From: Actinostola sp. cb2023
Lineage: Eukaryota > Cnidaria > Anthozoa > Actiniaria > Actinostolidae
Assembly (NCBI GenBank): GCA_033675265.1
Contig: JAUJYZ010000745.1
Span: 15,001 to 79,000, forward strand
Reading direction: 5' to 3'
Length of the DNA: 64,000 nt
In this document: piece after piece, positions 1 through 64,000 of the stretch
How positions within the stretch are numbered: position 1 is the first letter of the stretch
How the letters are laid out: each line of letters opens with the position of its first letter
Position numbers and translations under genes: made by a program
The notes under the pieces: model-generated
Told to the model about the DNA's origin: nothing
What the model saw: the letters and a program-made list of their open reading frames with translations, nothing else
The model's database searches: none

Positions 1-1803
1 TGGGTTCCCTGTGCATAGAAATGTATAATGTTGGGATCCCTGTGTACATCCTGCGGGACGCGCCCGCAGCAATGTATATATTGAAACAAGGTATGAAACT
101 GATGGCGTATCATGGACCGATGTGCGGTGGTACTTTTCTGGTGCACTTTTCCGTGAGCCGAAGAGCCGAAGTCGCCGTGCGCTACAGGCCCGTGGGGGGT
201 ACCCAGGGTGAAGTCGCTGAAGTTTTGAAAAATGGCGGAGAAGTTGATGAAACAAAACATGATTTTTTCGGTGTAATCGTTTGGATTCTATTCTTTATCC
301 ATGGTAAGTTTAGAAGTTCACAATTCATGTCAACTTTACGTAACTTTAGAAGAATTTCGACGGGTTTAAGGTAGTCCTTTTTCATTTTGAATGGCGGAAA
401 ATTGCATGTTGTGCTCGACACACGAAAGCCTTGTTGAAAAAAATATTTTTTCTGAAGTATTTTCTTGAGGTTTTAGTAGTTTTTGCTCTAACTGTTCTCT
501 AATAAAAGGACTTGCCTGTACTAGGGCAGAAGGGCTGCTTAATAATCCTCAGCAATCAGTTCTTTTTCATAAATTAAGACTGAGCTATTTGACTTATGTA
601 GTTGTCAATGATCGAAATACACCGACTTCAAAAGGAACCTCTCAAATGGCTGATAGTCTTTCATCTGTTTAATTAAGTCTTATGACTCTCTCACTGATCT
701 ACAAAGTGTTTGACGTTATTTTGTACTTTCTTACAGTACTTCTTAAAACACAAGCCGGAACAGACCTAAACTATCTGAAGCAAAAATATAGACGAACTCA
801 AATTCACTGACATCGAAGGAGACATGAATGGCGATGGACTCGTGAAGCAGTTGAAGCTGCCGTGAACTAAAATATTTATAACAGTTGTTCATTATTGCCA
901 TTGAAATAGCGCAACACATTTAGCAAATACTATCACCTGAGAGAAACACAGAGTAGTTTAAATACGGTTTTCGTAAGAACGTAAGTAAGCTTATCGCTTC
1001 CAACTTCGATGTTTGCTATTGATTCACAACTTGTCGATTGTGGTGTCATGCATAATAAGCTTATTTATTAATTTCGTATTTAATATCCATAGTATTACTG
1101 ATCAATATAGTGAATAAATTGTACCTGAAGAACGGCAAAACAGTATGTAAAAAGGTAGTAAACTTATTTTAACTGATTGTTGAAATAAATACGTTGTTTG
1201 TCATTTTGTTTATAAGCACTGATAGCAAAAATGTCTTGTGTAGTACTAAATATTGAGACTGTTCTGCATTTATAAAATACAATGCCTCAATTTTAAAGCA
1301 TTTTAATCGATAAAAATCAAAACACAATACAAATACTTTATAAAAGTCAAAACAGAAAGCAAATAAAGTATATTGTAGATGTTTTGACTTATGTTTAGTA
1401 AAAATATAAATACTAAAACTTGCAAAAAAGAGCACAATTCAGATTTGCCGAGCGCTTGCCGATGTCCTCTCGAAGGTAAAATCCGAATGTTTCACGGAAA
1501 AAGTGCACCAGAAAAGTACCACCGCACATCAGGCCATGAGGCGCAAAATGTCAAAATTAAACTTTATCAGCGTACGGTGAAGTTAAAAGACTGACACTTA
1601 TAAAGTGTTTAGAGAATACGGTAAAGTTTAGTTATTCGAAGAAAAATTGAATTTTCACGTCATTTTGTCAAAGATTAGGAGCAAAAACGTATTTGTCACG
1701 TGACCTAGTTTCATACCTTGTGTAAATATACACATGTAGTGCGGGACGCGCGGGATGTGCACAGGAAGCCCAATATAGGATATTACTCAGCACAGGGAAC
1801 CCA
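1..1803. repeat. Fold-back element, long divergent inverted arms
   Basis: Bases around 1-200 match the reverse complement of about 1460-1803. The clearest blocks are 120-165 against 1490-1535, and the motif-rich stretch 1-60 against 1740-1803. The outer parts of both arms carry GGGNTNCCTGTG motifs. The central 1.2 kb is AT-rich with no convincing gene. The left end may run off the window. I infer a fold-back, non-autonomous DNA element. Confidence 0.6.
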
Positions 1804-1935
1804 ACATATCTACGTATTATATATTGAGCGCGTGCGCGCTCTACCACAGGAAACCCATAAAAAGACGCAAATATCATTTTATTTCATTATTTAGTAGCCT
1901 CAAAAGGAATGGTTGGGCTGCCTGTGGTTTTATTT
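1740..1935 (+). repeat. Motif-rich repeat unit (CACAGG family), copy 1
   Basis: About 190 bp with three CACAGGNANCCC motifs (1760, 1791, 1845) and one reverse-oriented GGGCTGCCTGTG (1915). They are separated by a GCGCGC-rich stretch and a conserved TAGTAGCCT block. Related copies lie at 9505-9650 (same strand) and 53657-53850 (opposite strand), which defines an interspersed repeat. Confidence 0.7.
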
Positions 1936-2097
1936 GCTGCAACTCGTTTTATTTGCAGCAACTCGTTTTATTTGCAGCAACTCGTTTTATTTGTAGCAAC
2001 TCGTTTTATTTGCAGCAACTCGTTTTATTTGTAGCAACTCGTTTTATTTGTAGCAACTCGTTTTATTTGTGGCAACTCGTTAATTTGCAGCAACAGT
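1933..2097 (+). repeat. 19-bp tandem repeat, about 8-9 copies
   Basis: A 19-bp unit with core CAACTCGTTTTATTTG is repeated directly with single-base changes (GCAG, GTAG or GTGG). It abuts the end of the CACAGG repeat unit. Confidence 0.9.
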
Positions 2098-2734
2098 GAT
2101 TGGTCAATTTCGTGTTCTAAAAACAGCCAAACTTGTTCAAACACCGTGACAGATTTTAATGCTACATGGATATACTCTTACTTATGGGCTCCTGATTATT
2201 GCTTGGATCGATTGTGACGTTTTTCGGCCGAAAAGTGATGACACTAACAAATATTGGGCTGCCTGTGGTGATGTCAGCGGTTTGGCCTGGGACCGAGTCT
2301 GCAATGAACTAGAGACAATAACTCGTGAAGCAGCTGCGAACAGCTCGAGCCAGGGAAGGCTCGTGCGCCCAGCCGTGAGGGGGAGAGTATCGCGGGCGCA
2401 CGAAACCCCAGCGGCTGGATACTGAGCCTAGGGAAGGAACCGAGTTTGAAAGGGTCAGTTTTGGCGTCGTTTTAGCGTTGATCTCTTCAGTATTGTGGTG
2501 AGTATGTGTTTTCATAAGACATTCCACACTTAGCAATGTTGTAAACATTTTACTCCGAGGGAGTAAAATATTTAGTGATTTTTTTACACACTGTCAAAGT
2601 TTCATTGTAATCGCTAGTCCCTATCTATACACTGACGCAGTCTCTACTATTCATTTACCAGCTGCAACATTAGTCTATTCATCACGAACTATTACCAAGC
2701 GAGAAAGTTACTTTAGTAACTTTATACAAAGTCT
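2098..2734. other. No gene recognised
   Basis: Contains one GGGCTGCCTGTG motif (2256-2267) and a GC-rich patch at 2280-2440. I see no supported exon. Confidence 0.4.
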
Positions 2735-2882
2735 ATTCATGTGAACCAGTTGTGTCCCTTGGCACAGTACATGTATACTGTATTCATGTTAACCAGTTGT
2801 GTCCCTTGGCACAGTACATGTATACTGTATTCATGTTAACCAGTTGTGTCCCTTGGCACAATACATGTATACTGTATTCATG
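2735..2882 (+). repeat. 47-bp tandem repeat, 3 copies
   Basis: Three near-identical 47-bp units begin at 2735, 2782 and 2829. Each contains CAGTTGTGTCCCTTGGCACA and ATGTATACTGTATTCATG. Confidence 0.9.
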
Positions 2883-3254
2883 TTGTGGAGAGAGTCAGAG
2901 AGAGAGAAAGAACTTATGAAATTAAAAACCTTTTTTTGTCCCATTGTGTGTAATTTGTTTATTTTGGGTAGAATGCTCAAAATATTTAATTCAACTAAAA
3001 TATAGATATGGGAGATTTACTTAGCAGTTAGTGTTTGTAAATATGTTTACTCATGACCGGATACGATATGCACGTCTCGGTCTCTATAGAGATATTATGT
3101 TACAGTTATATATAGTGCTCTTGCTGGACTCTGTACCATATAGTTGCTAGTCCGCAAGCGAAGTAGTACGAAAAATAGTGATCAGTTAAACAAGTTAAAA
3201 TTTTACATATCTTATTTCCTATTATGGCACATAACTTAAGACCACGTCAGGGCC

Positions 3255-3326
3255 TAGCCTGCGAATACAGCCGCTTTTTTACGCTCGCCACAGGGGTCTC
3301 AAAAAAGCGGCTGTATTCGCAGGCTA
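3255..3326. mobile_element. 72-bp hairpin element with 9-bp target duplication
   Basis: The terminal inverted repeat starts TAGCCTGCGAATACAGCCGC and the element is flanked on both sides by GTCAGGGCC (3246-3254 and 3327-3335). A 9-bp duplication is typical of Mutator-like elements, so I call it a minimal MULE-like non-autonomous element. Confidence 0.75.
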
Positions 3327-3335
3327 GTCAGGGCC

Positions 3336-4305
3336 TCGATTAATAAAACCTCACAACAGTTAGACCAGGGTCAGACCACACGGTAATCTCCGTTTATAGT
3401 AACTACAATGTTTGTAAATACGTACCTCAATTATATACTGATTCAATTTACCTAACTTTTTTTGTAATTTTCAGATGTATTTATTAAAATGTGTGTGTGA
3501 ATAAACTTGAACTTGAACAAAAAAAAAACAATAAAAAAAAACAATAAAAACTTGAATTTGAACTTGAAAGTGTCAGATAGTTAAAGTTGTTCATGTAATA
3601 GACAGTTTCACCTGCATGCTTATGATTGAAGCCATAAATTATCATGTATTGTTGTCATTGTCACTGCTTTTTAATTGAATTCCACTTGTGGGGCATTTTA
3701 CCATATAAGAACACGCGAAATATTACTCTACACATTGGCACACAGAAAAAGAGTAAAAATGGCCGAACTTGAAAGAACCAAACAAAATAAAATTAAAATA
3801 AACAATTGTGTCAGACTTGAAGGCCGTTACAGAGGTTCATGTTGCCGATGAAAGCCAAAGGGAATGGTAGTGTGATTTATCGGACTTGTATTGGACTACA
3901 GCTTACCGAAAGAAATTTGGCGTTATGTCTAGTTTCGAGAGATTTACGAGCATTTTAGTGGGACCATGTGAGTTCGCTGGCGACCATCAGTGACCAACCT
4001 TGTATATTTTCTTACTGGTAGGAAAACAAATTAAAACCGCCGTAACTCTCAACTAGCGGAATGGCCTATAGAAATTCCTACAGAGGTAAAGGACAACACA
4101 AGCTAGGAACAAGTACGAGGCGTATAAAGGCAAACGAGTTTTTATTTATTTATTCAAGTACACCAGAACGAGAAAGCCGGCATACATTTACTGCATTTAC
4201 GCCACTGATTCTGAGCTTGGGCTACCTGTGGGTATTATAAGGCAACTACATTGTACATTGTAGATTGACATATTTATACGTAATTTTAAAATGCCAATAC
4301 TTCAT
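3336..4305. other. AT-rich intergenic, no gene recognised
   Basis: Poly-A-rich stretch at 3517-3560 and one GGGCTACCTGTG motif (4219-4230). No exon-like reading frame was found. Confidence 0.4.
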
Positions 4306-4437
4306 CTAGTCTGCGAACAGTCCCTCCTTTTCCCTCCAATCTCAGTGAAGACGAGTTTTTAGAATCCCGTGGACGCGAGGAGAATCTCTCGTTCGACTGA
4401 GTGTGGAGGGAAAAGAGGGACTGCGTTCACAGTCTAG
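4306..4437. mobile_element. 132-bp inverted-repeat element
   Basis: The arms begin CTAGTCTGCGAACAGTCCCT and end in the imperfect complement (GGGACTGCGTTCACAGTCTAG), about 35 bp each. No clear target duplication is seen. The ends resemble those of the 3255 element, so a MULE-like origin is possible. Confidence 0.6.
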
Positions 4438-4504
4438 ACTTTATATCTTACTATTATAGTGATATGAAAGCTAGCTCAGTAAAATAATGGCGACATTTAC
4501 ATTG

Positions 4505-5855
4505 AGTATATACCACACAAGTGAATGGTTCTTTTCGTGCGCTGTGATTGGTTAATCAAACTAGGGATATCCTTGGTTAGTATACAGGCCCGTAGCCAGG
4601 ATTTTTTGTGGGGAGGTGCTCTCCAGGCCAAAGTGGACCAAACTATCAAACATACGCTACATTAGCGTACTTTACTACCAAAAACAAGATGGCGGACAGC
4701 TCTGGAGATTTCCGAACCTCCCCCCCCCCCCCCCCTTCCCCCCGCTCCCGTGAAGAATATAAGGTTGGTTTGTCGCGCCTCCGAAATGCTATTTTCAGCG
4801 TTCTCCAAGAGCTGTTTGTGATTTACGCGTATTGCTAATTACTTCCTGCACTGTCTCGGCAAACCAATGCATATTGATATATGGACCTTTCCCCGACATA
4901 TGTGGACCTTTTGGGGTCTGTTGGGGGGGTGCGAACGCACCCCGTGCACCCCCCTGGCTACGGGCCTGGTATATACCACACAAGTGAATGGTTCTTTTAA
5001 TGCGCTGTGATTGGTTAATCAAACTAGGGATATCCTTGGTTAGTATATACCACACAAGTGAATAGTGCTTTTCGTGCGCTGTGATTGGTTAATCAAACTA
5101 GGGATATCCTTGGTTAGTATATACTACACAAGTGAATAGTGCTTTTCGTGCGCTGTGATTGGTTAATCAAACTAGGGATATCCTTGGTTAGTATATACCA
5201 CACAAGTGAATAGTGCTTTTCGTGCGCTGTGATTGGTTAATCAAACTAGGGATATCCTTGGTTAGTATATACCACACAAGTGAATAGTGCTTTTCGTGCG
5301 CTGTGATTGGTTAATCAAACTAGGGATATCCTTGGTTAGTATATACCACACAAGTGAATGGTTCTTTTCGTGCGCTGTGATTGATTAATCAAACTAGGGA
5401 TATCCTTGGTTAGTATATACCACACAAGTGAATGGTTCTTTTCGTGCGCTGTGATTGGTTAATCAAACTAGGGATATCCTTGGTTAGTATATACTACACA
5501 AGTGAATAGTGCTTTTCGTGCGCTGTGATTGGTTAATCAAACTAGGGATATCCTTGGTTAGTATATACCACACAAGTGAATAGTGCTTTTCGTGCGCTGT
5601 GATTGGTTAATCAAACTAGGGATATCCTTGGTTAGTATATACCACACAAGTGAATGGTTCTTTTCGTGCGCTGTGATTGGTTAATCAAACTAGGGATATC
5701 CTTGGTTAGTATATACTACACAAGTGAATAGTGCTTTTCGTGCGCTGTGATTGGTTAATCAAACTAGGGATATCCTTGGTTAGTATATACCACACAAGTG
5801 AATAGTGCTTTTCGTGCGCTGTGATTGGTTAATCAAACTAGGGATATCCTTGGCT
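4505..5855 (+). repeat. 74-bp satellite-like array, about 13 copies
   Basis: The period is exactly 74 bp (for example CCTTGG at 5034, 5108, 5182). Each unit contains CACACAAGTGAATAG, CGTGCGCTGTGATTGG and TTGGTTAATCAAAC. Two sub-variants alternate (GTGAATGGTTC and GTGAATAGTGC). The array is interrupted near its start by the element at 4585-4968. Confidence 0.95.
4585..4968. mobile_element. 384-bp inverted-repeat element inside the 74-bp array
   Basis: The ends are CAGGCCCGTAGCCAGG and its complement CCTGGCTACGGGCCTG. It is flanked by GTATA on both sides (4580-4584, 4969-4973). The uninterrupted array unit reads TTAGTATATACC, so the site is a clean insertion with a 5-bp duplication. The interior includes a poly-C run and no intact transposase. 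Confidence 0.85.
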
Positions 5856-6880
5856 ATTTACCTCCGAGTGAAACAAGATGGCGTCGCGTTTCGCGAGCCT
5901 ATCCGGCTTTTCCTTCTTGAAAATATGATTTTTGTGGCTACTGTTGCTTAGCAACGAAGCCACTATGCCATGGAGTGTGTAAGTCCGTAATGTAACAATA
6001 GAATCTTCGGATAGAGTTCGGGGCCAATCATGAATCGAGGGTTATTAGTAGGCGGTCGACAATCGATCGACGTACGACTTCGACAATTCGGATAGTCGAC
6101 ATTCTATTGATTGATGGAAACGTCGAAGCTACGTTTCGGAGTTTCCATGTGGTCGCCATTACTCCAGAACATACCAAAGACCAGTGACAAACAAGATGAC
6201 GTCCATTGACGAAGCGTTTTGCCTCGTTTTGCCTTGCAGCGAAATAATTTCATATCAACGAATATCAAAGAGTTTAACATACCCAGAAATCAGAGACATG
6301 CCTGGTCGCGCAGCTCATTATTCATAAGCTTTTCGTACATTTACATATCAAAGACAAATGGTAGAAATGTATGGCAAAACATAGAAAATCAGAAATATCT
6401 GAAGAACTAAACTTCGGATGCAAACTCCCGATAGCTAATTCACAAGTTTAATGTTTTGGGTGCTCGAATCGAGTACACTTCTTACAATCAAGCGAAAATA
6501 AAGTATGACAAAATCGATTTCAAAAATCGCTCTCTCAACAACATCTCACCTCTGTCATTTACTGTAAAAGGCCGCCAAATTGAGTAAATTCCTAAAAGTT
6601 GGAGTCTGGTAGCAGCTTCGTCGAGCGTGGTACACACTTTCCCGATAGCCAGTTCGAAAGGACGTCATCTAAACTCACAGAATATCACACTTGTTTGGCC
6701 ATAAATTCCACTTCTAATATGACAAAGTCCAGCCAAAGATAAGCTAAATTCCACTTTCGCCGATACAGAAGCATACTGAGTAAATATACTGTTTTCACCG
6801 TTGTTTTTCACTCGGTAAACGCTTCTGTCAAGATTATTTGGATCGCCATGTTTACATAAGTAGCCTGGCCTGTTAGATTA
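5856..6880. other. No gene recognised
   Basis: Starts with CAAGATGGCGTCGCG, a promoter-like ATGGCG context, but the frame closes after about 16 codons. The rest is unannotated single-copy-looking DNA. Confidence 0.4.
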
Positions 6881-6987
6881 CACAGGAAACCCAGAGATAG
6901 TTGGCTGAGTTAGGCTCAAAAAGCGAGAAATAGGAGAGACGATGGAGGGGAGCAGAGGGGAGGGGGTTCAACTTTGGGCTTCCTGTG
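6881..6987. repeat. 107-bp segment bounded by inverted CACAGG motifs
   Basis: Starts CACAGGAAACCCAGAG and ends CTTTGGGCTTCCTGTG, its near complement. This is consistent with a short member of the CACAGG-ended family. No matching flanking duplication was found. Confidence 0.5.
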
Positions 6988-7976
6988 GTAAATACCATTT
7001 TCGTATCTTTTTGCGAAATTTGCAATTATTTTAAAATGTAGAGGATGTATGATCAAGATCGCTTCACACTATTAGTTTGTGATTCAGATTTCACATAGTT
7101 TACATGAATTTGAGCATAATCTTTTGATTCTGGGTAACTCCGCTGACACAAATAATCGTAGACGCAAAATGTCTCTGATTTCTGGCAATGCTGGGCAATA
7201 CACTAAACCAAGACTAAACCAATACACTAAACACGGCTGCCAGGAAGACTAGTAAATCGTGTTTGTGAATTCATTTCCTAACTTTGCAATGTTCTTACGT
7301 AAATAAACAACGAAACATGAGCCTGGGAGTGTCGGCGAGTCGTTGACAACCAGTGAACATGAATAATAGAACGAATAACTTTATATGATTGGCTAAACAC
7401 TTACAATTGGAACGGAATGTACAGCTTGGGTAAGCAGCCGTGTCTGAGGGGGGAGAGCGTTGCGTGACGACACTTAGCACGGCTGCGAGGGAGACTATAA
7501 TTAACCAGGATTGACAATAACTTCACTCAGTTTGAAGACCTTGTTAGACGATATTGGGGAGTGTTAGTTTGTTTTTAAAAATTCGACCCAACATCACCCA
7601 ACATTGTTTTCTGGCAGGAGGGAGGTGGGACTCAGGGTAAAAAAATGCCCTCGCCTCTACCACACAATAAGCGTGGCTTATATACTGTTTATCCATGCTT
7701 TTCACCAACATCCTAAAGGATAGTGAGATTGTAGTACGATGCGGTTTTCACACTGATCTCAGTACACTTTAATAATAATAACAGTTTTATCTTGACTACT
7801 AGACAAGGTCAATCAAAAACACCTCTGCAGTTCTCTTTTTACTCCTATTATTAATATGAGCATGTGATGTGATATTTAATATAATTCTGAACTTTATTAC
7901 TAACAGTAGCCACATGCAGTCCTAGACTGCCTATTTTTATATTTGGCTGGGTGTTCACTTGTGTGGTATACACTAA

Positions 7977-8096
7977 AACAATTATTCCACTCAGTATCAG
8001 TGAATAGTGATAGATATTTACCTCGCCGCTCAAAGACTCACTGTTCGGTAAATATCCACCACTACTCAGCTCCACTAGCTTCGGGGAATAATTGTT
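7977..8096. mobile_element. 120-bp inverted-repeat element (AACAATTATTCC ends)
   Basis: Begins AACAATTATTCC and ends GGAATAATTGTT. The interior holds sub-palindromes around GTAAATATCC and GATATTTACC. Its interior resembles the element at 48990-49096. Confidence 0.6.
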
Positions 8097-8133
8097 AAGT
8101 ATTGACCATCATCAACTAAATCATCTTTTCCAG

Positions 8134-8263
8134 ATATCAAATCATGGTGTCAGAACTGGATCCAGGATGGATGCATTACAGATGTAAATCAGGCGAACTT
8201 CTGTTTTATTACAACAAAGATACAGCAGAGCACAAATTCCCTAAGTGGGATAGTACGTTAGGG
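8134..8263 (+). CDS. Possible WW-like exon
   Basis: The acceptor CATCTTTTCCAG ends at 8133. The open frame contains ATG at 8144 and encodes DPGWMHYRCKSGELLFYYNK followed by DTAEHKFPKW. This resembles a WW domain (first Trp, central aromatic YY-N, then T), but Phe stands where the second Trp is usual, so binding ability is doubtful. Two donors are possible: GTACGT at 8253 (phase 1) and GTGATA at 8264 (phase 0). Only the second keeps frame with the zinc-finger exon that starts at 10102, which would make a WW-plus-C2H2 protein. That link is inference, and the exon could belong to another gene or be spurious. Confidence 0.35.
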
Positions 8264-8749
8264 GTGATATATATATATATATTCTAATATGTTTAAAATA
8301 TTGTTATTATTACTCGGTGGGCTGCTGTGGCACGCCAAGTTGAAATATGTGCATTCTTTTTCTTATGGCCGCAAATCGCCAACTGGGTACCAAGGCGCAT
8401 GCGCTCTGTACCGCTGAGGAAACTGAAGGCTCATTGCTGAATCCAGCCGAGTGAATGCTTACATGTATATAGAGCGCATTGTTTGCACATGTGCATACAT
8501 TGCTTGTAGTAACCATTGTATTTTTATATTACTTCTGGTCATTTTTAGGGAAAATATGTTTCATTCAAAAGATAAATAAACGTTTTGAACAAAACTGCGA
8601 ACGATTGAAATATTTTTCCCGCCACTTCTCAAACTCACGAACGCGTGTCAGCAATATGCTAATTAGTTTGTATTTTGAAAAGATCGTTCTCGATGTTTTT
8701 TAGTGATATTCTTTCATTTCAGCGAAAAGAGTGGGATGATAAATAAATA

Positions 8750-8916
8750 ATCGGTCAATTTTGGTTCGATTCCGCGAAATATCAGGACTCGTTAGGTCTT
8801 GCCATGCGTATTTTAATTATATTTTAGCTCGACATCATCCCGCCAAAATACGAACCATGGCTCGACCTAACTGGCCCTGATATTTCGCCGAATCGAACCA
8901 AAATTGCCCGAATATA
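8750..8916. repeat. 167-bp inverted repeat
   Basis: The arms of about 64 bp (8750-8813 and 8851-8916) share AATTTTGGTTCGATTC, GAAATATCAGG and the complements. It is a probable miniature element. Confidence 0.65.
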
Positions 8917-9504
8917 TATAAGTATTGTAAAGTGGAATCCAAAAAGCTAGCATTGAATCATCCTTGATTGACTGAGTTCTTGTTTTATAACAATCTGGAA
9001 GAGAAACAAACTATTATGGTATTCTTCCACGCAGTCCAATAAAGGACTTGCACTACAAGCTCACGTGACCCCACCACCCACAAATCAAACAGCAGTTTGA
9101 TTATTTATTTTAAATTATTATTTGAGGGCCATGAGTTCATCAGTGAAAACTGTTAAATGTACCCTCGTGAAATAAAGTTTATTATTATTATTATTATTAG
9201 TGCCAAAATGAACTCCAGAAATGAAAAGAGCAGCTCGATATTAGTAAGAATGTGAAATTTCAGCTCATAATGTTTAACACAGGAGAAAAATCGAAAAAAG
9301 ATTTCTAAGAATTTGTATGGAAAGTGATTGGATCATTTGGATGGTAAGAGCTACCCCAGCACATTTCACCATATGAATACTAATATAATTTTCGATATAT
9401 TTTAATGCAATTTCACCAGTGCCAAATATTATGAGATGAAAATTCGCCTTTTTATATTAATATTACCTTGTTTCAATACTACATTCAGTGAGTGCATTTC
9501 TACG

Positions 9505-9650
9505 CACAGGGAGCCCAACATAATACGATACGTATTGCGCGCGCGCGCTTTACCACAGGAAAACCCATCAAAGAAAGACGCGCGTAGACAAATATATTTT
9601 GTATTAATTATAAGTAGCCTTAGAAGCAATGGTTGGGCTGCCTGTGTTGT
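9505..9650 (+). repeat. Motif-rich repeat unit (CACAGG family), copy 2
   Basis: CACAGG motifs at 9505 and 9554, GGGCTGCCTGTG at 9635, and the same GCGCGC tract and TAGCCTTAGAAGCAATGG block as the copies at 1740 and 53657. Confidence 0.7.
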
Positions 9651-9750
9651 TGTTCTTATATCACATTACACATTCACTACGTTACTGCAAAATACTTCAT
9701 TCCCTGTTGATAATGATGACATGCAGTCGTCCAAATGTCCAGTATATATC

Positions 9751-9905
9751 CAGGGCCGTACACAGCACAGGGGCAGGGGCAGGGGCCGGGCAGTTACCCC
9801 CCCCCCCCCCCCTTCCCTAGCAGGTCGAAAAAAATACCAAAAGGTACTGAGAACTGTACTATTTTTATTTATTTGTTGCTGTTACTAAACGTACTGCCCC
9901 CTCCC

Positions 9906-9939
<34 letters not shown>

Positions 9940-9966
9940 TTTGATTTTGGGTTATGTACGGCCCTG
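9751..9966. mobile_element. 216-bp inverted-end element with poly-C core
   Basis: Ends are CAGGGCCGTACA and TGTACGGCCCTG. The interior has two long poly-C tracts (about 9799-9823 and 9907-9939). Poly-C length is unreliable in assemblies. Confidence 0.6.
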
Positions 9967-10101
9967 ATAGCTATTTGTCTCATATACAATGTACATGTAC
10001 ATCAGCCTTAAAGAAGTTACTTTATTGAGTTCTTGCATTATTGAAGTGTGGTGTTTGTTGGCATCTTCTGATTGTATGACCTTTTTGTATTCTTTCTTTA
10101 G

Positions 10102-12354
10102 AAATATTGCATGGGTGAAACTATTGATGGTGAGTTGCTACAAACCAACAAGAATAACAGTATAGCAATACAGACTGATGATACTGGCTGTAGTAATGGA
10201 TGTACGTCCATGTATGCAGAGAGTGGTTCTATCTTCAGAGGAAGTAATCTTGAAAGAGAAATACCAGGAGGAAGTGAGGAGACCAGTGTAAGTGGTGATG
10301 TGTTTATGGATGATGTTGATGTAGATGACAACGAAGTGACAGCACGAAGAGTATCAAGTAGTTCTAATGAGACTGACAGTACATCTGGGAGCCTTGACAA
10401 CACAGAGACTGAAATTAAGGCAGAAATAAACTGCACCGATGAAGATAGAACAGATCAAACAAATGCAATATGCAAACCATCAAAATATAATCTGAGGTCA
10501 CGAAGCAGTGTCTCCCATCCATTGCCTGATGAAACATTTAAAGTTCCAAGTGGTCAAGATGACATCCCTCCTGAAGTAATCAACAAGAAACATCACTGCA
10601 GACACTGTAATAAGGCATTTAGATACCTGTGTAATTGTAATATACATGAACGCATCCATTCAGAAGAAAAACCATACAAGTGTAATTATTGTAGTAAGAT
10701 ATTTAGAGAGAGCAGTGATTGTAGAAGACATGAACGCATCCATGAGATCATAAACACAAATGTTGATTTGGAAGACAATGACAACAACATGGATGTTGAG
10801 CAGATCAGTAATAGAGTACATGAAACAAACCCAATATTCAAATCAGCAAAATATAATCTACGACCGCGAGGCAGTGTTTTCCAACCATTACCTGAGACAC
10901 TTCAAGTTTTAAGAGGTCAGGATCACTGTTCTGCTAAAGTAAACACTCCAAAACTCAAGTGCATAACATGTAGAAAGGTATTTCATAGCATGCGAAGTTT
11001 GAGAAGTCATGAAAATATGCATGCGGGAGTGAAGCCATACAAGTGCAAACAGTGTGGAAAGACATTTACAAGGGAACATGATTGTAGAAGGCACGAACGC
11101 TTACACTTGGGTGAAAAACCTTACAAGTGTAAGCATTGTAGCAAGTTATTTTCATATATCCGTTATCGTGTGGTACACGAACGCATCCATTCAGGAGAAA
11201 AGCCATATAAGTGTAAGCATTGTAGCAAGTTATTTTCAGATAACAGTAATCGTGTAGTACACGAACGCATCCATTCAGGAGAAAAACCATTCAAGTGTAA
11301 GCATTGTAGTAAGACATTTACACAGAGTGGTGATTGTAGAAGACATGAGAGCATCCATTCAGGAAAAAAACCATACAAGTGTAAGCATTGTAGTAAGACA
11401 TTTAGACATAGCAGTCGTTGTACACTACATGAACGGATACATACAGATGAAAAACCATACAAGTGTAAGCATTGTAGTAAGACATTTACACAGAGCGGTA
11501 CTTGTATACGTAGAAGACATGAAAGCATCCATTCAGGAAAAAAACCATACAAGTGTAAGCATTGTAGTAAGACATTTACACAGAGCAGTGCTTGTAGAAC
11601 ACATGAACGCATCCATTCAGGAGAAAAACCATACAAGTGTAAGCAATGTAGTAAGACATTTAGACAGAGCAATGATTGCAGAAGCCATGAACGCATCCAT
11701 TCAGGAGAAAAACCATACAAGTGTAAGCATTGTAGTAAGACATTTGGAAATAGCAGTCATTGTAGAAGCCATGAACGCATCCATTCAGGAGAAAAACCAT
11801 ACAAGTGTTTGCATTGTAGTAAGACATTTAGACGGAGCAATCATTGTACAGTACATGAACGAATACATACAGGAGAAAAAGCATACAAGTGTAAGCATTG
11901 TCGTAAAGCATTTGCGCATAAAAGTACTTGCACAATTCATGAACGCATCCATTCAGGAGAAAAACCATACAAGTGTAAGCATTGTAGTAAAGCATTTAGA
12001 AATAGCAGTCATTGTACAATACATGAACGCATCCATTCAGGAAAAAAACATACAAGTGTAAGCATTGTAGTAAAGCATTTAGAAATAGCAGTCATTGTAC
12101 AATACATGAACGCATCCATTCAGGAAAAAAAACATACAAGTGTAAGCATTGTAGTAAGACATTTAGAAAGAGCAGTGATTGTAGAAGCCATGAACGCATC
12201 CATTCAGGAGAAAAACCACACAAGTGTAAGCATTGTAGTAAGACATTTAGAAAGAGCAGTGATTATAGAAGCCATGAACGCATCCATTCAGGAGAAAAAC
12301 CACACAAGTGTAAGCATTGTAGAAAAGCATTTGCTCATAAAAGTACTTGTATAA
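10102..12354 (+). CDS. C2H2 zinc-finger protein, large exon
   Basis: An open frame follows the acceptor TTCTTTCTTTAG (to 10101), with the first ATG at 10111. About 160 acidic, Ser/Thr-rich residues precede the fingers. Two degenerate copies of a KYNLRxRxSV-PLP segment (about residues 124-146 and 245-270) each introduce a finger block. Fingers 1-2 lie near 10590-10742. Fingers 3-15 are near-continuous from about 10957 to 12030, with classic C-x2-C-x12-H-x3-H spacing and HSGEKPYKC linkers, so a nuclear DNA-binding role is likely. Finger 9 has two extra residues before its first His. The fingers are almost identical except around the recognition helix, as in arrays evolving by duplication. After about 12041 the annotated frame leaves the fingers through a 1-bp deletion, so the last 100 or so residues are probably not genuine. 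Confidence 0.85.
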   Translation, partial: KYCMGETIDGELLQTNKNNSIAIQTDDTGCSNGCTSMYAESGSIFRGSNLEREIPGGSEETSVSGDVFMDDVDVDDNEVTARRVSSSSNETDSTSGSLDNTETEIKAEINCTDEDRTDQTNAICKPSKYNLRSRSSVSHPLPDETFKVPSGQDDIPPEVINKKHHCRHCNKAFRYLCNCNIHERIHSEEKPYKCNYCSKIFRESSDCRRHERIHEIINTNVDLEDNDNNMDVEQISNRVHETNPIFKSAKYNLRPRGSVFQPLPETLQVLRGQDHCSAKVNTPKLKCITCRKVFHSMRSLRSHENMHAGVKPYKCKQCGKTFTREHDCRRHERLHLGEKPYKCKHCSKLFSYIRYRVVHERIHSGEKPYKCKHCSKLFSDNSNRVVHERIHSGEKPFKCKHCSKTFTQSGDCRRHESIHSGKKPYKCKHCSKTFRHSSRCTLHERIHTDEKPYKCKHCSKTFTQSGTCIRRRHESIHSGKKPYKCKHCSKTFTQSSACRTHERIHSGEKPYKCKQCSKTFRQSNDCRSHERIHSGEKPYKCKHCSKTFGNSSHCRSHERIHSGEKPYKCLHCSKTFRRSNHCTVHERIHTGEKAYKCKHCRKAFAHKSTCTIHERIHSGEKPYKCKHCSKAFRNSSHCTIHERIHSGKKHTSVSIVVKHLEIAVIVQYMNASIQEKKHTSVSIVVRHLERAVIVEAMNASIQEKNHTSVSIVVRHLERAVIIEAMNASIQEKNHTSVSIVEKHLLIKVLV

Positions 12355-12456
12355 TTCATGAACGCATCCATACCATTCAAATGCAAGCATTGTAGTAACT
12401 CATTTGTACAGAACAGTAATTGTAGAATGCACGGATCAACTCGTGTAGTATTGTAG
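12041..12456 (+). pseudogene. Frameshifted 3' end of the zinc-finger gene
   Basis: At 12041-12049 the linker repeat is 17 instead of 18 bases (run of seven A), a single-base loss. In the next frame three more fingers continue to about 12360. A second loss then removes a linker, and a partial finger with no second His ends at TAG 12454-12456. Two independent indels suggest decay, but the first sits in a homopolymer and could be a sequencing error. If it is, the real protein has 18 or 19 fingers. Confidence 0.7.
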
Positions 12457-12875
12457 ATGTAGTATTGTAGATGTATATTGGAGTATTTGTTGATATTAAA
12501 TCGGTGATACCTCACTCTGATTCCTTATGACTTACTTTCCACCCCTCTGTATGTTGCTCCCTACGCTACTCGTGGATCGGTATTGTAAATCAACGAGTTC
12601 AACTGAACCGATACCTTCATTTATTCAATAATTCATTCACACATTCATTCGTTCATTCAATTTTCAAAATGGCATTAAAATTGCGCAAACGTGCTATGTG
12701 TTTCACAATGAAGGGTTTTGGAAGAAGACGTCAAATTGATCTCTTAGTCAAGAGGGGAGGAGAAGACAAGTGATACAATGAAAACAATATCTCAAATTAA
12801 ACTTGACGCAAATAAAAAGTGGAACCTAAATGGTTCCTTGGAAAACGACAATACAAAAGATAAATTCATTGCAGA

Positions 12876-12995
<120 letters not shown>

Positions 12996-13192
12996 TAGAC
13001 GCTCTTCTAGCGTGAAGTCGGGCTTCTAAATGAAATGTAACCTATTTGAACTAAATATAGATATCTTATAGTGCGATTTTCAGTGCGATTGAAATAGTTT
13101 TTGGTTGCTCGTCGTTGCATGACTCGAGCTCGATAGAACATGCTTTCCTTGCAATTTCAGTTAATAGCCCGACTTCACGCTACTAGAGCGTC
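12996..13192. mobile_element. 197-bp inverted-repeat element
   Basis: Arms of about 32 bp contain GACGCTCT and AGCGTGAAGTCGGGCT, with the complement near 13163-13192. A related 5' end recurs at 13355. It directly follows the (ATA)n tract. Confidence 0.65.
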
Positions 13193-13354
13193 CTGTTTCA
13201 ATCTAAATTTGGATTTAGACGAGAAAAGACTTATATTTTGGCCCCTTGACCTCCGGTGCTTTCCCTGATTGGTTTGTGCTTTGTAATCTTTCTTGGCCAG
13301 ACTTCATGTCTCCTTCGGCTTTAGCTCGACGTTAGCCTGCGTAGCTTAATATAA

Positions 13355-13637
13355 AACTAGACGCTCTACTAGCGTGAAGTGGGGCTTCTAACTCATATAG
13401 CCTATTTGAACTAAATATAGATATCGCAGTGCGATTAAAACAGAGCAATCTGATTTGTTTGTGAAGAAAGAGGCCAACTGATGTCTCGTGTTGAAGAAGC
13501 CATTCCTCTCGCCCCAATCCCCGCGCCAACAAACAAGGAACGCCTGTAATGTGACATGTCGATTTGGGGTCAAAGAATACGAAGAAGAAGAACGCTCTGC
13601 ATTTTTAGAGTCGGGTTTCCACAGGAAGCCCGACTAA
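13355..13637 (+). repeat. Interspersed repeat with 3' stem-loop
   Basis: Begins like the 12996 element (ACTAGACGCTCT, AGCGTGAAG). Ends in the hairpin AGTCGGGTTTCC-ACA-GGAAGCCCGACT (13609-13635) followed by AATAA. The block before the hairpin resembles 16205-16262. Confidence 0.55.
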
Positions 13638-13640
13638 TAA

Positions 13641-13835
13641 TGACTTGAGGGTATTTAACTTCGTCAGGCAAAGGGAATAGACGACAAACGCGTATTCAGA
13701 CGTTTCGCCGGTGAAGGCTTCATCAGTACTGTATGAAGCCTTCATCAATACTGATGAAGCCTTCACCGGCGAACCTCTGAATACGCGTTTGTCGTCTATT
13801 CCCTTTGCCTGACGAAGTTAAATACCCTCAAGTCA
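13641..13835. repeat. Long perfect hairpin, 195 bp
   Basis: The arms begin TGACTTGAGGGTATTTAAC and end in the exact complement. They match over some 75-80 bp, with a short imperfect centre of TGATGAAGCC repeats. It is a fold-back miniature element. Confidence 0.85.
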
Positions 13836-13871
13836 TATATTACCAGGCATGGCATCTAATAACTGTTCTTC

Positions 13872-14104
<233 letters not shown>

Positions 14105-15837
14105 GACTTTATTAATGTCTCAAAATCTTATAGCTGACCACAAATGCTCTACTAATCGGGGAGACTTAAATCTAAATACAATAGCTAGTTTCTCCTTTTG
14201 TACTTTTAGGAAATGCATTTTCCTTTATTTGCGAGCGAAACATCGATAAAGCAACACACGACCATTTTCGTAGATCACTTTTCTTTTACATTCACCGCGC
14301 GGTGACTAGTTTCAACACATGACGTAATTCTCGAACAATATTCAACTGCGTAACTCTACTAAACTAGGATGTTAACAAGCGCTAACTAATATTCTCCTTG
14401 AATTCTCCACCAAGATTATCGTGTCGCTAATCACTTTAATCAAGTAAAGTAGGAAATGTAATTTGTCCAAATGAGTTTATCTCGGTTCCATTACGATGAG
14501 TCAATTGGAGACGATGGCTTCGCAACGCAACATTTATTTTAAATGAAGCTACAATCTTGGACAAAACTCTTTGAGACACTACGAATTTTGTAGACATAAG
14601 AGCTGATAATTTATAGGATCGCAAAAACACTTCTTTATATTTCTTTAACCCCCCGTCCCCCCGGTTCAATGTTGATGTTTCGGAAACTAGACACACGAGG
14701 CATGATTTTGGAACAACATTGTTTTTGGGGAAAGGGGGGTGCCAGGAGAGAGTCCAAGATTGTACATATACTCTTCACAGACGAACAGATACTTCTTGAA
14801 TCATTTATAACAGATAGGAAGATAATTTGAATTTGATCTTACATAAGATAGTTGTTTAAGATTTATTCCATGTAATGTACGATTACGAAATTGAACTATT
14901 TCTTCAAAATAAGAAACGCAGAGATATACCTCTGTGTTGCTACAATATTCAAACAATGTTCTATGCCGTACTTTTTTGGAAGAGCTTGGCTTCCAAAAAC
15001 AAACGCACAGATCGGCTCTTCATTGCTACAGCATTCAGATGATCTTCTATGCGTTAATTTATTGGAAAAGCGTTTAAAACAAACAACACAAATGTACAGA
15101 TACCTCTGTGTTGCTATAATGGTACACAGTTAACTGAATGTTTTTAGTAATTGAAAGAAAATACGATCAGATATGTTCACAAATCTAATTAAAACTAAAC
15201 AATCCCCAAATAAACGCGATATAACATTTTACATTTAGGAAAGACAAGAAGGAAGGAACACTTGGCAGAGCACACCAAATAGTTTGTTCTTCAATCTTGT
15301 CTTTCAGTGACTACAGAGACACCACGATTGTCAACTTGAAATTTGAAATTTTGATATACTGTCTCCTCTCTAAAAGAATTCTATTTTTGTTGTAATATGT
15401 ATCTATTCTTTTACCTCGTAGTTGTATTCTTCGTATTGACCAACACCACACATTATTAGCACAATTAATAATGAGTAGTCGTCAGTCGTCAGTCTAAAAC
15501 ACTGGAATGAAGAAGTTCCGCGCCTTTTTTTGTCTTTTTCCTGTACAAACTGTACCGGTTTTGCTAAGGTTTCAAATAAACATAAATTCGGTTAGAAGAA
15601 GAATATGCAATAGATGACTAATAAATAAAGATTAAAGCAGCTTTACAACAATCTTTCATGAGTTACTTCTTTGGTTTTGATCTGCCTTCAAATTATACTG
15701 GCACACATTGTAACCAGAAATTAAAATATTATCGCTCACAAGACCGGAAATGACGTCTATTTACAAACAATAGTAGATCAATACATTTTTTACCTTTTTT
15801 CAAGCTATTCTCCGTCTAATTGAAGGGTTTCCTGGCG
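14105..15837. other. No gene recognised
   Basis: AT-rich DNA. A short direct similarity (CAGATACCTCTGTG-like segments near 14920, 15010 and 15100) suggests weak repeats. No supported exon. Confidence 0.4.
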
Positions 15838-16038
15838 AAGTATTGAGACTGATATCCACATGGTCTATAGTCCATTGAAAATTGTCATTTTGGGCCATTA
15901 TTGCGCACTTTGTATGGGCTATATATAGTCCATTGAAAATTGTCATTTTGGGCCATTATTGCGCACTTTGTATGGGCTATATATATCCATTGAAAATTGT
16001 CATTTTGGGCCATTATTGCGCACTTTGCATGGGCTATA
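15838..16038 (+). repeat. Three copies of the GGGCTATA tandem repeat
   Basis: A roughly 57-bp unit contains TCCATTGAAAATTGTCATTT, GGGCCATTATTGCGCACTTT and TATGGGCTATA. It belongs to the same family as the arrays at 22107, 28470 and 39866, which separate the gene units. It is isolated here, 3 kb before unit A. Confidence 0.85.
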
Positions 16039-16230
16039 GTGCGTGAAAAATCGTATCAAAGAGAACCGGGTGACCGAGTGACTTCGGAGCGCCGCCGGGT
16101 AAAAACCGCTGGATCTTCGAGCATGATACGTGTATTGAATAACGTGCAAGCATTCGCTCAGTCACTCCGCAGTTTCGTATATCAGAAGCCACTTTCACGT
16201 TCAGTTGAGTTCAAAGACGAAACAACATTT

Positions 16231-16262
16231 TAGGAGTCGTGCCTTCCACATGAAACGCGACT
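16231..16262 (+). other. Stem-loop related to that at 13609
   Basis: AGTCGTGCCTTCC-ACA-TGAAACGCGACT followed by AATATT, preceded by ACATTTTAGG. Imperfect stem. Sequence and context match the 13609 hairpin. Confidence 0.5.
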
Positions 16263-16734
16263 AATATTAAGCTTAATTATATCCATTTTGAAATCACTAG
16301 CATTTCCTGTAATCTGATTGGTTAAAAATGGTGAGCTCTAAATCGCACCAATTTGAACATCCAATGAAATTACAGGAACAACATAAAACAGGCAATCAGA
16401 ACACAGGAAAAAAAAAAACAGGTAAATAAATGAACAGGAAAGACTTTGGATTTTACCACAACAAATCTTTCATATTTTACAAAACAAATGCATGACTTTT
16501 TCAACTTACAGTTTTTTATTGTTGACTATTCCCTCTTTCAAGCTGAAGAGGCACTGAATATGAATAATTATCCGTCATTTGACATCCATTTGAATTCAGA
16601 AAATGCTAAATTAACTACCAAAACAGGTCCAAAACAAGCGAACTAGCTCCGGTAACTCCTAGTCGTAGTGAGTCCATTCCTGAATTTGCGATTGGAAAAA
16701 CAGTTCGTGTTTCTAGTAATTCTACACAAGCCAA

Positions 16735-17030
16735 GATCTTGATGAATTAAAATCTCGGGCCATTAACAAGAAGACTAAAACCGTTCTACAAAGCAATGGC
16801 TTTCTGTGTTTGAAAACTGGTGCAAGAAGTCCAACAATCTTGACAATGAAATCAATATTGACAACAAAATGGCGCCTGTTGTAGTGTTGACTTCGACAAG
16901 ACTCTCACTCGATCAGTTCTATGCAGAAGTCAAACGCAAGGACGGCGAAGACAATGAGCCACAATCACTAAGAATTATGCAGAGTGCCATTGAGCATCGT
17001 TTGAAGTAGAATCATTATCCTGTGAGCATA
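16735..17030 (+). pseudogene. Crypton-like recombinase N-terminal fragment
   Basis: The readable fragment runs from about 16806: FENWCKKSNNL, then LDQFYAEVKRKDGEDNEPQS and LRIMQSAIEHRLK, a stop, then YPVSI. The pattern (short W-containing helix, QFYAEVxxxDGxxxxPxSL, then a helix and K/R-x-YP-x-SI) is what I recall for the N-terminal core-binding domain of Crypton-type or DUF3504-type proteins, which are plentiful in marine invertebrates. An in-frame stop, an apparent upstream frameshift (around 16740-16805) and loss of the catalytic domain make it a relic. The assignment is from memory of the family pattern. Confidence 0.5.
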
Positions 17031-17092
17031 GTATTTACTGTAAATATCCACTGAGGGAATTTCATGGCTAGCGGCAAATCCTCAACACGAAG

Positions 17093-17369
17093 CACAGGTA
17101 GCCCAAGCGCAGCATTTGTATAAGAGAATGTATGGGAATTATTCAATGGTGGATTTTCAGCGTAAATATTGAATAAATGTTACTGTAACTTACTATGTGT
17201 CTTGAAGTAGTTCCTGCCAATGTCTGGAGCGAGTTTCAGAATTGGCAGGAACTACTTCAAGACACATAGTAAGTTACAGTAACATTTATTCAATATTTAC
17301 GCTGAAAATCCACCATTGAATAATTCCCATACATTCTCTTATACAAATGCTGCGCTTGGGCTACCTGTG
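17093..17369. mobile_element. 277-bp perfect fold-back with CACAGG ends
   Basis: Starts CACAGGTAGCCCAAGCGCAG and ends with the exact complement. The arms are about 130 bp each and appear identical, with a loop of about 20 bp. It is flanked by CACGAAG on both sides (17086-17092, 17370-17376), a 7-bp duplication. It lies inside the decayed recombinase element, so it is younger. It is the best-defined member of the CACAGG family. Confidence 0.9.
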
Positions 17370-17711
17370 CACGAAGGTCAATTCCTTACGATAGCAGGTC
17401 AAATGATCCCAAAACTACACCAGCTGTACGTTCAATTACTACTCAAAAGAACAACCAGCAACGGTAAAAAAGCGATGTTGGGCTTTTGTCTGTGATTTTG
17501 ACGACGAGAAAGATAATAAAGAAGGACTGTTGTACCAAGTGTCGAGTACGTAGATTGTTCAACTGACAAATGCATGTGCTCAATCGTTCATTGCGCACCA
17601 CTCGTCACATGACATTTTTTTATAAATATTTTAAATCATTGTTTATGTTTTCCGGTATCGGGAATGAGTGTAAATTTCAAAATGGATATAATTAAGTGGT
17701 AATTGAACTTC

Positions 17712-17827
17712 GTGTCGTGCAATTTTGGTCTGAAATCAAACTTGCAATTACAAATCGCACTCCCGCTACGCGGTCGTGCGATTTTGTAATCGCGCGTTTG
17801 ATTTCAGACCAAATTGCACTCCACTCA
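17712..17827. repeat. 116-bp inverted repeat
   Basis: Arms share GTGCAATTTTGGTCTGAAAT, TCAAAC and AATTACAAATCGCAC with their complements. Small hairpin element. Confidence 0.65.
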
Positions 17828-17837
17828 GTTCCGATTA

Positions 17838-18027
17838 CCATAGACCGAATCGGCTAACGAAATGTTGTACCCAATTCAGACCTTTTGGGAATACGGTTCT
17901 TTGTCTGTTGTATTTCGATTTCAATAGAGCATTGACATGGAAATGTTTAGAACAAAAAGCTCTTATTCCCAAAGGTTTTGAATTGGGATAAAGAATGTAA
18001 ACATTGCGTTAGCCGAATAGGTCTATT
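17838..18027. repeat. 190-bp inverted repeat
   Basis: The outer arms ATAGACCGAATCGGCTAACG and CGTTAGCCGAATAGGTCTAT are near-complementary. Inner arms share CCCAATTCA and TTTTGGGAATA. Probable miniature element. Confidence 0.65.
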
Positions 18028-18152
18028 ATATATCAGCTAGGTTTATGTGCCATCGATAGGGTCTTAGAGGGGGTATATACATGTATATATATAACTTCCT
18101 TCAATCCTTAAATAGCATCGGATGTCAATATTTGTATTTTCAATTCAGTTAA

Positions 18153-18699
18153 AGGGGGACTCTGATGAAAATCTTTCGAAATTTAATTTAGCTGAAACTT
18201 CTTTGAATAATTCTTCTAGGGTCTAATAATCACTAGTTAAAATCTTTTTTCGATAATTCCAGAGGGAAGTACTATATTTTTATGAATCTTTAGGTGTCAG
18301 TGACGTCATCTACTCAACCCAACATTCAGCTCCATACATTTCTTTGTAGTTTTGTGATCGAAATATCTCAATGTTTTGTTCAGATAATGAGCTCTGCATT
18401 GAACAAAACTGGTCAGACAATCAATCCTAAGCACAAATAATGTAAGAAAACTCCTTCACCTAAACGTTTAGCTACATAGAAATAAAATAATTCAAGAAAC
18501 TAAACACAAAGAAATGTATGGATCGAAGCCGTGTTGAGTAGATGACCTCACTGACACTTCTAAAGATTCATATAAATGTAATACTTCCCATAGGAATTTT
18601 GAGAAAACACATTAACCAGTAATTGTATGGCTCTTTGAGACTATTTCAGTGAAGTTTCAGCTAAATTAAATTTCGTAGGATTTTCGTCAGAGTCCCCCT
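18153..18699. mobile_element. 547-bp inverted-repeat element, TTAA target site
   Basis: The ends are AGGGGGACTCTGATGAAAAT and ATTTTCGTCAGAGTCCCCCT, flanked by TTAA (18149-18152, 18700-18703). The equivalent stretch in the spacer before unit B (about 22440-22465) is uninterrupted, so this is an insertion into the first repeat spacer. A TTAA duplication is typical of piggyBac-type elements; the end sequence itself is not diagnostic. Confidence 0.75.
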
Positions 18700-19216
18700 T
18701 TAAAATGATCGGATCCCTAAACAGACATGTTCTAAAAGCCAGCAATCACTTGCAAAATGCTTGACACTCCCTACAGAAAATAGCATGGAATACCACAAAT
18801 ATACATTTTACGTTCTGACAAGTATTCTTTTGAATGAAATATCCCCTCTCCCCTGATCCAATATTAATGTTATCGAGAGATGCACGAAGTTATATGTAGC
18901 AATCATCAAACAACATTGCATAAAGGGGATGGGAGAGCTGATTGACGAGAGAGGGGTGGTCATATTATTGGTCAAATTAATGGCCCAGGGGTGTCAAACA
19001 TTTTTGAAAGTGATTGCAGCCAATGAGAGCGTACTTTAATCATTATTAATATCCTCACTCAAGCAATGTGTATCGCGTTGGAATAATGCAGGGCAAGTAA
19101 TTTAGCACACAAAAGCATCAATTACTTCAATAGTTTATTCATTCAGTATTTCTCGATATCTTGTTTCCATATTCAGGTCCCGTTTTACATGGATGATCAA
19201 AAGCGATGTTTTGTCT

Positions 19217-20643
19217 CTACAGAACAAACTGACAACACTTGTATTCATAACGAACTTTAGAACCATTTTTACTACCATTTCTGCGGAGCACAAAACTCGA
19301 CAAAAAGTGTTTAGCGGGACAATTCAAGCGATGTCTGTCCAAATACATGATTGGTGCATTAGAATAGGGTTGCCATTCAGTCTCCATGTTACGGCATGTC
19401 ACGTGAGCATTGTTCATCCTTCCTTGGAGGTTCACAGTTCTGGATTCTACTATTCGTACTTTTCCTGAAAGAGACTAAGAAAGAATGGGATAGTTATCGT
19501 GAGAAATCGCGAGAGTAGAGTAACATGAAAGCTACCGTGCACCAGCTGTCCAACTCATTTATGATTTCACTTGGTAATACTCCTTTTTACAGTTCACTGC
19601 GCCATCTTGAAAGGTAGCCGTGCCTTTGCATCGAAGTGAGACCAACGGTGACCTTGCAATGATAGAGACATGTGAATAATTGTCCAAGCTGTTAAAAAAG
19701 GTCTCTATCATTGCAAGTTCACCGTTGGTCTCGCTTCGATGCAAAGGCTCGGCTACATTTCAAAATGGCGCCGGGAACTGTAAAAACTGGTAAAAAGGAG
19801 TATTAAGAGAATATAGTTTTAAAATGATTATATAAGTTTCTCTTCACATCCACAATCTACAATAGGCGATGTTCATGATGGCGTCATATGACTACAAGTA
19901 CCAGAATGCTCTGCCCATTTTCTTTTGTTAGATAATTAGCACCAATTGTCTTACTATTCTCATGAGGGAATACAAATCTGAATAAGAAAGAAAATTCCCA
20001 TGCAAAGCATTTTGGTAGTTGTAGTCATATGACGCCATCATGAAAATCGCCTAATGCTGCTTTGGACGAACAAATAGTCACGTACAGTTGGTCCACGTAC
20101 AGTTATTTCCCTTAAACCTTCTTAGCTAACCCACCCAACTTTTTTCCTGTATCATCGGGACAACCATTACTGACCTGGTAGTTGCGTTGTGAGCTGGTGA
20201 TCAATCGCCTTGTGGTGTAGATTTGTCTCTTTAGTTCATTCACCATATTGGTTACTTTGCCAAGGAGTTCACTCAATGTAGATCTCTTCTCAACTTCTGA
20301 TAAAATAAAAGAAGTCAGTGTTTATGTCTTATCAGTAATGAAAAGCAGTTGATTTCCGATGTGGTCAAGGCTTAGCAAGTATGTCCATCACGAGAGGTAC
20401 AATTACAACTAAAGAATTTCGTGACCAAAAAAAAACACAATTTGAACAAGAATGACACGTGGAAAGCCGACAACTTTCACTAGCACTGACAGAAATGCAT
20501 GGCTCTCCCTTTAGTTGAGAGTCGAAACTTTTAAGATCTATTAAACGTCTCGACTCACCTGCGTCCATGACGTCTAGAGGAGCGCAACAACAGCAACCAA
20601 ATAGGAAAGAAAAAGCGACGAAGAGGAGTAACGTATGATTCAT
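19217..20643 (-). CDS. Secreted Cys-containing protein, tandem copy A
   Basis: Proposed three-exon CDS, 154 residues. Exon 1 is 20559-20643 (untranslated start about 20661), exon 2 is 20175-20296, exon 3 is 19217-19474. Exon 1 gives a signal peptide (MNHTLLLFVAFSFLFGCCCC) and ends at the donor GCAG|GTGAGT, phase 1. Exon 2 starts after TTTTATCAG and encodes a charged helix with dibasic EVEKR near its start and a KRQIYTTRR stretch, ending CAG|GTCAGT in phase 0. Exon 3 follows ATTCTTTCTTAG and ends in a domain with four Cys, MYLDRHRLNCPA and VRYEYKCC. I recall similar Y-x-Y-x-CC endings in secreted invertebrate proteins but cannot name the family. AATAAA lies at 19134-19139 (minus). All junctions recur in the other copies. 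Intron 2 carries two miniature elements. Function unknown; extracellular. Confidence 0.75.
19577..19803. mobile_element. 227-bp inverted-repeat element in intron 2, copy A
   Basis: Starts ATACTCCTTTTTACAGTTC and ends with a near complement (AAAAAGGAGTAT), with TA on each side. Long arms contain GCCTTTGCATCGAAG. The same element sits at the same place in copy C (26315) but not in B, D or E. Confidence 0.75.
19863..20053. mobile_element. 191-bp inverted-repeat element (TAGGCGA ends), intron 2 of copy A
   Basis: The arms contain TAGGCGA and TTCATGATGGCGTCATATGA, with complement at the right end. Relatives are at 26600 (copy C) and 54150. Confidence 0.75.
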
Positions 20644-20990
20644 TCTTCTTTGACTTGGCGACTGAAATCTTAGTGCAGAAAGAAAGAAATTAGTACGTAT
20701 ATGACTGATTTGAAATTCAAACAGAAGTTCTATTAGAACTCCCAGGTTTCTGTCGACAATTTAAAACTATTATCGCACCTAGTTCACAACCTTCCGAACC
20801 ACCGTATGATAATCATGTTTATCTTGCCGCCATTAGACCGAGTAGGCTACTGCATGGATTTCAAGCTGTTCTTGAGCGAACTACTCTAATTGAACTCATT
20901 ATCATACTAACCTCACAGATAGAGTGTTGAACTGGCAGTCTGTTTGCGAAAACTGGATCTTGTTAAACTCAAACACGCATGGTAGCTTCT

Positions 20991-20996
20991 TTTATA
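20991..20996 (-). promoter_or_regulatory. TATA box, copy A
   Basis: Minus-strand CCTATAAAAGAAG, about 80 bp upstream of the donor GAG|GTTAGT (exon end 20912) of a non-coding first exon. The arrangement is identical in all five copies. Confidence 0.75.
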
Positions 20997-21039
20997 GGAC
21001 TTCTTCGGCAAATTGCACGTGAAATTGTACTGATGAATA

Positions 21040-22106
21040 TTTCAGTTTGTTCAGCACTTGACAAAAAAAAAATTACTCATCTAGAATCCTGAGAACTGAA
21101 AACCCGTGGAATAAATAAGCTTTCTCTTGTCCAATGTCAACATTTCTTTGCATGCTCGTTGGCACGTATTATGCGCAGAATTTTGATTGTATCAGTGAGT
21201 CATTCATCAAATAATACTAATATATTGGACTTATAGTCTAAGAGAACACTCCACATGTTCGCAATGCGCTTTACAACCTATGGAGGGCTTTTGGGGGCTC
21301 ACCTATGAAAGACGCCCATGGCAGCCGAGCAGCTCACAATCATAAGGAGTTAGTACGCTACTATGTTTTGCCTCCAATTTTAAATATGCTGTTGAATGCG
21401 ACTTTTGCTAATAAGAAGTACAAAGATGTCTATAAATAAGGTCGAAACTGCAGTATTCTACAAGGGAGTTGATTTACAATCAGTCATCATACATTTGCTT
21501 TCTTCTATTGTTAACGCCAGTAAAGGTTGCATCATCTCATTCCTTAGAGAATCGAAAATAGTGCCACATTCTGTACTGAGAATCTTTGGAATATGAAAAG
21601 ACAACGAAAACAAATTTTATTGAATGGAAGTTAAATAACGTTCATTCTGTTTGAGAGTCACTTTGTAGTCCATTGGGAAAAGACAACTTATTTTAATTGG
21701 TTTCTAGTACGAATAATCGTAAGGTCCGCAAGAACATGCACTGAGTTGTGTAGACATTTACGTGCAGATTTGTTAAACAATCTACTTTAGAAAAGAGTTC
21801 AAATGAGATATCAAGTTTCTCGTCAATCAGTAGTGTTTAGCATATGCCTGCAAGGACAGGTATACGCAAAATGAAGCTGAGTTAAGATATGGATTCATCC
21901 CAATCAAAGACGGTTGGTTAAACTCTTTTAAGATAAATAAATAAACTTAAAATATCTGCGCGCCTTTGCTTTCATGAATTAAATAATAAAAAGTCAACGA
22001 ATTTAGTTAAGAAACGTCCCTCGTTTACTAGAAAAAAGCTTTCTTGTAAGTAATATTACCACAACGAAACTGAAAGCAGACGACTTCAGTCCTTGGAACA
22101 AACAAT
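21040..22106. other. Inter-gene spacer with a conserved block
   Basis: The stretch at about 21455-21595 is open on both strands and is conserved at matching places in B (25295), C (28180), D (39235) and, beside an insertion, E (44333). The minus strand reads ECGTIFDSLRNEMMQPLLAL then TIEESKC and stops after about 18 more residues. The plus strand reads ESKIVPHSVLRIF. In copy C the minus-strand frame extends back through a hydrophobic stretch (FHSIIVVFVALYIPKI). It could be an exon of a second small gene or simply conserved because the duplications are recent. I cannot choose between these. Confidence 0.35.
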
Positions 22107-22395
22107 TTTGCACACTTTGTATGGTCTGTAGTCCGTGGAAAATCGTCATTTTGGGCTATTTGTGCGCACTTTGCATGGGGTATAGTCCATTTTTGCGCAC
22201 TGTGTATGGGTTATATATAGTCCGTGGAAAATTATCATTTTAAGCCATTTTTTCGCACTTTGCATGGGATATAATCCATTTAGAAAATCGTCATTTGGGC
22301 CATTTTTTGCGCACTTTTCATGGGCTATAGACCATTGAAAATGTTATTTTGGGCCATTTTTTGCGCACTTTGCATGCGCTGTAGTCCATCAAATA
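22107..22395 (+). repeat. GGGCTATA tandem array between copies A and B
   Basis: Degenerate repeats of about 45-60 bp, built from GTCCGTGGAAAATCGTCATT, TTGGGCCATTTTTGCGCACT and TTGCATGGGCTATA. Confidence 0.85.
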
Positions 22396-22955
22396 TAGTC
22401 ATATGCTATTTAAAAATAGCATCGGATGTTAATATTTGTATTTTCAATTTAAAGTTATCGGATCCCTAAACAGACATGTTCTACAAGCCAGCAATCACTT
22501 GCAAAATGCTTGACACTCTCTACAAAAAATAGCATGGAATACCATAAATATAAGTTTTACGTTCCGATTAATATTCTTTTCAATGAAATATCCCCTCTCC
22601 CCTGATCCAATGTAGTCTCGAGATGCGCACAGTTGTATTTAGCAATCATCAAACAACATTGCACAAGGGGGACGGGGGAGGGGAGTGACGAGAGAGGGGT
22701 GGTCATATTATCGGTCAAAATGGCCCAGGGGTGTCAAGCATTTTTGCAAGTGATTACAGCCAATGAGAGCGTACTTTAATCATTATTAATATCCTCACTC
22801 AAGCAATGTGTATCGCGTTGGAATAATGCAGGGCAAGTAATTTAGCACACAAAAGCATCAATAACTTCAATAGTTTATTCATTCAGTATTTCTCGATATC
22901 TTGTTTCCATATTAAGGTCCCGTTTTACATGGATGATCAACACGATGTTTTGTCT

Positions 22956-24464
22956 CTACAGAACAAATTGACAACACTTGTATTCATAACGAACTTTAGA
23001 ACCATTTTTACCACCATTTCTGCGGAGAACAAAACTCGACAAAAAGTGTTTAGCGGGGCAATTCAAGCGATGTCTGTCCAAATACATGATTGGTGCATTA
23101 GAATAGGGTTGCCATTCAGTCACCATGTTACGGCATGTCACGTGAGCATTGTTCATCCTTCCTTGGAGGTTCACAGTTCTGGATTCTACTATTCGTACTT
23201 TTCCTGAAAGAGACTAAGAAAGAATGGAATCGATAGTTATCGAGATGTTTTGCGAGAGTAGAGTAACTTGAAACGGCCATGGCTACCTTGCATAATGAGG
23301 GTTTATCATGTAATTTCAAATCTCATAGGACAAAAAATGATTATTATAGCTGGAAAGGGCTCGTTGAAATAAGTAAAAGTGTGCAGTTTGGAAAAGATCG
23401 CTTCACAAATTACGAAGATATGAATTTTCAAAAATCTAAATTTTATATGAAAACCTTTGAAAATTTACGCTTCGAGGCAACTCTTGCCTCCAACTGCCTG
23501 AAAGGTTTTCATCCAAAATTTCGATTTTTGAAAATTCATATCTTCGCAATTTGGGAAGCGATCTTTTCCAAACTTCACATTTTTACTAATTTCAACGAGC
23601 TCTTTCCAGCTATGATAATCATTTTTTTTTGTCCTATGAGTTTTGAAATTACATGATAAACCCTCATTGCACAAGCTCTCCTACTCATTGGTAATTAATC
23701 AAGAGACGATTGTTTACAATGATTACATATGAAATTTCTCTTCACATCCACAATCGATCTACGATTGCTTTGGACGAACCGAATAGTCACGTACATATAA
23801 TAATAATAATAATAATAATAACTTTATTAACGTGTCATGTTTTCTAGTTTACAAGAAACTAATTGGAGACACCTATCTACCCCACCCATTAAAATATCCC
23901 TATATATGGTCTACTGAGTTATTTTCCCGTTAAACCTTAGCTTCTTAGCTAACCCACCCAACTTTTTTCCTGTATCATTGAGACTGACAACGATTACCTG
24001 GTAGTTGCGTTGTGAGCTGGTGATCAATCGCCTTGTGGTGTAGATTTGTCTCTTCAGTTCATTCACCATATTGGTTACTTTGCCAAGGAGTTCACTCAAT
24101 GTAGATCTCTTCTCAACTTCTGATGAAATAAAAGGAAGTCAGATTTCATGTCCTATCAGTAATGAATAGTAGTTTATTTCCGATGTGGTCAAGGCTTAGC
24201 AAGTATGTCCATCACGAGAGGTACAATTACAACTAAAGAATTTCGTGACCAAAAAAAACACACAATTTGAACAAGACTGACACGTGGAAAGCCGACAACT
24301 TTCACTAGCACTGAAATGCATGGCTCTCCCTTTAGTTGAGAGTCAAAACTTTTAAGATCTATTAAACGTTTCGACTCACCTGCGTCCATGACGTCTAGAG
24401 GAGCGCAACAACAGCAACCAAATAGGAAAGAAAAAGCGATGAAGAGGAGTAACGTATGATTCAT
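22956..24464 (-). CDS. Secreted Cys-containing protein, tandem copy B
   Basis: Exon 1 24380-24464, exon 2 23998-24119, exon 3 22956-23213; lengths 85, 122 and 258, exactly as in copy A. The signal peptide differs at one residue (LFI for LFV). The exon 2 donor reads CAG|GTAATC because four bases (GTCA) are missing relative to A. The phase is unchanged, so splicing should still give the same protein. Exon 3 differs by a few residues (NMVTEWQ; RRNGGKNGS). AATAAA at 22874-22879 (minus). Intron 2 contains a roughly 380-bp fold-back not found in A, C or E. Confidence 0.75.
23289..23671. mobile_element. About 380-bp fold-back in intron 2, copy B
   Basis: Arms contain AATGAGGGTTTATCATGTAA, TTTCAAATCTCATAGGAC and AAAAGATCGCTTC, with complements. 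The related element lies at the same position in copy D (29864-30230). Confidence 0.75.
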
Positions 24465-24807
24465 TCTTCTTTGACTTGGCAACTGAAATCTTAGTACAGA
24501 AAGAAAGTAATTAGTACGTATATGATTTCAAATTCAAACAGTAGTTCTATTAGAACTCGCAGGTTTCTGTCGACAATTGAAAAATATTATCGCACTAGTT
24601 CACAACCTTCCGAACCACTGTATAATAATCATGTTTATCTTGCCGCCCTTAGACCGAATAGGCTACTGCATGGATTTCAAGCTGTTCTTGAGCGAACTAC
24701 ACTCTAATTGAACTCATCATCATACTAACCTCACAGATAGAGTGTTGAACTGGCAGTCTGTTTGCGAAAACTGGAGCTAGTAAACTCAAACACGCATGGT
24801 AGCTTCT

Positions 24808-24813
24808 TTTATA
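24808..24813 (-). promoter_or_regulatory. TATA box, copy B
   Basis: Minus-strand CCTATAAAAGAAG. The non-coding exon donor follows at 24730|24729. Confidence 0.75.
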
Positions 24814-25954
24814 GGACTTCTTCGGCAAATTGCACGTGAAATTGTACATGAATATTTCAGTTTGTTCAGCACTTGACAAAAAAAAAACACCATTGCTCAT
24901 CCAGAATCCCGTGAACTGAAAACCCGTGGAATAAATTAGCTTTCTCTTGTCCAATGTCAACATTTCTTCGCATGCTCGTTGGCACGTATTATGCGCAGAA
25001 TTTTGATTGTATCAGTAAGTCATTCATCAAATAATACTAATATATTTGACTTATAGTCTAAGAGAACACTCCACATGTTCGCAATGCGCTTTACAACCTA
25101 TGGAGGGCTTTTGGGGGCTCACCTATGAAAGACGCCCATGGCAGCCGAGCAGCTCACAATCATAAGGAGTGTTAGTACGTTACTATGTTTTGCCTCCAAT
25201 TTTAAATATGCTGTTGAATGCGACTTTTGCTAATAAGAAGTGCAAAGATGTCTAAATAAGGTCGAAACTGCAGTATTCTACAAGGGAGTTGATTTACAAT
25301 CAGTCATCATACATTTGCTTTCTTCTATTGTTAACGCCAGTAAAGGTTGCATCATATCATTCCTTAGAGAATCGAAAATAGTGCCACATTCTCTACTGAG
25401 AATCTTTAATTTGGAATATGATAAGACAACGAAAACAAATATTATTGAATGGAAGTTATATAGCGTTCATTCTGTTTGAGAGTCACTTTGTAGTCCATTG
25501 GGAAAAGACAACTTATTTTAGTTGGTTTCTAGTACGAATAATCGTAAGGTCCGCAAGAACATCACTGAGTTGTGTAGACATTTACGTGCAGATTTGTTAA
25601 ACAATTGCAATCCACTATAAAAAAGAGTTCAATAATTTAGCAATTATCAAACAACATTGCATAAGGGGGATGGGGGAGGGGAGTGACGAGAAAGGGGTGG
25701 TCATATTATCGGTCAAAATGGCCCAGAGGTGTCAAGCATTTTTGCAAGTGATTGCAGCCAATGAGAGCGTACTTTAATCATTATTCATATCCTCACTCAA
25801 GCAATGTGTATCGCGTTGGAATAATGCAGGGCAAGTAATTTAGCACACAAAAGCATCAATAACTTCAATAGTTTATTCATTCAGTATTTCTCGATATCTT
25901 GTTTCCATATTCAGGTCCCGTTTTACATGGATGATCAAACACGATGTTTTGTCT

Positions 25955-27377
25955 CTACAGAACAAATTGACAACACTTGTATTCATAACGAACTTTAGAA
26001 TTGTTTTTACTACCATTTCTGCGGAGAACAAAACTCGACAAAAAGTGTTTAGCGGGACAATTCAAGCGATGTCTGTCCAAATACATGATTGGTGCATTAG
26101 AATAGGGTTGCCATTTAGTCTCCATGTTACGGCATTTCACGTGAGCATTCTTCATCCTTCCTTGGAGGTTCGCAGTTCTGGATTCCACTATTCGTATTTT
26201 TCCTGAAAGAGACTAAGAAAGAATGGGATAGTTATCGTGAGAAATCGCGAGAGTAGAGTAACATGAAAGCCACCGTGCACCAGCTGTCCTACTCATTTAT
26301 GATTTCACTTGGTAATACTCCTTTTTACAGTTCAATGCGCCATCTTGAAAGGTAGCCGTGCCTTTGCATCGAAGCGAGACCAACGGTGACCTTACAATGA
26401 TAGAGACATGTGAATAATTGTCCAAGGTGTTAAAAAGGTCTCTATCATTGCAAGTTCACTGTTGGTCTCGCTTCGATGCAAAGGCTCGGCTACCTTTCAA
26501 GATGGCGCCGGAAACTGTAAAAACTGGTAGAATGGAGTATTAAGAGACGATAGTTTTACAATGATTATATAAGTTTCTCTTCACATCCACAATCTACAAT
26601 AGGCGATGTTCATGATGGCGTCATATACTACAAGTACCAGAAAGCTTTGCCCATTTTATTTTGTTAGATAATTAGCACCAATTGTCTTACTATTCTCATG
26701 AGGGAATAAAAATCTGAATTGTAAGAAAGAAAATTCCCATGCAAAGCATTTTGTTACTTGTAGTCATATGACGCCATCATGAAAATCGCCCATTGCTTTG
26801 GACGAACAAATAGTCACGTACATATAATATGGTCTACTGAGTTATTTTCCTTAAACCTTCTTAGCTAACCCACCCAACTTTTATCCTGTATCATCGGGAC
26901 AGCGATTACCTGGTAGTTGCGTTGTGAGCTGGTGATCAATCGCCTTCCGGTGTAGATTTGTCTCTTTAGTTCATTCACCATATTGGTTACTTTGCCAAGG
27001 AGTTCACTCAATGTAGATCTCTTCTCAACTTCTGATAAAATAAAAGGAAGTCAGATTTGATGTCTTATCAGTAATGAATAGTAGTTGATTTCCGATGTGG
27101 TCAAGGCTTAGCAAGTATGTCCATCACGAGAGGTACAATTACAATTAAAGAATTTCGCAACCAAAAAAACACACAATTTGAACAAGACTGACACGTGGAA
27201 AGCCAACAACTTTCACTAGCACTGAAATGCATGGCTCTCCTTTTAGTTGAGAGTCGAAACTTTTAAGATCTATATTAAACGTCTCGACTCACCTGCGTCC
27301 ATGACGTCTAGAGGAGCGCAACAACAGCAACCAAATAGGAAAGAAAAAGCGATGAAGAGGAGTAACGTATGATTCAT
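25955..27377 (-). CDS. Secreted Cys-containing protein, tandem copy C
   Basis: Exon 1 27293-27377, exon 2 26910-27031, exon 3 25955-26212. All junctions are conserved, with the short CAG|GTAATC donor as in B. Substitutions include IYTGRR for IYTTRR in exon 2, and ETKWQ and GSKNNSK in exon 3. The four Cys of exon 3 and the YEYKCC ending are kept. AATAAA at 25872-25877 (minus). Intron 2 carries the same two miniature elements as copy A (26315 and 26600). The boundary with copy B lacks the GGGCTATA array. Confidence 0.75.
26315..26540. mobile_element. Inverted-repeat element in intron 2, copy C (as 19577)
   Basis: Same ATACTCC ends and TA flanks as the copy A element, at the orthologous intron position. 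Confidence 0.75.
26600..26791. mobile_element. TAGGCGA-ended element, intron 2 of copy C
   Basis: Same family and position as 19863-20053. The right end has one mismatch (TCGCCCA). Confidence 0.7.
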
Positions 27378-27724
27378 TCTTCTTTGACTTGGCGACTGAA
27401 ATCTTAGTGCAGAAAGAAAGTAATCAGTACGTATATATGATTTCAAATTCAAACAGAAGTTCTATTAGAACTCGCAGGTTTCTATCGACAATTTAAAACT
27501 ATTATCGCACTAGTTCACAACCTTCCGAACCACTGTATAATAATCATGTTTATCTTGCCGCCCTTAGACTGAGTAGGCTACTGCATGAATTTCAAAGCTG
27601 TTCTTGAGCGAACTACACTCTAATTGAACTCATCATCATACTAACCTCACAGATAGAGTGTTGAACTGGCAGAATGTTTGCGAAAACTGGAGCTTGTTAA
27701 ACTCAAACACGCATGGTAGCTCCT

Positions 27725-27730
27725 TTTATA
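27725..27730 (-). promoter_or_regulatory. TATA box, copy C
   Basis: Minus-strand CCTATAAAAGGAG. The non-coding exon donor follows at 27646|27645. Confidence 0.75.
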
Positions 27731-28469
27731 GGACTTCTTCGGCAAATTGCACGTGAAATTGTACATGAATATTTCAGTTTGTTCAGCAGTTGGAGAGAAA
27801 AAAACACCATTGCTCATCCAGAATCCCGAGAACTGAAAACCCGTGGAATAAATAAGCTTTCTCTTGTCCAATGTCAACATTTCTTCGCATGCTCGTTGGT
27901 AATTAATCATTGTATCAGTGAGTCATTCATCAAATAATACTAATATAATGGGCGTTCTTATAGTCTAAGAGAACACTCCACATGTTCGCAATGCGCTTTA
28001 CAACCTATGGAGGGCTTTTGGGGACTCACCTATGAAAGACGCCCATGGCAGCCGAGCAGCTCACAATCATAAGGAGTGTTAGTACGCTACTATGTTTTAC
28101 CTCCAATTTTAAATATGCTGTTGAATGCGACTTTTGCTAATAAGAAGTACAAAGATGTCTAAATAAGGTCGAAACTGCAGTATTCTACCAGGGAGTTGAT
28201 TTACAATCAGTCAGCATACATTTGCTTTCTTCTATTGTTAATGCCAGTAAAGGTTGCATCGTCTCATCCCTTAGAGAATCGAAAATAGTGCCACATTCTG
28301 TACTGAGAATCTTTGGAATATATAAGGCAACGAAAACAACTATTATTGAATGGAAGTTATATAACGTTGATTGGTTTCTAGTACGAATAATCGCCAATGG
28401 ACGGCATGCACTGAGTTGTGTAGACTGATTTACGTGCAGATCTGTTAAACAACAGTTAAATTGAGATAT

Positions 28470-28975
28470 AGTTTATCATTTTAGGCCATTTTTGCGCACT
28501 TTGCATGGTCTATAGTCCGTGGAAAATCGTCATTTTGGGTCATTTTGCGCACTTTGCATGGGCTATAGTCCGTGGAGAATCGTCATTTTGGGCCATTTTT
28601 GCGCACTAGCTTTGCATGGGCTATAGTCTATGGAAAAGCGTCATTTTGGGCCATTTTTGCGCACTGTGTATGGGCTATTGTCCGTGGAAAATCGTCATTT
28701 TGGGTTATTTTGCGCACTTTGCATGGGCTATAGTCCGTGGAAAATCGTCATTTTGGGTTATTTTGCGCACTTTGCATGGGCTATATATAGTCCGTGGAGA
28801 CCGTGGAAAATCGTCATTTTGGGCCATTTTGCGCACTTTGCATGGGCTATTGTCCATGGAAAATCGTCATTTTGGGCCATTTTTGCGCACTGTGCATGGT
28901 CTGTAGTCCATGGCCATGGAAAACCGTCATTGTGGGCTATTTTTGAGCATTTTGCATGGGCTGTAGTCCATCAAA
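28470..28975 (+). repeat. GGGCTATA tandem array between copies C and D
   Basis: About nine units of 50-60 bp with the same building blocks as at 22107. Open frames seen here are simply periodic repeats. Confidence 0.9.
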
Positions 28976-29533
28976 TATCGTCATCTTTAAATAGCATCGG
29001 ATGTTAATATTTGTATTTTCAAATTAAAGTTATCGGATCCCTAAACAGACATGTTCTACAAGCCAACAATCACTTGCAAAATGCTTGACACTCCCTACAA
29101 ACAATAGCATGGAATACCATAAATAAAAGTTTTACGATCTGCATGATTAATATTCTTTTCAATGAAATATCCCCTCTCCCCTGATCCAATGTTGTCGAGA
29201 GATGCACAGTTGTATTTAGCAATCATCAAACAACATTGCATAAGGGGGACGGGGGAGGGGAGTGATGAGAAAGAGGTGGCCATATTATCGGTCAAAATGG
29301 CCCAGGGGTGTCAAGCATTTTTGCAAGTGATTGCAGCCAATGAGAGCGTACTTTAATCATTATTAATATCCTCACTCAAGCAATGTGTATCACGTTGGAA
29401 TAATGCGTGGCAAGTAATTTAGCACACAAAAGCATCAATAACTTCAATAGTTTATTCATTCAGTATTTCTCGATATCTTGTTTCCATATTCAGGTCCCGT
29501 TTTACATGGATGATCAAACACGATGTTTTGTCT

Positions 29534-30924
29534 CTACAGAACAAATTGACAACACTTGTATTCATAACGAACTTTAGAACCATTTTTACTACCATTTCTG
29601 CGGAGAACAAAACTCGACAAAAAGTGTTTAGCAGGACAATTCAAGCGATGTCTGTCCAAATACATGATTGGTGCATTAGAATAAGGTTGCCATTCAGTCT
29701 CCATGTTACGGCATTTCACGTGAGCATTGTTCATCCTTCCTTGGAGGTCCACAGTTCTGGATTCTACTATTCGTACTTTTCCTGAAAGAGACTATGAAAG
29801 AATGGAATCGATAGTTATCGAGATGTTTTGCGAGAGTAGAGTAACTTGAAATCCATGGTCACTTTGCATAATGATGGTTTATCATGTAATTTCAAATCTC
29901 ATAGGACAAAATGATTATCATAGCTGGAAAGAGCTCGTTGAAATAAGTAAAAGTGTGAAGTTCGGAAAAGATCGCTTCTCAAATTACGAATATATGAATT
30001 TTCAAAAATCGAAATTACTTGGAGGCAACTCTTGCCACCGTGCTCTTGCCTCCAACAAAGGTTTTCATCCAAAATTTCGATTTTTGAAAATTCATATCTT
30101 TGCAATTTGTGAAGCGATCTTTCCCAAACTTCACATTTTTACTAATTTCAACGAGCTCTTTTCATCTATGATAAGAGTTTTTTTTTTGTCCTATGAAATT
30201 TTAAATTACATGATAAACCCTCATTGCACAAGCTGTCCTACTCATTTATGATTTTACACTTGATAATTAATCAAGAGACGATTGTTTACAATGCCGGATT
30301 ACATCATTTCTCTTCACATCCACAATCGATCTACGATTGCTTTGGAAGAACCGAATAGTCACGTACATATATGGTCCACTGAATTATTTCCCTTAAACCT
30401 TCTTAGCTAACCCACCCAACGTTTTTCCTGTATCATCGGGACAACGATTACTGACCTGGTAGTTGCGTTGTGAGCTGGTGATCAATCGCCTTGTGGTGTA
30501 GATTTGTCTCTTTAGTTCATTCACCATATTGGTTACTTTGCCAAGGAGTTCACTCAATGTAGATCTCTTCTCAACTTCTGATAAATTAAAAGTCAGATTT
30601 GATATCTTATCAGTAATGAATAGTAGTTTATTTCCGATGTGGTCAAGGCTTAGCAAGTATGTCCATCACGAGAGGTACAATTACAATTAAAGAATTTCGT
30701 GACCAAAAAAACCCATAATCAGTTGAACAAGACTGACACGTGGAAAGCCGACAACTTTCACTAGCACTGAAATGCATGGCTCTCCCTTTAGTTGAGAGTC
30801 GAAAATTCCTTTTAAGATCTATTAAACGTATCGACTCACCTGCGTCCATTGCGTCTAGAGGAGCGCAACAACAACAACCAAATAGGAAAGAAAAAGCGAC
30901 GAAGAGGAGTAACGTACGATTCAT
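29534..30924 (-). CDS. Secreted Cys-containing protein, tandem copy D
   Basis: Exon 1 30840-30924, exon 2 30456-30577, exon 3 29534-29791. The signal peptide begins MNRTLLL and has PLDAMDA where the others have PLDVMDA. The exon 2 donor is CAG|GTCAGT as in A. The exon 3 acceptor reads TTTCATAG instead of TTTCTTAG, still usable. AATAAA at 29451-29456 (minus). Intron 2 has the same fold-back type as copy B. About 570 bp upstream of this gene's start the unit is split by the 7.5-kb retrotransposon at 31522-39000. The TATA box and first exon stay on the gene's side of the insertion, so expression may be intact. Confidence 0.75.
29864..30230. mobile_element. Fold-back in intron 2, copy D (as 23289)
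   Basis: Same TTTATCATGTAATTTCAAAT arm and GATCGCTTC block as in copy B, partly diverged in the centre. Confidence 0.7.
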
Positions 30925-31272
30925 TCTTCTTTGACTTGGCGACTGAAATCTTAGTGCAGAAAGAAAGTAATTAGTACGTATATGTATGATTTCAAATTCA
31001 AACAGAAGTTCTATTAGAACTCGCAGGTTTTTGTCGACAATTTAAAACTATTATCGCACTAGTTCACATCCTTCCGAACCACCGTATGATAATCATGTTT
31101 ATCTTGCCGCCCTTAGACTGAGTATGCTACTGCATGGATTTCAAGCTGTTCTTGAGCGAACTACACTCTAATTGAACTCATCATCATACTAACCTCACAG
31201 ATAGAGTGTTGAACTGGCAGTCTGTTTGCGAAAACTAGAGCTTGTTAAACTCAAACACGCATGGTAGCATCT

Positions 31273-31278
31273 TTTATA
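31273..31278 (-). promoter_or_regulatory. TATA box, copy D
   Basis: Minus-strand CCTATAAAAGATG. The non-coding exon donor is at 31194|31193. It lies about 240 bp from the end of the inserted retrotransposon. Confidence 0.75.
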
Positions 31279-31521
31279 GGACTTCTTCGGCAAATTGCAC
31301 GTGAAATTGTACATGAATATTTCAGTTTGTTCAACACTTGACAAAAAAAACACCATTGCTCATCCAGAATCCCGAGAACTGAAAACCCGTGGAATAAATA
31401 AGCTTTCTCTTGTCCAATGTCAACATTTCTTCGCATGCTCGTTGGTACGTATTATGCGCCGAATTTTGATTGTATCAGTGAGTCATTCATCAAATAATAC
31501 TAATATAATGGGCGTTCTTAT

Positions 31522-31598
31522 AGTGAACCATTTTCACTGTTAACTTCCCCCGCTCATTGTCTCGGCTTGATTAAGTTATGGGAGGACGAGATTTTACC
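31522..31598 (-). repeat. Retrotransposon terminal repeat B2 (77 bp)
   Basis: Same 77 bp as B1. It is the 3' end of the element in its own orientation. Confidence 0.9.
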
Positions 31599-31672
31599 GA
31601 GGCAATGAGCCGAATGCGAAGTGGAATGCGACCGATAGAGATTAGGCGTCGCCGAAGGGGAGGGGGTGGGTC

Positions 31673-31860
31673 GAAAGTAGTTTTTAGTATTGCCCGATGG
31701 AGTACTCGTGAAAATGCCCCGAAATTAGGGATTGCAGTCCTTAAATACGCGGGTAAGGGGACGTGGCGATGTGAAGTATCCAAAACAGATAATTCCCAAG
31801 CGAGAGCAGCCTCATTAATCGCGCCCGCTTGTATTTCGCGGGGTTTTTAGCAGTGAAAAT
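31673..31860 (-). repeat. Retrotransposon internal repeat A2 (188 bp)
   Basis: Second copy of A1, directly abutting B1 at 31861. Confidence 0.9.
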
Positions 31861-31937
31861 AGTGAACCATTTTCACTGTTAACTTCCCCCGCTCATTGTC
31901 TCGGCTTGATTAAGTTATGGGAGGACGAGATTTTACC
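31861..31937 (-). repeat. Retrotransposon repeat B1 (77 bp)
   Basis: Starts AGTGAACCATTTTCACTG and ends ACGAGATTTTACC (plus strand). Identical to B2. Confidence 0.9.
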
Positions 31938-32098
31938 TCCGCTTACTCGCTAGAATAGCTAGTGTCGTTCTCCCAGTTCAGAAGGGACGTAAATGGATAC
32001 ATGGGCACGGGTGTAAAAAGAGGTTTCCTCCCAAAACTCAGAAGAGGGTTTATTACAGAATCCATGATTTTAATCAAAACGTAATGGAGCAAACACGC

Positions 32099-33430
32099 TC
32101 AAGGGAAGGCGAGAGAAAGATTTCCGAGGTCGTTATTGGCGCAGAAAATGCTGGCAGTAGTAGCTGCTTTAGGTGCGTTGCCTTGTGATGTGGCCATAGT
32201 GCTATCGGCTAAGGTCGTGGCCACACGATTGGCGTTCATAACCTTCCCGATCTGGGAGTAATATTCTGGCATTTCAGAAGAGCGCCAGCCTATATGTCTC
32301 GCAACGTCGTCAGAGGAAACGCCCAGGAGGGATAATGTGATGGCACATCCACTGCGAAAGCTGTGCATAGTCTCCCCGCTGTCGATATTCAGATCCTTAA
32401 GATGGCGAGATAATCTATTGGCGACCGTGGAACCAGTGAATGGGGATGTTGAAACCTCACCTTTGCTATTAAGTGACCTGAATAGGTAACCATCTCTCGG
32501 GTTGACCGACATTAAATCGCAGAGTTTAACATAGAGTTCTAGGTTGGCAACCGGGCAGATGGTACGGTTCTGGCATCTCTTAATCATAAAGGTGTTAGAG
32601 GGTCCCCCTCGCAAGGTTTTGCCAAATGTGTGGCGAAATAAGAGGCCCTCCTGGTTGGGGAGTGAAGTGACTTCTTTGGTTAATACTCTCCCTAAGTCTG
32701 ATGCTCTGTTACCGGAGTAGAACTCAAGGCAAAAGAAAGCAAGATCTCGAGCGAAGATGTAACGTTGGCTAGGATTAGAGTTGGGGGCGAATACCAGTGT
32801 TCTGAGATGGGTGCATAACTTCGTCAGCTTGTCAAAGAAAAAAGGGACAGCTTGTCTAGGGATGATTCTAGCTTGGGCTTGTTCTTCTCGGATAAGGCGG
32901 AGATATGATTTGACGCTGTGGTGGGTAGCCGGGTTGCCCACACCCAGAAGGTTGTTCCACTCCCCATCACGGCCAGCTTCACAGAAAACGGAGCGTAGTT
33001 TCCCTATTATGCTGTCGACAGTTCCTGCTGCTAGTCTGGTAGGACAAGGACAAGACGTTTTCTTAGAGTAACCAAAGTGTCTGCACGCAGGAGTGTGGAC
33101 TTTGGTCTTTCCACCTTTATCTTTCCAGACTAGAAACCTAGCAATGTCCCGGGGCGCGGCGGAAAGCAGGGATTTGGCTGTTGGGAGCGAGAATAAAAAA
33201 TGTTGCAGTTCTTTCTGAAGACTACTTTTCTGCTTCTGATAGGGTTTACTCTCCCGAACCGAACCCAAGGCGTCTAAGCGCTGGTCTAATTGCGACAGGT
33301 CGACATCTATCTTAGGGGGAGTGGACTCGGTGTGGATGCGTTGGCGCTTGTAACCACATTGTTGACAAAAGGAGAAATGTGCATCGTTGGGGGATACGAG
33401 CAATCTGGGCAACGCACTGCCGGACACCAA
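32099..33430 (-). CDS. Tyrosine recombinase of the retrotransposon
   Basis: Open frame of 443 codons (first codon not ATG). The catalytic set is visible: Arg242 in GNRASDLGRV, His356 and Arg359 in HSFRSGC, His379 in ARHIGW, and Tyr390 or Tyr391 in MPEYYSQIG. This is the R-HxxR-H-Y signature of tyrosine recombinases, which would integrate the circular DNA intermediate. Near the N-terminus FCQQCGYKRQ looks like half of a zinc ribbon. The partner CPDCSY lies just upstream in another frame, separated at a run of five C (about 33391), so a 1-bp shift probably breaks the N-terminus. A possible acceptor (CTCCTAG) precedes the frame. It ends 161 bp before B1. Confidence 0.9.
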   Translation of the reverse strand: MVSGSALPRLLVSPNDAHFSFCQQCGYKRQRIHTESTPPKIDVDLSQLDQRLDALGSVRESKPYQKQKSSLQKELQHFLFSLPTAKSLLSAAPRDIARFLVWKDKGGKTKVHTPACRHFGYSKKTSCPCPTRLAAGTVDSIIGKLRSVFCEAGRDGEWNNLLGVGNPATHHSVKSYLRLIREEQAQARIIPRQAVPFFFDKLTKLCTHLRTLVFAPNSNPSQRYIFARDLAFFCLEFYSGNRASDLGRVLTKEVTSLPNQEGLLFRHTFGKTLRGGPSNTFMIKRCQNRTICPVANLELYVKLCDLMSVNPRDGYLFRSLNSKGEVSTSPFTGSTVANRLSRHLKDLNIDSGETMHSFRSGCAITLSLLGVSSDDVARHIGWRSSEMPEYYSQIGKVMNANRVATTLADSTMATSQGNAPKAATTASIFCANNDLGNLSLAFP

Positions 33431-33653
33431 AGTCTAGGAGTCTCAACGAGAGGCTGAGGAAGATAGACGGAAAGAGGGAACGTGAGTTGGACACACATTA
33501 AAGGAGGACACTAGAGAGTCTAAGAAGGAATTTAATAACAAAAATACATGAGTATCAAACAATATAGAAGGAGAAATATAGTACTTGACATGAATCTCTT
33601 CTTAGTTATGATATTGCGTGATCTAAATATTGTTACAAATAGAACAAACAGTG

Positions 33654-35787
33654 TCACTTAGAGGGGATAATCCTGAAAAGCCAGAGGTCCCATTGAAGAG
33701 GGCGGGGCTCCCACGGATCTGGACCCGACTTGGATGGAAACAGAATGACCGACTTGTCGCCCTTGGAACCAAGCTTGAAGGAAGCAACAGCTCTTCGTTG
33801 AAGCACGGGCCACCAATATTTCCTTGGACAGAGCTCCGGTACGACGATGGAAAAGGAACAGTCTTGGGGGAGCAGGAATCTCAACAGTGGGCCCACCAGG
33901 ACAAAAGGAGGGAAGACGAATGCGTTTTCGTAGGGAGCTATGAATTGAGAAAAAACGTTTGTTCCCGACGACTGACGGCATGGGAAAGGCGAGAAAAACC
34001 GTAGAGGGCGCCCGGATGGATCGTGGCGAACATTAGATGGCAGAGCCATCAGATCGATAGTGTGGGGTCCAAAAGTTTGATCAATCAGTTTCCAAGATGG
34101 GTCACTTAGCTTAGCATCGAGATCGGAGAGGACACGGGATGGACTGTCAGCAGGGTTGTTCCTAGAAGGCACGTAAGACAGGATAAACCAAGGTTCCTGG
34201 ATGCACAGAACTGGAAGAGAGACTTCATAGCATCAGAGATGGCGGGACATTTGGAGACTTGCTTGTCCCAGCTTGACACGAGTACCTTATTGTCCACCTG
34301 CACATCAACTCGGGTGTCACGACAGTTATTGACGAGGTTCTCGAGGGTGCGCACAAGGGCTAGGGATTCCTTTGTAGCAATCGGAAACTTACGCTCGTTG
34401 GCATCCCAGTAACCACGAGTCTGGAGGGTAGGTTGTCCACGTTGAAACACGCAGCCACCCCATGCCAACCGTAATTAGAGGCATCTGAAAATAACTGAAC
34501 TTGATAGTGATACTCTGATCTCCAAGGCAAGAACTGTTCCCACGTGTCAAGAAAACGCCAATGGAGGATCTCTTGGCGGAGAGGAAGTGAAAGGGAAATT
34601 TTGCTTGATGAGGAACGACTTGCGCTAGAGATAGCTTTGTAGACAGCATTCGTGAAAAGTTTGGCTGCAGGAACTAGTAATGAAAATGATGTAGTCTTGC
34701 CAGCAAACTTCTGTAGGTTTTTCAAAGACACCGATTTGTGCTTCAAGATGGATTCACGTAGTGTAGCGAATTTAACACGCTTGTCTTGAGGCAAGATGAA
34801 AGCCTGACGCTCTGAATCACAAATGTACCCCAGAAACCGAACCGCGGTGGTCGCCTCCAGGGAGCTTTTCTTAAGACCAATGAAGTATCCTAGCGAAATA
34901 AGAGTGGAGCAGGCGATGAAGGCTGCCATCTCTGCGAGCTGACGGCTGGAGAAAGATGTAGTGAAGGGGCCGTAGGGGAGGCGAAGTTGTCCCACGTGAC
35001 GGTCGTCGATGTACTGGGAACAGGGTACACCCAGGGATCTTATGAAGTGGGTGGCGGCCAACCCAATGTTGTGATACACATAGGCACTTGCCTTCCAGCC
35101 AAAGGGAATAGTAGTGAAGGTGAAATACCAATCCAACCATTGAACGCCGAAGAAGGTAAAACTGCGAGGGTGGAGGCGCACGTGATCGTAACCACTCTTA
35201 TCATCAAAAGTGGAAATGGCCTGGGCCACGTAACGGATAAGATCCGTGATATAATCGAGTGTGAACGGACAGTCTTTAATCCAACAATTAAGGAAGCGTT
35301 CGTCATGGCACATACGAGGTTTAGACGATTCGATTGTGATGGGCATAACTAAATGTGGAGGGCGACAAGCTCCAACTCTTCCCACGATACGAAGGGAACC
35401 ATTGGATACCCTCTCCATGATAGTATGGGAAATAAGGTCTGAGAATGCTCCACACGAAGACGAAGTGGGGAATATCATCTTGGGAGGAGTGTCAAAACAG
35501 TACCTCTTGCCTTGGAATAACCCATCAAAAGGGGCAAAAAACTCGGACACGTCGACACCGTCTGAAATAAAAGAAAGGATCTCGTCCTTCTTGGGGTAGT
35601 GTTGCAGAACATGTCGCCACTGTGGCAGGCAAGAGCTGAGATTCCCCGCGATAAACGAGTCTGGGTCTCGAAAACGAAGCATGTGGACTGAGGCGTGGGT
35701 TTGGCCATTTGCCACCATGGAGACGGACGGGAGTGGTCCGGCCCAGCTAGTGGGGTTGCCCTCCCAGTTGCACCAATCTTCCCTCAC
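33654..35787 (-). CDS. Reverse transcriptase-RNase H, frame-broken
   Basis: The first 475 codons (34360-35787) hold RT motifs: FDDKSGYDH near residue 194, IPFGWKASAYVYHN near 227, and the active-site box QYIDD at 258-262, followed by the connection region. RNase H starts at FSDASNYGW (433-441). The frame then shifts near 34430. WDANERKFPIATKESLAL and VQVDNKVLVSSW continue in a second frame. A second shift near 34200 brings SYVPSRNNPADSPSR and FGPHTIDLMALPSN in a third frame ending at 33654. Upstream, TCTTCTTCCTAG at about 35845 is a good acceptor followed by the open frame, so the RT may be reached by splicing. The shifts may be mutations or sequencing indels. Confidence 0.85.
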
Positions 35788-36255
35788 TCTGAAGTGATGC
35801 GAGGCATCCTCACAAAAATCTGAAAAATCCTTAGTCGAAATCTAGGAAGAAGAGGGAAGGTAAATTAGGATGGGATCCTATATGGGAGAGGGCACTAGAA
35901 AGGAAACTCCCCACTAGCTAAGCCGGACCAGGAACCCGCCCGAAGGCAAGTTATAGGGTTGGTATTTAGTTTACCCTTCTGGTCACGGCTAAGAAGTGGG
36001 AAATAAACGAGGAATTATAAATGGAATCAAGGGACAAAAGAAACGAGTCTCACACAAACAAGTTTATTGCATGTCGTACCTACTGGATGACATGATAATA
36101 AGTAGCACGCTACAAGCAAAAATATAAGGACCAAAGACAATAGATACTTTATCGTGCTCACTCAGTAGTAACTCAGTATTAAACCGTATGAAAAAAACAA
36201 CAACACAGACCTAGGAAGAGAACGATTGCACCTTAATTACAACTTCTTGGTCTGA

Positions 36256-38770
36256 CTAATTACGCTCCTGTTTATTCCTGCTGCAATTCCTGGCTATATG
36301 GCCTTTACGGCCGCAATTGTAGCATGTGGGTCCGCCACGCTGCTGACCACGCCAGTAAGGGGCGGCCTGGCTCCTTGCATCTTGGAGACGAGGAATCCAG
36401 GGGGGTGCACAAGATTTTAGCGCTTTTTGAATCTCCTTCGAGATTGCCACCTCCTCCTGTGCTCCCAGCAACTTCAGCAGCAGCGGCTGCAAGGAAGGAC
36501 TGGCCAGCAAAGAGCGGGTTTGCCGCAATATGATGCCGTACCGGGAGGCATCATTGCACGCTTTCTCTCTGGAAACATCCACCAGGTGTTCTAAGGCCGC
36601 TACAGTGGCATGCGGATCAAATAAAGCCTGTGGGCGGGACAAAAGCTCCCTTAAATGACGAAGGGAGCTGTCCACGGATCCAGAGTCTTGAAGTTGACGC
36701 AATGCAGCTACTTCTTTTTTCAGATCATCAAGCTAAAAGGAACATAATACCCCCGTTAATAAGCAGCTTAAAAGCTAGGCCATTCGCTGCATAATCGCAT
36801 CCTCGCACGGGATGTTAACTAATTGCCAGTAAATATTCAGGACATGTGAGTAGTTAGCGTTACCTGACTTCCGTTTGGGAAATAAATCTAGTCAAATTTA
36901 CGCGGACGACAAGGCTGACTCCTAGCTCGATCGCTTTTAACACCGGCACATAGCCTTGCCAACCTCCCTGCACACGGTGCTATTCTCTCCCCTTCGGTAT
37001 GGAAATGTCTCTGCCGACACACGGCGTCTCTGCCGACACACGGCTGCCGACACACGGCTGCCGACACACGGCTGCCGACACACGGCTGCCGACACACGGC
37101 GTCTCTGCCGACACACGGGCGTCTCTGCCGACACACGGCGTCTCTGCCGACACACGGCGTCTCTGCCGACACACGGCGTCTCTGCCGACACACGGCGTCT
37201 CTGCCGACACACGGCGTCTCTGCCGACACACGGCGTCTCTGCCGACACACGGCGTCTCTGCCGACACACGACTGCCGACACACGGCTACTGACATACGGC
37301 GTCAAGTAAATAAATAAATAAATAAATAGATAAATAAATAGATAAATAAATAGATAAATAGATAAATAAATAGATAATAAATAGATAAATAGATAAAAAT
37401 AGATAAATAGATAAATAGATAAATAGATAAATAGATAAATAAATAAATAAATAAATAAATAAACAAACAAACAAATAAATAAATAAATAGAGAAATAAAT
37501 AAAATTAAAACTGAGATAAATAGATGGGTAAGAAAATAAATAAATAAATAATAATAATAGTGTTTTTTTTAAATTTAATTTTTATTATTTTATGTTTTAT
37601 ATAGCGTAGAAATTCACAGGCCAGCTCAAATACGCTTTACAATCACAAGTACTAAAAATACCTAAAAACAAAAAAAAAATTCCTATAAATTAAAAACTAA
37701 CTAAATAGATAAATAATATAGAAAACTTCCCCTAGTACTGCAGAGGAGGCAGTGATGCCTACAGCATACCAGAACTAGCCGACACAAAGTTTACTGACCG
37801 AAAACTGACAGACGACATACGTACAAAAAGACGCTAATATGTAGGACAAAGGTATCCCAAAAGTAAAAAAGTAATTAAGCGAAACAAAAGGGGGCGGATG
37901 ACTACTAACAAAGGGAAGAAAAAGCGCGCTAACGAAGGAAGCAAACTGAGAAACGGTATTTCCCGGAGGAATAAAGGGACGCCACAAAATGCTAAACTAA
38001 GCAAAAATGCAAGAACGCTAAGAAAATACGGCCCCGAAAATACGTATAGCGACGAAAGACGACGGGGGGAAAAAAAACACACAAAAAAAAAAACACAACC
38101 ATAAAACTAAAGGACTCAGACCCCGAAGCCAAAATGACGAGATAAAGCCTAAGTAACGTTCGCAAAACAGTTAATATATGCTAACTGTGTGAGACGCGCG
38201 TAGATAGATAACATACAATACTACTACTACTACTGCTACTAAGTATTACTACTACTAAGAAGCGACGCGAAAGGGCAAGGGTTAACTAACGAATGAACGA
38301 GCAAGAAAGATAAGTACCTCATTCAGGTTATTGACTGGTTCTGGTTGAATATCACCGGCTTGAGGTACAGCAACTGGAGCCGGTGCAGCGGCTTGAGGTA
38401 CAGCAACTGGAGCCGGTGCAGCGGCTTGAGGTACAGCAACTGGAGCCGGTGCAGCAGCTTGAGGTACAGCAACTGGAGCCGGTGCAGCGGCTTGAGGTAC
38501 AGCAACTGGAGCCGGTGCAGCGGCTTGAGGTACAGCAACTGGAGCCGGTGCAGCGGCTTGAGGTACAGCAACTGGAGCCGGTGCAGCGGCTTGAGGTACA
38601 GCAACTGGAGCCGGTGCAGCGGCTTGAGGTACAGCAACTGGAGCCGGTGCAGCGGCTTGAGGTACAGCAACTGGAAGTGCAGCGGCTTGAGGTACAGCAA
38701 CTGCAGGAACGTTCTGTGCTTGTTGTAGACCTGCTAAGTCTTGAGGATTGGGGTTCTGAGGAGCAGCCAT
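36256..38770 (-). CDS. Gag-like protein with intron
   Basis: Exon 1 (38318-38770, ATG at 38768-38770) begins MAAPQNPNPQDLAGLQQ and then has about ten 11-residue repeats of the type PQAAAPAPVAV. It ends at a strong donor GAG|GTACTT in phase 0. Exon 2 (36256-36732) follows CCTTTTAG and opens LDDLKKEVAALRQLQD, a short helix. It ends with a CCHC knuckle, CYNCGRKGHIARNC, a nucleic-acid-binding feature of Gag proteins. Joined in phase 0 this gives about 309 residues. Intron 36733-38317 (1.6 kb) contains a GC-rich minisatellite and an AT-rich microsatellite. Splicing is inferred from consensus sites and matching phase. Introns have been reported in other tyrosine-recombinase retroelements. Confidence 0.7.
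37009..37295 (+). repeat. 14/19-bp minisatellite in the Gag intron
   Basis: Core CTGCCGACACACGG repeated about 15 times, with or without a CGTCT spacer. The translations on both strands are repeat artefacts. Confidence 0.95.
37300..37560 (+). repeat. (TAAA/TAGA)n microsatellite in the Gag intron
   Basis: Mixed TAAATAAA and TAAATAGA repeats. Confidence 0.95.
38356..38690 (-). repeat. 33-bp coding minisatellite in Gag exon 1
   Basis: About ten 33-bp units keep the Gag frame and encode a Pro/Ala/Val repeat. A shorter variant lies at the 38665-38690 end. Confidence 0.9.
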
Positions 38771-38812
38771 ATCTTCGAAAAATAGGCTTCGGCGACGCCA
38801 GAAACAACCAAA

Positions 38813-39000
38813 GAAAGTAGTTTTGAGTGTTGCCCGATGGAGTACTCGTGAAAATGCCCCGAAATTAGGGATTGCAGTCCTTAAATACGCGGGTAAGGGG
38901 ACGTGGCGATGTGAAGTATCCAAAACAGATAATTCCCAAGCGAGAGCAGCCTCATTAATCGCGCCCGCTTGTATTTCGCGGGGTTTTTAGCAGTGAAAAT
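38813..39000 (-). repeat. Retrotransposon terminal repeat A1 (188 bp)
   Basis: Nearly identical to A2 at 31673-31860; starts GAAAGTAGTTTT and ends AGCAGTGAAAAT on the plus strand. It is the 5' end of the element on the minus strand and probably holds the promoter. Confidence 0.9.
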
Positions 39001-39865
39001 AGTCTAAGAGAACACTCCACATGTTCACAATGCGCTTTACAACCTAAGGAGGGCTTTTGGGGGCTCACCTATGAAAGACGCCCATGGCAGCGGAGCAGCT
39101 CACAATCATAAGGAGTTAGTACGCTACTATGTTTTGCCTCCAATTTTAAATATGCCGTTGAATGCGACTTTAATTTTGCTAATAAGAAGTACAAAGATGT
39201 CTAAATAAGGTCGAAACTGCAGTATTCTACAAGGGCGTTGATTTACAATCAGTCATCATACATTTGCTTTCTTCTATTGTTAACGCCAGTAAAGGTTGCA
39301 TCATCTCATCCCTTAGAGAATCGAAAATAGTGCCACATTCTGTACTGAGAATCTTTGGAATATATAAGACAACGAAAACAAATATTATTGAATGGAAGTT
39401 ATAAAGCGTTCATTCTGTTTGAGAGTCACTTTATAGTCCATTGGGAAAAGACAACTTATTTTAGTTGGTTTCTAGTACGAATAATCGTAAGGTCCGCAAG
39501 AACATGCACTGAGTTGTGTAGACATTTACGTGCAGATTTGTTAAACAATCCACTTTAGAAAAGAGTTCAAATGAGATATCAAGTTTCTCGTCAATCAGTA
39601 GTGTTTAGCATATATATGCCTGCAAGGACAGGTATACGCAAAATGAAGCTGAGTTAAGACATGGATTCATCCCAGTCAAAGACGGTTGGTTTGAACTCTT
39701 TTAAAATAAATAAATAAATTTAAAATATCTGCCCGCCTTTGCTTTCATGAATCAAAAACGATTTTAGTTAAGAAACGTCCCTCGTTTACTAGAAAAAAGC
39801 TTTCTTGTAAGTAATATTACCAGAACGAAACTGAAAGCAGACGACTTCAGTCCTTGGCACAAAAA

Positions 39866-40560
39866 ATTTTGCGCACTTTGCATGGGCTATAGTACATAGA
39901 ATATCGTCATTTTGGACCATTTTTGCGCACTTTGCATGGGCTATAGTCCGTGGAAAATCTTCCGCATTTTGGACCATTTTGCGCACTTTGCATGGGGCAT
40001 AGTCCGTGGAAAATCGTCATTTTGGGCCATTTTTGCGCACTGTGCATGATTGTGTGCACTGTGCATGATATATAGTCTGTGGAAAATTATCATTTTAGGC
40101 CATTTTTGCGTATACGTACTTTGCATTGAGCCATTTTTTGCGCACTTTGCATGGGCTATAGTCCGTGGTAAATCGTTAGTTTGGGCCATTTTTGCGCTTC
40201 TTGCATGGGCTATAGTCCTTGGAAAATCGTTATTTTGGGCCATTTTTGCGCACTTTTCAAGGGCTATATATAGTCCTTGGAAAATCGTCATTTTGGGCAA
40301 TTTTTGCGAACTTTGCATGGTCAGTAGTCCTTGGAAAACCGTCATTTTGGGCCATTTTTTGCGGACTTTGCATGGGTTATAGTCCGTGAAAAGTCGTTAT
40401 TTTGGGCCATTTTTGCGCTTCTTGCATGGGATATAGTCCTTTGAAAATTGTCATTTTGGGCCATTTTTGCGCACTTTGCATGATCTGTAGTCCCTGGCCA
40501 TGAAAAACCGTCATTTTGAGCAATTTGTGAGCATTTTGCATGGGCTGTAGTCCATCAAAT
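39866..40560 (+). repeat. GGGCTATA tandem array between copies D and E
   Basis: The longest of these arrays, about twelve units of 50-60 bp with small insertions. Confidence 0.9.
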
Positions 40561-41120
40561 ATCGTCATCTTTAATAGCATCGGATGTTAATATTTGTATT
40601 TTCAAATTAAAGTTATCGGATCCCTAAACAGACATGTTCTACAAACCAGCAATCACTTGCAAAATGCTCGACACTCCCTACAAAAAACAGCATGGAATAC
40701 CATAAATAAGTTTTACGATTTGATTAATATTCTTTTCAATGAAATATCCCCTCTCCCCTGATCCAATGTTGTCGAGAAATGCGTACAGTTGTATTTAGCA
40801 ATCATCAAACAACATTGCATAAGGGGGATGGGAGAGGGGAGTGACGAGAAAGAGGTGGTCATATTATCGGTCAAAATGGCCCAGGGGTGTCAAGCATTTT
40901 TGCAAGTGATTGCAGCCAATTTTATGAGAGCGTACTTTAATCATTATTAATATCCTCACTCAAGCAATGTGTATCGAGTTGGAATAATGCAGGGCAAGTA
41001 ATTTAGCACACAAAAGCATCAATTACTTCAATAGTTTATTCATTCAGTATTCTTCGATATATCATATTTCCATATTCAGGTCCCATTTTACATGAATAAT
41101 CAAAGCACGATGTTTTGTCT

Positions 41121-42115
41121 CTACAGAACAAATTGACAACACTTGTATTCATAACGAACTTTAGAACCATTTTTACTACCATTTCTGCGGAGAACAAAAC
41201 TCGACAAAAAGTGTTTAGCAGGACAATTCAAGCGATGTCTGTCCAAATACATGATTGGTGCATTAGAATAGGGTTGCCATTCAGTCTCCATGTTACGGCA
41301 TTTCACGTGAGCATTGTTCATCCTTCCTTGGAGGTTCGCAGTTCTGGATTCCACTATTCGTACTTTTCCTGAAAGAGACTAAGAAAGAATGGGATATTTC
41401 TCGCGAGAAATCGCGAGAGTAGAGTAACATGAAAGCCACCGTAGCCCAACTCATTTATGATATCACACTTTCTAATCAAGAGACGATTGTTTTACAATGA
41501 TTACATTTCTCTTCACACCCACAATCTACGATTGCTTTGGACGAACAAATAGTCACGTACAGTTGGTCCACCGAGTTATTTCCCTTAAACCTTCTTAGCT
41601 AACCCACCCAACGTTTTTCCTGTATCATCGGGACAGCGATTACTGACCTGGTAGTTGCGTTGTGAGCTGGTGATCAATCGCCTTGTGGTGTAGATTGTCT
41701 CTTCAGTTCATTCACCATATTGGTTACTTTGCCAAGGAGTTCACTCAATGTGGATCTCTTCTCAACTTCTGATAAAATAAAAGAAGTCAGATTTGATGTC
41801 TTATCAGTAATGAATAGTAGTTTATTTCCGATGTGGTCAAGGCTTAGCAAGTATGTCCATCATGAGAGGTACAATTACAACTAAAGAATTTCGTGACCAA
41901 AAAAAAACACAATTTGAACAAGACTGACACGTGGAAAGCCGACAACTTTCACTAGCACTGAAATGCATGGCTCTCCCTTGAGTTGAGAGTCGAAAATTCC
42001 TTTTAAGATCTATTAAACGTATCGACTCACCTGCGTCCATGACGTCTAGAGGAGCGCAACAACAGCAACCAAATAGGAAAGAAATAGCGATGAAGAGGAG
42101 TAACGTATGATTCAT
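41121..42115 (-). pseudogene. Tandem copy E of the secreted protein gene, frameshifted
   Basis: Exon 1 42031-42115, exon 2 41648-41768, exon 3 41121-41378. Exon 2 is 121 bp instead of 122: TAGATTGTCTC near 41692 replaces TAGATTTGTCTC. This shifts the frame within the helical segment and prevents the Cys-containing exon 3 from being read correctly. Exons 1 and 3, the splice sites, the TATA box and AATAAA (41035-41040) are otherwise intact, so the loss is recent or a sequencing error. The signal peptide reads FIAISFLFG. Intron 2 is about 270 bp with no inserted element, so it shows the unoccupied state of that intron. Confidence 0.7.
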
Positions 42116-42463
42116 TCTTCTTTGACTTGGCGACTGAAATCTTAGTGCAGAAAGAAAGAAATTAGTACGTATATGATTTCAAATTCAAACAGTAGTTCTA
42201 TTAGAACTCCCAGGCTTCTGTCGACAATTTAAAACTATCATATCGCACTAGTTCACAACCTTCCGAACCACTGTATAATAATCATGTTTATCTTGCCGCC
42301 CTTAGACCGGAGTAGGCTACTGCATGGATTTCAAAGCTGTTCTTGAGCGAACTACACTCTAATTGAACTCATCATCATACTAACCTCACAGATAGAGTGT
42401 TGAACTGGCAGTCTGTTTGCGAAAACTGGAGCTTGTTAAACTCAAACACGCATGGTAGCTCCT

Positions 42464-42469
42464 TTTATA
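42464..42469 (-). promoter_or_regulatory. TATA box, copy E
   Basis: Minus-strand CCTATAAAAGGAG. The non-coding exon donor follows at 42385|42384. Confidence 0.7.
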
Positions 42470-42969
42470 GGACTTCTTCGGCAAATTGCACGTGAAATTG
42501 TACATGAATATTTCAGTTTGTTCAGCACTTGGAGAAAAAAAAACACCATTGCTCATCCAGAATCCCGAGAACTGAAAACCCGTGGAATAAATAAGCTTTC
42601 TCTTGTCCAATGTCAACATTTTTTCGCATGCTCGTTGGTACGTATATATATGCACAGAATTTTGATTGTATCAGTAAGTCATTCATCAAATAATACTAAT
42701 ATATTTGACTTATAGTCTAAGAGAACACTCCACATGTTCGCAATGCGCTTTACAACCTATGGAGGGCTTTTGGGGGCTCACCTATGAAAGACGCCCATGG
42801 CAGCCGAGCAGCTCACAATCATAAGGAGTGTTAGTACGCTACTATGTTTTACCTCCAATTTTAAATATTATGCTGTTGAATGCGACTTTTGCTAATAAGA
42901 AGTACAAAGATGTCTAAATAAGGTCGAAACTGCAGTATTCTACAAGGGATTGATTTACAACAATCAGTC

Positions 42970-44332
42970 ACATGACGAACCGCACAGAATTTAAGGCAAT
43001 TATAGTTGATCGACAGTTGCTAGGATTAATTCAACAGGATTAAGTAAAGGTAGCTATCAACAGCTACGATAATGCATTATCGTCATAATGCATGCTGAGC
43101 ATCGGTCATGAGTCTTTCTCAATCACATTCCCGCGCTTTCTCTACACGACAACATATCGCTCTCTAAAATCTTCCATTTATGGTTTATTTCTGCACGATA
43201 TTGGTTGATTTTGCCCAAATAGAGATATTCCATGTTCAAGCTATCTTTGTTGGTACCCAATGTGATTTGAAATTGCATTTTGACACGAAAGAATTGATAT
43301 ATAATTTGGCGGGAAGAAATGGCTTCTATTTTGTCCTGGAAGCAGCAGAGAAACTTGGCCCGCAAGAACTGTATCGCCGTGAGTATAGAGTTTGTTGTAT
43401 TATCTGGATGCTTCCTTGGGAAGTCTCGATTTGCTTTAATTTTAACAGCTAGAAGTTGTGTTTATTCATTACATGCAGGACCCCTGCCGGTCGATGGTCT
43501 GTGATTCAGTCGAAGACTGTGAACATCACTGAGCAAACTTAAGTTCAGAAGACGCATGAGTCCGTCACTTTATAGACATCGATATCTAATATATAGTGAG
43601 AAAAATCGACATATTTCCAATTTAACTGAAAAGACAACAGCTAATTTCTCAATAATTAAGTAAGAATTATGTCAGAATATGGCATTCTAGTTAATAGAAA
43701 ACCTATAGTCATATAAATACTACGCAATCAGAATTATGAGCTTAGAATTATATCGTTGTTCACAGTTGTAACTGCACTACAGGATCTAAGTAAGTGTATT
43801 TCCAAAAGCAGCGCCCGGTACCAGCTCTACTGAGGAGCGGTTCTTTCACAAATGTAACCAAAGTATGAAATGACAACAAAAGCCCGGCCGTCTTCTCTTT
43901 ACTTTACGTGTTCTTATCCCGGGTGTATCGCCTGATAAGAACGAGCTATCGGGTGTGTCGCCTTTGCTCAGTGAGTGTAAAGAGAATTTAGCCAGAATTT
44001 CGGATGACTTTCGCTTTTAAATTTGATAAAGATAATACTAATTAAGAAAATTCAGCAAAGCAAAATCAAATCAATCGCTGTTTTCTTGTCGATTTCATAA
44101 GTCGACAACAATATAATTTTTGTACAACGGAATTCGGTTTCGTAATAATTTATTATAACGAGAAACATGAATGCTCTGTGATGAGTTATAAACATGTTCA
44201 TTATAACAAGCCGCTAGGAAGGTGATAATTGGATCAGGCTGCGAGTACAATAGAAACCGTGATTCCCTGCTGAGATTTCCACCAACTTTTTAGCGGTGGA
44301 AACGCCCTAGCTAAGCAGTGCGGCTCGCCATG
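42970..44332. mobile_element. 1.36-kb insertion in the unit E spacer
   Basis: The other units read CAATCAGTCATCATACATTT without a break. Here CAATCAGTCA ends at 42969 and CATACATTT resumes at 44333. The insert has imperfect 15-bp inverted ends (CATGACGAACCGCAC and GTGCGGCTCGCCATG). No transposase was recognised. The target duplication cannot be defined. Confidence 0.65.
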
Positions 44333-44689
44333 CATACATTTGCTTTCTTCTATTGTTAACGCTAGTAAAGGTTGCATCATATCATCCCTTAGAGAATCGA
44401 AAATAGTGCCACATTCTATACTGAGAATCTTTGGAATATATAAGGCAACGAAAACAACTATTATTGAATGGAAGTTATATAACGTTAATTGGTTTCTAGT
44501 ACGAATAATCGCCAAGGGACGGCATGCACTGAGTTGTGTGATTTACGTGCAGATCTGTTAAACAAGAGTTAAATTGAGATATAGTTTCTCGTCAATAGTG
44601 GCAAGGTATATGCAAATATTAAGCTGATAACTTAGAGCTAGTTAAGGTATGGATTCATCCCAGTCAAAGACAGTTGGTTAAACTCTTTT

Positions 44690-45008
44690 CATTCTCGTAC
44701 CCAGACCCTTCTCAGCTTTCTAACGAAAAATCGAAGGCTCTGGTAAGAGACAAACCGGAAGACCCAGATTCTAGGTCGTCAGATATGCGCATGCTCAATA
44801 TTTTCGAACTTAACTGAAATGTAGATGAAGTTATTTTGTTAGAGCATCAGCGAGAACTTCGCTGAAGTCCGCCATTTTGTCAATGGAAGTTAGAAAATAT
44901 TCACTCATGCGCATATCAGACGACCTAGAATCTGGGTCTTCCGGGTTGTCTCTTACCAGACAGTTCGATTTTTCGTTAGAAAGCTGAGAAGGGTCTGGGT
45001 CGAGAATG
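44690..45008. mobile_element. 319-bp inverted-repeat element, 9-bp duplication
   Basis: Starts CATTCTCGTACCCAGACCCT and ends in the complement, with arms of about 110 bp. It is flanked by AACTCTTTT on both sides (44681-44689, 45009-45017). Unit A keeps the unfilled site near 21918-21930 (GTTAAACTCTTTTAAG). The 9-bp duplication suggests a Mutator-like family. Confidence 0.85.
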
Positions 45009-45017
45009 AACTCTTTT

Positions 45018-45554
45018 AAGAGAAATAAATATATTTAAAATATCTGCCTTTGCTGGCTTTCATGAATCAAACAACAAAAAGTCAACAATATTTTAAATTT
45101 ACCAGAACGAAGACAAACAGCTTGTTCGCTAATCTTCGCTCTGTTTCGAGACGCACAATAATGTCACACGACATGTTTCACGTCACGATTTTATTGCCGA
45201 CAAATTTTATTTTTCAACGAGCAGTTCTAGCAGAACAGAGTTCAATTTCAGCTGAACTGCACAATCCGCAGACTGGTAGTAATTGCCCTATATACCATTA
45301 TGACGTAACGGCTTGTTTATGAGGGGGACAGAATCGCGAAGAACAATAGAAAGTTGAACTAAATCTGCTCTGCTGAGGTTCGCTTGATTTCAAATTGGCT
45401 AGTTTCCAGATATTATGTCCATCGATGCTTTTCCCACAATATTTACTGTGTTTGGTAACTTTTATCGCTTTCAGACCGTCTGTAAAATACATTTATTTGG
45501 GAAATCCTTTGTGTTGTTGCTGTTTTGTCCCCCTCTCGCGACCATGATCCTTAG
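45018..45554. other. End of repeat unit, then no gene recognised
   Basis: A short tail of the unit spacer, then single-copy-looking DNA with no supported exon. Confidence 0.4.
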
Positions 45555-45885
45555 GCCTTGTTACACGGTGAAACTTTTTCGTGAAATTAACTTTTTCGTG
45601 AAACAGTGCAAGACAGTTTCACCGTGTAACATGTTTGCTGAAACAAGTTTCACGAGGTGTGTTACACGGTGCAATGGCTGGTTTTATAAAACGTTTTTGA
45701 TTCGAGTTTCACGAAAAAGTGGAACTAGAAGTTCTACTTTTCATGAAACTGTCTCGCAACTGCAAATTCGAAAAGGTTTCCTGAAAACGACCATGTTACA
45801 CGGTGAAACTCTTGGTGAAACCTGTCTCGCACCAGTTTCACGAAACAGTTTCACGAAAAAGTTTCACCGTGTAACAAGGCCTTTA
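45555..45885. mobile_element. 331-bp inverted-repeat element rich in TTTCACG motifs
   Basis: The ends GGCCTTGTTACACGGTGAAA and TTTCACCGTGTAACAAGGCC are exact complements. TTA lies near each side, which fits a PIF/Harbinger-type site. The interior repeats GTTTCACGAAA, TTTTCGTGAAA and GTTACACGGTG many times. Confidence 0.75.
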
Positions 45886-47107
45886 GCGTTTAAACAATAG
45901 ATTGTTTTGATGTGACGTCATAGTGGTATAGGGCAATTCCATTATCAATGCCATTGTTTGACTTGTTGGCGGCACACTGGCCCCTATCCTAAATGTCTGG
46001 TATTACACACAAAAGTAAATAGCCCGCTATAAATACCAATAACTTACCCAACGGTCGTTTTTAACTGACACTTGTTTAATCGGATTAAAAGCCTGTCGCA
46101 GTGAAACTGACAGATCAGTGACTTCCCCGTTCGAATGACTCCGCCAACTGTGGGGGCAAAAAGTTCGTTAAACATAAACCGCCCCGTGATTCCTAATCCA
46201 AACAGCTTATCCTTAATTCCTCTAGGGAACTTGAAACGTCGAGTTTCTTGACCCCTTCTTGACATCCACTACTAAAGCCAAAGCGTTTGCGTGGAAGCGT
46301 GTTTGTTCTTGTCTTTTGAATGACACGCGGCCACACGCTTGGGTCACGTTTCTCGTGATGACAGCCAGTGCTATCTGATCCTACGACCGGTAGTTGTAAA
46401 ACATTAACGGTTGATTCACGAGCGGAACAAAACGTTAGAAATCTTCGAAAGAGCAGCGTCTGTACGTTCACTTTATAAACTGTCATTAGTGTTGCTTTGG
46501 TATCTGATCTGGTTTAACTGCGCTCAGAAGCTAACTGAACGTCTATACAAGTAAGTGTCGCTGATAGCTAGTTCAGATAGTTCATAAACTGAAAGCTGAT
46601 TCAAATTCAAATTGAACTTCCAGAATAACTGAAGCTCACGATGTTCTGCTATACTAAGGCTGCTTTAATACTCTCGATTACCAAAATTGTCGATTTTAAA
46701 ATCGAGAAAAATTAGCCATACGACTGCTTTTGATTTTAAAAACATTAGACGAGATTGTGCATGCTTGGACAGGAAGTCATCGATCGTACAAGTGAATCTA
46801 GAGAGATAAACATTATACTAACTAGTTATGCAGTCATGATAGCTAACAGATTTAGTATTTCTTAAATTTGCTATGGCTCAGAATTTTGATTTTGAGAGAA
46901 ACCATGGGAGTTTTAGTTCTCGGAACCGTTGGTGATTTGACTCGAAACAATTTTAAAAGTGAAACCGGAATAACTGCATGATGGTTATATTCGTATTGAC
47001 GTAACACATTTTCATAATTTAACTGCAGAGATATCAAATGATATTAAAACACTGACTTGACTTTTTAGTTCTGCGTAGTTGGCAGAAATGGGGAGAATAT
47101 ATTGCAA
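45886..47107. other. No gene supported
   Basis: Overlapping minus-strand frames exist at 46044-46486 but have no recognisable domain or signal peptide. Confidence 0.35.
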
Positions 47108-47545
47108 GTGTTGTTATCCTGAAGTTTGGGCAAAAGGGGGAGGGGTGGTTGGTAACCTACACCATACCAGAGCTATATTCCTTGTATATACCATACTACG
47201 GATGGTACAGTATAAGGGAGCCGTCGAGAGACAAATGTTGTTGTCCTGTAGTTTGGGCAAGGGGGAGGGGTGGTTGGTAACCTACACTATACCAGAGGCA
47301 TATGCCTTGTATATATATACTATGTACTACGGATGGTATAAGGGAGCCGTCGCGAGAGACGAATGTTGTTGTCCTCTAGTTTGGGCAAGGGGGGAGGGGT
47401 GGTTGGTAACCTACACCATACCAGAGGCATATCCCTTGTATATACTATATTACGGATGGTATAAGGGAGCCGTAGAGAGACGAATGTTGTTGTCCTCTAG
47501 TTTGGGCAAGGGGGGAGGGGTGGAGCTCGAGGGTAACCTACACCA
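47108..47545 (+). repeat. About 120-bp tandem repeat, 4 copies
   Basis: Each unit has AGTTTGGGCAAGGGGGAGGG, TGGTTGGTAACCTACAC and ACTACGGATGGTATAAGGGA. It ends about 80 bp before the cystine-knot gene. Confidence 0.9.
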
Positions 47546-47625
47546 TCCCAAAGAAGAGGCATCCATGACAACAATAACAACTTTTTTATGTTAATCAGAT
47601 CCAAACAGACCACGTGACAGTAACC

Positions 47626-47997
47626 ATGGTGATCAAGACATTGCTTGTTTCAATGAGCGTGGTGGTGTGTCTAACCTCGGTGTACTCTAGAGACCCCTTA
47701 AAAGAAGCTTACGCGAACATCCGTTGTGAACGAGCAGGATACACGATGACAGTACAAGTGCACAACTGCCAAACACAAACCGTCAAGATGAACATTTGTC
47801 AAGGGACGTGCCTGTCTGCCTCGACGCCCACAGGACCTAACTACGACCAAGTGTCTATGTGCACGTGTTGCCAAGTGACTCAGACTGAGACCATCTCGGT
47901 AGGACTGTGGTGCCGCAAAGATCCGAACGATGCTGCGTTATCTAAATACTACCACCCGATACGAAGTGCAACTCAGTGTTCCTGTACGAAGTGCTAA
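47626..47997 (+). CDS. Secreted 11-Cys cystine-knot (CTCK/bursicon-type) protein 1
   Basis: ATG at 47626, 123 residues, one coding exon. An acceptor-like TTTTTATGTTAATCAG lies about 25 bp upstream, so a non-coding first exon is likely. A signal peptide (MVIKTLLVSMSVVVCLTSVY) is followed by 11 Cys arranged C-x13-C-x9-C-x3-C-x16-C-x-C-C-x13-C-x21-C-x-C-x2-C, including CQGTC (the CxGxC knot ring) and CTCC. This matches the C-terminal cystine-knot fold of bursicon, DAN and glycoprotein-hormone-like proteins. The odd Cys number is typical of chains that pair with a partner. AATAAA at 48031-48036. A paralogue lies in convergent orientation at 49665-50507. Likely an extracellular hormone-like or antagonist protein; orthology is not established. 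Confidence 0.88.
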   Translation: MVIKTLLVSMSVVVCLTSVYSRDPLKEAYANIRCERAGYTMTVQVHNCQTQTVKMNICQGTCLSASTPTGPNYDQVSMCTCCQVTQTETISVGLWCRKDPNDAALSKYYHPIRSATQCSCTKC

Positions 47998-48547
47998 ACT
48001 GTTTGAAACTGTTAAAATCGCAATATAACTAATAAAGTAAAATGTATACATGTGTAACTCTTATAGTGCAAACATTGTTGTCGCATATTCTAAACAGTTT
48101 TGGTAGATTGTTCGGGATACTGTTATCAAGCAAGCTCCCGCGCACCTGTCAATGTAAAACAAACCCGAAGGGGAGGGAAGGCACAGGAAAGGGGGGGGGG
48201 GGGGGGGGGAGAGGGGGGGGGAGATCCTCTGCACCATCAAGGAAATCGAGTCACATGCTTCTTTTATCCATCTTGGCAATTCTCACTAACACAATTGAAA
48301 CAAACTCCCACATTTTTCTTCCTTAGTATCGATAGTCAGTAGGGCAGGATTAAAAAATGACCTGCCACATCCACGAGCATCCTTTCAGTATATGGGATTT
48401 CTCCGTACTTTCTAGGGGTTAAAATCGTAGTTTAATTGGTATCGCTTAGGCCGTTTAAACCTAAAACGACCACCGTTAGAGTTATGCCGGTACCTTTTAG
48501 TAGGGTATGTGACCTACTTGTCAGGAAACTGATTTTCATTTAGAATT

Positions 48548-48920
48548 GGTACCTTTATATATAGGGGTGAAAATGTATTGGTTGCCACGCCCACAACGTC
48601 GAGATTCTGGTACCTTTATATATAGGGGTGAAAATGTATTGGTTGCCACGCTCACAAGGTCGATATTCTGGTACCTTTATATATAGGGGTGAAAATGTAT
48701 TGGTTGCCACGCCCACAACGTCGAGATTCTGGTACCTTTATATATAGGGGTGAAAATGTATTGGTTGCCACGCCCACAACGTAGAGATTCTGGTACCTTT
48801 ATATATAGGGGTGAAAATGTATTGGTTGCCACGCCCACAACGTCGAGATTCTGGTACCTTTATATATAAGGGGTGAAAATGTATTGGTTGCCACGCCCAC
48901 AACGTCGAGATTCTGGTACC
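48548..48920 (+). repeat. 61-bp tandem repeat, 6 copies
   Basis: GGTACC at 48548, 48609, 48670, 48731, 48792, 48853 and 48915. Each unit contains TTTATATATAGGGGTGAAAA and TATTGGTTGCCACGCCCACA. It lies between the two cystine-knot genes. Confidence 0.95.
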
Positions 48921-48989
48921 GTTGTTTCCAAAATTTCCGACGACCTTCCCCTCGAGTGCCTTATCACATTGCTACCTTATCACATTGCT

Positions 48990-49096
48990 ACTTAACAATT
49001 AGTCACCAAAGGCGAGGTAAATATCGGTGAATAATAACTGAGACGAAGTCGAGGTTATTATCACTGCTATTCACTGAGCCTGAGGTGACTAATTGT
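48990..49096. mobile_element. About 107-bp inverted-repeat element
   Basis: Starts AACAATTAGTCACC and ends GGTGACTAATTGTT, with inner complements around ATTCACTG and CGGTGAAT. Confidence 0.7.
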
Positions 49097-49098
49097 TT

Positions 49099-49293
49099 TA
49101 GTAGAATTACACAGGTGATTATTTGAAAAAATAAAAATAAATAAGCATTTTAAAGAAAATACATTTTTATTTCATATTTCAAAAGCTGGCAGCCATTTTG
49201 TCAAAATGCTGTAGGTAACTATCGAGAAATAGTCCGAAGTTCTCGACCAATCAGCGCGCTTGATTTTCTATAATCACCTGTGTAATTCTACTA
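49099..49293. mobile_element. 195-bp inverted-repeat element
   Basis: TAGTAGAATTACACAGGTGA at the left and TCACCTGTGTAATTCTACTA at the right. It directly follows the previous element. Confidence 0.75.
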
Positions 49294-49383
49294 AATGTAT
49301 ATATATAGTACTTACTTGATAGAGATTCTAAGAAAATTCTGATCTCAGATTAGTCATATTTTATTGATTGCTTTCTTACAGAC

Positions 49384-49482
49384 ATGCGTATCGAACAGTT
49401 GACTTTACAATACGAAAGAGTGAAACACTTTTATACACAATATGAATTGCTGAATCGCGATCCAATCGACATGCTGAAGTAA
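49384..49482 (+). CDS. Possible short terminal exon
   Basis: The acceptor TTGCTTTCTTACAG ends at 49381. The frame encodes MRIEQLTLQYERVKHFYTQY and 12 more residues before TAA at 49480. AATAAA follows at 49523-49528. The charged helical sequence and good acceptor suggest the last exon of a plus-strand gene, but no upstream exon was found. Weakly supported. Confidence 0.3.
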   Translation: MRIEQLTLQYERVKHFYTQYELLNRDPIDMLK

Positions 49483-49664
49483 ACAACTTTGCCTCTATAC
49501 AAATTGCTGCAATATTGGTTTTAATAAAACTATTATTATTATTATCAATTATTGTAAGGAAAGCTAAGTCCTAGCCAACCAGAGAGAGCCTCGTAACCAG
49601 GCTATTTTCTTCTGGAACGAAGGAGTGGAGCCTGGATACTCGTGTAGATATTTGTGTAGTTCAG

Positions 49665-50507
49665 CTAGCTGCAGGGTGAACAGGTACAACCCGTCGCACT
49701 CTCGACGGCCACCTCGGTGTCAACTCCTGGAGCGCATTTTAAATTAAACTTCTTCCATTCGGTGTCTGATGTTGTACAACAATAACAAAACTGAAAGGGA
49801 AAACAAGAACATTTCTACGTCACGAGAGCTAGAAATTATTTAATAATAATAATAATTTAATTCTTGAAAAAGCGCATTACATATAAATCTCAATGCTCTT
49901 TACAAGTGAGTAAGAAAATATAGAAAATAAAAAAATATAGAAAATATATATAGAAGAATATAGACAAATATAGAAAATTAGCGGTTCCTTGCCATTGGAG
50001 TAGGGAGAGGGGTAGCCTGATGTTCAGACGGCAGGGGATCATGCGCTTTCCTCCTTCTCCCCTCTCACTGCCTACCGTCTGAAAATCAGGTTAGGAGAGA
50101 ATTGGACAAGAAAAAGTTGCCCATAGACAAAAGTATCCCGTTAAAATGTCAATTATGAGTTTTGTTCACAGCAACAATGTCGATTCGAATGCAAAACTTC
50201 TCATTGTTCTTCAAAGTTGGAAATTTGGGAGAGCAGTTGACCGACGTACGCCCCCCTGTGACAGATATTACCCTGACTCATCGATCGCCAAGTATATACT
50301 AACCTTACGGAAAAAAGGTGGATTCGAAAGGGGAAGTACATAGGAACCACACGTGCCCAGACACGCATACACACCCACGTAGTCCGCATCACAGCCTGTC
50401 TTTTCTACCTTCTGCCGAAAGTACTCTGATTTACAATAAACATTGAAGCCATGCGTATAAAGACTAAAGGATACCAATAATATAACTAGACCAATGAGTG
50501 TCTTCAT
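49665..50507 (-). CDS. Secreted 11-Cys cystine-knot (CTCK/bursicon-type) protein 2
   Basis: Two exons. Exon 1 is 50304-50507 (ATG at 50505-50507, donor CGTAAG|GTTAGT). Exon 2 is 49665-49790 (acceptor TTTTCCCTTTCAG), joined in phase 0, 109 residues. A signal peptide (MKTLIGLVILLVSFSLYTHG) is followed by C-x13-C-x9-C-x3-C-x16-C-x-C-C-x13-C-x15-C-x-C-x2-C, with CLGTC and CYCC. Every spacing except one loop (15 against 21) equals that of the convergent gene at 47626, including the 16-residue loop that spans the intron. This confirms the splice model. A cystine-knot hormone-like role is expected; pairing with the 47626 product is inference. A TATA box lies at 50573-50580. Confidence 0.88.
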
Positions 50508-50572
50508 TCTGAATACTGAAATAAAGAAAGGATCGAATATGAGTTGATCATAAGCTCTTGACCTGTCTAAGG

Positions 50573-50580
50573 TATTTATA
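50573..50580 (-). promoter_or_regulatory. TATA box of cystine-knot gene 2
   Basis: Minus-strand CTATAAATACC, about 65 bp upstream of the ATG, at a plausible distance for a start near 50545. Confidence 0.6.
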
Positions 50581-52955
50581 GTAGATATTCATTATCCTCG
50601 CCGGCGCGAAAAATGTAACAAAAATATATGTTTGTGAAAGATTCGCACCCATGACACTCACGTGAAGTGACCTAAGAGGGAAAACCCCCGTCCCGCATAA
50701 CGCGGGATTCGAGGAAAATCCCGCGCGCATAAAAATAATTACACACAAAATTTCCCCAGAAACTGATTCGCCATTTCCACACTGAATATTGCACATCTAT
50801 AGCCCAGCACCACTAACTGAAATAAGTCTGTCCTGACTCTGTAGTGGTGAAAACCTTCCCGGTAACAACCGTTCGATATAAACTCAGTACCGTATGTATT
50901 CTTCCTAACTGATACATTTTGCTATGACTTCAATTAACATTTTGTAATTGCACAATTAAATAATGGGAATATAAAAATGTCGGTTTCGTTTTGAGAAAAT
51001 CCGGCAAGCGAACAACTTGTGAGTACAGTATTGGAGTATTATAGTCCAACAGTCTTATATAACGACCCTTGTGATCGATCCACCGCCAACAGAAACAATC
51101 AAGGCTTTAGAGCCTTAGCTCTCTCATTGCTATTTACGTTCACTTAAGTGTATCGTGTACTTACCTATAACGACGTGAAAGCAAGCTGCTCTGAGTGATT
51201 CTGAGCTCAACGTTTAGAAGTGGCGGGCTTTTGAGAACCGCCGTTCAATTTGAAACTGTTTACTTTAGAACCCGTGGCTCAGGAAACACGATACAGGCTT
51301 TTAGACTGACGCCGTGGGAAGTGATTGGATTTCCAGTACATCCGGTGTGGATGACAATCGTTTTGGATATCAATCTTTATGTTCCTGTTTTCAGTTTCAC
51401 TTTCGTCTGCGGGCAGCACGTGGAGGATAGTGATCTTTCAACAATGTCTCTGATAAAATCAAGTCGTACTGTTAAAAATCCATTTACGGAACCATTCAGT
51501 GATATAGAGTCGGATCTGTCTCGTTTACATGATAAGCTGATTTACGAGCAATACCAGTTTTTTTTTTCAGATCAGACTTTGACTCAGTCAGTACCAAGAA
51601 CAAGAACATCCGTCACAGTTCTATATTTAGTCTGCGTCAGGGAATGGGACTGCAGAGGACGAACGGGGAAGGGGGAGGGGGAGGGGGAGGGGGAGGGAAG
51701 GAATGGGAAGGGGGGACTGATTCCCGGGGGAGGGAGGAGGGGGTTGGGGTGTGCTGCCGGGATGTCTGTAAGGATGGAAAATTTGAAAATTCATACCTTT
51801 TCCAAGGATTTGTAACTGAAATATAGACCCAATTTAAGGAAAAAGACAGTTAATACTATTCCTTTGGAAATCGCTAATCAGTCAGAAATACACGAAATTC
51901 AAGAAAGGCTGATTTCATGTTTGCCATATGTATAGCTGATTCAGATTAGATCTTTTACAGATCCTATACGTATACCTACAGCATTTTCGTTCGCGGTTCC
52001 TTCTTTTCTAGAAATACATGCGCTAGCTGGCTGTTACGCAAAGCGGATTTTTTATCAAAATAAAAAAGTGTACCCAATGTAAAGATCGAATATTTTATTT
52101 TATGGCGAAAAAGCAAAATATGGCACCCAATTTAAGGATCTGGAGGTTCAAAAACCATACCCTATTCGGGGGCACATACCTGAAATAGCATATATATGGG
52201 AGTACCCCCCCCCCCCCCCCCCCAAGGGGGTGGACTGATGCTACATGTTGTTAACCATGAGTGCAGTATGCCTTTGGTTTCAGCGAGTCCAAAGCCACCA
52301 TTCACTCTTGGCATAGCGTCAGTGTTAGCTACTGCGCTAAACCAAGCTGCATTTTACTTTGGGATCCCTGTGCATCGCCTGACAAACATCGAGTGTTTGC
52401 GAATCCAAAGCCTCTTTTATTCATTTAATTTCTTTGCCATTTTAAAGTTGTAGCTGCTGTTCTATATAGAAAGGATACATAACCCCATTGGGAATTTACT
52501 GTTGGGTACCCTGTGGATCACGGTTGTTCACTTTTTCAGACTGGTAAAAAGTATGTCGCGCTGAGAACTATGGGACTGACAGTTTCCTGTCTAGTTAGCA
52601 CATCTACCACCTGCGTGCTAAACTAATTTTAGACCGATCGACCTTTGAGTGGCATCGGAACTTTGTCGTAAACTCCCATAAATTCATATCTCACCCCTCC
52701 CATGTCCCCCAAAAATTAACAACTTGAAACTCAATTGTCGGACACCCACAGGAACCACTTTTGCTGTCCGCAGGCTTAGCGAGGTGTCCACCAGTTGAGT
52801 GTAAGCCGGAAGTCGATCCGTTTAGTCAACACAAACGATAGGAAGTGACGTTGACACAAGCAGATTTTGAGCCTGAAATGAACCTCAACCCGAAGTCGAT
52901 CCAATTGGTCTACTCGAAAAATAGGAAGTGACGTCAGAAAACACATTACCTAGAT
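50581..52955. other. No gene supported
   Basis: Contains a GGGGGA-rich stretch (51665-51745), a poly-C run (52205-52223) and two GGGNTNCCTGTG motifs (52361, 52504). A 206-codon frame at 51195-51815 lacks an ATG start and ends in the G-rich tract. Confidence 0.4.
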
Positions 52956-52957
52956 CA

Positions 52958-53042
52958 GCTCGAGATCAATACGAGATCAGTACGAGATCAATACGAGATC
53001 AGTACGAGATCAGCAGAACGCGATCTGTATGTACGAGATCAT
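52958..53042 (+). repeat. 11-bp tandem repeat
   Basis: About six units of TACGAGATCAG or TACGAGATCAA. Confidence 0.8.
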
Positions 53043-53121
53043 TAATACGAGTGCGGTAGCTGCAAGCAAAGCTAGTAGTGCAGGTCTGAATTTTAACAAA
53101 GGTTTAGAGTTGTATGTAATA

Positions 53122-53268
53122 TAGAATGATTCCAATAAACCCGGGCACTACTAATTAGCTGTCAGTGTTTATTAGATGCAAAGGAACAAAAGAAAACAAA
53201 AGAGCGAGTGTCTAATAGTGTGTATATTGGTGTAGTTAGTAATGCCCAGGTTTATTGGAATCACTCTA
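53122..53268. mobile_element. 147-bp inverted-repeat element
   Basis: The left arm GATTCCAATAAACCCGGGCA matches the complement of the right arm TGCCCAGGTTTATTGGAATC. Confidence 0.7.
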
Positions 53269-53656
53269 CTAGTTAACCTGTGAAACAGATATTAGCCATG
53301 TAGATATTGCTAGACATGTACACTAATTCCATCGTTTTCTTTTGTTTTGATTTGACTATTAGACACTAACTGTTAGAGGGTTAAATTAAGTGCCATCACT
53401 CTACCATTACGCAGGTGAATATAAAGACGCGCGTACTCTGATTGGTCAATAATTACGTCATTGTAGCATTGTTATTTTTACAACACTTGTCAAATTTCTC
53501 GCGCGCTGATTGGATAAGAGCCATTAGAGAGACTTAGCAAACACGACGCGACGTGAAAGAGGACGGCGCGCGCGCTGACGAATAACTGTGAAACGACCGT
53601 TGGCGTCCTCAACGTCATGAAAAGGACGTGAAAACAAGTGAAATGGCGTCGTGAAC

Positions 53657-53850
53657 CACAGGCAGCCCAACCATTGCTTCTGAGGCTACTAAATAATTTA
53701 ATAAAATGATATTTGCGTCTTTTTATGGGTTTCCTGTGGTAGAGCTCGCGCGCAATGCGTATCATGTCGGGCTCCCTGTGCTGAGTAACGTCCTATGTTG
53801 GGCTTCCTGTGTGCGTCCCGTGACACGCGCCCGCAGAGAGTGCATATTGA
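53657..53850 (-). repeat. Motif-rich repeat unit (CACAGG family), copy 3
   Basis: Motifs at 53657 (CACAGG form), 53727, 53769 and 53800 (GGG form). It is about 85-90% similar by eye to the reverse complement of 1740-1935. Confidence 0.75.
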
Positions 53851-54047
53851 AAATGGTGAATTTTAGCGAGAATACGGACCGAGGCAGGGGCTTCCCATCC
53901 TCGAAGTTTGTGTATTTGTCTTTCGGGATTCCTGTAGCGACTTCTCGCTTTGCTTCGAAGGAAATCATGAAGAGTTTGAAAATCTGTTCTGATAGCATCG
54001 CTTTTTATATCAACCAAAAAAAAATTCAATATGTTGTAATTGTACGT

Positions 54048-54740
54048 AGGTGCCATGTTATAAGAAAGATACGTTTCTTCTACGTAAAGGATTTAATATA
54101 TCCGAGCTTTCGGGCCCATGCCGGCCCATCGATCAGGGAATGAAGGCAATAGGCGACTTGCATGATGACGTTGTTTTACTACAAGTACCAGAATGCTTTG
54201 GGAATTTTATTTCTTATTCAGATTTTTATTCCCTCATGAGAATAGTAAGACAATTGGTGCTAATTATCTAACAAAAGAAAATGGACAAAGCATGCTGGTA
54301 CTTGTAGTACATGACGCCATCATGCAAGTCGCCTATTCTAACGAACATATTCAGTTAGCGTAGAAAACACTGACAAATGACAAACGCGTTGCTATGCATG
54401 CGCACAGTAAAGTGATAGAATTCGGCATGTATAGTTCACTCACAAGCTTCTCCCATTCCTCCTCGTCCTCGGAAATGTCGCTGTTTTCTTTCTGGATTAA
54501 TTCTTCATTGAGCTCTGTATCTCCGTTACTCATTTTGAGATAATCCTTAGGTTCTCGTTTTCTTAAATTGTAACTGACATCAAACTAACAAAGTGTGTCA
54601 ATCGCGTTGTCATTGTTTTCTACGTTAACTGAAAGTTCGTTAGATTTGCCTTCATTCCCTGATGTTGGGCCATGGGCCCGAAAGCTCGGAGATATTAAAT
54701 CAGCTTTACGTTGAGAAACGTATCTTTATTATAAAAAAAT
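54048..54740. repeat. About 690-bp fold-back with nested element
   Basis: The arms share GAAAGATACGTTTCT, GAGCTTTCGGGCCCATG, CAGGGAATGAAGGCAA, and TTAGCGTAGAAAACA with ACAAACGCGTTG, and their complements near 54600-54740. The left arm is split by the TAGGCGA-ended element at 54150-54335. Confidence 0.7.
54150..54335. mobile_element. TAGGCGA-ended inverted-repeat element, third copy
   Basis: Ends TAGGCGACTTGCATGATGACG and CGTCATGATGG-type complement. Same family as 19863 and 26600, here nested inside a fold-back arm. Confidence 0.75.
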
Positions 54741-54894
54741 AATGTTCACAAATAAAAGTTAGATACTTTATGAAGCTTTCGGAGTGGTTTTGGGGGCATT
54801 TTGGGCTGTCTAAAGGTGGTTTTGAGAGCGACTGAGTTGGACTTTGTTCAGGCCACAGGCTTATCAAGCTGGAGGTGGGGCCCTGTGCTGGTTG

Positions 54895-55950
54895 GTTGGG
54901 GTTCCTGTGGTAAGTTATGTTCGCTAAATTTGCCGTTTTTATGTTGAAATGTTAAAGGGTTTTCAGCTAGGAGGTTAAATAAAGTGTCAAAACAAACTTT
55001 AGTCATCCTTCTTTTCAGCTGTGGGTGTCGTTTCTTCATACGAGATGTTTTTTAAAGTATGAAGAAACGACACCCACAGTAAATTTACACAAGGCATGCA
55101 ACTTCGAGCGGCCGTCCGAACGCTACCTCGGTCCATATTCTCGTCAAAATTCACCATTTTTTCAAGGCTTTCAAACATCTACTTCAGAGATACGAAAGAC
55201 CGATTATTAACCTATACCCTAGCCAAATTTGAGGTCGAATCAGGCAAAATAAGTGGTGGAAAAAAATTATCGAAAATGTATTTTAGCTTTCTCCTAGGGA
55301 TCTGCACAAAGTGATGTCACCTTGGAATGACAAAAATGCCTCTGGCCTACCCCATGAATGCATTTTCTGTCGAAAATGCCTCTGGCCTACCCCATGGGAA
55401 ATATTTTTCTCGTGAACATTCCTTGGAGAAAAATATTCCCCATGTGGTAGGCCAGAGGCATTTTTGTCATTCCAAGGTGACATCACTGGCTTTGTGCAGA
55501 TCCCTAGGAGAAAGCTAAAATAAATTTTCGAATTTTTTTTCCAACCACTTATTTTGCCTGATTCGACCTCAAATTTGGCTAGGGTATAGGTTAATAATCG
55601 ATCTTTCGCATCTCCGAAGTAGATGTTTGAAAGCCTTGAAAAAATGGTGAATTTTGACGAGAATCAGTGGACCGTCAGGTAGCGTTCGGACGGCTCGAAG
55701 TTGCATGCCTTGTGTAAATTTACCTACACGATGGACGTGAAACCCACCACCATGAAATGTCCAATAACTCGCTTAAAACACCTCGTACGAAGAAACGACA
55801 CCCACAGCTGAAAAGAAGGATGACTAAAGTTTGTTTTGACACTTTATTGGAAACTAAAACCTCCTAGCTGAAAACCCTGTAATAACATTTCAACCTAAAA
55901 ATGGCAAATTCACATGGTTTAGCGAACAGAACTCACCATCGTGTCCTAGC
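54895..55950. repeat. About 1-kb fold-back
   Basis: Long arms meet near 55410. Shared blocks include GGTGTCGTTTCTTC, CATGCAACTTCGAGC, CAAATTTGAGGTCGAATCAG, TTCTCCTAGGGATCTGCACA and CCTCTGGCCTACC. A second small hairpin lies in the left arm (55022-55078). The left end has a GGGGTTCCTGTG motif (54898-54909). Confidence 0.8.
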
Positions 55951-56549
55951 TTAATTTTGTACACAACAACTTTGGAGGGATTGATACGAAGATCCAGAGC
56001 ATGTTCATCCACCATATTCAACACAGTCCATGATTATTACCTTCTAAGTAGAACCTCCTTTTTTGAAGTAACCATTGCTTAATTTAGCTTCTCTAGAAAG
56101 CCGAGACCTTTAACCGGTCGAAAGATTTCGGTCTCCATTTTGATAACCGTCAAGACTAAAATATCAAGAAATCCCCCATTAAAGTGTGCTGTTGCTCGGC
56201 CAGCTTTCCTATGTCCATATTTGGGCATTGTACTTACCATATTTGGAAACCCTGTAAATATTTTTCGCTTAAAAGTACGATTTTTATCGAAAAAATCCAT
56301 CCAAACTTACAGCAAATCGAGTAAATGAATGTAAACATTGTCCTCCATTTTGTAACACGGCCAAAAAGACTGGGAAACCTAACACAGGGTGACCGGTTTT
56401 TATCTCGGTATTAATATTCACTTACACAATAATACCTCTAGAAGATAAAATAATATACATATAGACTGTACATGTAAATATGAACAGAATATTGAGCATT
56501 TTATAGTCGGCATCAAGAAGACCAGACATTGAAATTCGTTCAAGCGAGC
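55951..56549. other. No gene recognised
   Basis: AT-rich, no supported exon. Confidence 0.4.
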
Positions 56550-56925
56550 CGAAAAGGAGAAGGAAGAAGAAGGAAGAGAAGGAGAAGGAGAAGGAGAAGG
56601 AGAAGGAGAAGGAGAAAGAAGGAGAAGGAGAAGGAGAAGAGAGAAGGAGGAGAAGGGAGAAGGAGAAGGAGAAGGAGAAGGAGAAGGAGAAGGAGAAGGA
56701 GAAGGAAGGAGAAGGAGAAGGAGAAGGAGAAGGAGAAGGAGAAGGAGAAGGAGAAAGAAGGAGAAGGAGAGAGAGAAGGAGAAGGAGAGAAGGAGAAGGA
56801 GAAGGAGAAGAAGGAGAAGGAGAAGGAGAAGGAGAAGGAGAAGGAGAAGGAGAAGGAGAAGGAGAAGGGAGGAGAAAGAGAAGGAGAAGGAGAAGGAGAA
56901 GGAGAAGGAGAAGGAGAAGGAGTGG
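56550..56925 (+). repeat. (GGAGAA)n minisatellite
   Basis: About 375 bp of purine repeat. Long open frames on both strands are artefacts of composition. A (GGA)n tract at 60607-60670 occupies the matching place before the second duplicate. Confidence 0.95.
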
Positions 56926-57051
56926 CTGAAAGTAACGCAGGCTCTGGGAACGAGTTTGTGACTCCAGTATGGCCAAGTTATCACTACAGCGCATGCTCTC
57001 TGTGCCGCTGACACTTAGCGAAGGCTCATAGCTTTGAACTGTGGTGGTGGT

Positions 57052-57082
<31 letters not shown>

Positions 57083-57593
57083 TTTTTTTAAGTTTATTTT
57101 TTGAATACGAATCTAAAGCATTTGCATGTTCATCAAGCCCGCTTTTCCGTGATGAATATAAAATCCCTCCGCACGGCCGGCTTTTCAACTAAGCCACTTG
57201 TATTACGACCGGCACTTGCGGCTGCACGCTAAAACTAGAGCACGCAGTGGGTCTGTGATCTTCCAAAATGGCGTGTGTCGCTTTATCGAAGTTTCGGGTA
57301 GGTTTCGATGTTCAGTTCAATGTTAGGGTGATCTGTCAAACCGTCGCCGGAATAATGGTTGTATTATTCCATTACATTGTATAGCCTTGGTTCGCTGAAG
57401 GTCGACCATGTTTACTCTTCCGCGCGCGCTACTGTGTACTGATTACTGCGGCACATGCCAAGTGGAAGAATAGTCCCTCCTTCGCCGAAACAAATTATTG
57501 ACTACATCGACAATTTTATAAGATTTATTCACCATGTAGTTAACGGATCAAGGACATAGGAATACTGCCTGTTACAGTGTTGAATGCTGTCGT

Positions 57594-58102
57594 TTAGTCA
57601 TACAACACTTGCATTTCTTTGTACTGGTTTTTCTCGTTGCTCAGGTCGTCGAGCGTCGCTGACCTACAAAGATATGAAGCGGGAAGAAGAAACATCAGTC
57701 GTACGTACTGAGATATAACTATAATTTATTTGATATAATATTCAATACAAAGGTAGTATGGGAAGAAAATGCGTACAGGGCGCAAAAGCCACCATTAGGA
57801 ATACCGTTTCTAATGTCCTTTACTAAGAAAGGGACTGTTTGTGTTTCTTTGACAAAAATGAGTTAGAAATTAGTTTCTTACCCTAGCCAGTCTGCATCTC
57901 TTCCCCTTCGATTTCCTTGGCCATGTTTCTTGCGTCGCCGATGACAGTGACGTTTACGAAATTCGTGGCGAATTCGCTGATGGCGGCCACAACGACGGCC
58001 ACGATGAGGAATCAACACACCAGCTTGACCTTGGCATTCCTTCATCAAAGTCCCAAAGATAGTCAGCAGGAACAAAGCGACCACAATTCCTTTTTTATCC
58101 AT
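57594..58102 (-). CDS. Secreted Arg/His-rich peptide precursor, copy 1
   Basis: Two exons: 57882-58102 (ATG at 58100-58102) and 57594-57663. The donor CTAGG|GTAAGA (phase 2) joins the acceptor ATATCTTTGTAG, giving 96 residues. The signal peptide (MDKKGIVVALFLLTIFGTLM plus KECQG) is followed by a strongly basic segment with two Cys (38, 53), motifs RGRRCGRHQRIR and RKRHCHRRRKK, and several dibasic cleavage-like sites. The second exon adds a short acidic tail beginning SATLDDLSNEKNQ. AATAAA at 57524-57529 (minus). The basic core with acidic tail could be an antimicrobial or a processed signalling peptide. No family is recognised. Confidence 0.7.
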
Positions 58103-59575
58103 GATGACAGATTTCTTTTTCTCTCGACGATATAGGGTCAAAATGAACGAGACGTCCTCGGACTGATTATACAGATTATACAGGCACGATCAGGACAAAA
58201 TGAACGAGACGTCCTCGGACGCTGATTATACAGGTTGTAACGAAATACATACACATGTATATGATTGGCTACCTCTCTCATGCTGGAATTTGATTGGTTG
58301 TTTGTACATAACTTTTGCGCAACTTTTCCGATTTCGGGCAACTTTTTTTATTTCGAGCAACTTCTTTCTTTCTTACAGTGTGACTTTCAAGGGCAAATGT
58401 TCATACAAATTATCCAATCACATTTGAGTATTTAAACAATAGAAGCAACTTTAGGAGCATATATTTTCTTTATATTATGTAATGATTTGAACAAGAAACA
58501 GTTTTAAATTGTAGAATTCACAATTTGTTATTCAAAACAAATTTGATTAGAAAATTTGATTCAAAATTTGTTTGGGTGGCCTTGGTTGGTGTAGTCGCAC
58601 TGCCTACAAATTAAGCATTAAGCACTAAAATTGGTTTATTTCGCTTTATGGGTCATAATACAGTTTGTAAACAGCATGCAGTGTTCAGGACTGGGTTAGT
58701 GCATTTGGAGTAGTAGTGCATGGGCTGCCTGTGGTTATTTGAAAAGGTGATTCAGGTGGTCAGCGGTTACTTTTCATAGAAGGCATACTAATACATACAT
58801 ACTAATACATACTACTACATATACATATGGAAAGAAAGAGAGAACAGTGGCTGTATGTGAAATGATAAAAAAGGATGAAAAACAGAAAGTAAAAAATAAA
58901 ATGAAATGTGGGTAGAGAGATAGAAAATAAAGGGTACAGGATGATACAGAATATTAAAATCAAAAGATAAAGAATGAATGAAGAAAGGAAATGAAAAATA
59001 AGAAGAAAAAAAATTAAATGTATAAATATTTTGCATAGACAGGGAAGGAGAGACTGTGGCAAAGAGGGGAGGAAGAGGAGGGTGGTAGTGTGAAATTGCA
59101 TTTGCCGCTACAAAAAAGAAAATGTTGTAAATTCCTGTTAACAAGCAATATTATATGAAAAAAAAGAGAAACCGGTTAGAAATATTCCTTTGATTGGGTA
59201 ATTAGCATCTTATTATATATAGTAAATACGAAGCAACATTGTAGCAACTTTAAGATTTTTGGGCAACTTTTGAGCAACTTTCAGAGTTTTGGAGCAACTT
59301 TTGAGCAACTTTCTGAGAAATTTTGAGCATTTTTTTAAACAATTTGGAGCAACTTGTGGACAGCCCTATTTGTACATACATCATACAGCTAGTTCTCATT
59401 TGATTGACAGCTTCTCTCATGCAGTAATTTGATTGGTTGTTTGTACATACATCAGCACCATTTTGTGCTTAAACAGTTGTAGTTTAGCATGTTTAGTACT
59501 GATTTTGCATCTCATTAGATATTTGTATATATTTGTATAAATGTATATACTACAACGTTTCTATAATCAAGTGTA

Positions 59576-59837
59576 CAGCCTTTTGCAAAAATTCTGTCGC
59601 GACCAAGTATATCAGTATATCACTATATCACTATATACCCGCGTGAGTTCCGCACGCACGCTACCCGTACACGCATTTCAAGATGGTTGACTGTACAAGC
59701 GTGGATTGGAGAGCCATGAATATACGATACAAGCTACACACAAACGTTATTTTCACATTCATTTGATAGTATAAATCTTCGGGTATATACTGATATACTG
59801 ATATACTTGGTCACGACAGAATTTTTGCAAAAGGCTG
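59576..59837. mobile_element. 262-bp inverted-repeat element, TA site
   Basis: Starts CAGCCTTTTGCAAAAATTCT and ends in the complement, with TA on both sides. The matching place in duplicate 2 (about 63334) reads AAGTGATAATAAG without it, so it inserted after the duplication. Confidence 0.8.
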
Positions 59838-59880
59838 TATATAATAAGTACACAAGCATGTAAACGTACCTCGTTAACTT

Positions 59881-60144
59881 TTATATATACATATCAAACT
59901 TATGTCCTGCATCATTGAACATTTGCTCCTGTTGGGATCCAGTATCACGCGGACAACGTTTTTTGTTAATGCTTTGTTTACTAATGCACGTTTGATGCCC
60001 GATTGATCCAGCAATTTGTTCACTATGACCGCTAAATAAAGCAGATCCGTACGTGACTGGTTTATCATTTCTGAATTCATCTTTTTCCTTTGACAATGTG
60101 TAAATCAGGTAGCTAAAATATAAGAGAGTATGGAAAAGCTGCAT
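59881..60144 (-). CDS. Possible secreted peptide frame
   Basis: ATG at 60142-60144, 87 codons: MQLFHTLLYFSYLIYTLS could be a signal peptide. The frame includes NKKRCPRDTGS and ends KFDMYI. It lies in the part of duplicate 1 absent from duplicate 2. No homology is recognised; it may be chance. Confidence 0.2.
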   Translation of the reverse strand: MQLFHTLLYFSYLIYTLSKEKDEFRNDKPVTYGSALFSGHSEQIAGSIGHQTCISKQSINKKRCPRDTGSQQEQMFNDAGHKFDMYI

Positions 60145-60363
60145 ATGTTTCCTCAACGGGAAAATATATCACAAATTCGAACTAACTTATTGATCTCGTG
60201 TGAAAATATTGGAAATTGCCTTCAAAAAACGTCCTTTCCGAGCCATAATTTATTTGCGAATTCGCCTATGTAGCTTCTACATACAGTCCGGGATACAGAG
60301 CACCAATATGATGTTCACAATTACCAAACAAATTGTTTTAGATTTCATTTTGACGCAGCTTAA

Positions 60364-60390
60364 TTACTCGGGCCCTTCCGAAGGAAGCCC
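60364..60390 (-). other. Stem-loop with TTCG loop
   Basis: Minus strand ACTCGGGCTTCC-TTCG-GAAGGGCCCGAGT, then AATTAAG, preceded by CATTTTATA. Same layout as the stem-loops at 13609 and 16231. Confidence 0.5.
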
Positions 60391-60819
60391 GAGTTATAAA
60401 ATGGGTTTTTGTTAGTAGTAGTAGTCGTAGTTTTGTTCGGTCAAAGAATGAAGAAAGTATGCGACGTATTTAATCGTATCGAGTTTCAAGATTATTCAGC
60501 AGATAAGAAAAAACAAACGACACACAGGACTCAAGTAGATTATGAATCTTAGTTTTGAAAGCAACATGTCGTTAATAACCCGTTACTGAGCAGCTTCGTA
60601 TTATGTACGAAGGAGGAGGAGGAGGAGGAGGAGGAGGAGGAGGAGGAGGAGGAGGAGGAGGAGAAGGAGGCTACGTTCTTAATTCGCCGTTGGCTGAAAG
60701 TAACGCAGGCTCTGGGGACGAGTTTGTGAAATCCAGTATGGCCAAGTTATCACTACAGCGCATGCTCTCTGTGGCGCTGACACTTAGCGAAGGCTCATAG
60801 CTTCTTTGGGAGTGGTGGT

Positions 60820-60853
<34 letters not shown>

Positions 60854-61382
60854 TATAAAGTGTTTTTTTTTAATTTATTATCGTCAACTTTCAATACGAA
60901 TCTAAAGCATTTGCATGTTCATCAAGCCCGCTTTTCCGTGATGAATATAAAATCCCTCCGCACGGCCGGCTTTTCAACTAAGCCACTTGTATTACGACCG
61001 GCACTTGCGGCTGCACGCTAAAACTAGAGCACGCAGTGGGTCTGTGATCTTCCAAAATGGCGTGTGTCGCTTTATCGAAGTTTCGGGTGGGTTTCGATGT
61101 TCAGTTCAATGTTAGGGTGATCTGTCAAACCGTCGCCGGAATAATGGTTGTATTATTCCATTACATTGTATAGCCTTGGTTCGCTGAAGGTCGACCATGT
61201 TTACTCTTCCGCGCGCGCTACTGTGTACTGATTACTGCGGCACATGCCAAGTGGAAGAATAGTCCCTCCTTCGCCGAAACAAATTATTGACTACATCGAC
61301 AATTTTATAAGATTTATTAACCATGTAGTTAACGGATCAAGGACATAGGAATAGTGCCTGTTACAGTGTTGAATGCTGTCGT

Positions 61383-61890
61383 TTAGTCATACAACACTTG
61401 CATTTCTTTGAACTGGTTTTTCTCGTTGCTCAGGTCGTCGAGCGTCGCTGACCTACAAAGATATGAAGCGGGAAGAAGAAACATCAGTCGTACGTACTGA
61501 GATATAACTATAATTTATTTGATATAATATTCAATACAAAGGTAGTATGGGAAGAAAATGCGTACAGGGCGCAAAAGCCACCATTAGGAATACCGTTTCT
61601 AATGTCCTTTACTAAGAAAGGACTGTTTGTGTTTCTTTGACAAAAATGAGTTAGAAATTAGTTTCTTACCCTAGCCAGTCTGCATCTCTTCCCCTTCGAT
61701 TTCCTTGGCCATGTTTCTTGCGTCGCCGATGACAGTGACGTTTACGAAATTCGTGGCGAATTCGCTGATGGCGGCCACAACGACGGCCACGATGAGGAAT
61801 CAACACACCAGCTTGACCTTGGCATTCCTTCATCAAAGTCCCAAAGATAGTCAGCAGGAACAAAGCGACCACAATTCCTTTTTTATCCAT
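61383..61890 (-). CDS. Secreted Arg/His-rich peptide precursor, copy 2
   Basis: Exons 61670-61890 and 61383-61452, the same lengths (221 and 70) and junctions as copy 1. Exon 1 encodes the same 73 residues. Exon 2 has one change (NQF for NQY). AATAAA at 61313-61318 (minus). The near identity points to a recent duplication, and both copies look functional. Confidence 0.7.
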
Positions 61891-62161
61891 GATGGCAGAT
61901 TTCTTTTTCTCTCGACGATATAGGGTCAAAATGAACGAGACGTCCTCGGACTGATTATACAGATTATACAGGCACGATCAGGACAAAATGAACGAGACGT
62001 CCTCGGACGCTGATTATACAGGTTGTAACGAAATATATACATGTATATGATTGGCTACCTCTCTCATGCTAGAATTTGATTGGTTGTTTGTACATAACTT
62101 TTGCGCAACTTTTCCGATTTCGGGCAACTTTTTTTATTTCGAGCAACTTCTTTCTTTCTTA

Positions 62162-62415
62162 CAGTGTGACTACACCAACCAAGGCCACCCAAACAAATGT
62201 TCATACAAATTATCCAATCACAATTGAGTATTTAAACAATAGAATCTGCACAAATTTTCAAATTTTCGCTTTAGGAGCATATTTCCACAAGAGTGAACAA
62301 GAAACAGTTTAAATTGTAGAATTCGACATCATTCTGTTATTCAGCGTCACAAATTTGATTAGAAAATTTGATTCAAAATTTGTTTGGGTGGCCTTGGTTG
62401 GTGTAGTCGCACTGT
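62162..62415. repeat. 254-bp fold-back in duplicate 2
   Basis: CAGTGTGACTACACCAACCA and GGCCACCCAAACAAAT at the left are complemented at the right (62380-62415). In duplicate 1 the right arm is present (58560-58596) but the left arm is truncated after CAGTGTGACT. Confidence 0.65.
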
Positions 62416-63403
62416 AAACATTTCCACAAATTAATACAAATTAAACAGGCCAATTAAGCACTAAAATTGGTTTATTTCGCTTTATGGGTCATAATACAGT
62501 TTGTAAACAGCATGCAGTGTTCAGGACTGGGTTAGTGCATTTGGAGTAGTAGTGCATGGGCTGCCTGTGGTTATTTGAAAAGGTGATTCAGGTGGTCAGC
62601 GGTTACTTTTCATAGAAGGCATACTAATACATACATACTAATACATACTACTACATATACATATGGAAAGAAAGAGAGAACAGTGGCTGTATGTGAAATG
62701 ATAAAAAAGGATGAAAAACAGAAAGTAAAAAATAAAATGAAATGTGGGTAGAGAGATAGAAAATAAAGGGTACAGGATGATACAGAATATTAAAATCAAA
62801 AGATAAAGAATGAATGAAGAAAGGAAATGAAAAATAAGAAGAAAAAAAATTAAATGTATAAATATTTTGCATAGACAGGGAAGGAGAGACTGTGGCAAAG
62901 AGGGGAGGAAGAGGAGGGTGGTAGTGTGAAATTGCATTTGCCGCTACAAAAAAGAAAATGTTGTAAATTCCTGTTAACAAGCAATATTATATGAAAAAAA
63001 AGAGAAACCGGTTAGAAATATTCCTTTGATTGGGTAATTAGCATCTTATTATATATAGTAAATACGAAGCAACATTGTAGCAACTTTAAGATTTTTGGGC
63101 AACTTTTGAGCAACTTTCAGAGTTTTGGAGCAACTTTTGAGCAACTTTCTGAGAAATTTTGAGCATTTTTTTAAACAATTTGGAGCAACTTGTGGACAGC
63201 CCTATTCCTATTTGTACATACATCATACAGCTAGTTCTCATTTGATTGACAGCTTAGCAGTAATTTGACTGATTTTGCATCTACATTAGCATATTTTGTG
63301 CTTAAACATGTAATGTATTACTACAACGTTTAGTACAAGTGATAATAAGTACACAAGCATGTAAACAAATTGTTTTAGATTTCATTTTGATGCAGCTTAA
63401 TTA

Positions 63404-64000
63404 AGTTTAATATACATGTATTTTATATCAAAATGCGCGTACAATTACAGAGCATTAGAATCTGGCGGTAGGTTTTTGATTGACACAATTCCCAAGCGAT
63501 TCAGAGGGATTTTGTGTGCAGCGTATGTCACGCTCTCCTATATCTCTTCAGAGATTTCAGTTCGATTGACTTTGAAGGAACGGAAAATGACGTGGTCAAA
63601 TATATTTAGTTTTGCTTGAATTGCTAGCTTATTCATTCCTTACATATTCGTCTTTTATTTTTTGATGGTAGGTTTTTGATTTTGATTTTAACCGTGCAGT
63701 AAAAAGCAAAAATGTATCAAAATCATTCTGTTTTATCGGATAGACCCGCCGTCGCCTCATCTCCATATGTGAAACAATGACCTTTTGTATAACATAAGTT
63801 TGAGAAGTTCTTTGCCGTTGCAAAATCAGTCCCGAGTTTTATGTTTCTTTATTTCAAAATGTTCAAAAGAGGTTCCCACTCATTATAATAATAATAATAA
63901 CTTTATTTAAGTGTCAAAGTCTTCTAACAGAGCACAAGTGCTCCACTAATCGGGGACACTTTGGTAGTATAGGTCAGGCCACACACGCCGGGAACTTCTA
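63404..64000. other. No gene recognised
   Basis: AT-rich single-copy-looking DNA ending in a short TAA run (63883-63900) and a block similar to that after the 13875 (TAA)n tract (CTCCACTAATCGGGGACAC against CTCTACTAATCGGGGAGAC). Confidence 0.4.

Follow-up and report, generated by a model that had tools for sequence, protein, structure and literature searches.

Do two small cystine-knot genes that face each other on a sea anemone contig encode the two subunits of a single secreted hormone? The window analysed here, a 64,000-nucleotide stretch of the Actinostola contig C194, carries gene A on the forward strand and gene B on the reverse strand, in convergent orientation and 1,667 bp apart from stop to stop. 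Re-deriving the coordinates reproduced the facing pair and the gap of about 1.7 kb reported in an earlier sequence-only reading (1.67 kb in our hands). We regard a two-subunit hormone as plausible on sequence evidence. The fuller proposal, in which A and B represent two subunit types of a heterodimeric bursicon/glycoprotein-hormone-like hormone acting on a type-A LGR, is our best guess, at about even odds.

Gene structure of the facing pair

The features of the locus are as follows.

47626-47997, forward strand: gene A, a single coding exon for 123 aa with a signal peptide and an 11-Cys cystine-knot domain, A-type
47626..47688, forward strand: signal peptide predicted for A from hydropathy and sequence, with cleavage after VYS
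47725..47994, forward strand: cystine-knot domain of A, from the first to the last cysteine of the frame (Cys1-Cys11)
48031..48036, forward strand: AATAAA, putative poly(A) signal, 34 bp past the A stop codon
48547..48920, no strand: minisatellite with a 61-bp unit in 6 copies, lying between the two genes and belonging to neither
49665..49790, reverse strand: second exon of B, with Cys5-Cys11 and the stop codon
49791..50303, reverse strand: B intron, 513 bp, GT..AG, inside the Cys4-Cys5 loop; join backed by the Exaiptasia model P0001
50304..50507, reverse strand: first exon of B, coding for the signal peptide and for Cys1-Cys4; a 99% identical piece is present in P0002
50573..50580, reverse strand: TATAAATA box of putative function, lying 65-73 bp before the start codon of B

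A strict, unspliced 11-Cys frame occurs once in the window, as gene A, and in none of 15 order-1 Markov windows; a 12th cysteine of A lies within its signal peptide. The predicted B protein (109 aa, with its own signal peptide by hydropathy) spans the proposed join of positions 50304 and 49790. This join, first suggested from the sequence alone, is well supported: the frame stays intact, the splice sites are consensus (AAG/GTTAGT ... TTTCAG/T, slashes marking the boundaries), and the Exaiptasia model P0001 is continuous across exactly the same point (..FSKFCQCCKATGTEWKK). Because P0001 fuses orthologues of both genes, B-type first and A-type second, it supports the splice join of B as well as A/B linkage in a second sea anemone. 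P0002 was rejected as transcript support, as it carries B intron sequence; it is probably genomic and hence silent on splicing. Its course through the donor into the intron would suit a gene B that has decayed or whose exons are joined in error, an explanation we find barely credible given the intact frame, the consensus sites, the same join in Exaiptasia and a Pfam DAN match of 7.4e-11 for the joined protein.

Family assignment and the cysteine frame

As previously claimed, A and B share one 11-Cys frame, with loop lengths of 13,9,3,16,1,0,13,21,1,2 in A and 13,9,3,16,1,0,13,15,1,2 in B, equal except for one loop (21 against 15). Outside the cysteines they are strongly diverged, 25 of 87 aligned residues being identical, 11 of those Cys. 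The common loop lengths are not special to A and B: nearly the same frame recurs in other superfamily members of the genome. L034, for example, has loops of 13,10,3,16,1,0,13,15,1,2; we read it as a mucin-type end domain, with TTT-repeat frames upstream that may belong to the same gene. VWF and norrin (NDP), the latter a Frizzled-4 ligand, are disulfide-linked homodimers with 11-Cys frames of a similar sort and near-identical loops, so the frame does not discriminate, and we rejected odd cysteine count and common loops as evidence for a heterodimer. The VWF/mucin CTCK domain closes long multidomain proteins, whereas A and B stand alone.

The profile search that had been proposed as a check placed both proteins above the curated cut-off of Pfam DAN (22 bits), at 35.5 bits (1e-8) for A and 42.5 bits for B; against Pfam Cys_knot (cut-off 24), B scored above it at 27.8 bits and A just below at 23 bits. 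In PDB searches, A matched the VWF CTCK domain and the 'Bursicon' chain of 8enb equally at the top (2e-5 each), with no norrin row, while B matched NBL1 best (2e-7), followed by 8enb (7e-7). The 8enb entry has two chains, 'Bursicon' and 'Cys_knot domain-containing protein', and is probably a C. elegans GPA2/GPB5-type pair. The likeness to the 8enb 'Bursicon' chain is level with that to VWF or NBL1, and neither it nor the trees described below establish 'bursicon' as the name of the family.

Each of A and B consists of a single cystine-knot domain with the bursicon/NDP cysteine pattern, a short N-terminus behind the signal peptide (by hydropathy) and no cysteine past the last conserved one. The C.CC triplet is kept in A, B and three further genes of this genome described below (A', B' and C), and none of the five proteins has an N-glycosylation sequon. 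Cnidarian Burs/GPH peptides share this cysteine pattern, short N-terminus, absence of N-glycosylation sites and lack of a further cysteine (Roch and Sherwood 2014, PMC4079206). With the Pfam and PDB matches, these features uphold the earlier assignment to the bursicon/glycoprotein-hormone type: A and B are cnidarian bursicon/glycoprotein-hormone-like genes, a kind already known. What is new is the existence of two A/B-typed pairs and their receptor linkage.

A second pair and a solitary gene

A further pair is present in the same genome: A' and B' are separated by 6.6 kb, on contig C1090 and likewise on its haplotig C1385. A fifth gene, C, lies alone on the window's contig; no partner was seen up to 7 kb away, which shows that such genes need not be paired. 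A genome search with A' gave, at E<=1, only its own copies on the two haplotigs together with A and C (four matches from four candidates scored). With B as the query, B' came second after B itself (5e-10, 1.5e-9), the next match being at 3e-6; C893:137011-137322 and C1486:125244-125438 were also matched. The B' query ranked the first exon of B sixth of 9 (E 0.09), below gremlin-, sclerostin- and mucin-type genes, and its match at C1395:115404-115520 (E 0.8) showed no 11-Cys frame on reading. Altogether, the completed genome searches yielded five single-domain 11-Cys genes in three places. In the PDB, A' matched VWF best, and norrin was a weak match to B and B' (about 0.03). The Exaiptasia relative of A is 64% identical over its full length.

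Typing of the A and B genes

To rank relationships, two-member profiles drawn from 17 domains were each scored against the 15 others. The profile of A and its Exaiptasia relative placed A' first (35.4 bits; next 28.0), and that of A' and C placed A first (39.0). Reciprocally, B with its Exaiptasia relative placed B' first (44.8; best non-B-type 32.8), and B' with P0004 placed B first (45.1; best non-B-type 37.0). From these reciprocal ranks, each of the two loci probably holds one A-type and one B-type gene. Gene C is related to the A-type through A' alone: it ranked 13th of 15 with the profile of A and its Exaiptasia relative, and eighth of 14 once A' was added.

A 15-row mixture-model tree of this short domain, with no cnidarian Burs/GPH reference sequence among its rows, grouped neither type; its branches were very long and none of its 12 inner branches was starred. 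The profile ranking and a 7-row topology test, which are weaker than a good tree, take its place. The test preferred the split A,A'|B,B' under all three models, with rivals rejected only under JTT (AU p 0.04; 0.06-0.26 otherwise). Shuffle z-scores for A were 7.4 with A', 7.3 with 8enb and 7.2 with VWF; for B they were 10.4 with NBL1, 10.3 with the gremlin-like L030, 7.5 with 8enb and 6.7 with B'.

LGR-like genes on the contig of the second pair

A GnHR_trans (PF12369) probe found no match in the genome or in any of 14 control genomes, and since the controls were equally silent the null is uninformative. A 20-base motif then served as the receptor probe. C1385 carries the genome's sole copy of the motif PCEDIMG, and the surrounding 401 bp correspond to an LGR hinge and TM1, with FSHR as the best PDB match (3.9e-25). 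Among 27 genome matches to this glycoprotein-hormone-receptor-like fragment, the top two (the fragment itself, in the 61002-61280 region, and C1385:86960-87178) both lie on C1385, at distances of about 39 and 65 kb from A'; none of the 27 falls on the A/B contig.

Alternative explanations and comparison with known systems

The two-subunit reading remains plausible on grounds stronger than the cysteine frame, namely the A'/B' pair, the linkage implied by Exaiptasia and the LGR gene on the A'/B' contig. Counting against it are the tree that groups neither type, the shuffle z-scores that bring A and B as close or closer to other proteins than to A' and B', the low rank of B's first exon under the B' query, the solitary gene C and the lack of any LGR match on C194 among the 27. 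Its chief competitor, which we rate as possible though less probable, holds that A and B arose by an old tandem duplication and that each forms a disulfide-linked homodimer, their linkage being no more than a leftover. The frame common to homodimer-forming relatives such as VWF and norrin suits it, as does the solitary gene C, and homodimers were judged more probable for cnidarian Burs/GPH (PMC4079206 section 11). Against this, one A-type and one B-type gene seem to have been kept at two separate loci, A and B are strongly diverged, and their linkage appears, from P0001, to have persisted although the two genes are oriented differently to each other in the two genera.

That A, B or both act as BMP antagonists or norrin-like Wnt/BMP modulators rather than LGR hormones is improbable, even though DAN is the top Pfam family for both and NBL1 leads both the PDB matches and, with L030, the shuffle scores of B. 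Gremlin and NBL1 lack the 7th conserved cysteine and SOSD the 6th and 7th (PMC4079206 section 5), whereas the five genes here keep C.CC; the gremlin- and sclerostin-like genes of this genome, by cysteine pattern, are separate loci (L029-L032, without C.CC). Recruitment of the fold as a secreted effector or venom component is very unlikely: a cerianthid venom table lists a DAN-domain 'thyrostimulin' entry (PMC7460484), but copies here are few, with no sign of a lineage-specific burst (five genes in three places in the completed searches, the weak C893 match outside the count).

Among known systems, thyrostimulin GPA2/GPB5 offers a parallel in that bilaterians have its two subunit genes linked (PMC4079206 section 11) and in that its receptor is a type-A LGR; here a type-A-like LGR is linked to A'/B'. 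Unlike thyrostimulin, the sea anemone proteins lack N-glycosylation sequons. Insect Burs and Pburs subunits have an 11-Cys frame with C.CC and C.C..C, and as in bursicon a covalent dimer is expected here, but the insect receptor is a type-B LGR whereas the linked receptor is FSHR/TSHR-like. In Nematostella one close Burs/GPH gene pair was described, as an exception, on a SOSD-bearing scaffold (PMC4079206); the present genome has two, apparently A-type plus B-type in both cases, and one of them shares its contig with type-A-LGR-like genes. Cubomedusae have four bursicon-like GPH subunits, for which hetero- or homodimers were proposed; these likewise have 11 cysteines and several paralogues, and are presented, in the portion of that account consulted, as transcripts without gene arrangement (PMC6402141).

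Proposed model and implications

Under the heterodimer reading, both genes of an ancestral A/B pair would have been duplicated together. The A and B proteins would be made in the same cells and meet in the secretory pathway, where a dimer could be disulfide-linked through Cys5, Cys6 and Cys11, while the remaining eight cysteines of each chain would form bonds inside that chain. The released dimer would activate a type-A LGR, most likely via cAMP, and joint use of the partners may be what has preserved their neighbourhood. More tentatively, and in our view doubtfully, sea anemones may carry two heterodimeric hormone loci of A/B type, both ancient, with one clustered with the type-A LGRs that it activates.

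The two pairs, apparently one A-type and one B-type each, indicate which subunits should be expressed together, and the LGR genes of C1385 point to the receptors to try first. This makes testable whether two-part hormones are older than left-right-sided animals: if the more tentative reading of two ancient loci is true, two-subunit LGR hormones would either antedate the divergence of cnidarians and bilaterians or have evolved separately in cnidarians.

Domain structure and family of the convergent gene pair

The two convergent 11-cysteine cystine-knot genes, hereafter A and B, are organized as follows:

47626–47997, + strand: gene A, one exon of 123 codons
50507–50304 and 49790–49665, − strand: gene B, two exons separated by a 513-bp GT-AG intron within the Cys4–Cys5 loop

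The pair had been correctly taken from the raw sequence by the sequence-only reading, a good observation, and our recount of the cysteine loop lengths in both proteins agreed with it. The exon join proposed there for B is supported by the GT-AG intron in the sequence and by an Exaiptasia diaphana gene model (P0001), which starts as B does (..SKFCQCCKATGTEWKK). The profile search it had called for reached the Pfam DAN family with both A (1.1e-8) and B (7.4e-11); for Cys_knot (cut-off 24 bits), B scored 27.8 bits and A remained under the cut-off at 23. The strict 11-Cys frame occurred in none of 15 Markov versions of the window. Each protein starts with a hydrophobic leader and has its last cysteine at, or very close to, the C-terminus; neither sequence contains an N-glycosylation sequon. 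TATAAATA lies 65–73 bp 5' of the B start codon, and AATAAA lies 34 bp 3' of the A stop codon. Membership in the cystine-knot fold family and a predicted secretion signal are well supported at the sequence level for both genes, which are of an already known kind.

A tandem repeat of 125–129 bp (~3.4 copies, 47105–47523) ends ~100 bp before the A start codon, and a MITE-like inverted repeat (TAGTAGAATTACACAGGTGATTAT plus its complement, recognized by eye) lies between A and B at ~49100–49300.

A probable gene-model fusion in Exaiptasia

The sole protein match to gene A (one hit from one candidate) was P0001, from a sea anemone, and on this basis the window is assigned to a sea anemone as well. 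P0001 is a 209-aa model with a B-like beginning followed by an entire A, including its own signal peptide. It covers 100% of A at 64% identity, and B is identical to its first part at 45 of 62 residues. Gene prediction has probably fused two same-strand neighbors in P0001; if so, A-like and B-like genes would be adjacent in Exaiptasia too, apparently in the same direction, as judged from the gene model alone, versus convergent in the window.

Family members and a second pair in the genome

The window corresponds to C194:15001–79000 of the genome (424 Mb; 1,594 contigs). Searching this genome with PF03045 returned nine matches above the cut-off from 31 candidates:

A: above the cut-off
B': on two contigs
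C1450, C614 and C1272: read as gremlin/NBL1-like, without the C.CC triplet
C1142: read as sclerostin-like, without the C.CC triplet
C924: 11-Cys domain, read as a mucin-/VWF-like multidomain end, with TTT-repeat frames upstream
C1549: 11-Cys domain, read as a mucin-/VWF-like multidomain end on the basis of the frame alone

B, with its split exons, and A', which scores just 26.5 bits in Pfam, are missing from these nine. Using A, A', B' and B as queries brought in two more genes, A' (on two haplotigs) and C, the fifth with a single domain; they are listed here together with B':

C1090:10089–10463, − strand: A'
C1090:17024–17374, + strand: B'
C194:505241–505594: gene C, an unpaired gene for an 11-Cys secreted-type protein

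A' and B' stand back to back on C1090, with 6.6 kb between start codons. The same pair occurs on C1385, which is 99.0% identical to C1090 over 17.6 kb, and we therefore take the two contigs as haplotigs. The loop lengths of B' equal those of B exactly, those of A' are 13,9,3,14,1,0,13,18,1,2 and, unlike B, B' has no intron within its domain. Additional B'-type proteins are P0003 (ENA, 97%) and P0004 (JGI, 52%). Gene C (loops 13,8,3,16,1,0,13,14,1,2) shares the contig of A/B at a distance of 440 kb, and the 7 kb flanking it on each side contain no motif match. Within the first 259 kb of C194, A and B were the sole matches to the C-terminal-half pattern; looser half-patterns also matched repeats and unrelated frames. 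Weak matches occurred at C1486 and at C893:137011–137322; the second, which B finds at E 0.003, has an open frame of 136 aa and is possibly a further member of the family.

Proposed assignment of A-type and B-type genes

With cysteines kept fixed, shuffle z-scores were 7.5 for A–A' and 6.9 for B–B', against 2.9–3.9 for the four cross pairs among these genes. In profile tests (n = 7), the proposed partner ranked first of 15 in all four two-row one-type profiles ({A, Exaiptasia A}, {A', C}, {B, Exaiptasia B} and {B', P0004}). A' ranked first of 14 by {A, Exaiptasia A, C} and first of 16 by C alone; C ranked only eighth of 14 by {A, Exaiptasia A, A'} and by shuffle z-score is close to A' (8.5), hardly to A. 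The topology splitting A,A' from B,B' was best in all three models, with both alternatives rejected only under JTT (AU 0.041 and 0.040; LG+G4 0.097 and 0.257; WAG+G4 0.056 and 0.137). The genome search with B placed B' clearly on top (5e-10, next 3e-6). Against this typing, however, B scores higher with NBL1 (10.4), the gremlin-like locus L030 (10.3) and the bursicon chain of PDB entry 8enb (7.5) than with B' (6.7); A scores as high with 8enb (7.3) and VWF (7.2) as with A' (7.4); B exon 1 was just sixth of nine in the genome search with B' (E 0.09); and a 15-row tree gave no resolution of the types. On these sequence comparisons, each locus likely carries one A-type and one B-type gene.

A candidate receptor linked to the second pair

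PCEDIMG, the type-A LGR hinge motif known from the FSH/TSH/LH receptors, has a single match genome-wide, at C1385:61174–61193; its reversed-motif control has none. The surrounding 401 bp read as LGR hinge, TM1 and first loop, and match FSHR (3.9e-25), LHR (2.6e-24) and TSHR (3.3e-24) in PDB, with the next receptor at 2.3e-12. Of 94 candidates in a genome search with this fragment, 27 matched at E<=0.01, and the top two are both on C1385:

C1385:61002–61280: the fragment itself, open frame 838 aa, FSHR/TSHR-like by PDB search
C1385:86960–87178: 44%, 7.4e-14, open frame 649 aa, the next-best match to the fragment

These lie ~39 and 65 kb from A'; the third-best match (7.5e-8) is on another contig, and none of the 27 is on C194. 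Two type-A LGRs are reported for Nematostella (PMC9545775). As C194, C1385 and C1090 make up 0.26% of the assembly, the chance of one receptor locus falling on them is ~0.003, for a coincidence noticed after the fact. The linkage may possibly be the product of an assembly misjoin in C1385; the C1090 copy of A'/B' is near the contig start, and the alignment direction indicates that the receptor region would lie past that start, so that C1090 speaks neither for nor against linkage.

Other features of the window

20365–20760, 24189–24527, 30643–31041 and 41837–42178, − strand: four frames resembling one another, each carrying MNHTLLLF or MNRTLLLF plus FGCCCCAPLD, which appear to be repeats of one secreted-protein exon; the first has no Pfam match
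32099–36732, − strand: DIRS-like retroelement pieces, with frames for a tyrosine recombinase (with an additional ALOG-domain match, 4e-28), a reverse transcriptase (under the Pfam cut-off) and a zinc knuckle
10102–12395, + strand: C2H2 zinc-finger gene built of 84-bp tandem repeats, with a frame shift near its end
58319–59355 and 62105–63191: local duplication, ~3.8 kb apart, with an identical 111-aa frame in both copies

Possible dimerization and significance

In solved relatives, Cys1–4 and Cys7–10 form intrachain bonds, leaving Cys5, Cys6 and Cys11 free for interchain bonding. The same three cysteines would be available to join chains here, an arrangement that fits homodimers and heterodimers equally. 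A related disulfide reading, with one interchain cysteine, is given for cubomedusan and fly subunits (PMC6402141). PMC4079206, which names the cnidarian Burs/GPH peptides, holds homodimers more probable for them and describes two closely placed Nematostella genes of this kind as an exception. Its section 11 reports linked GPA2/GPB5 genes in bilaterians; likewise, unlike types apparently adjoin at two loci here, and this arrangement tips the balance toward heterodimers over homodimers for the A/B-type proteins. The literature covered, passages of PMC4079206, PMC9545775, PMC6402141, PMC6660194, PMC11087051, PMC10319355 and PMC7460484 together with literature-search listings, offered no account of A/B-typed pairs or ligand–receptor linkage in cnidarians. 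For the specialist, the points of interest are the pairing by type, which is likely, and the linkage to a candidate receptor.
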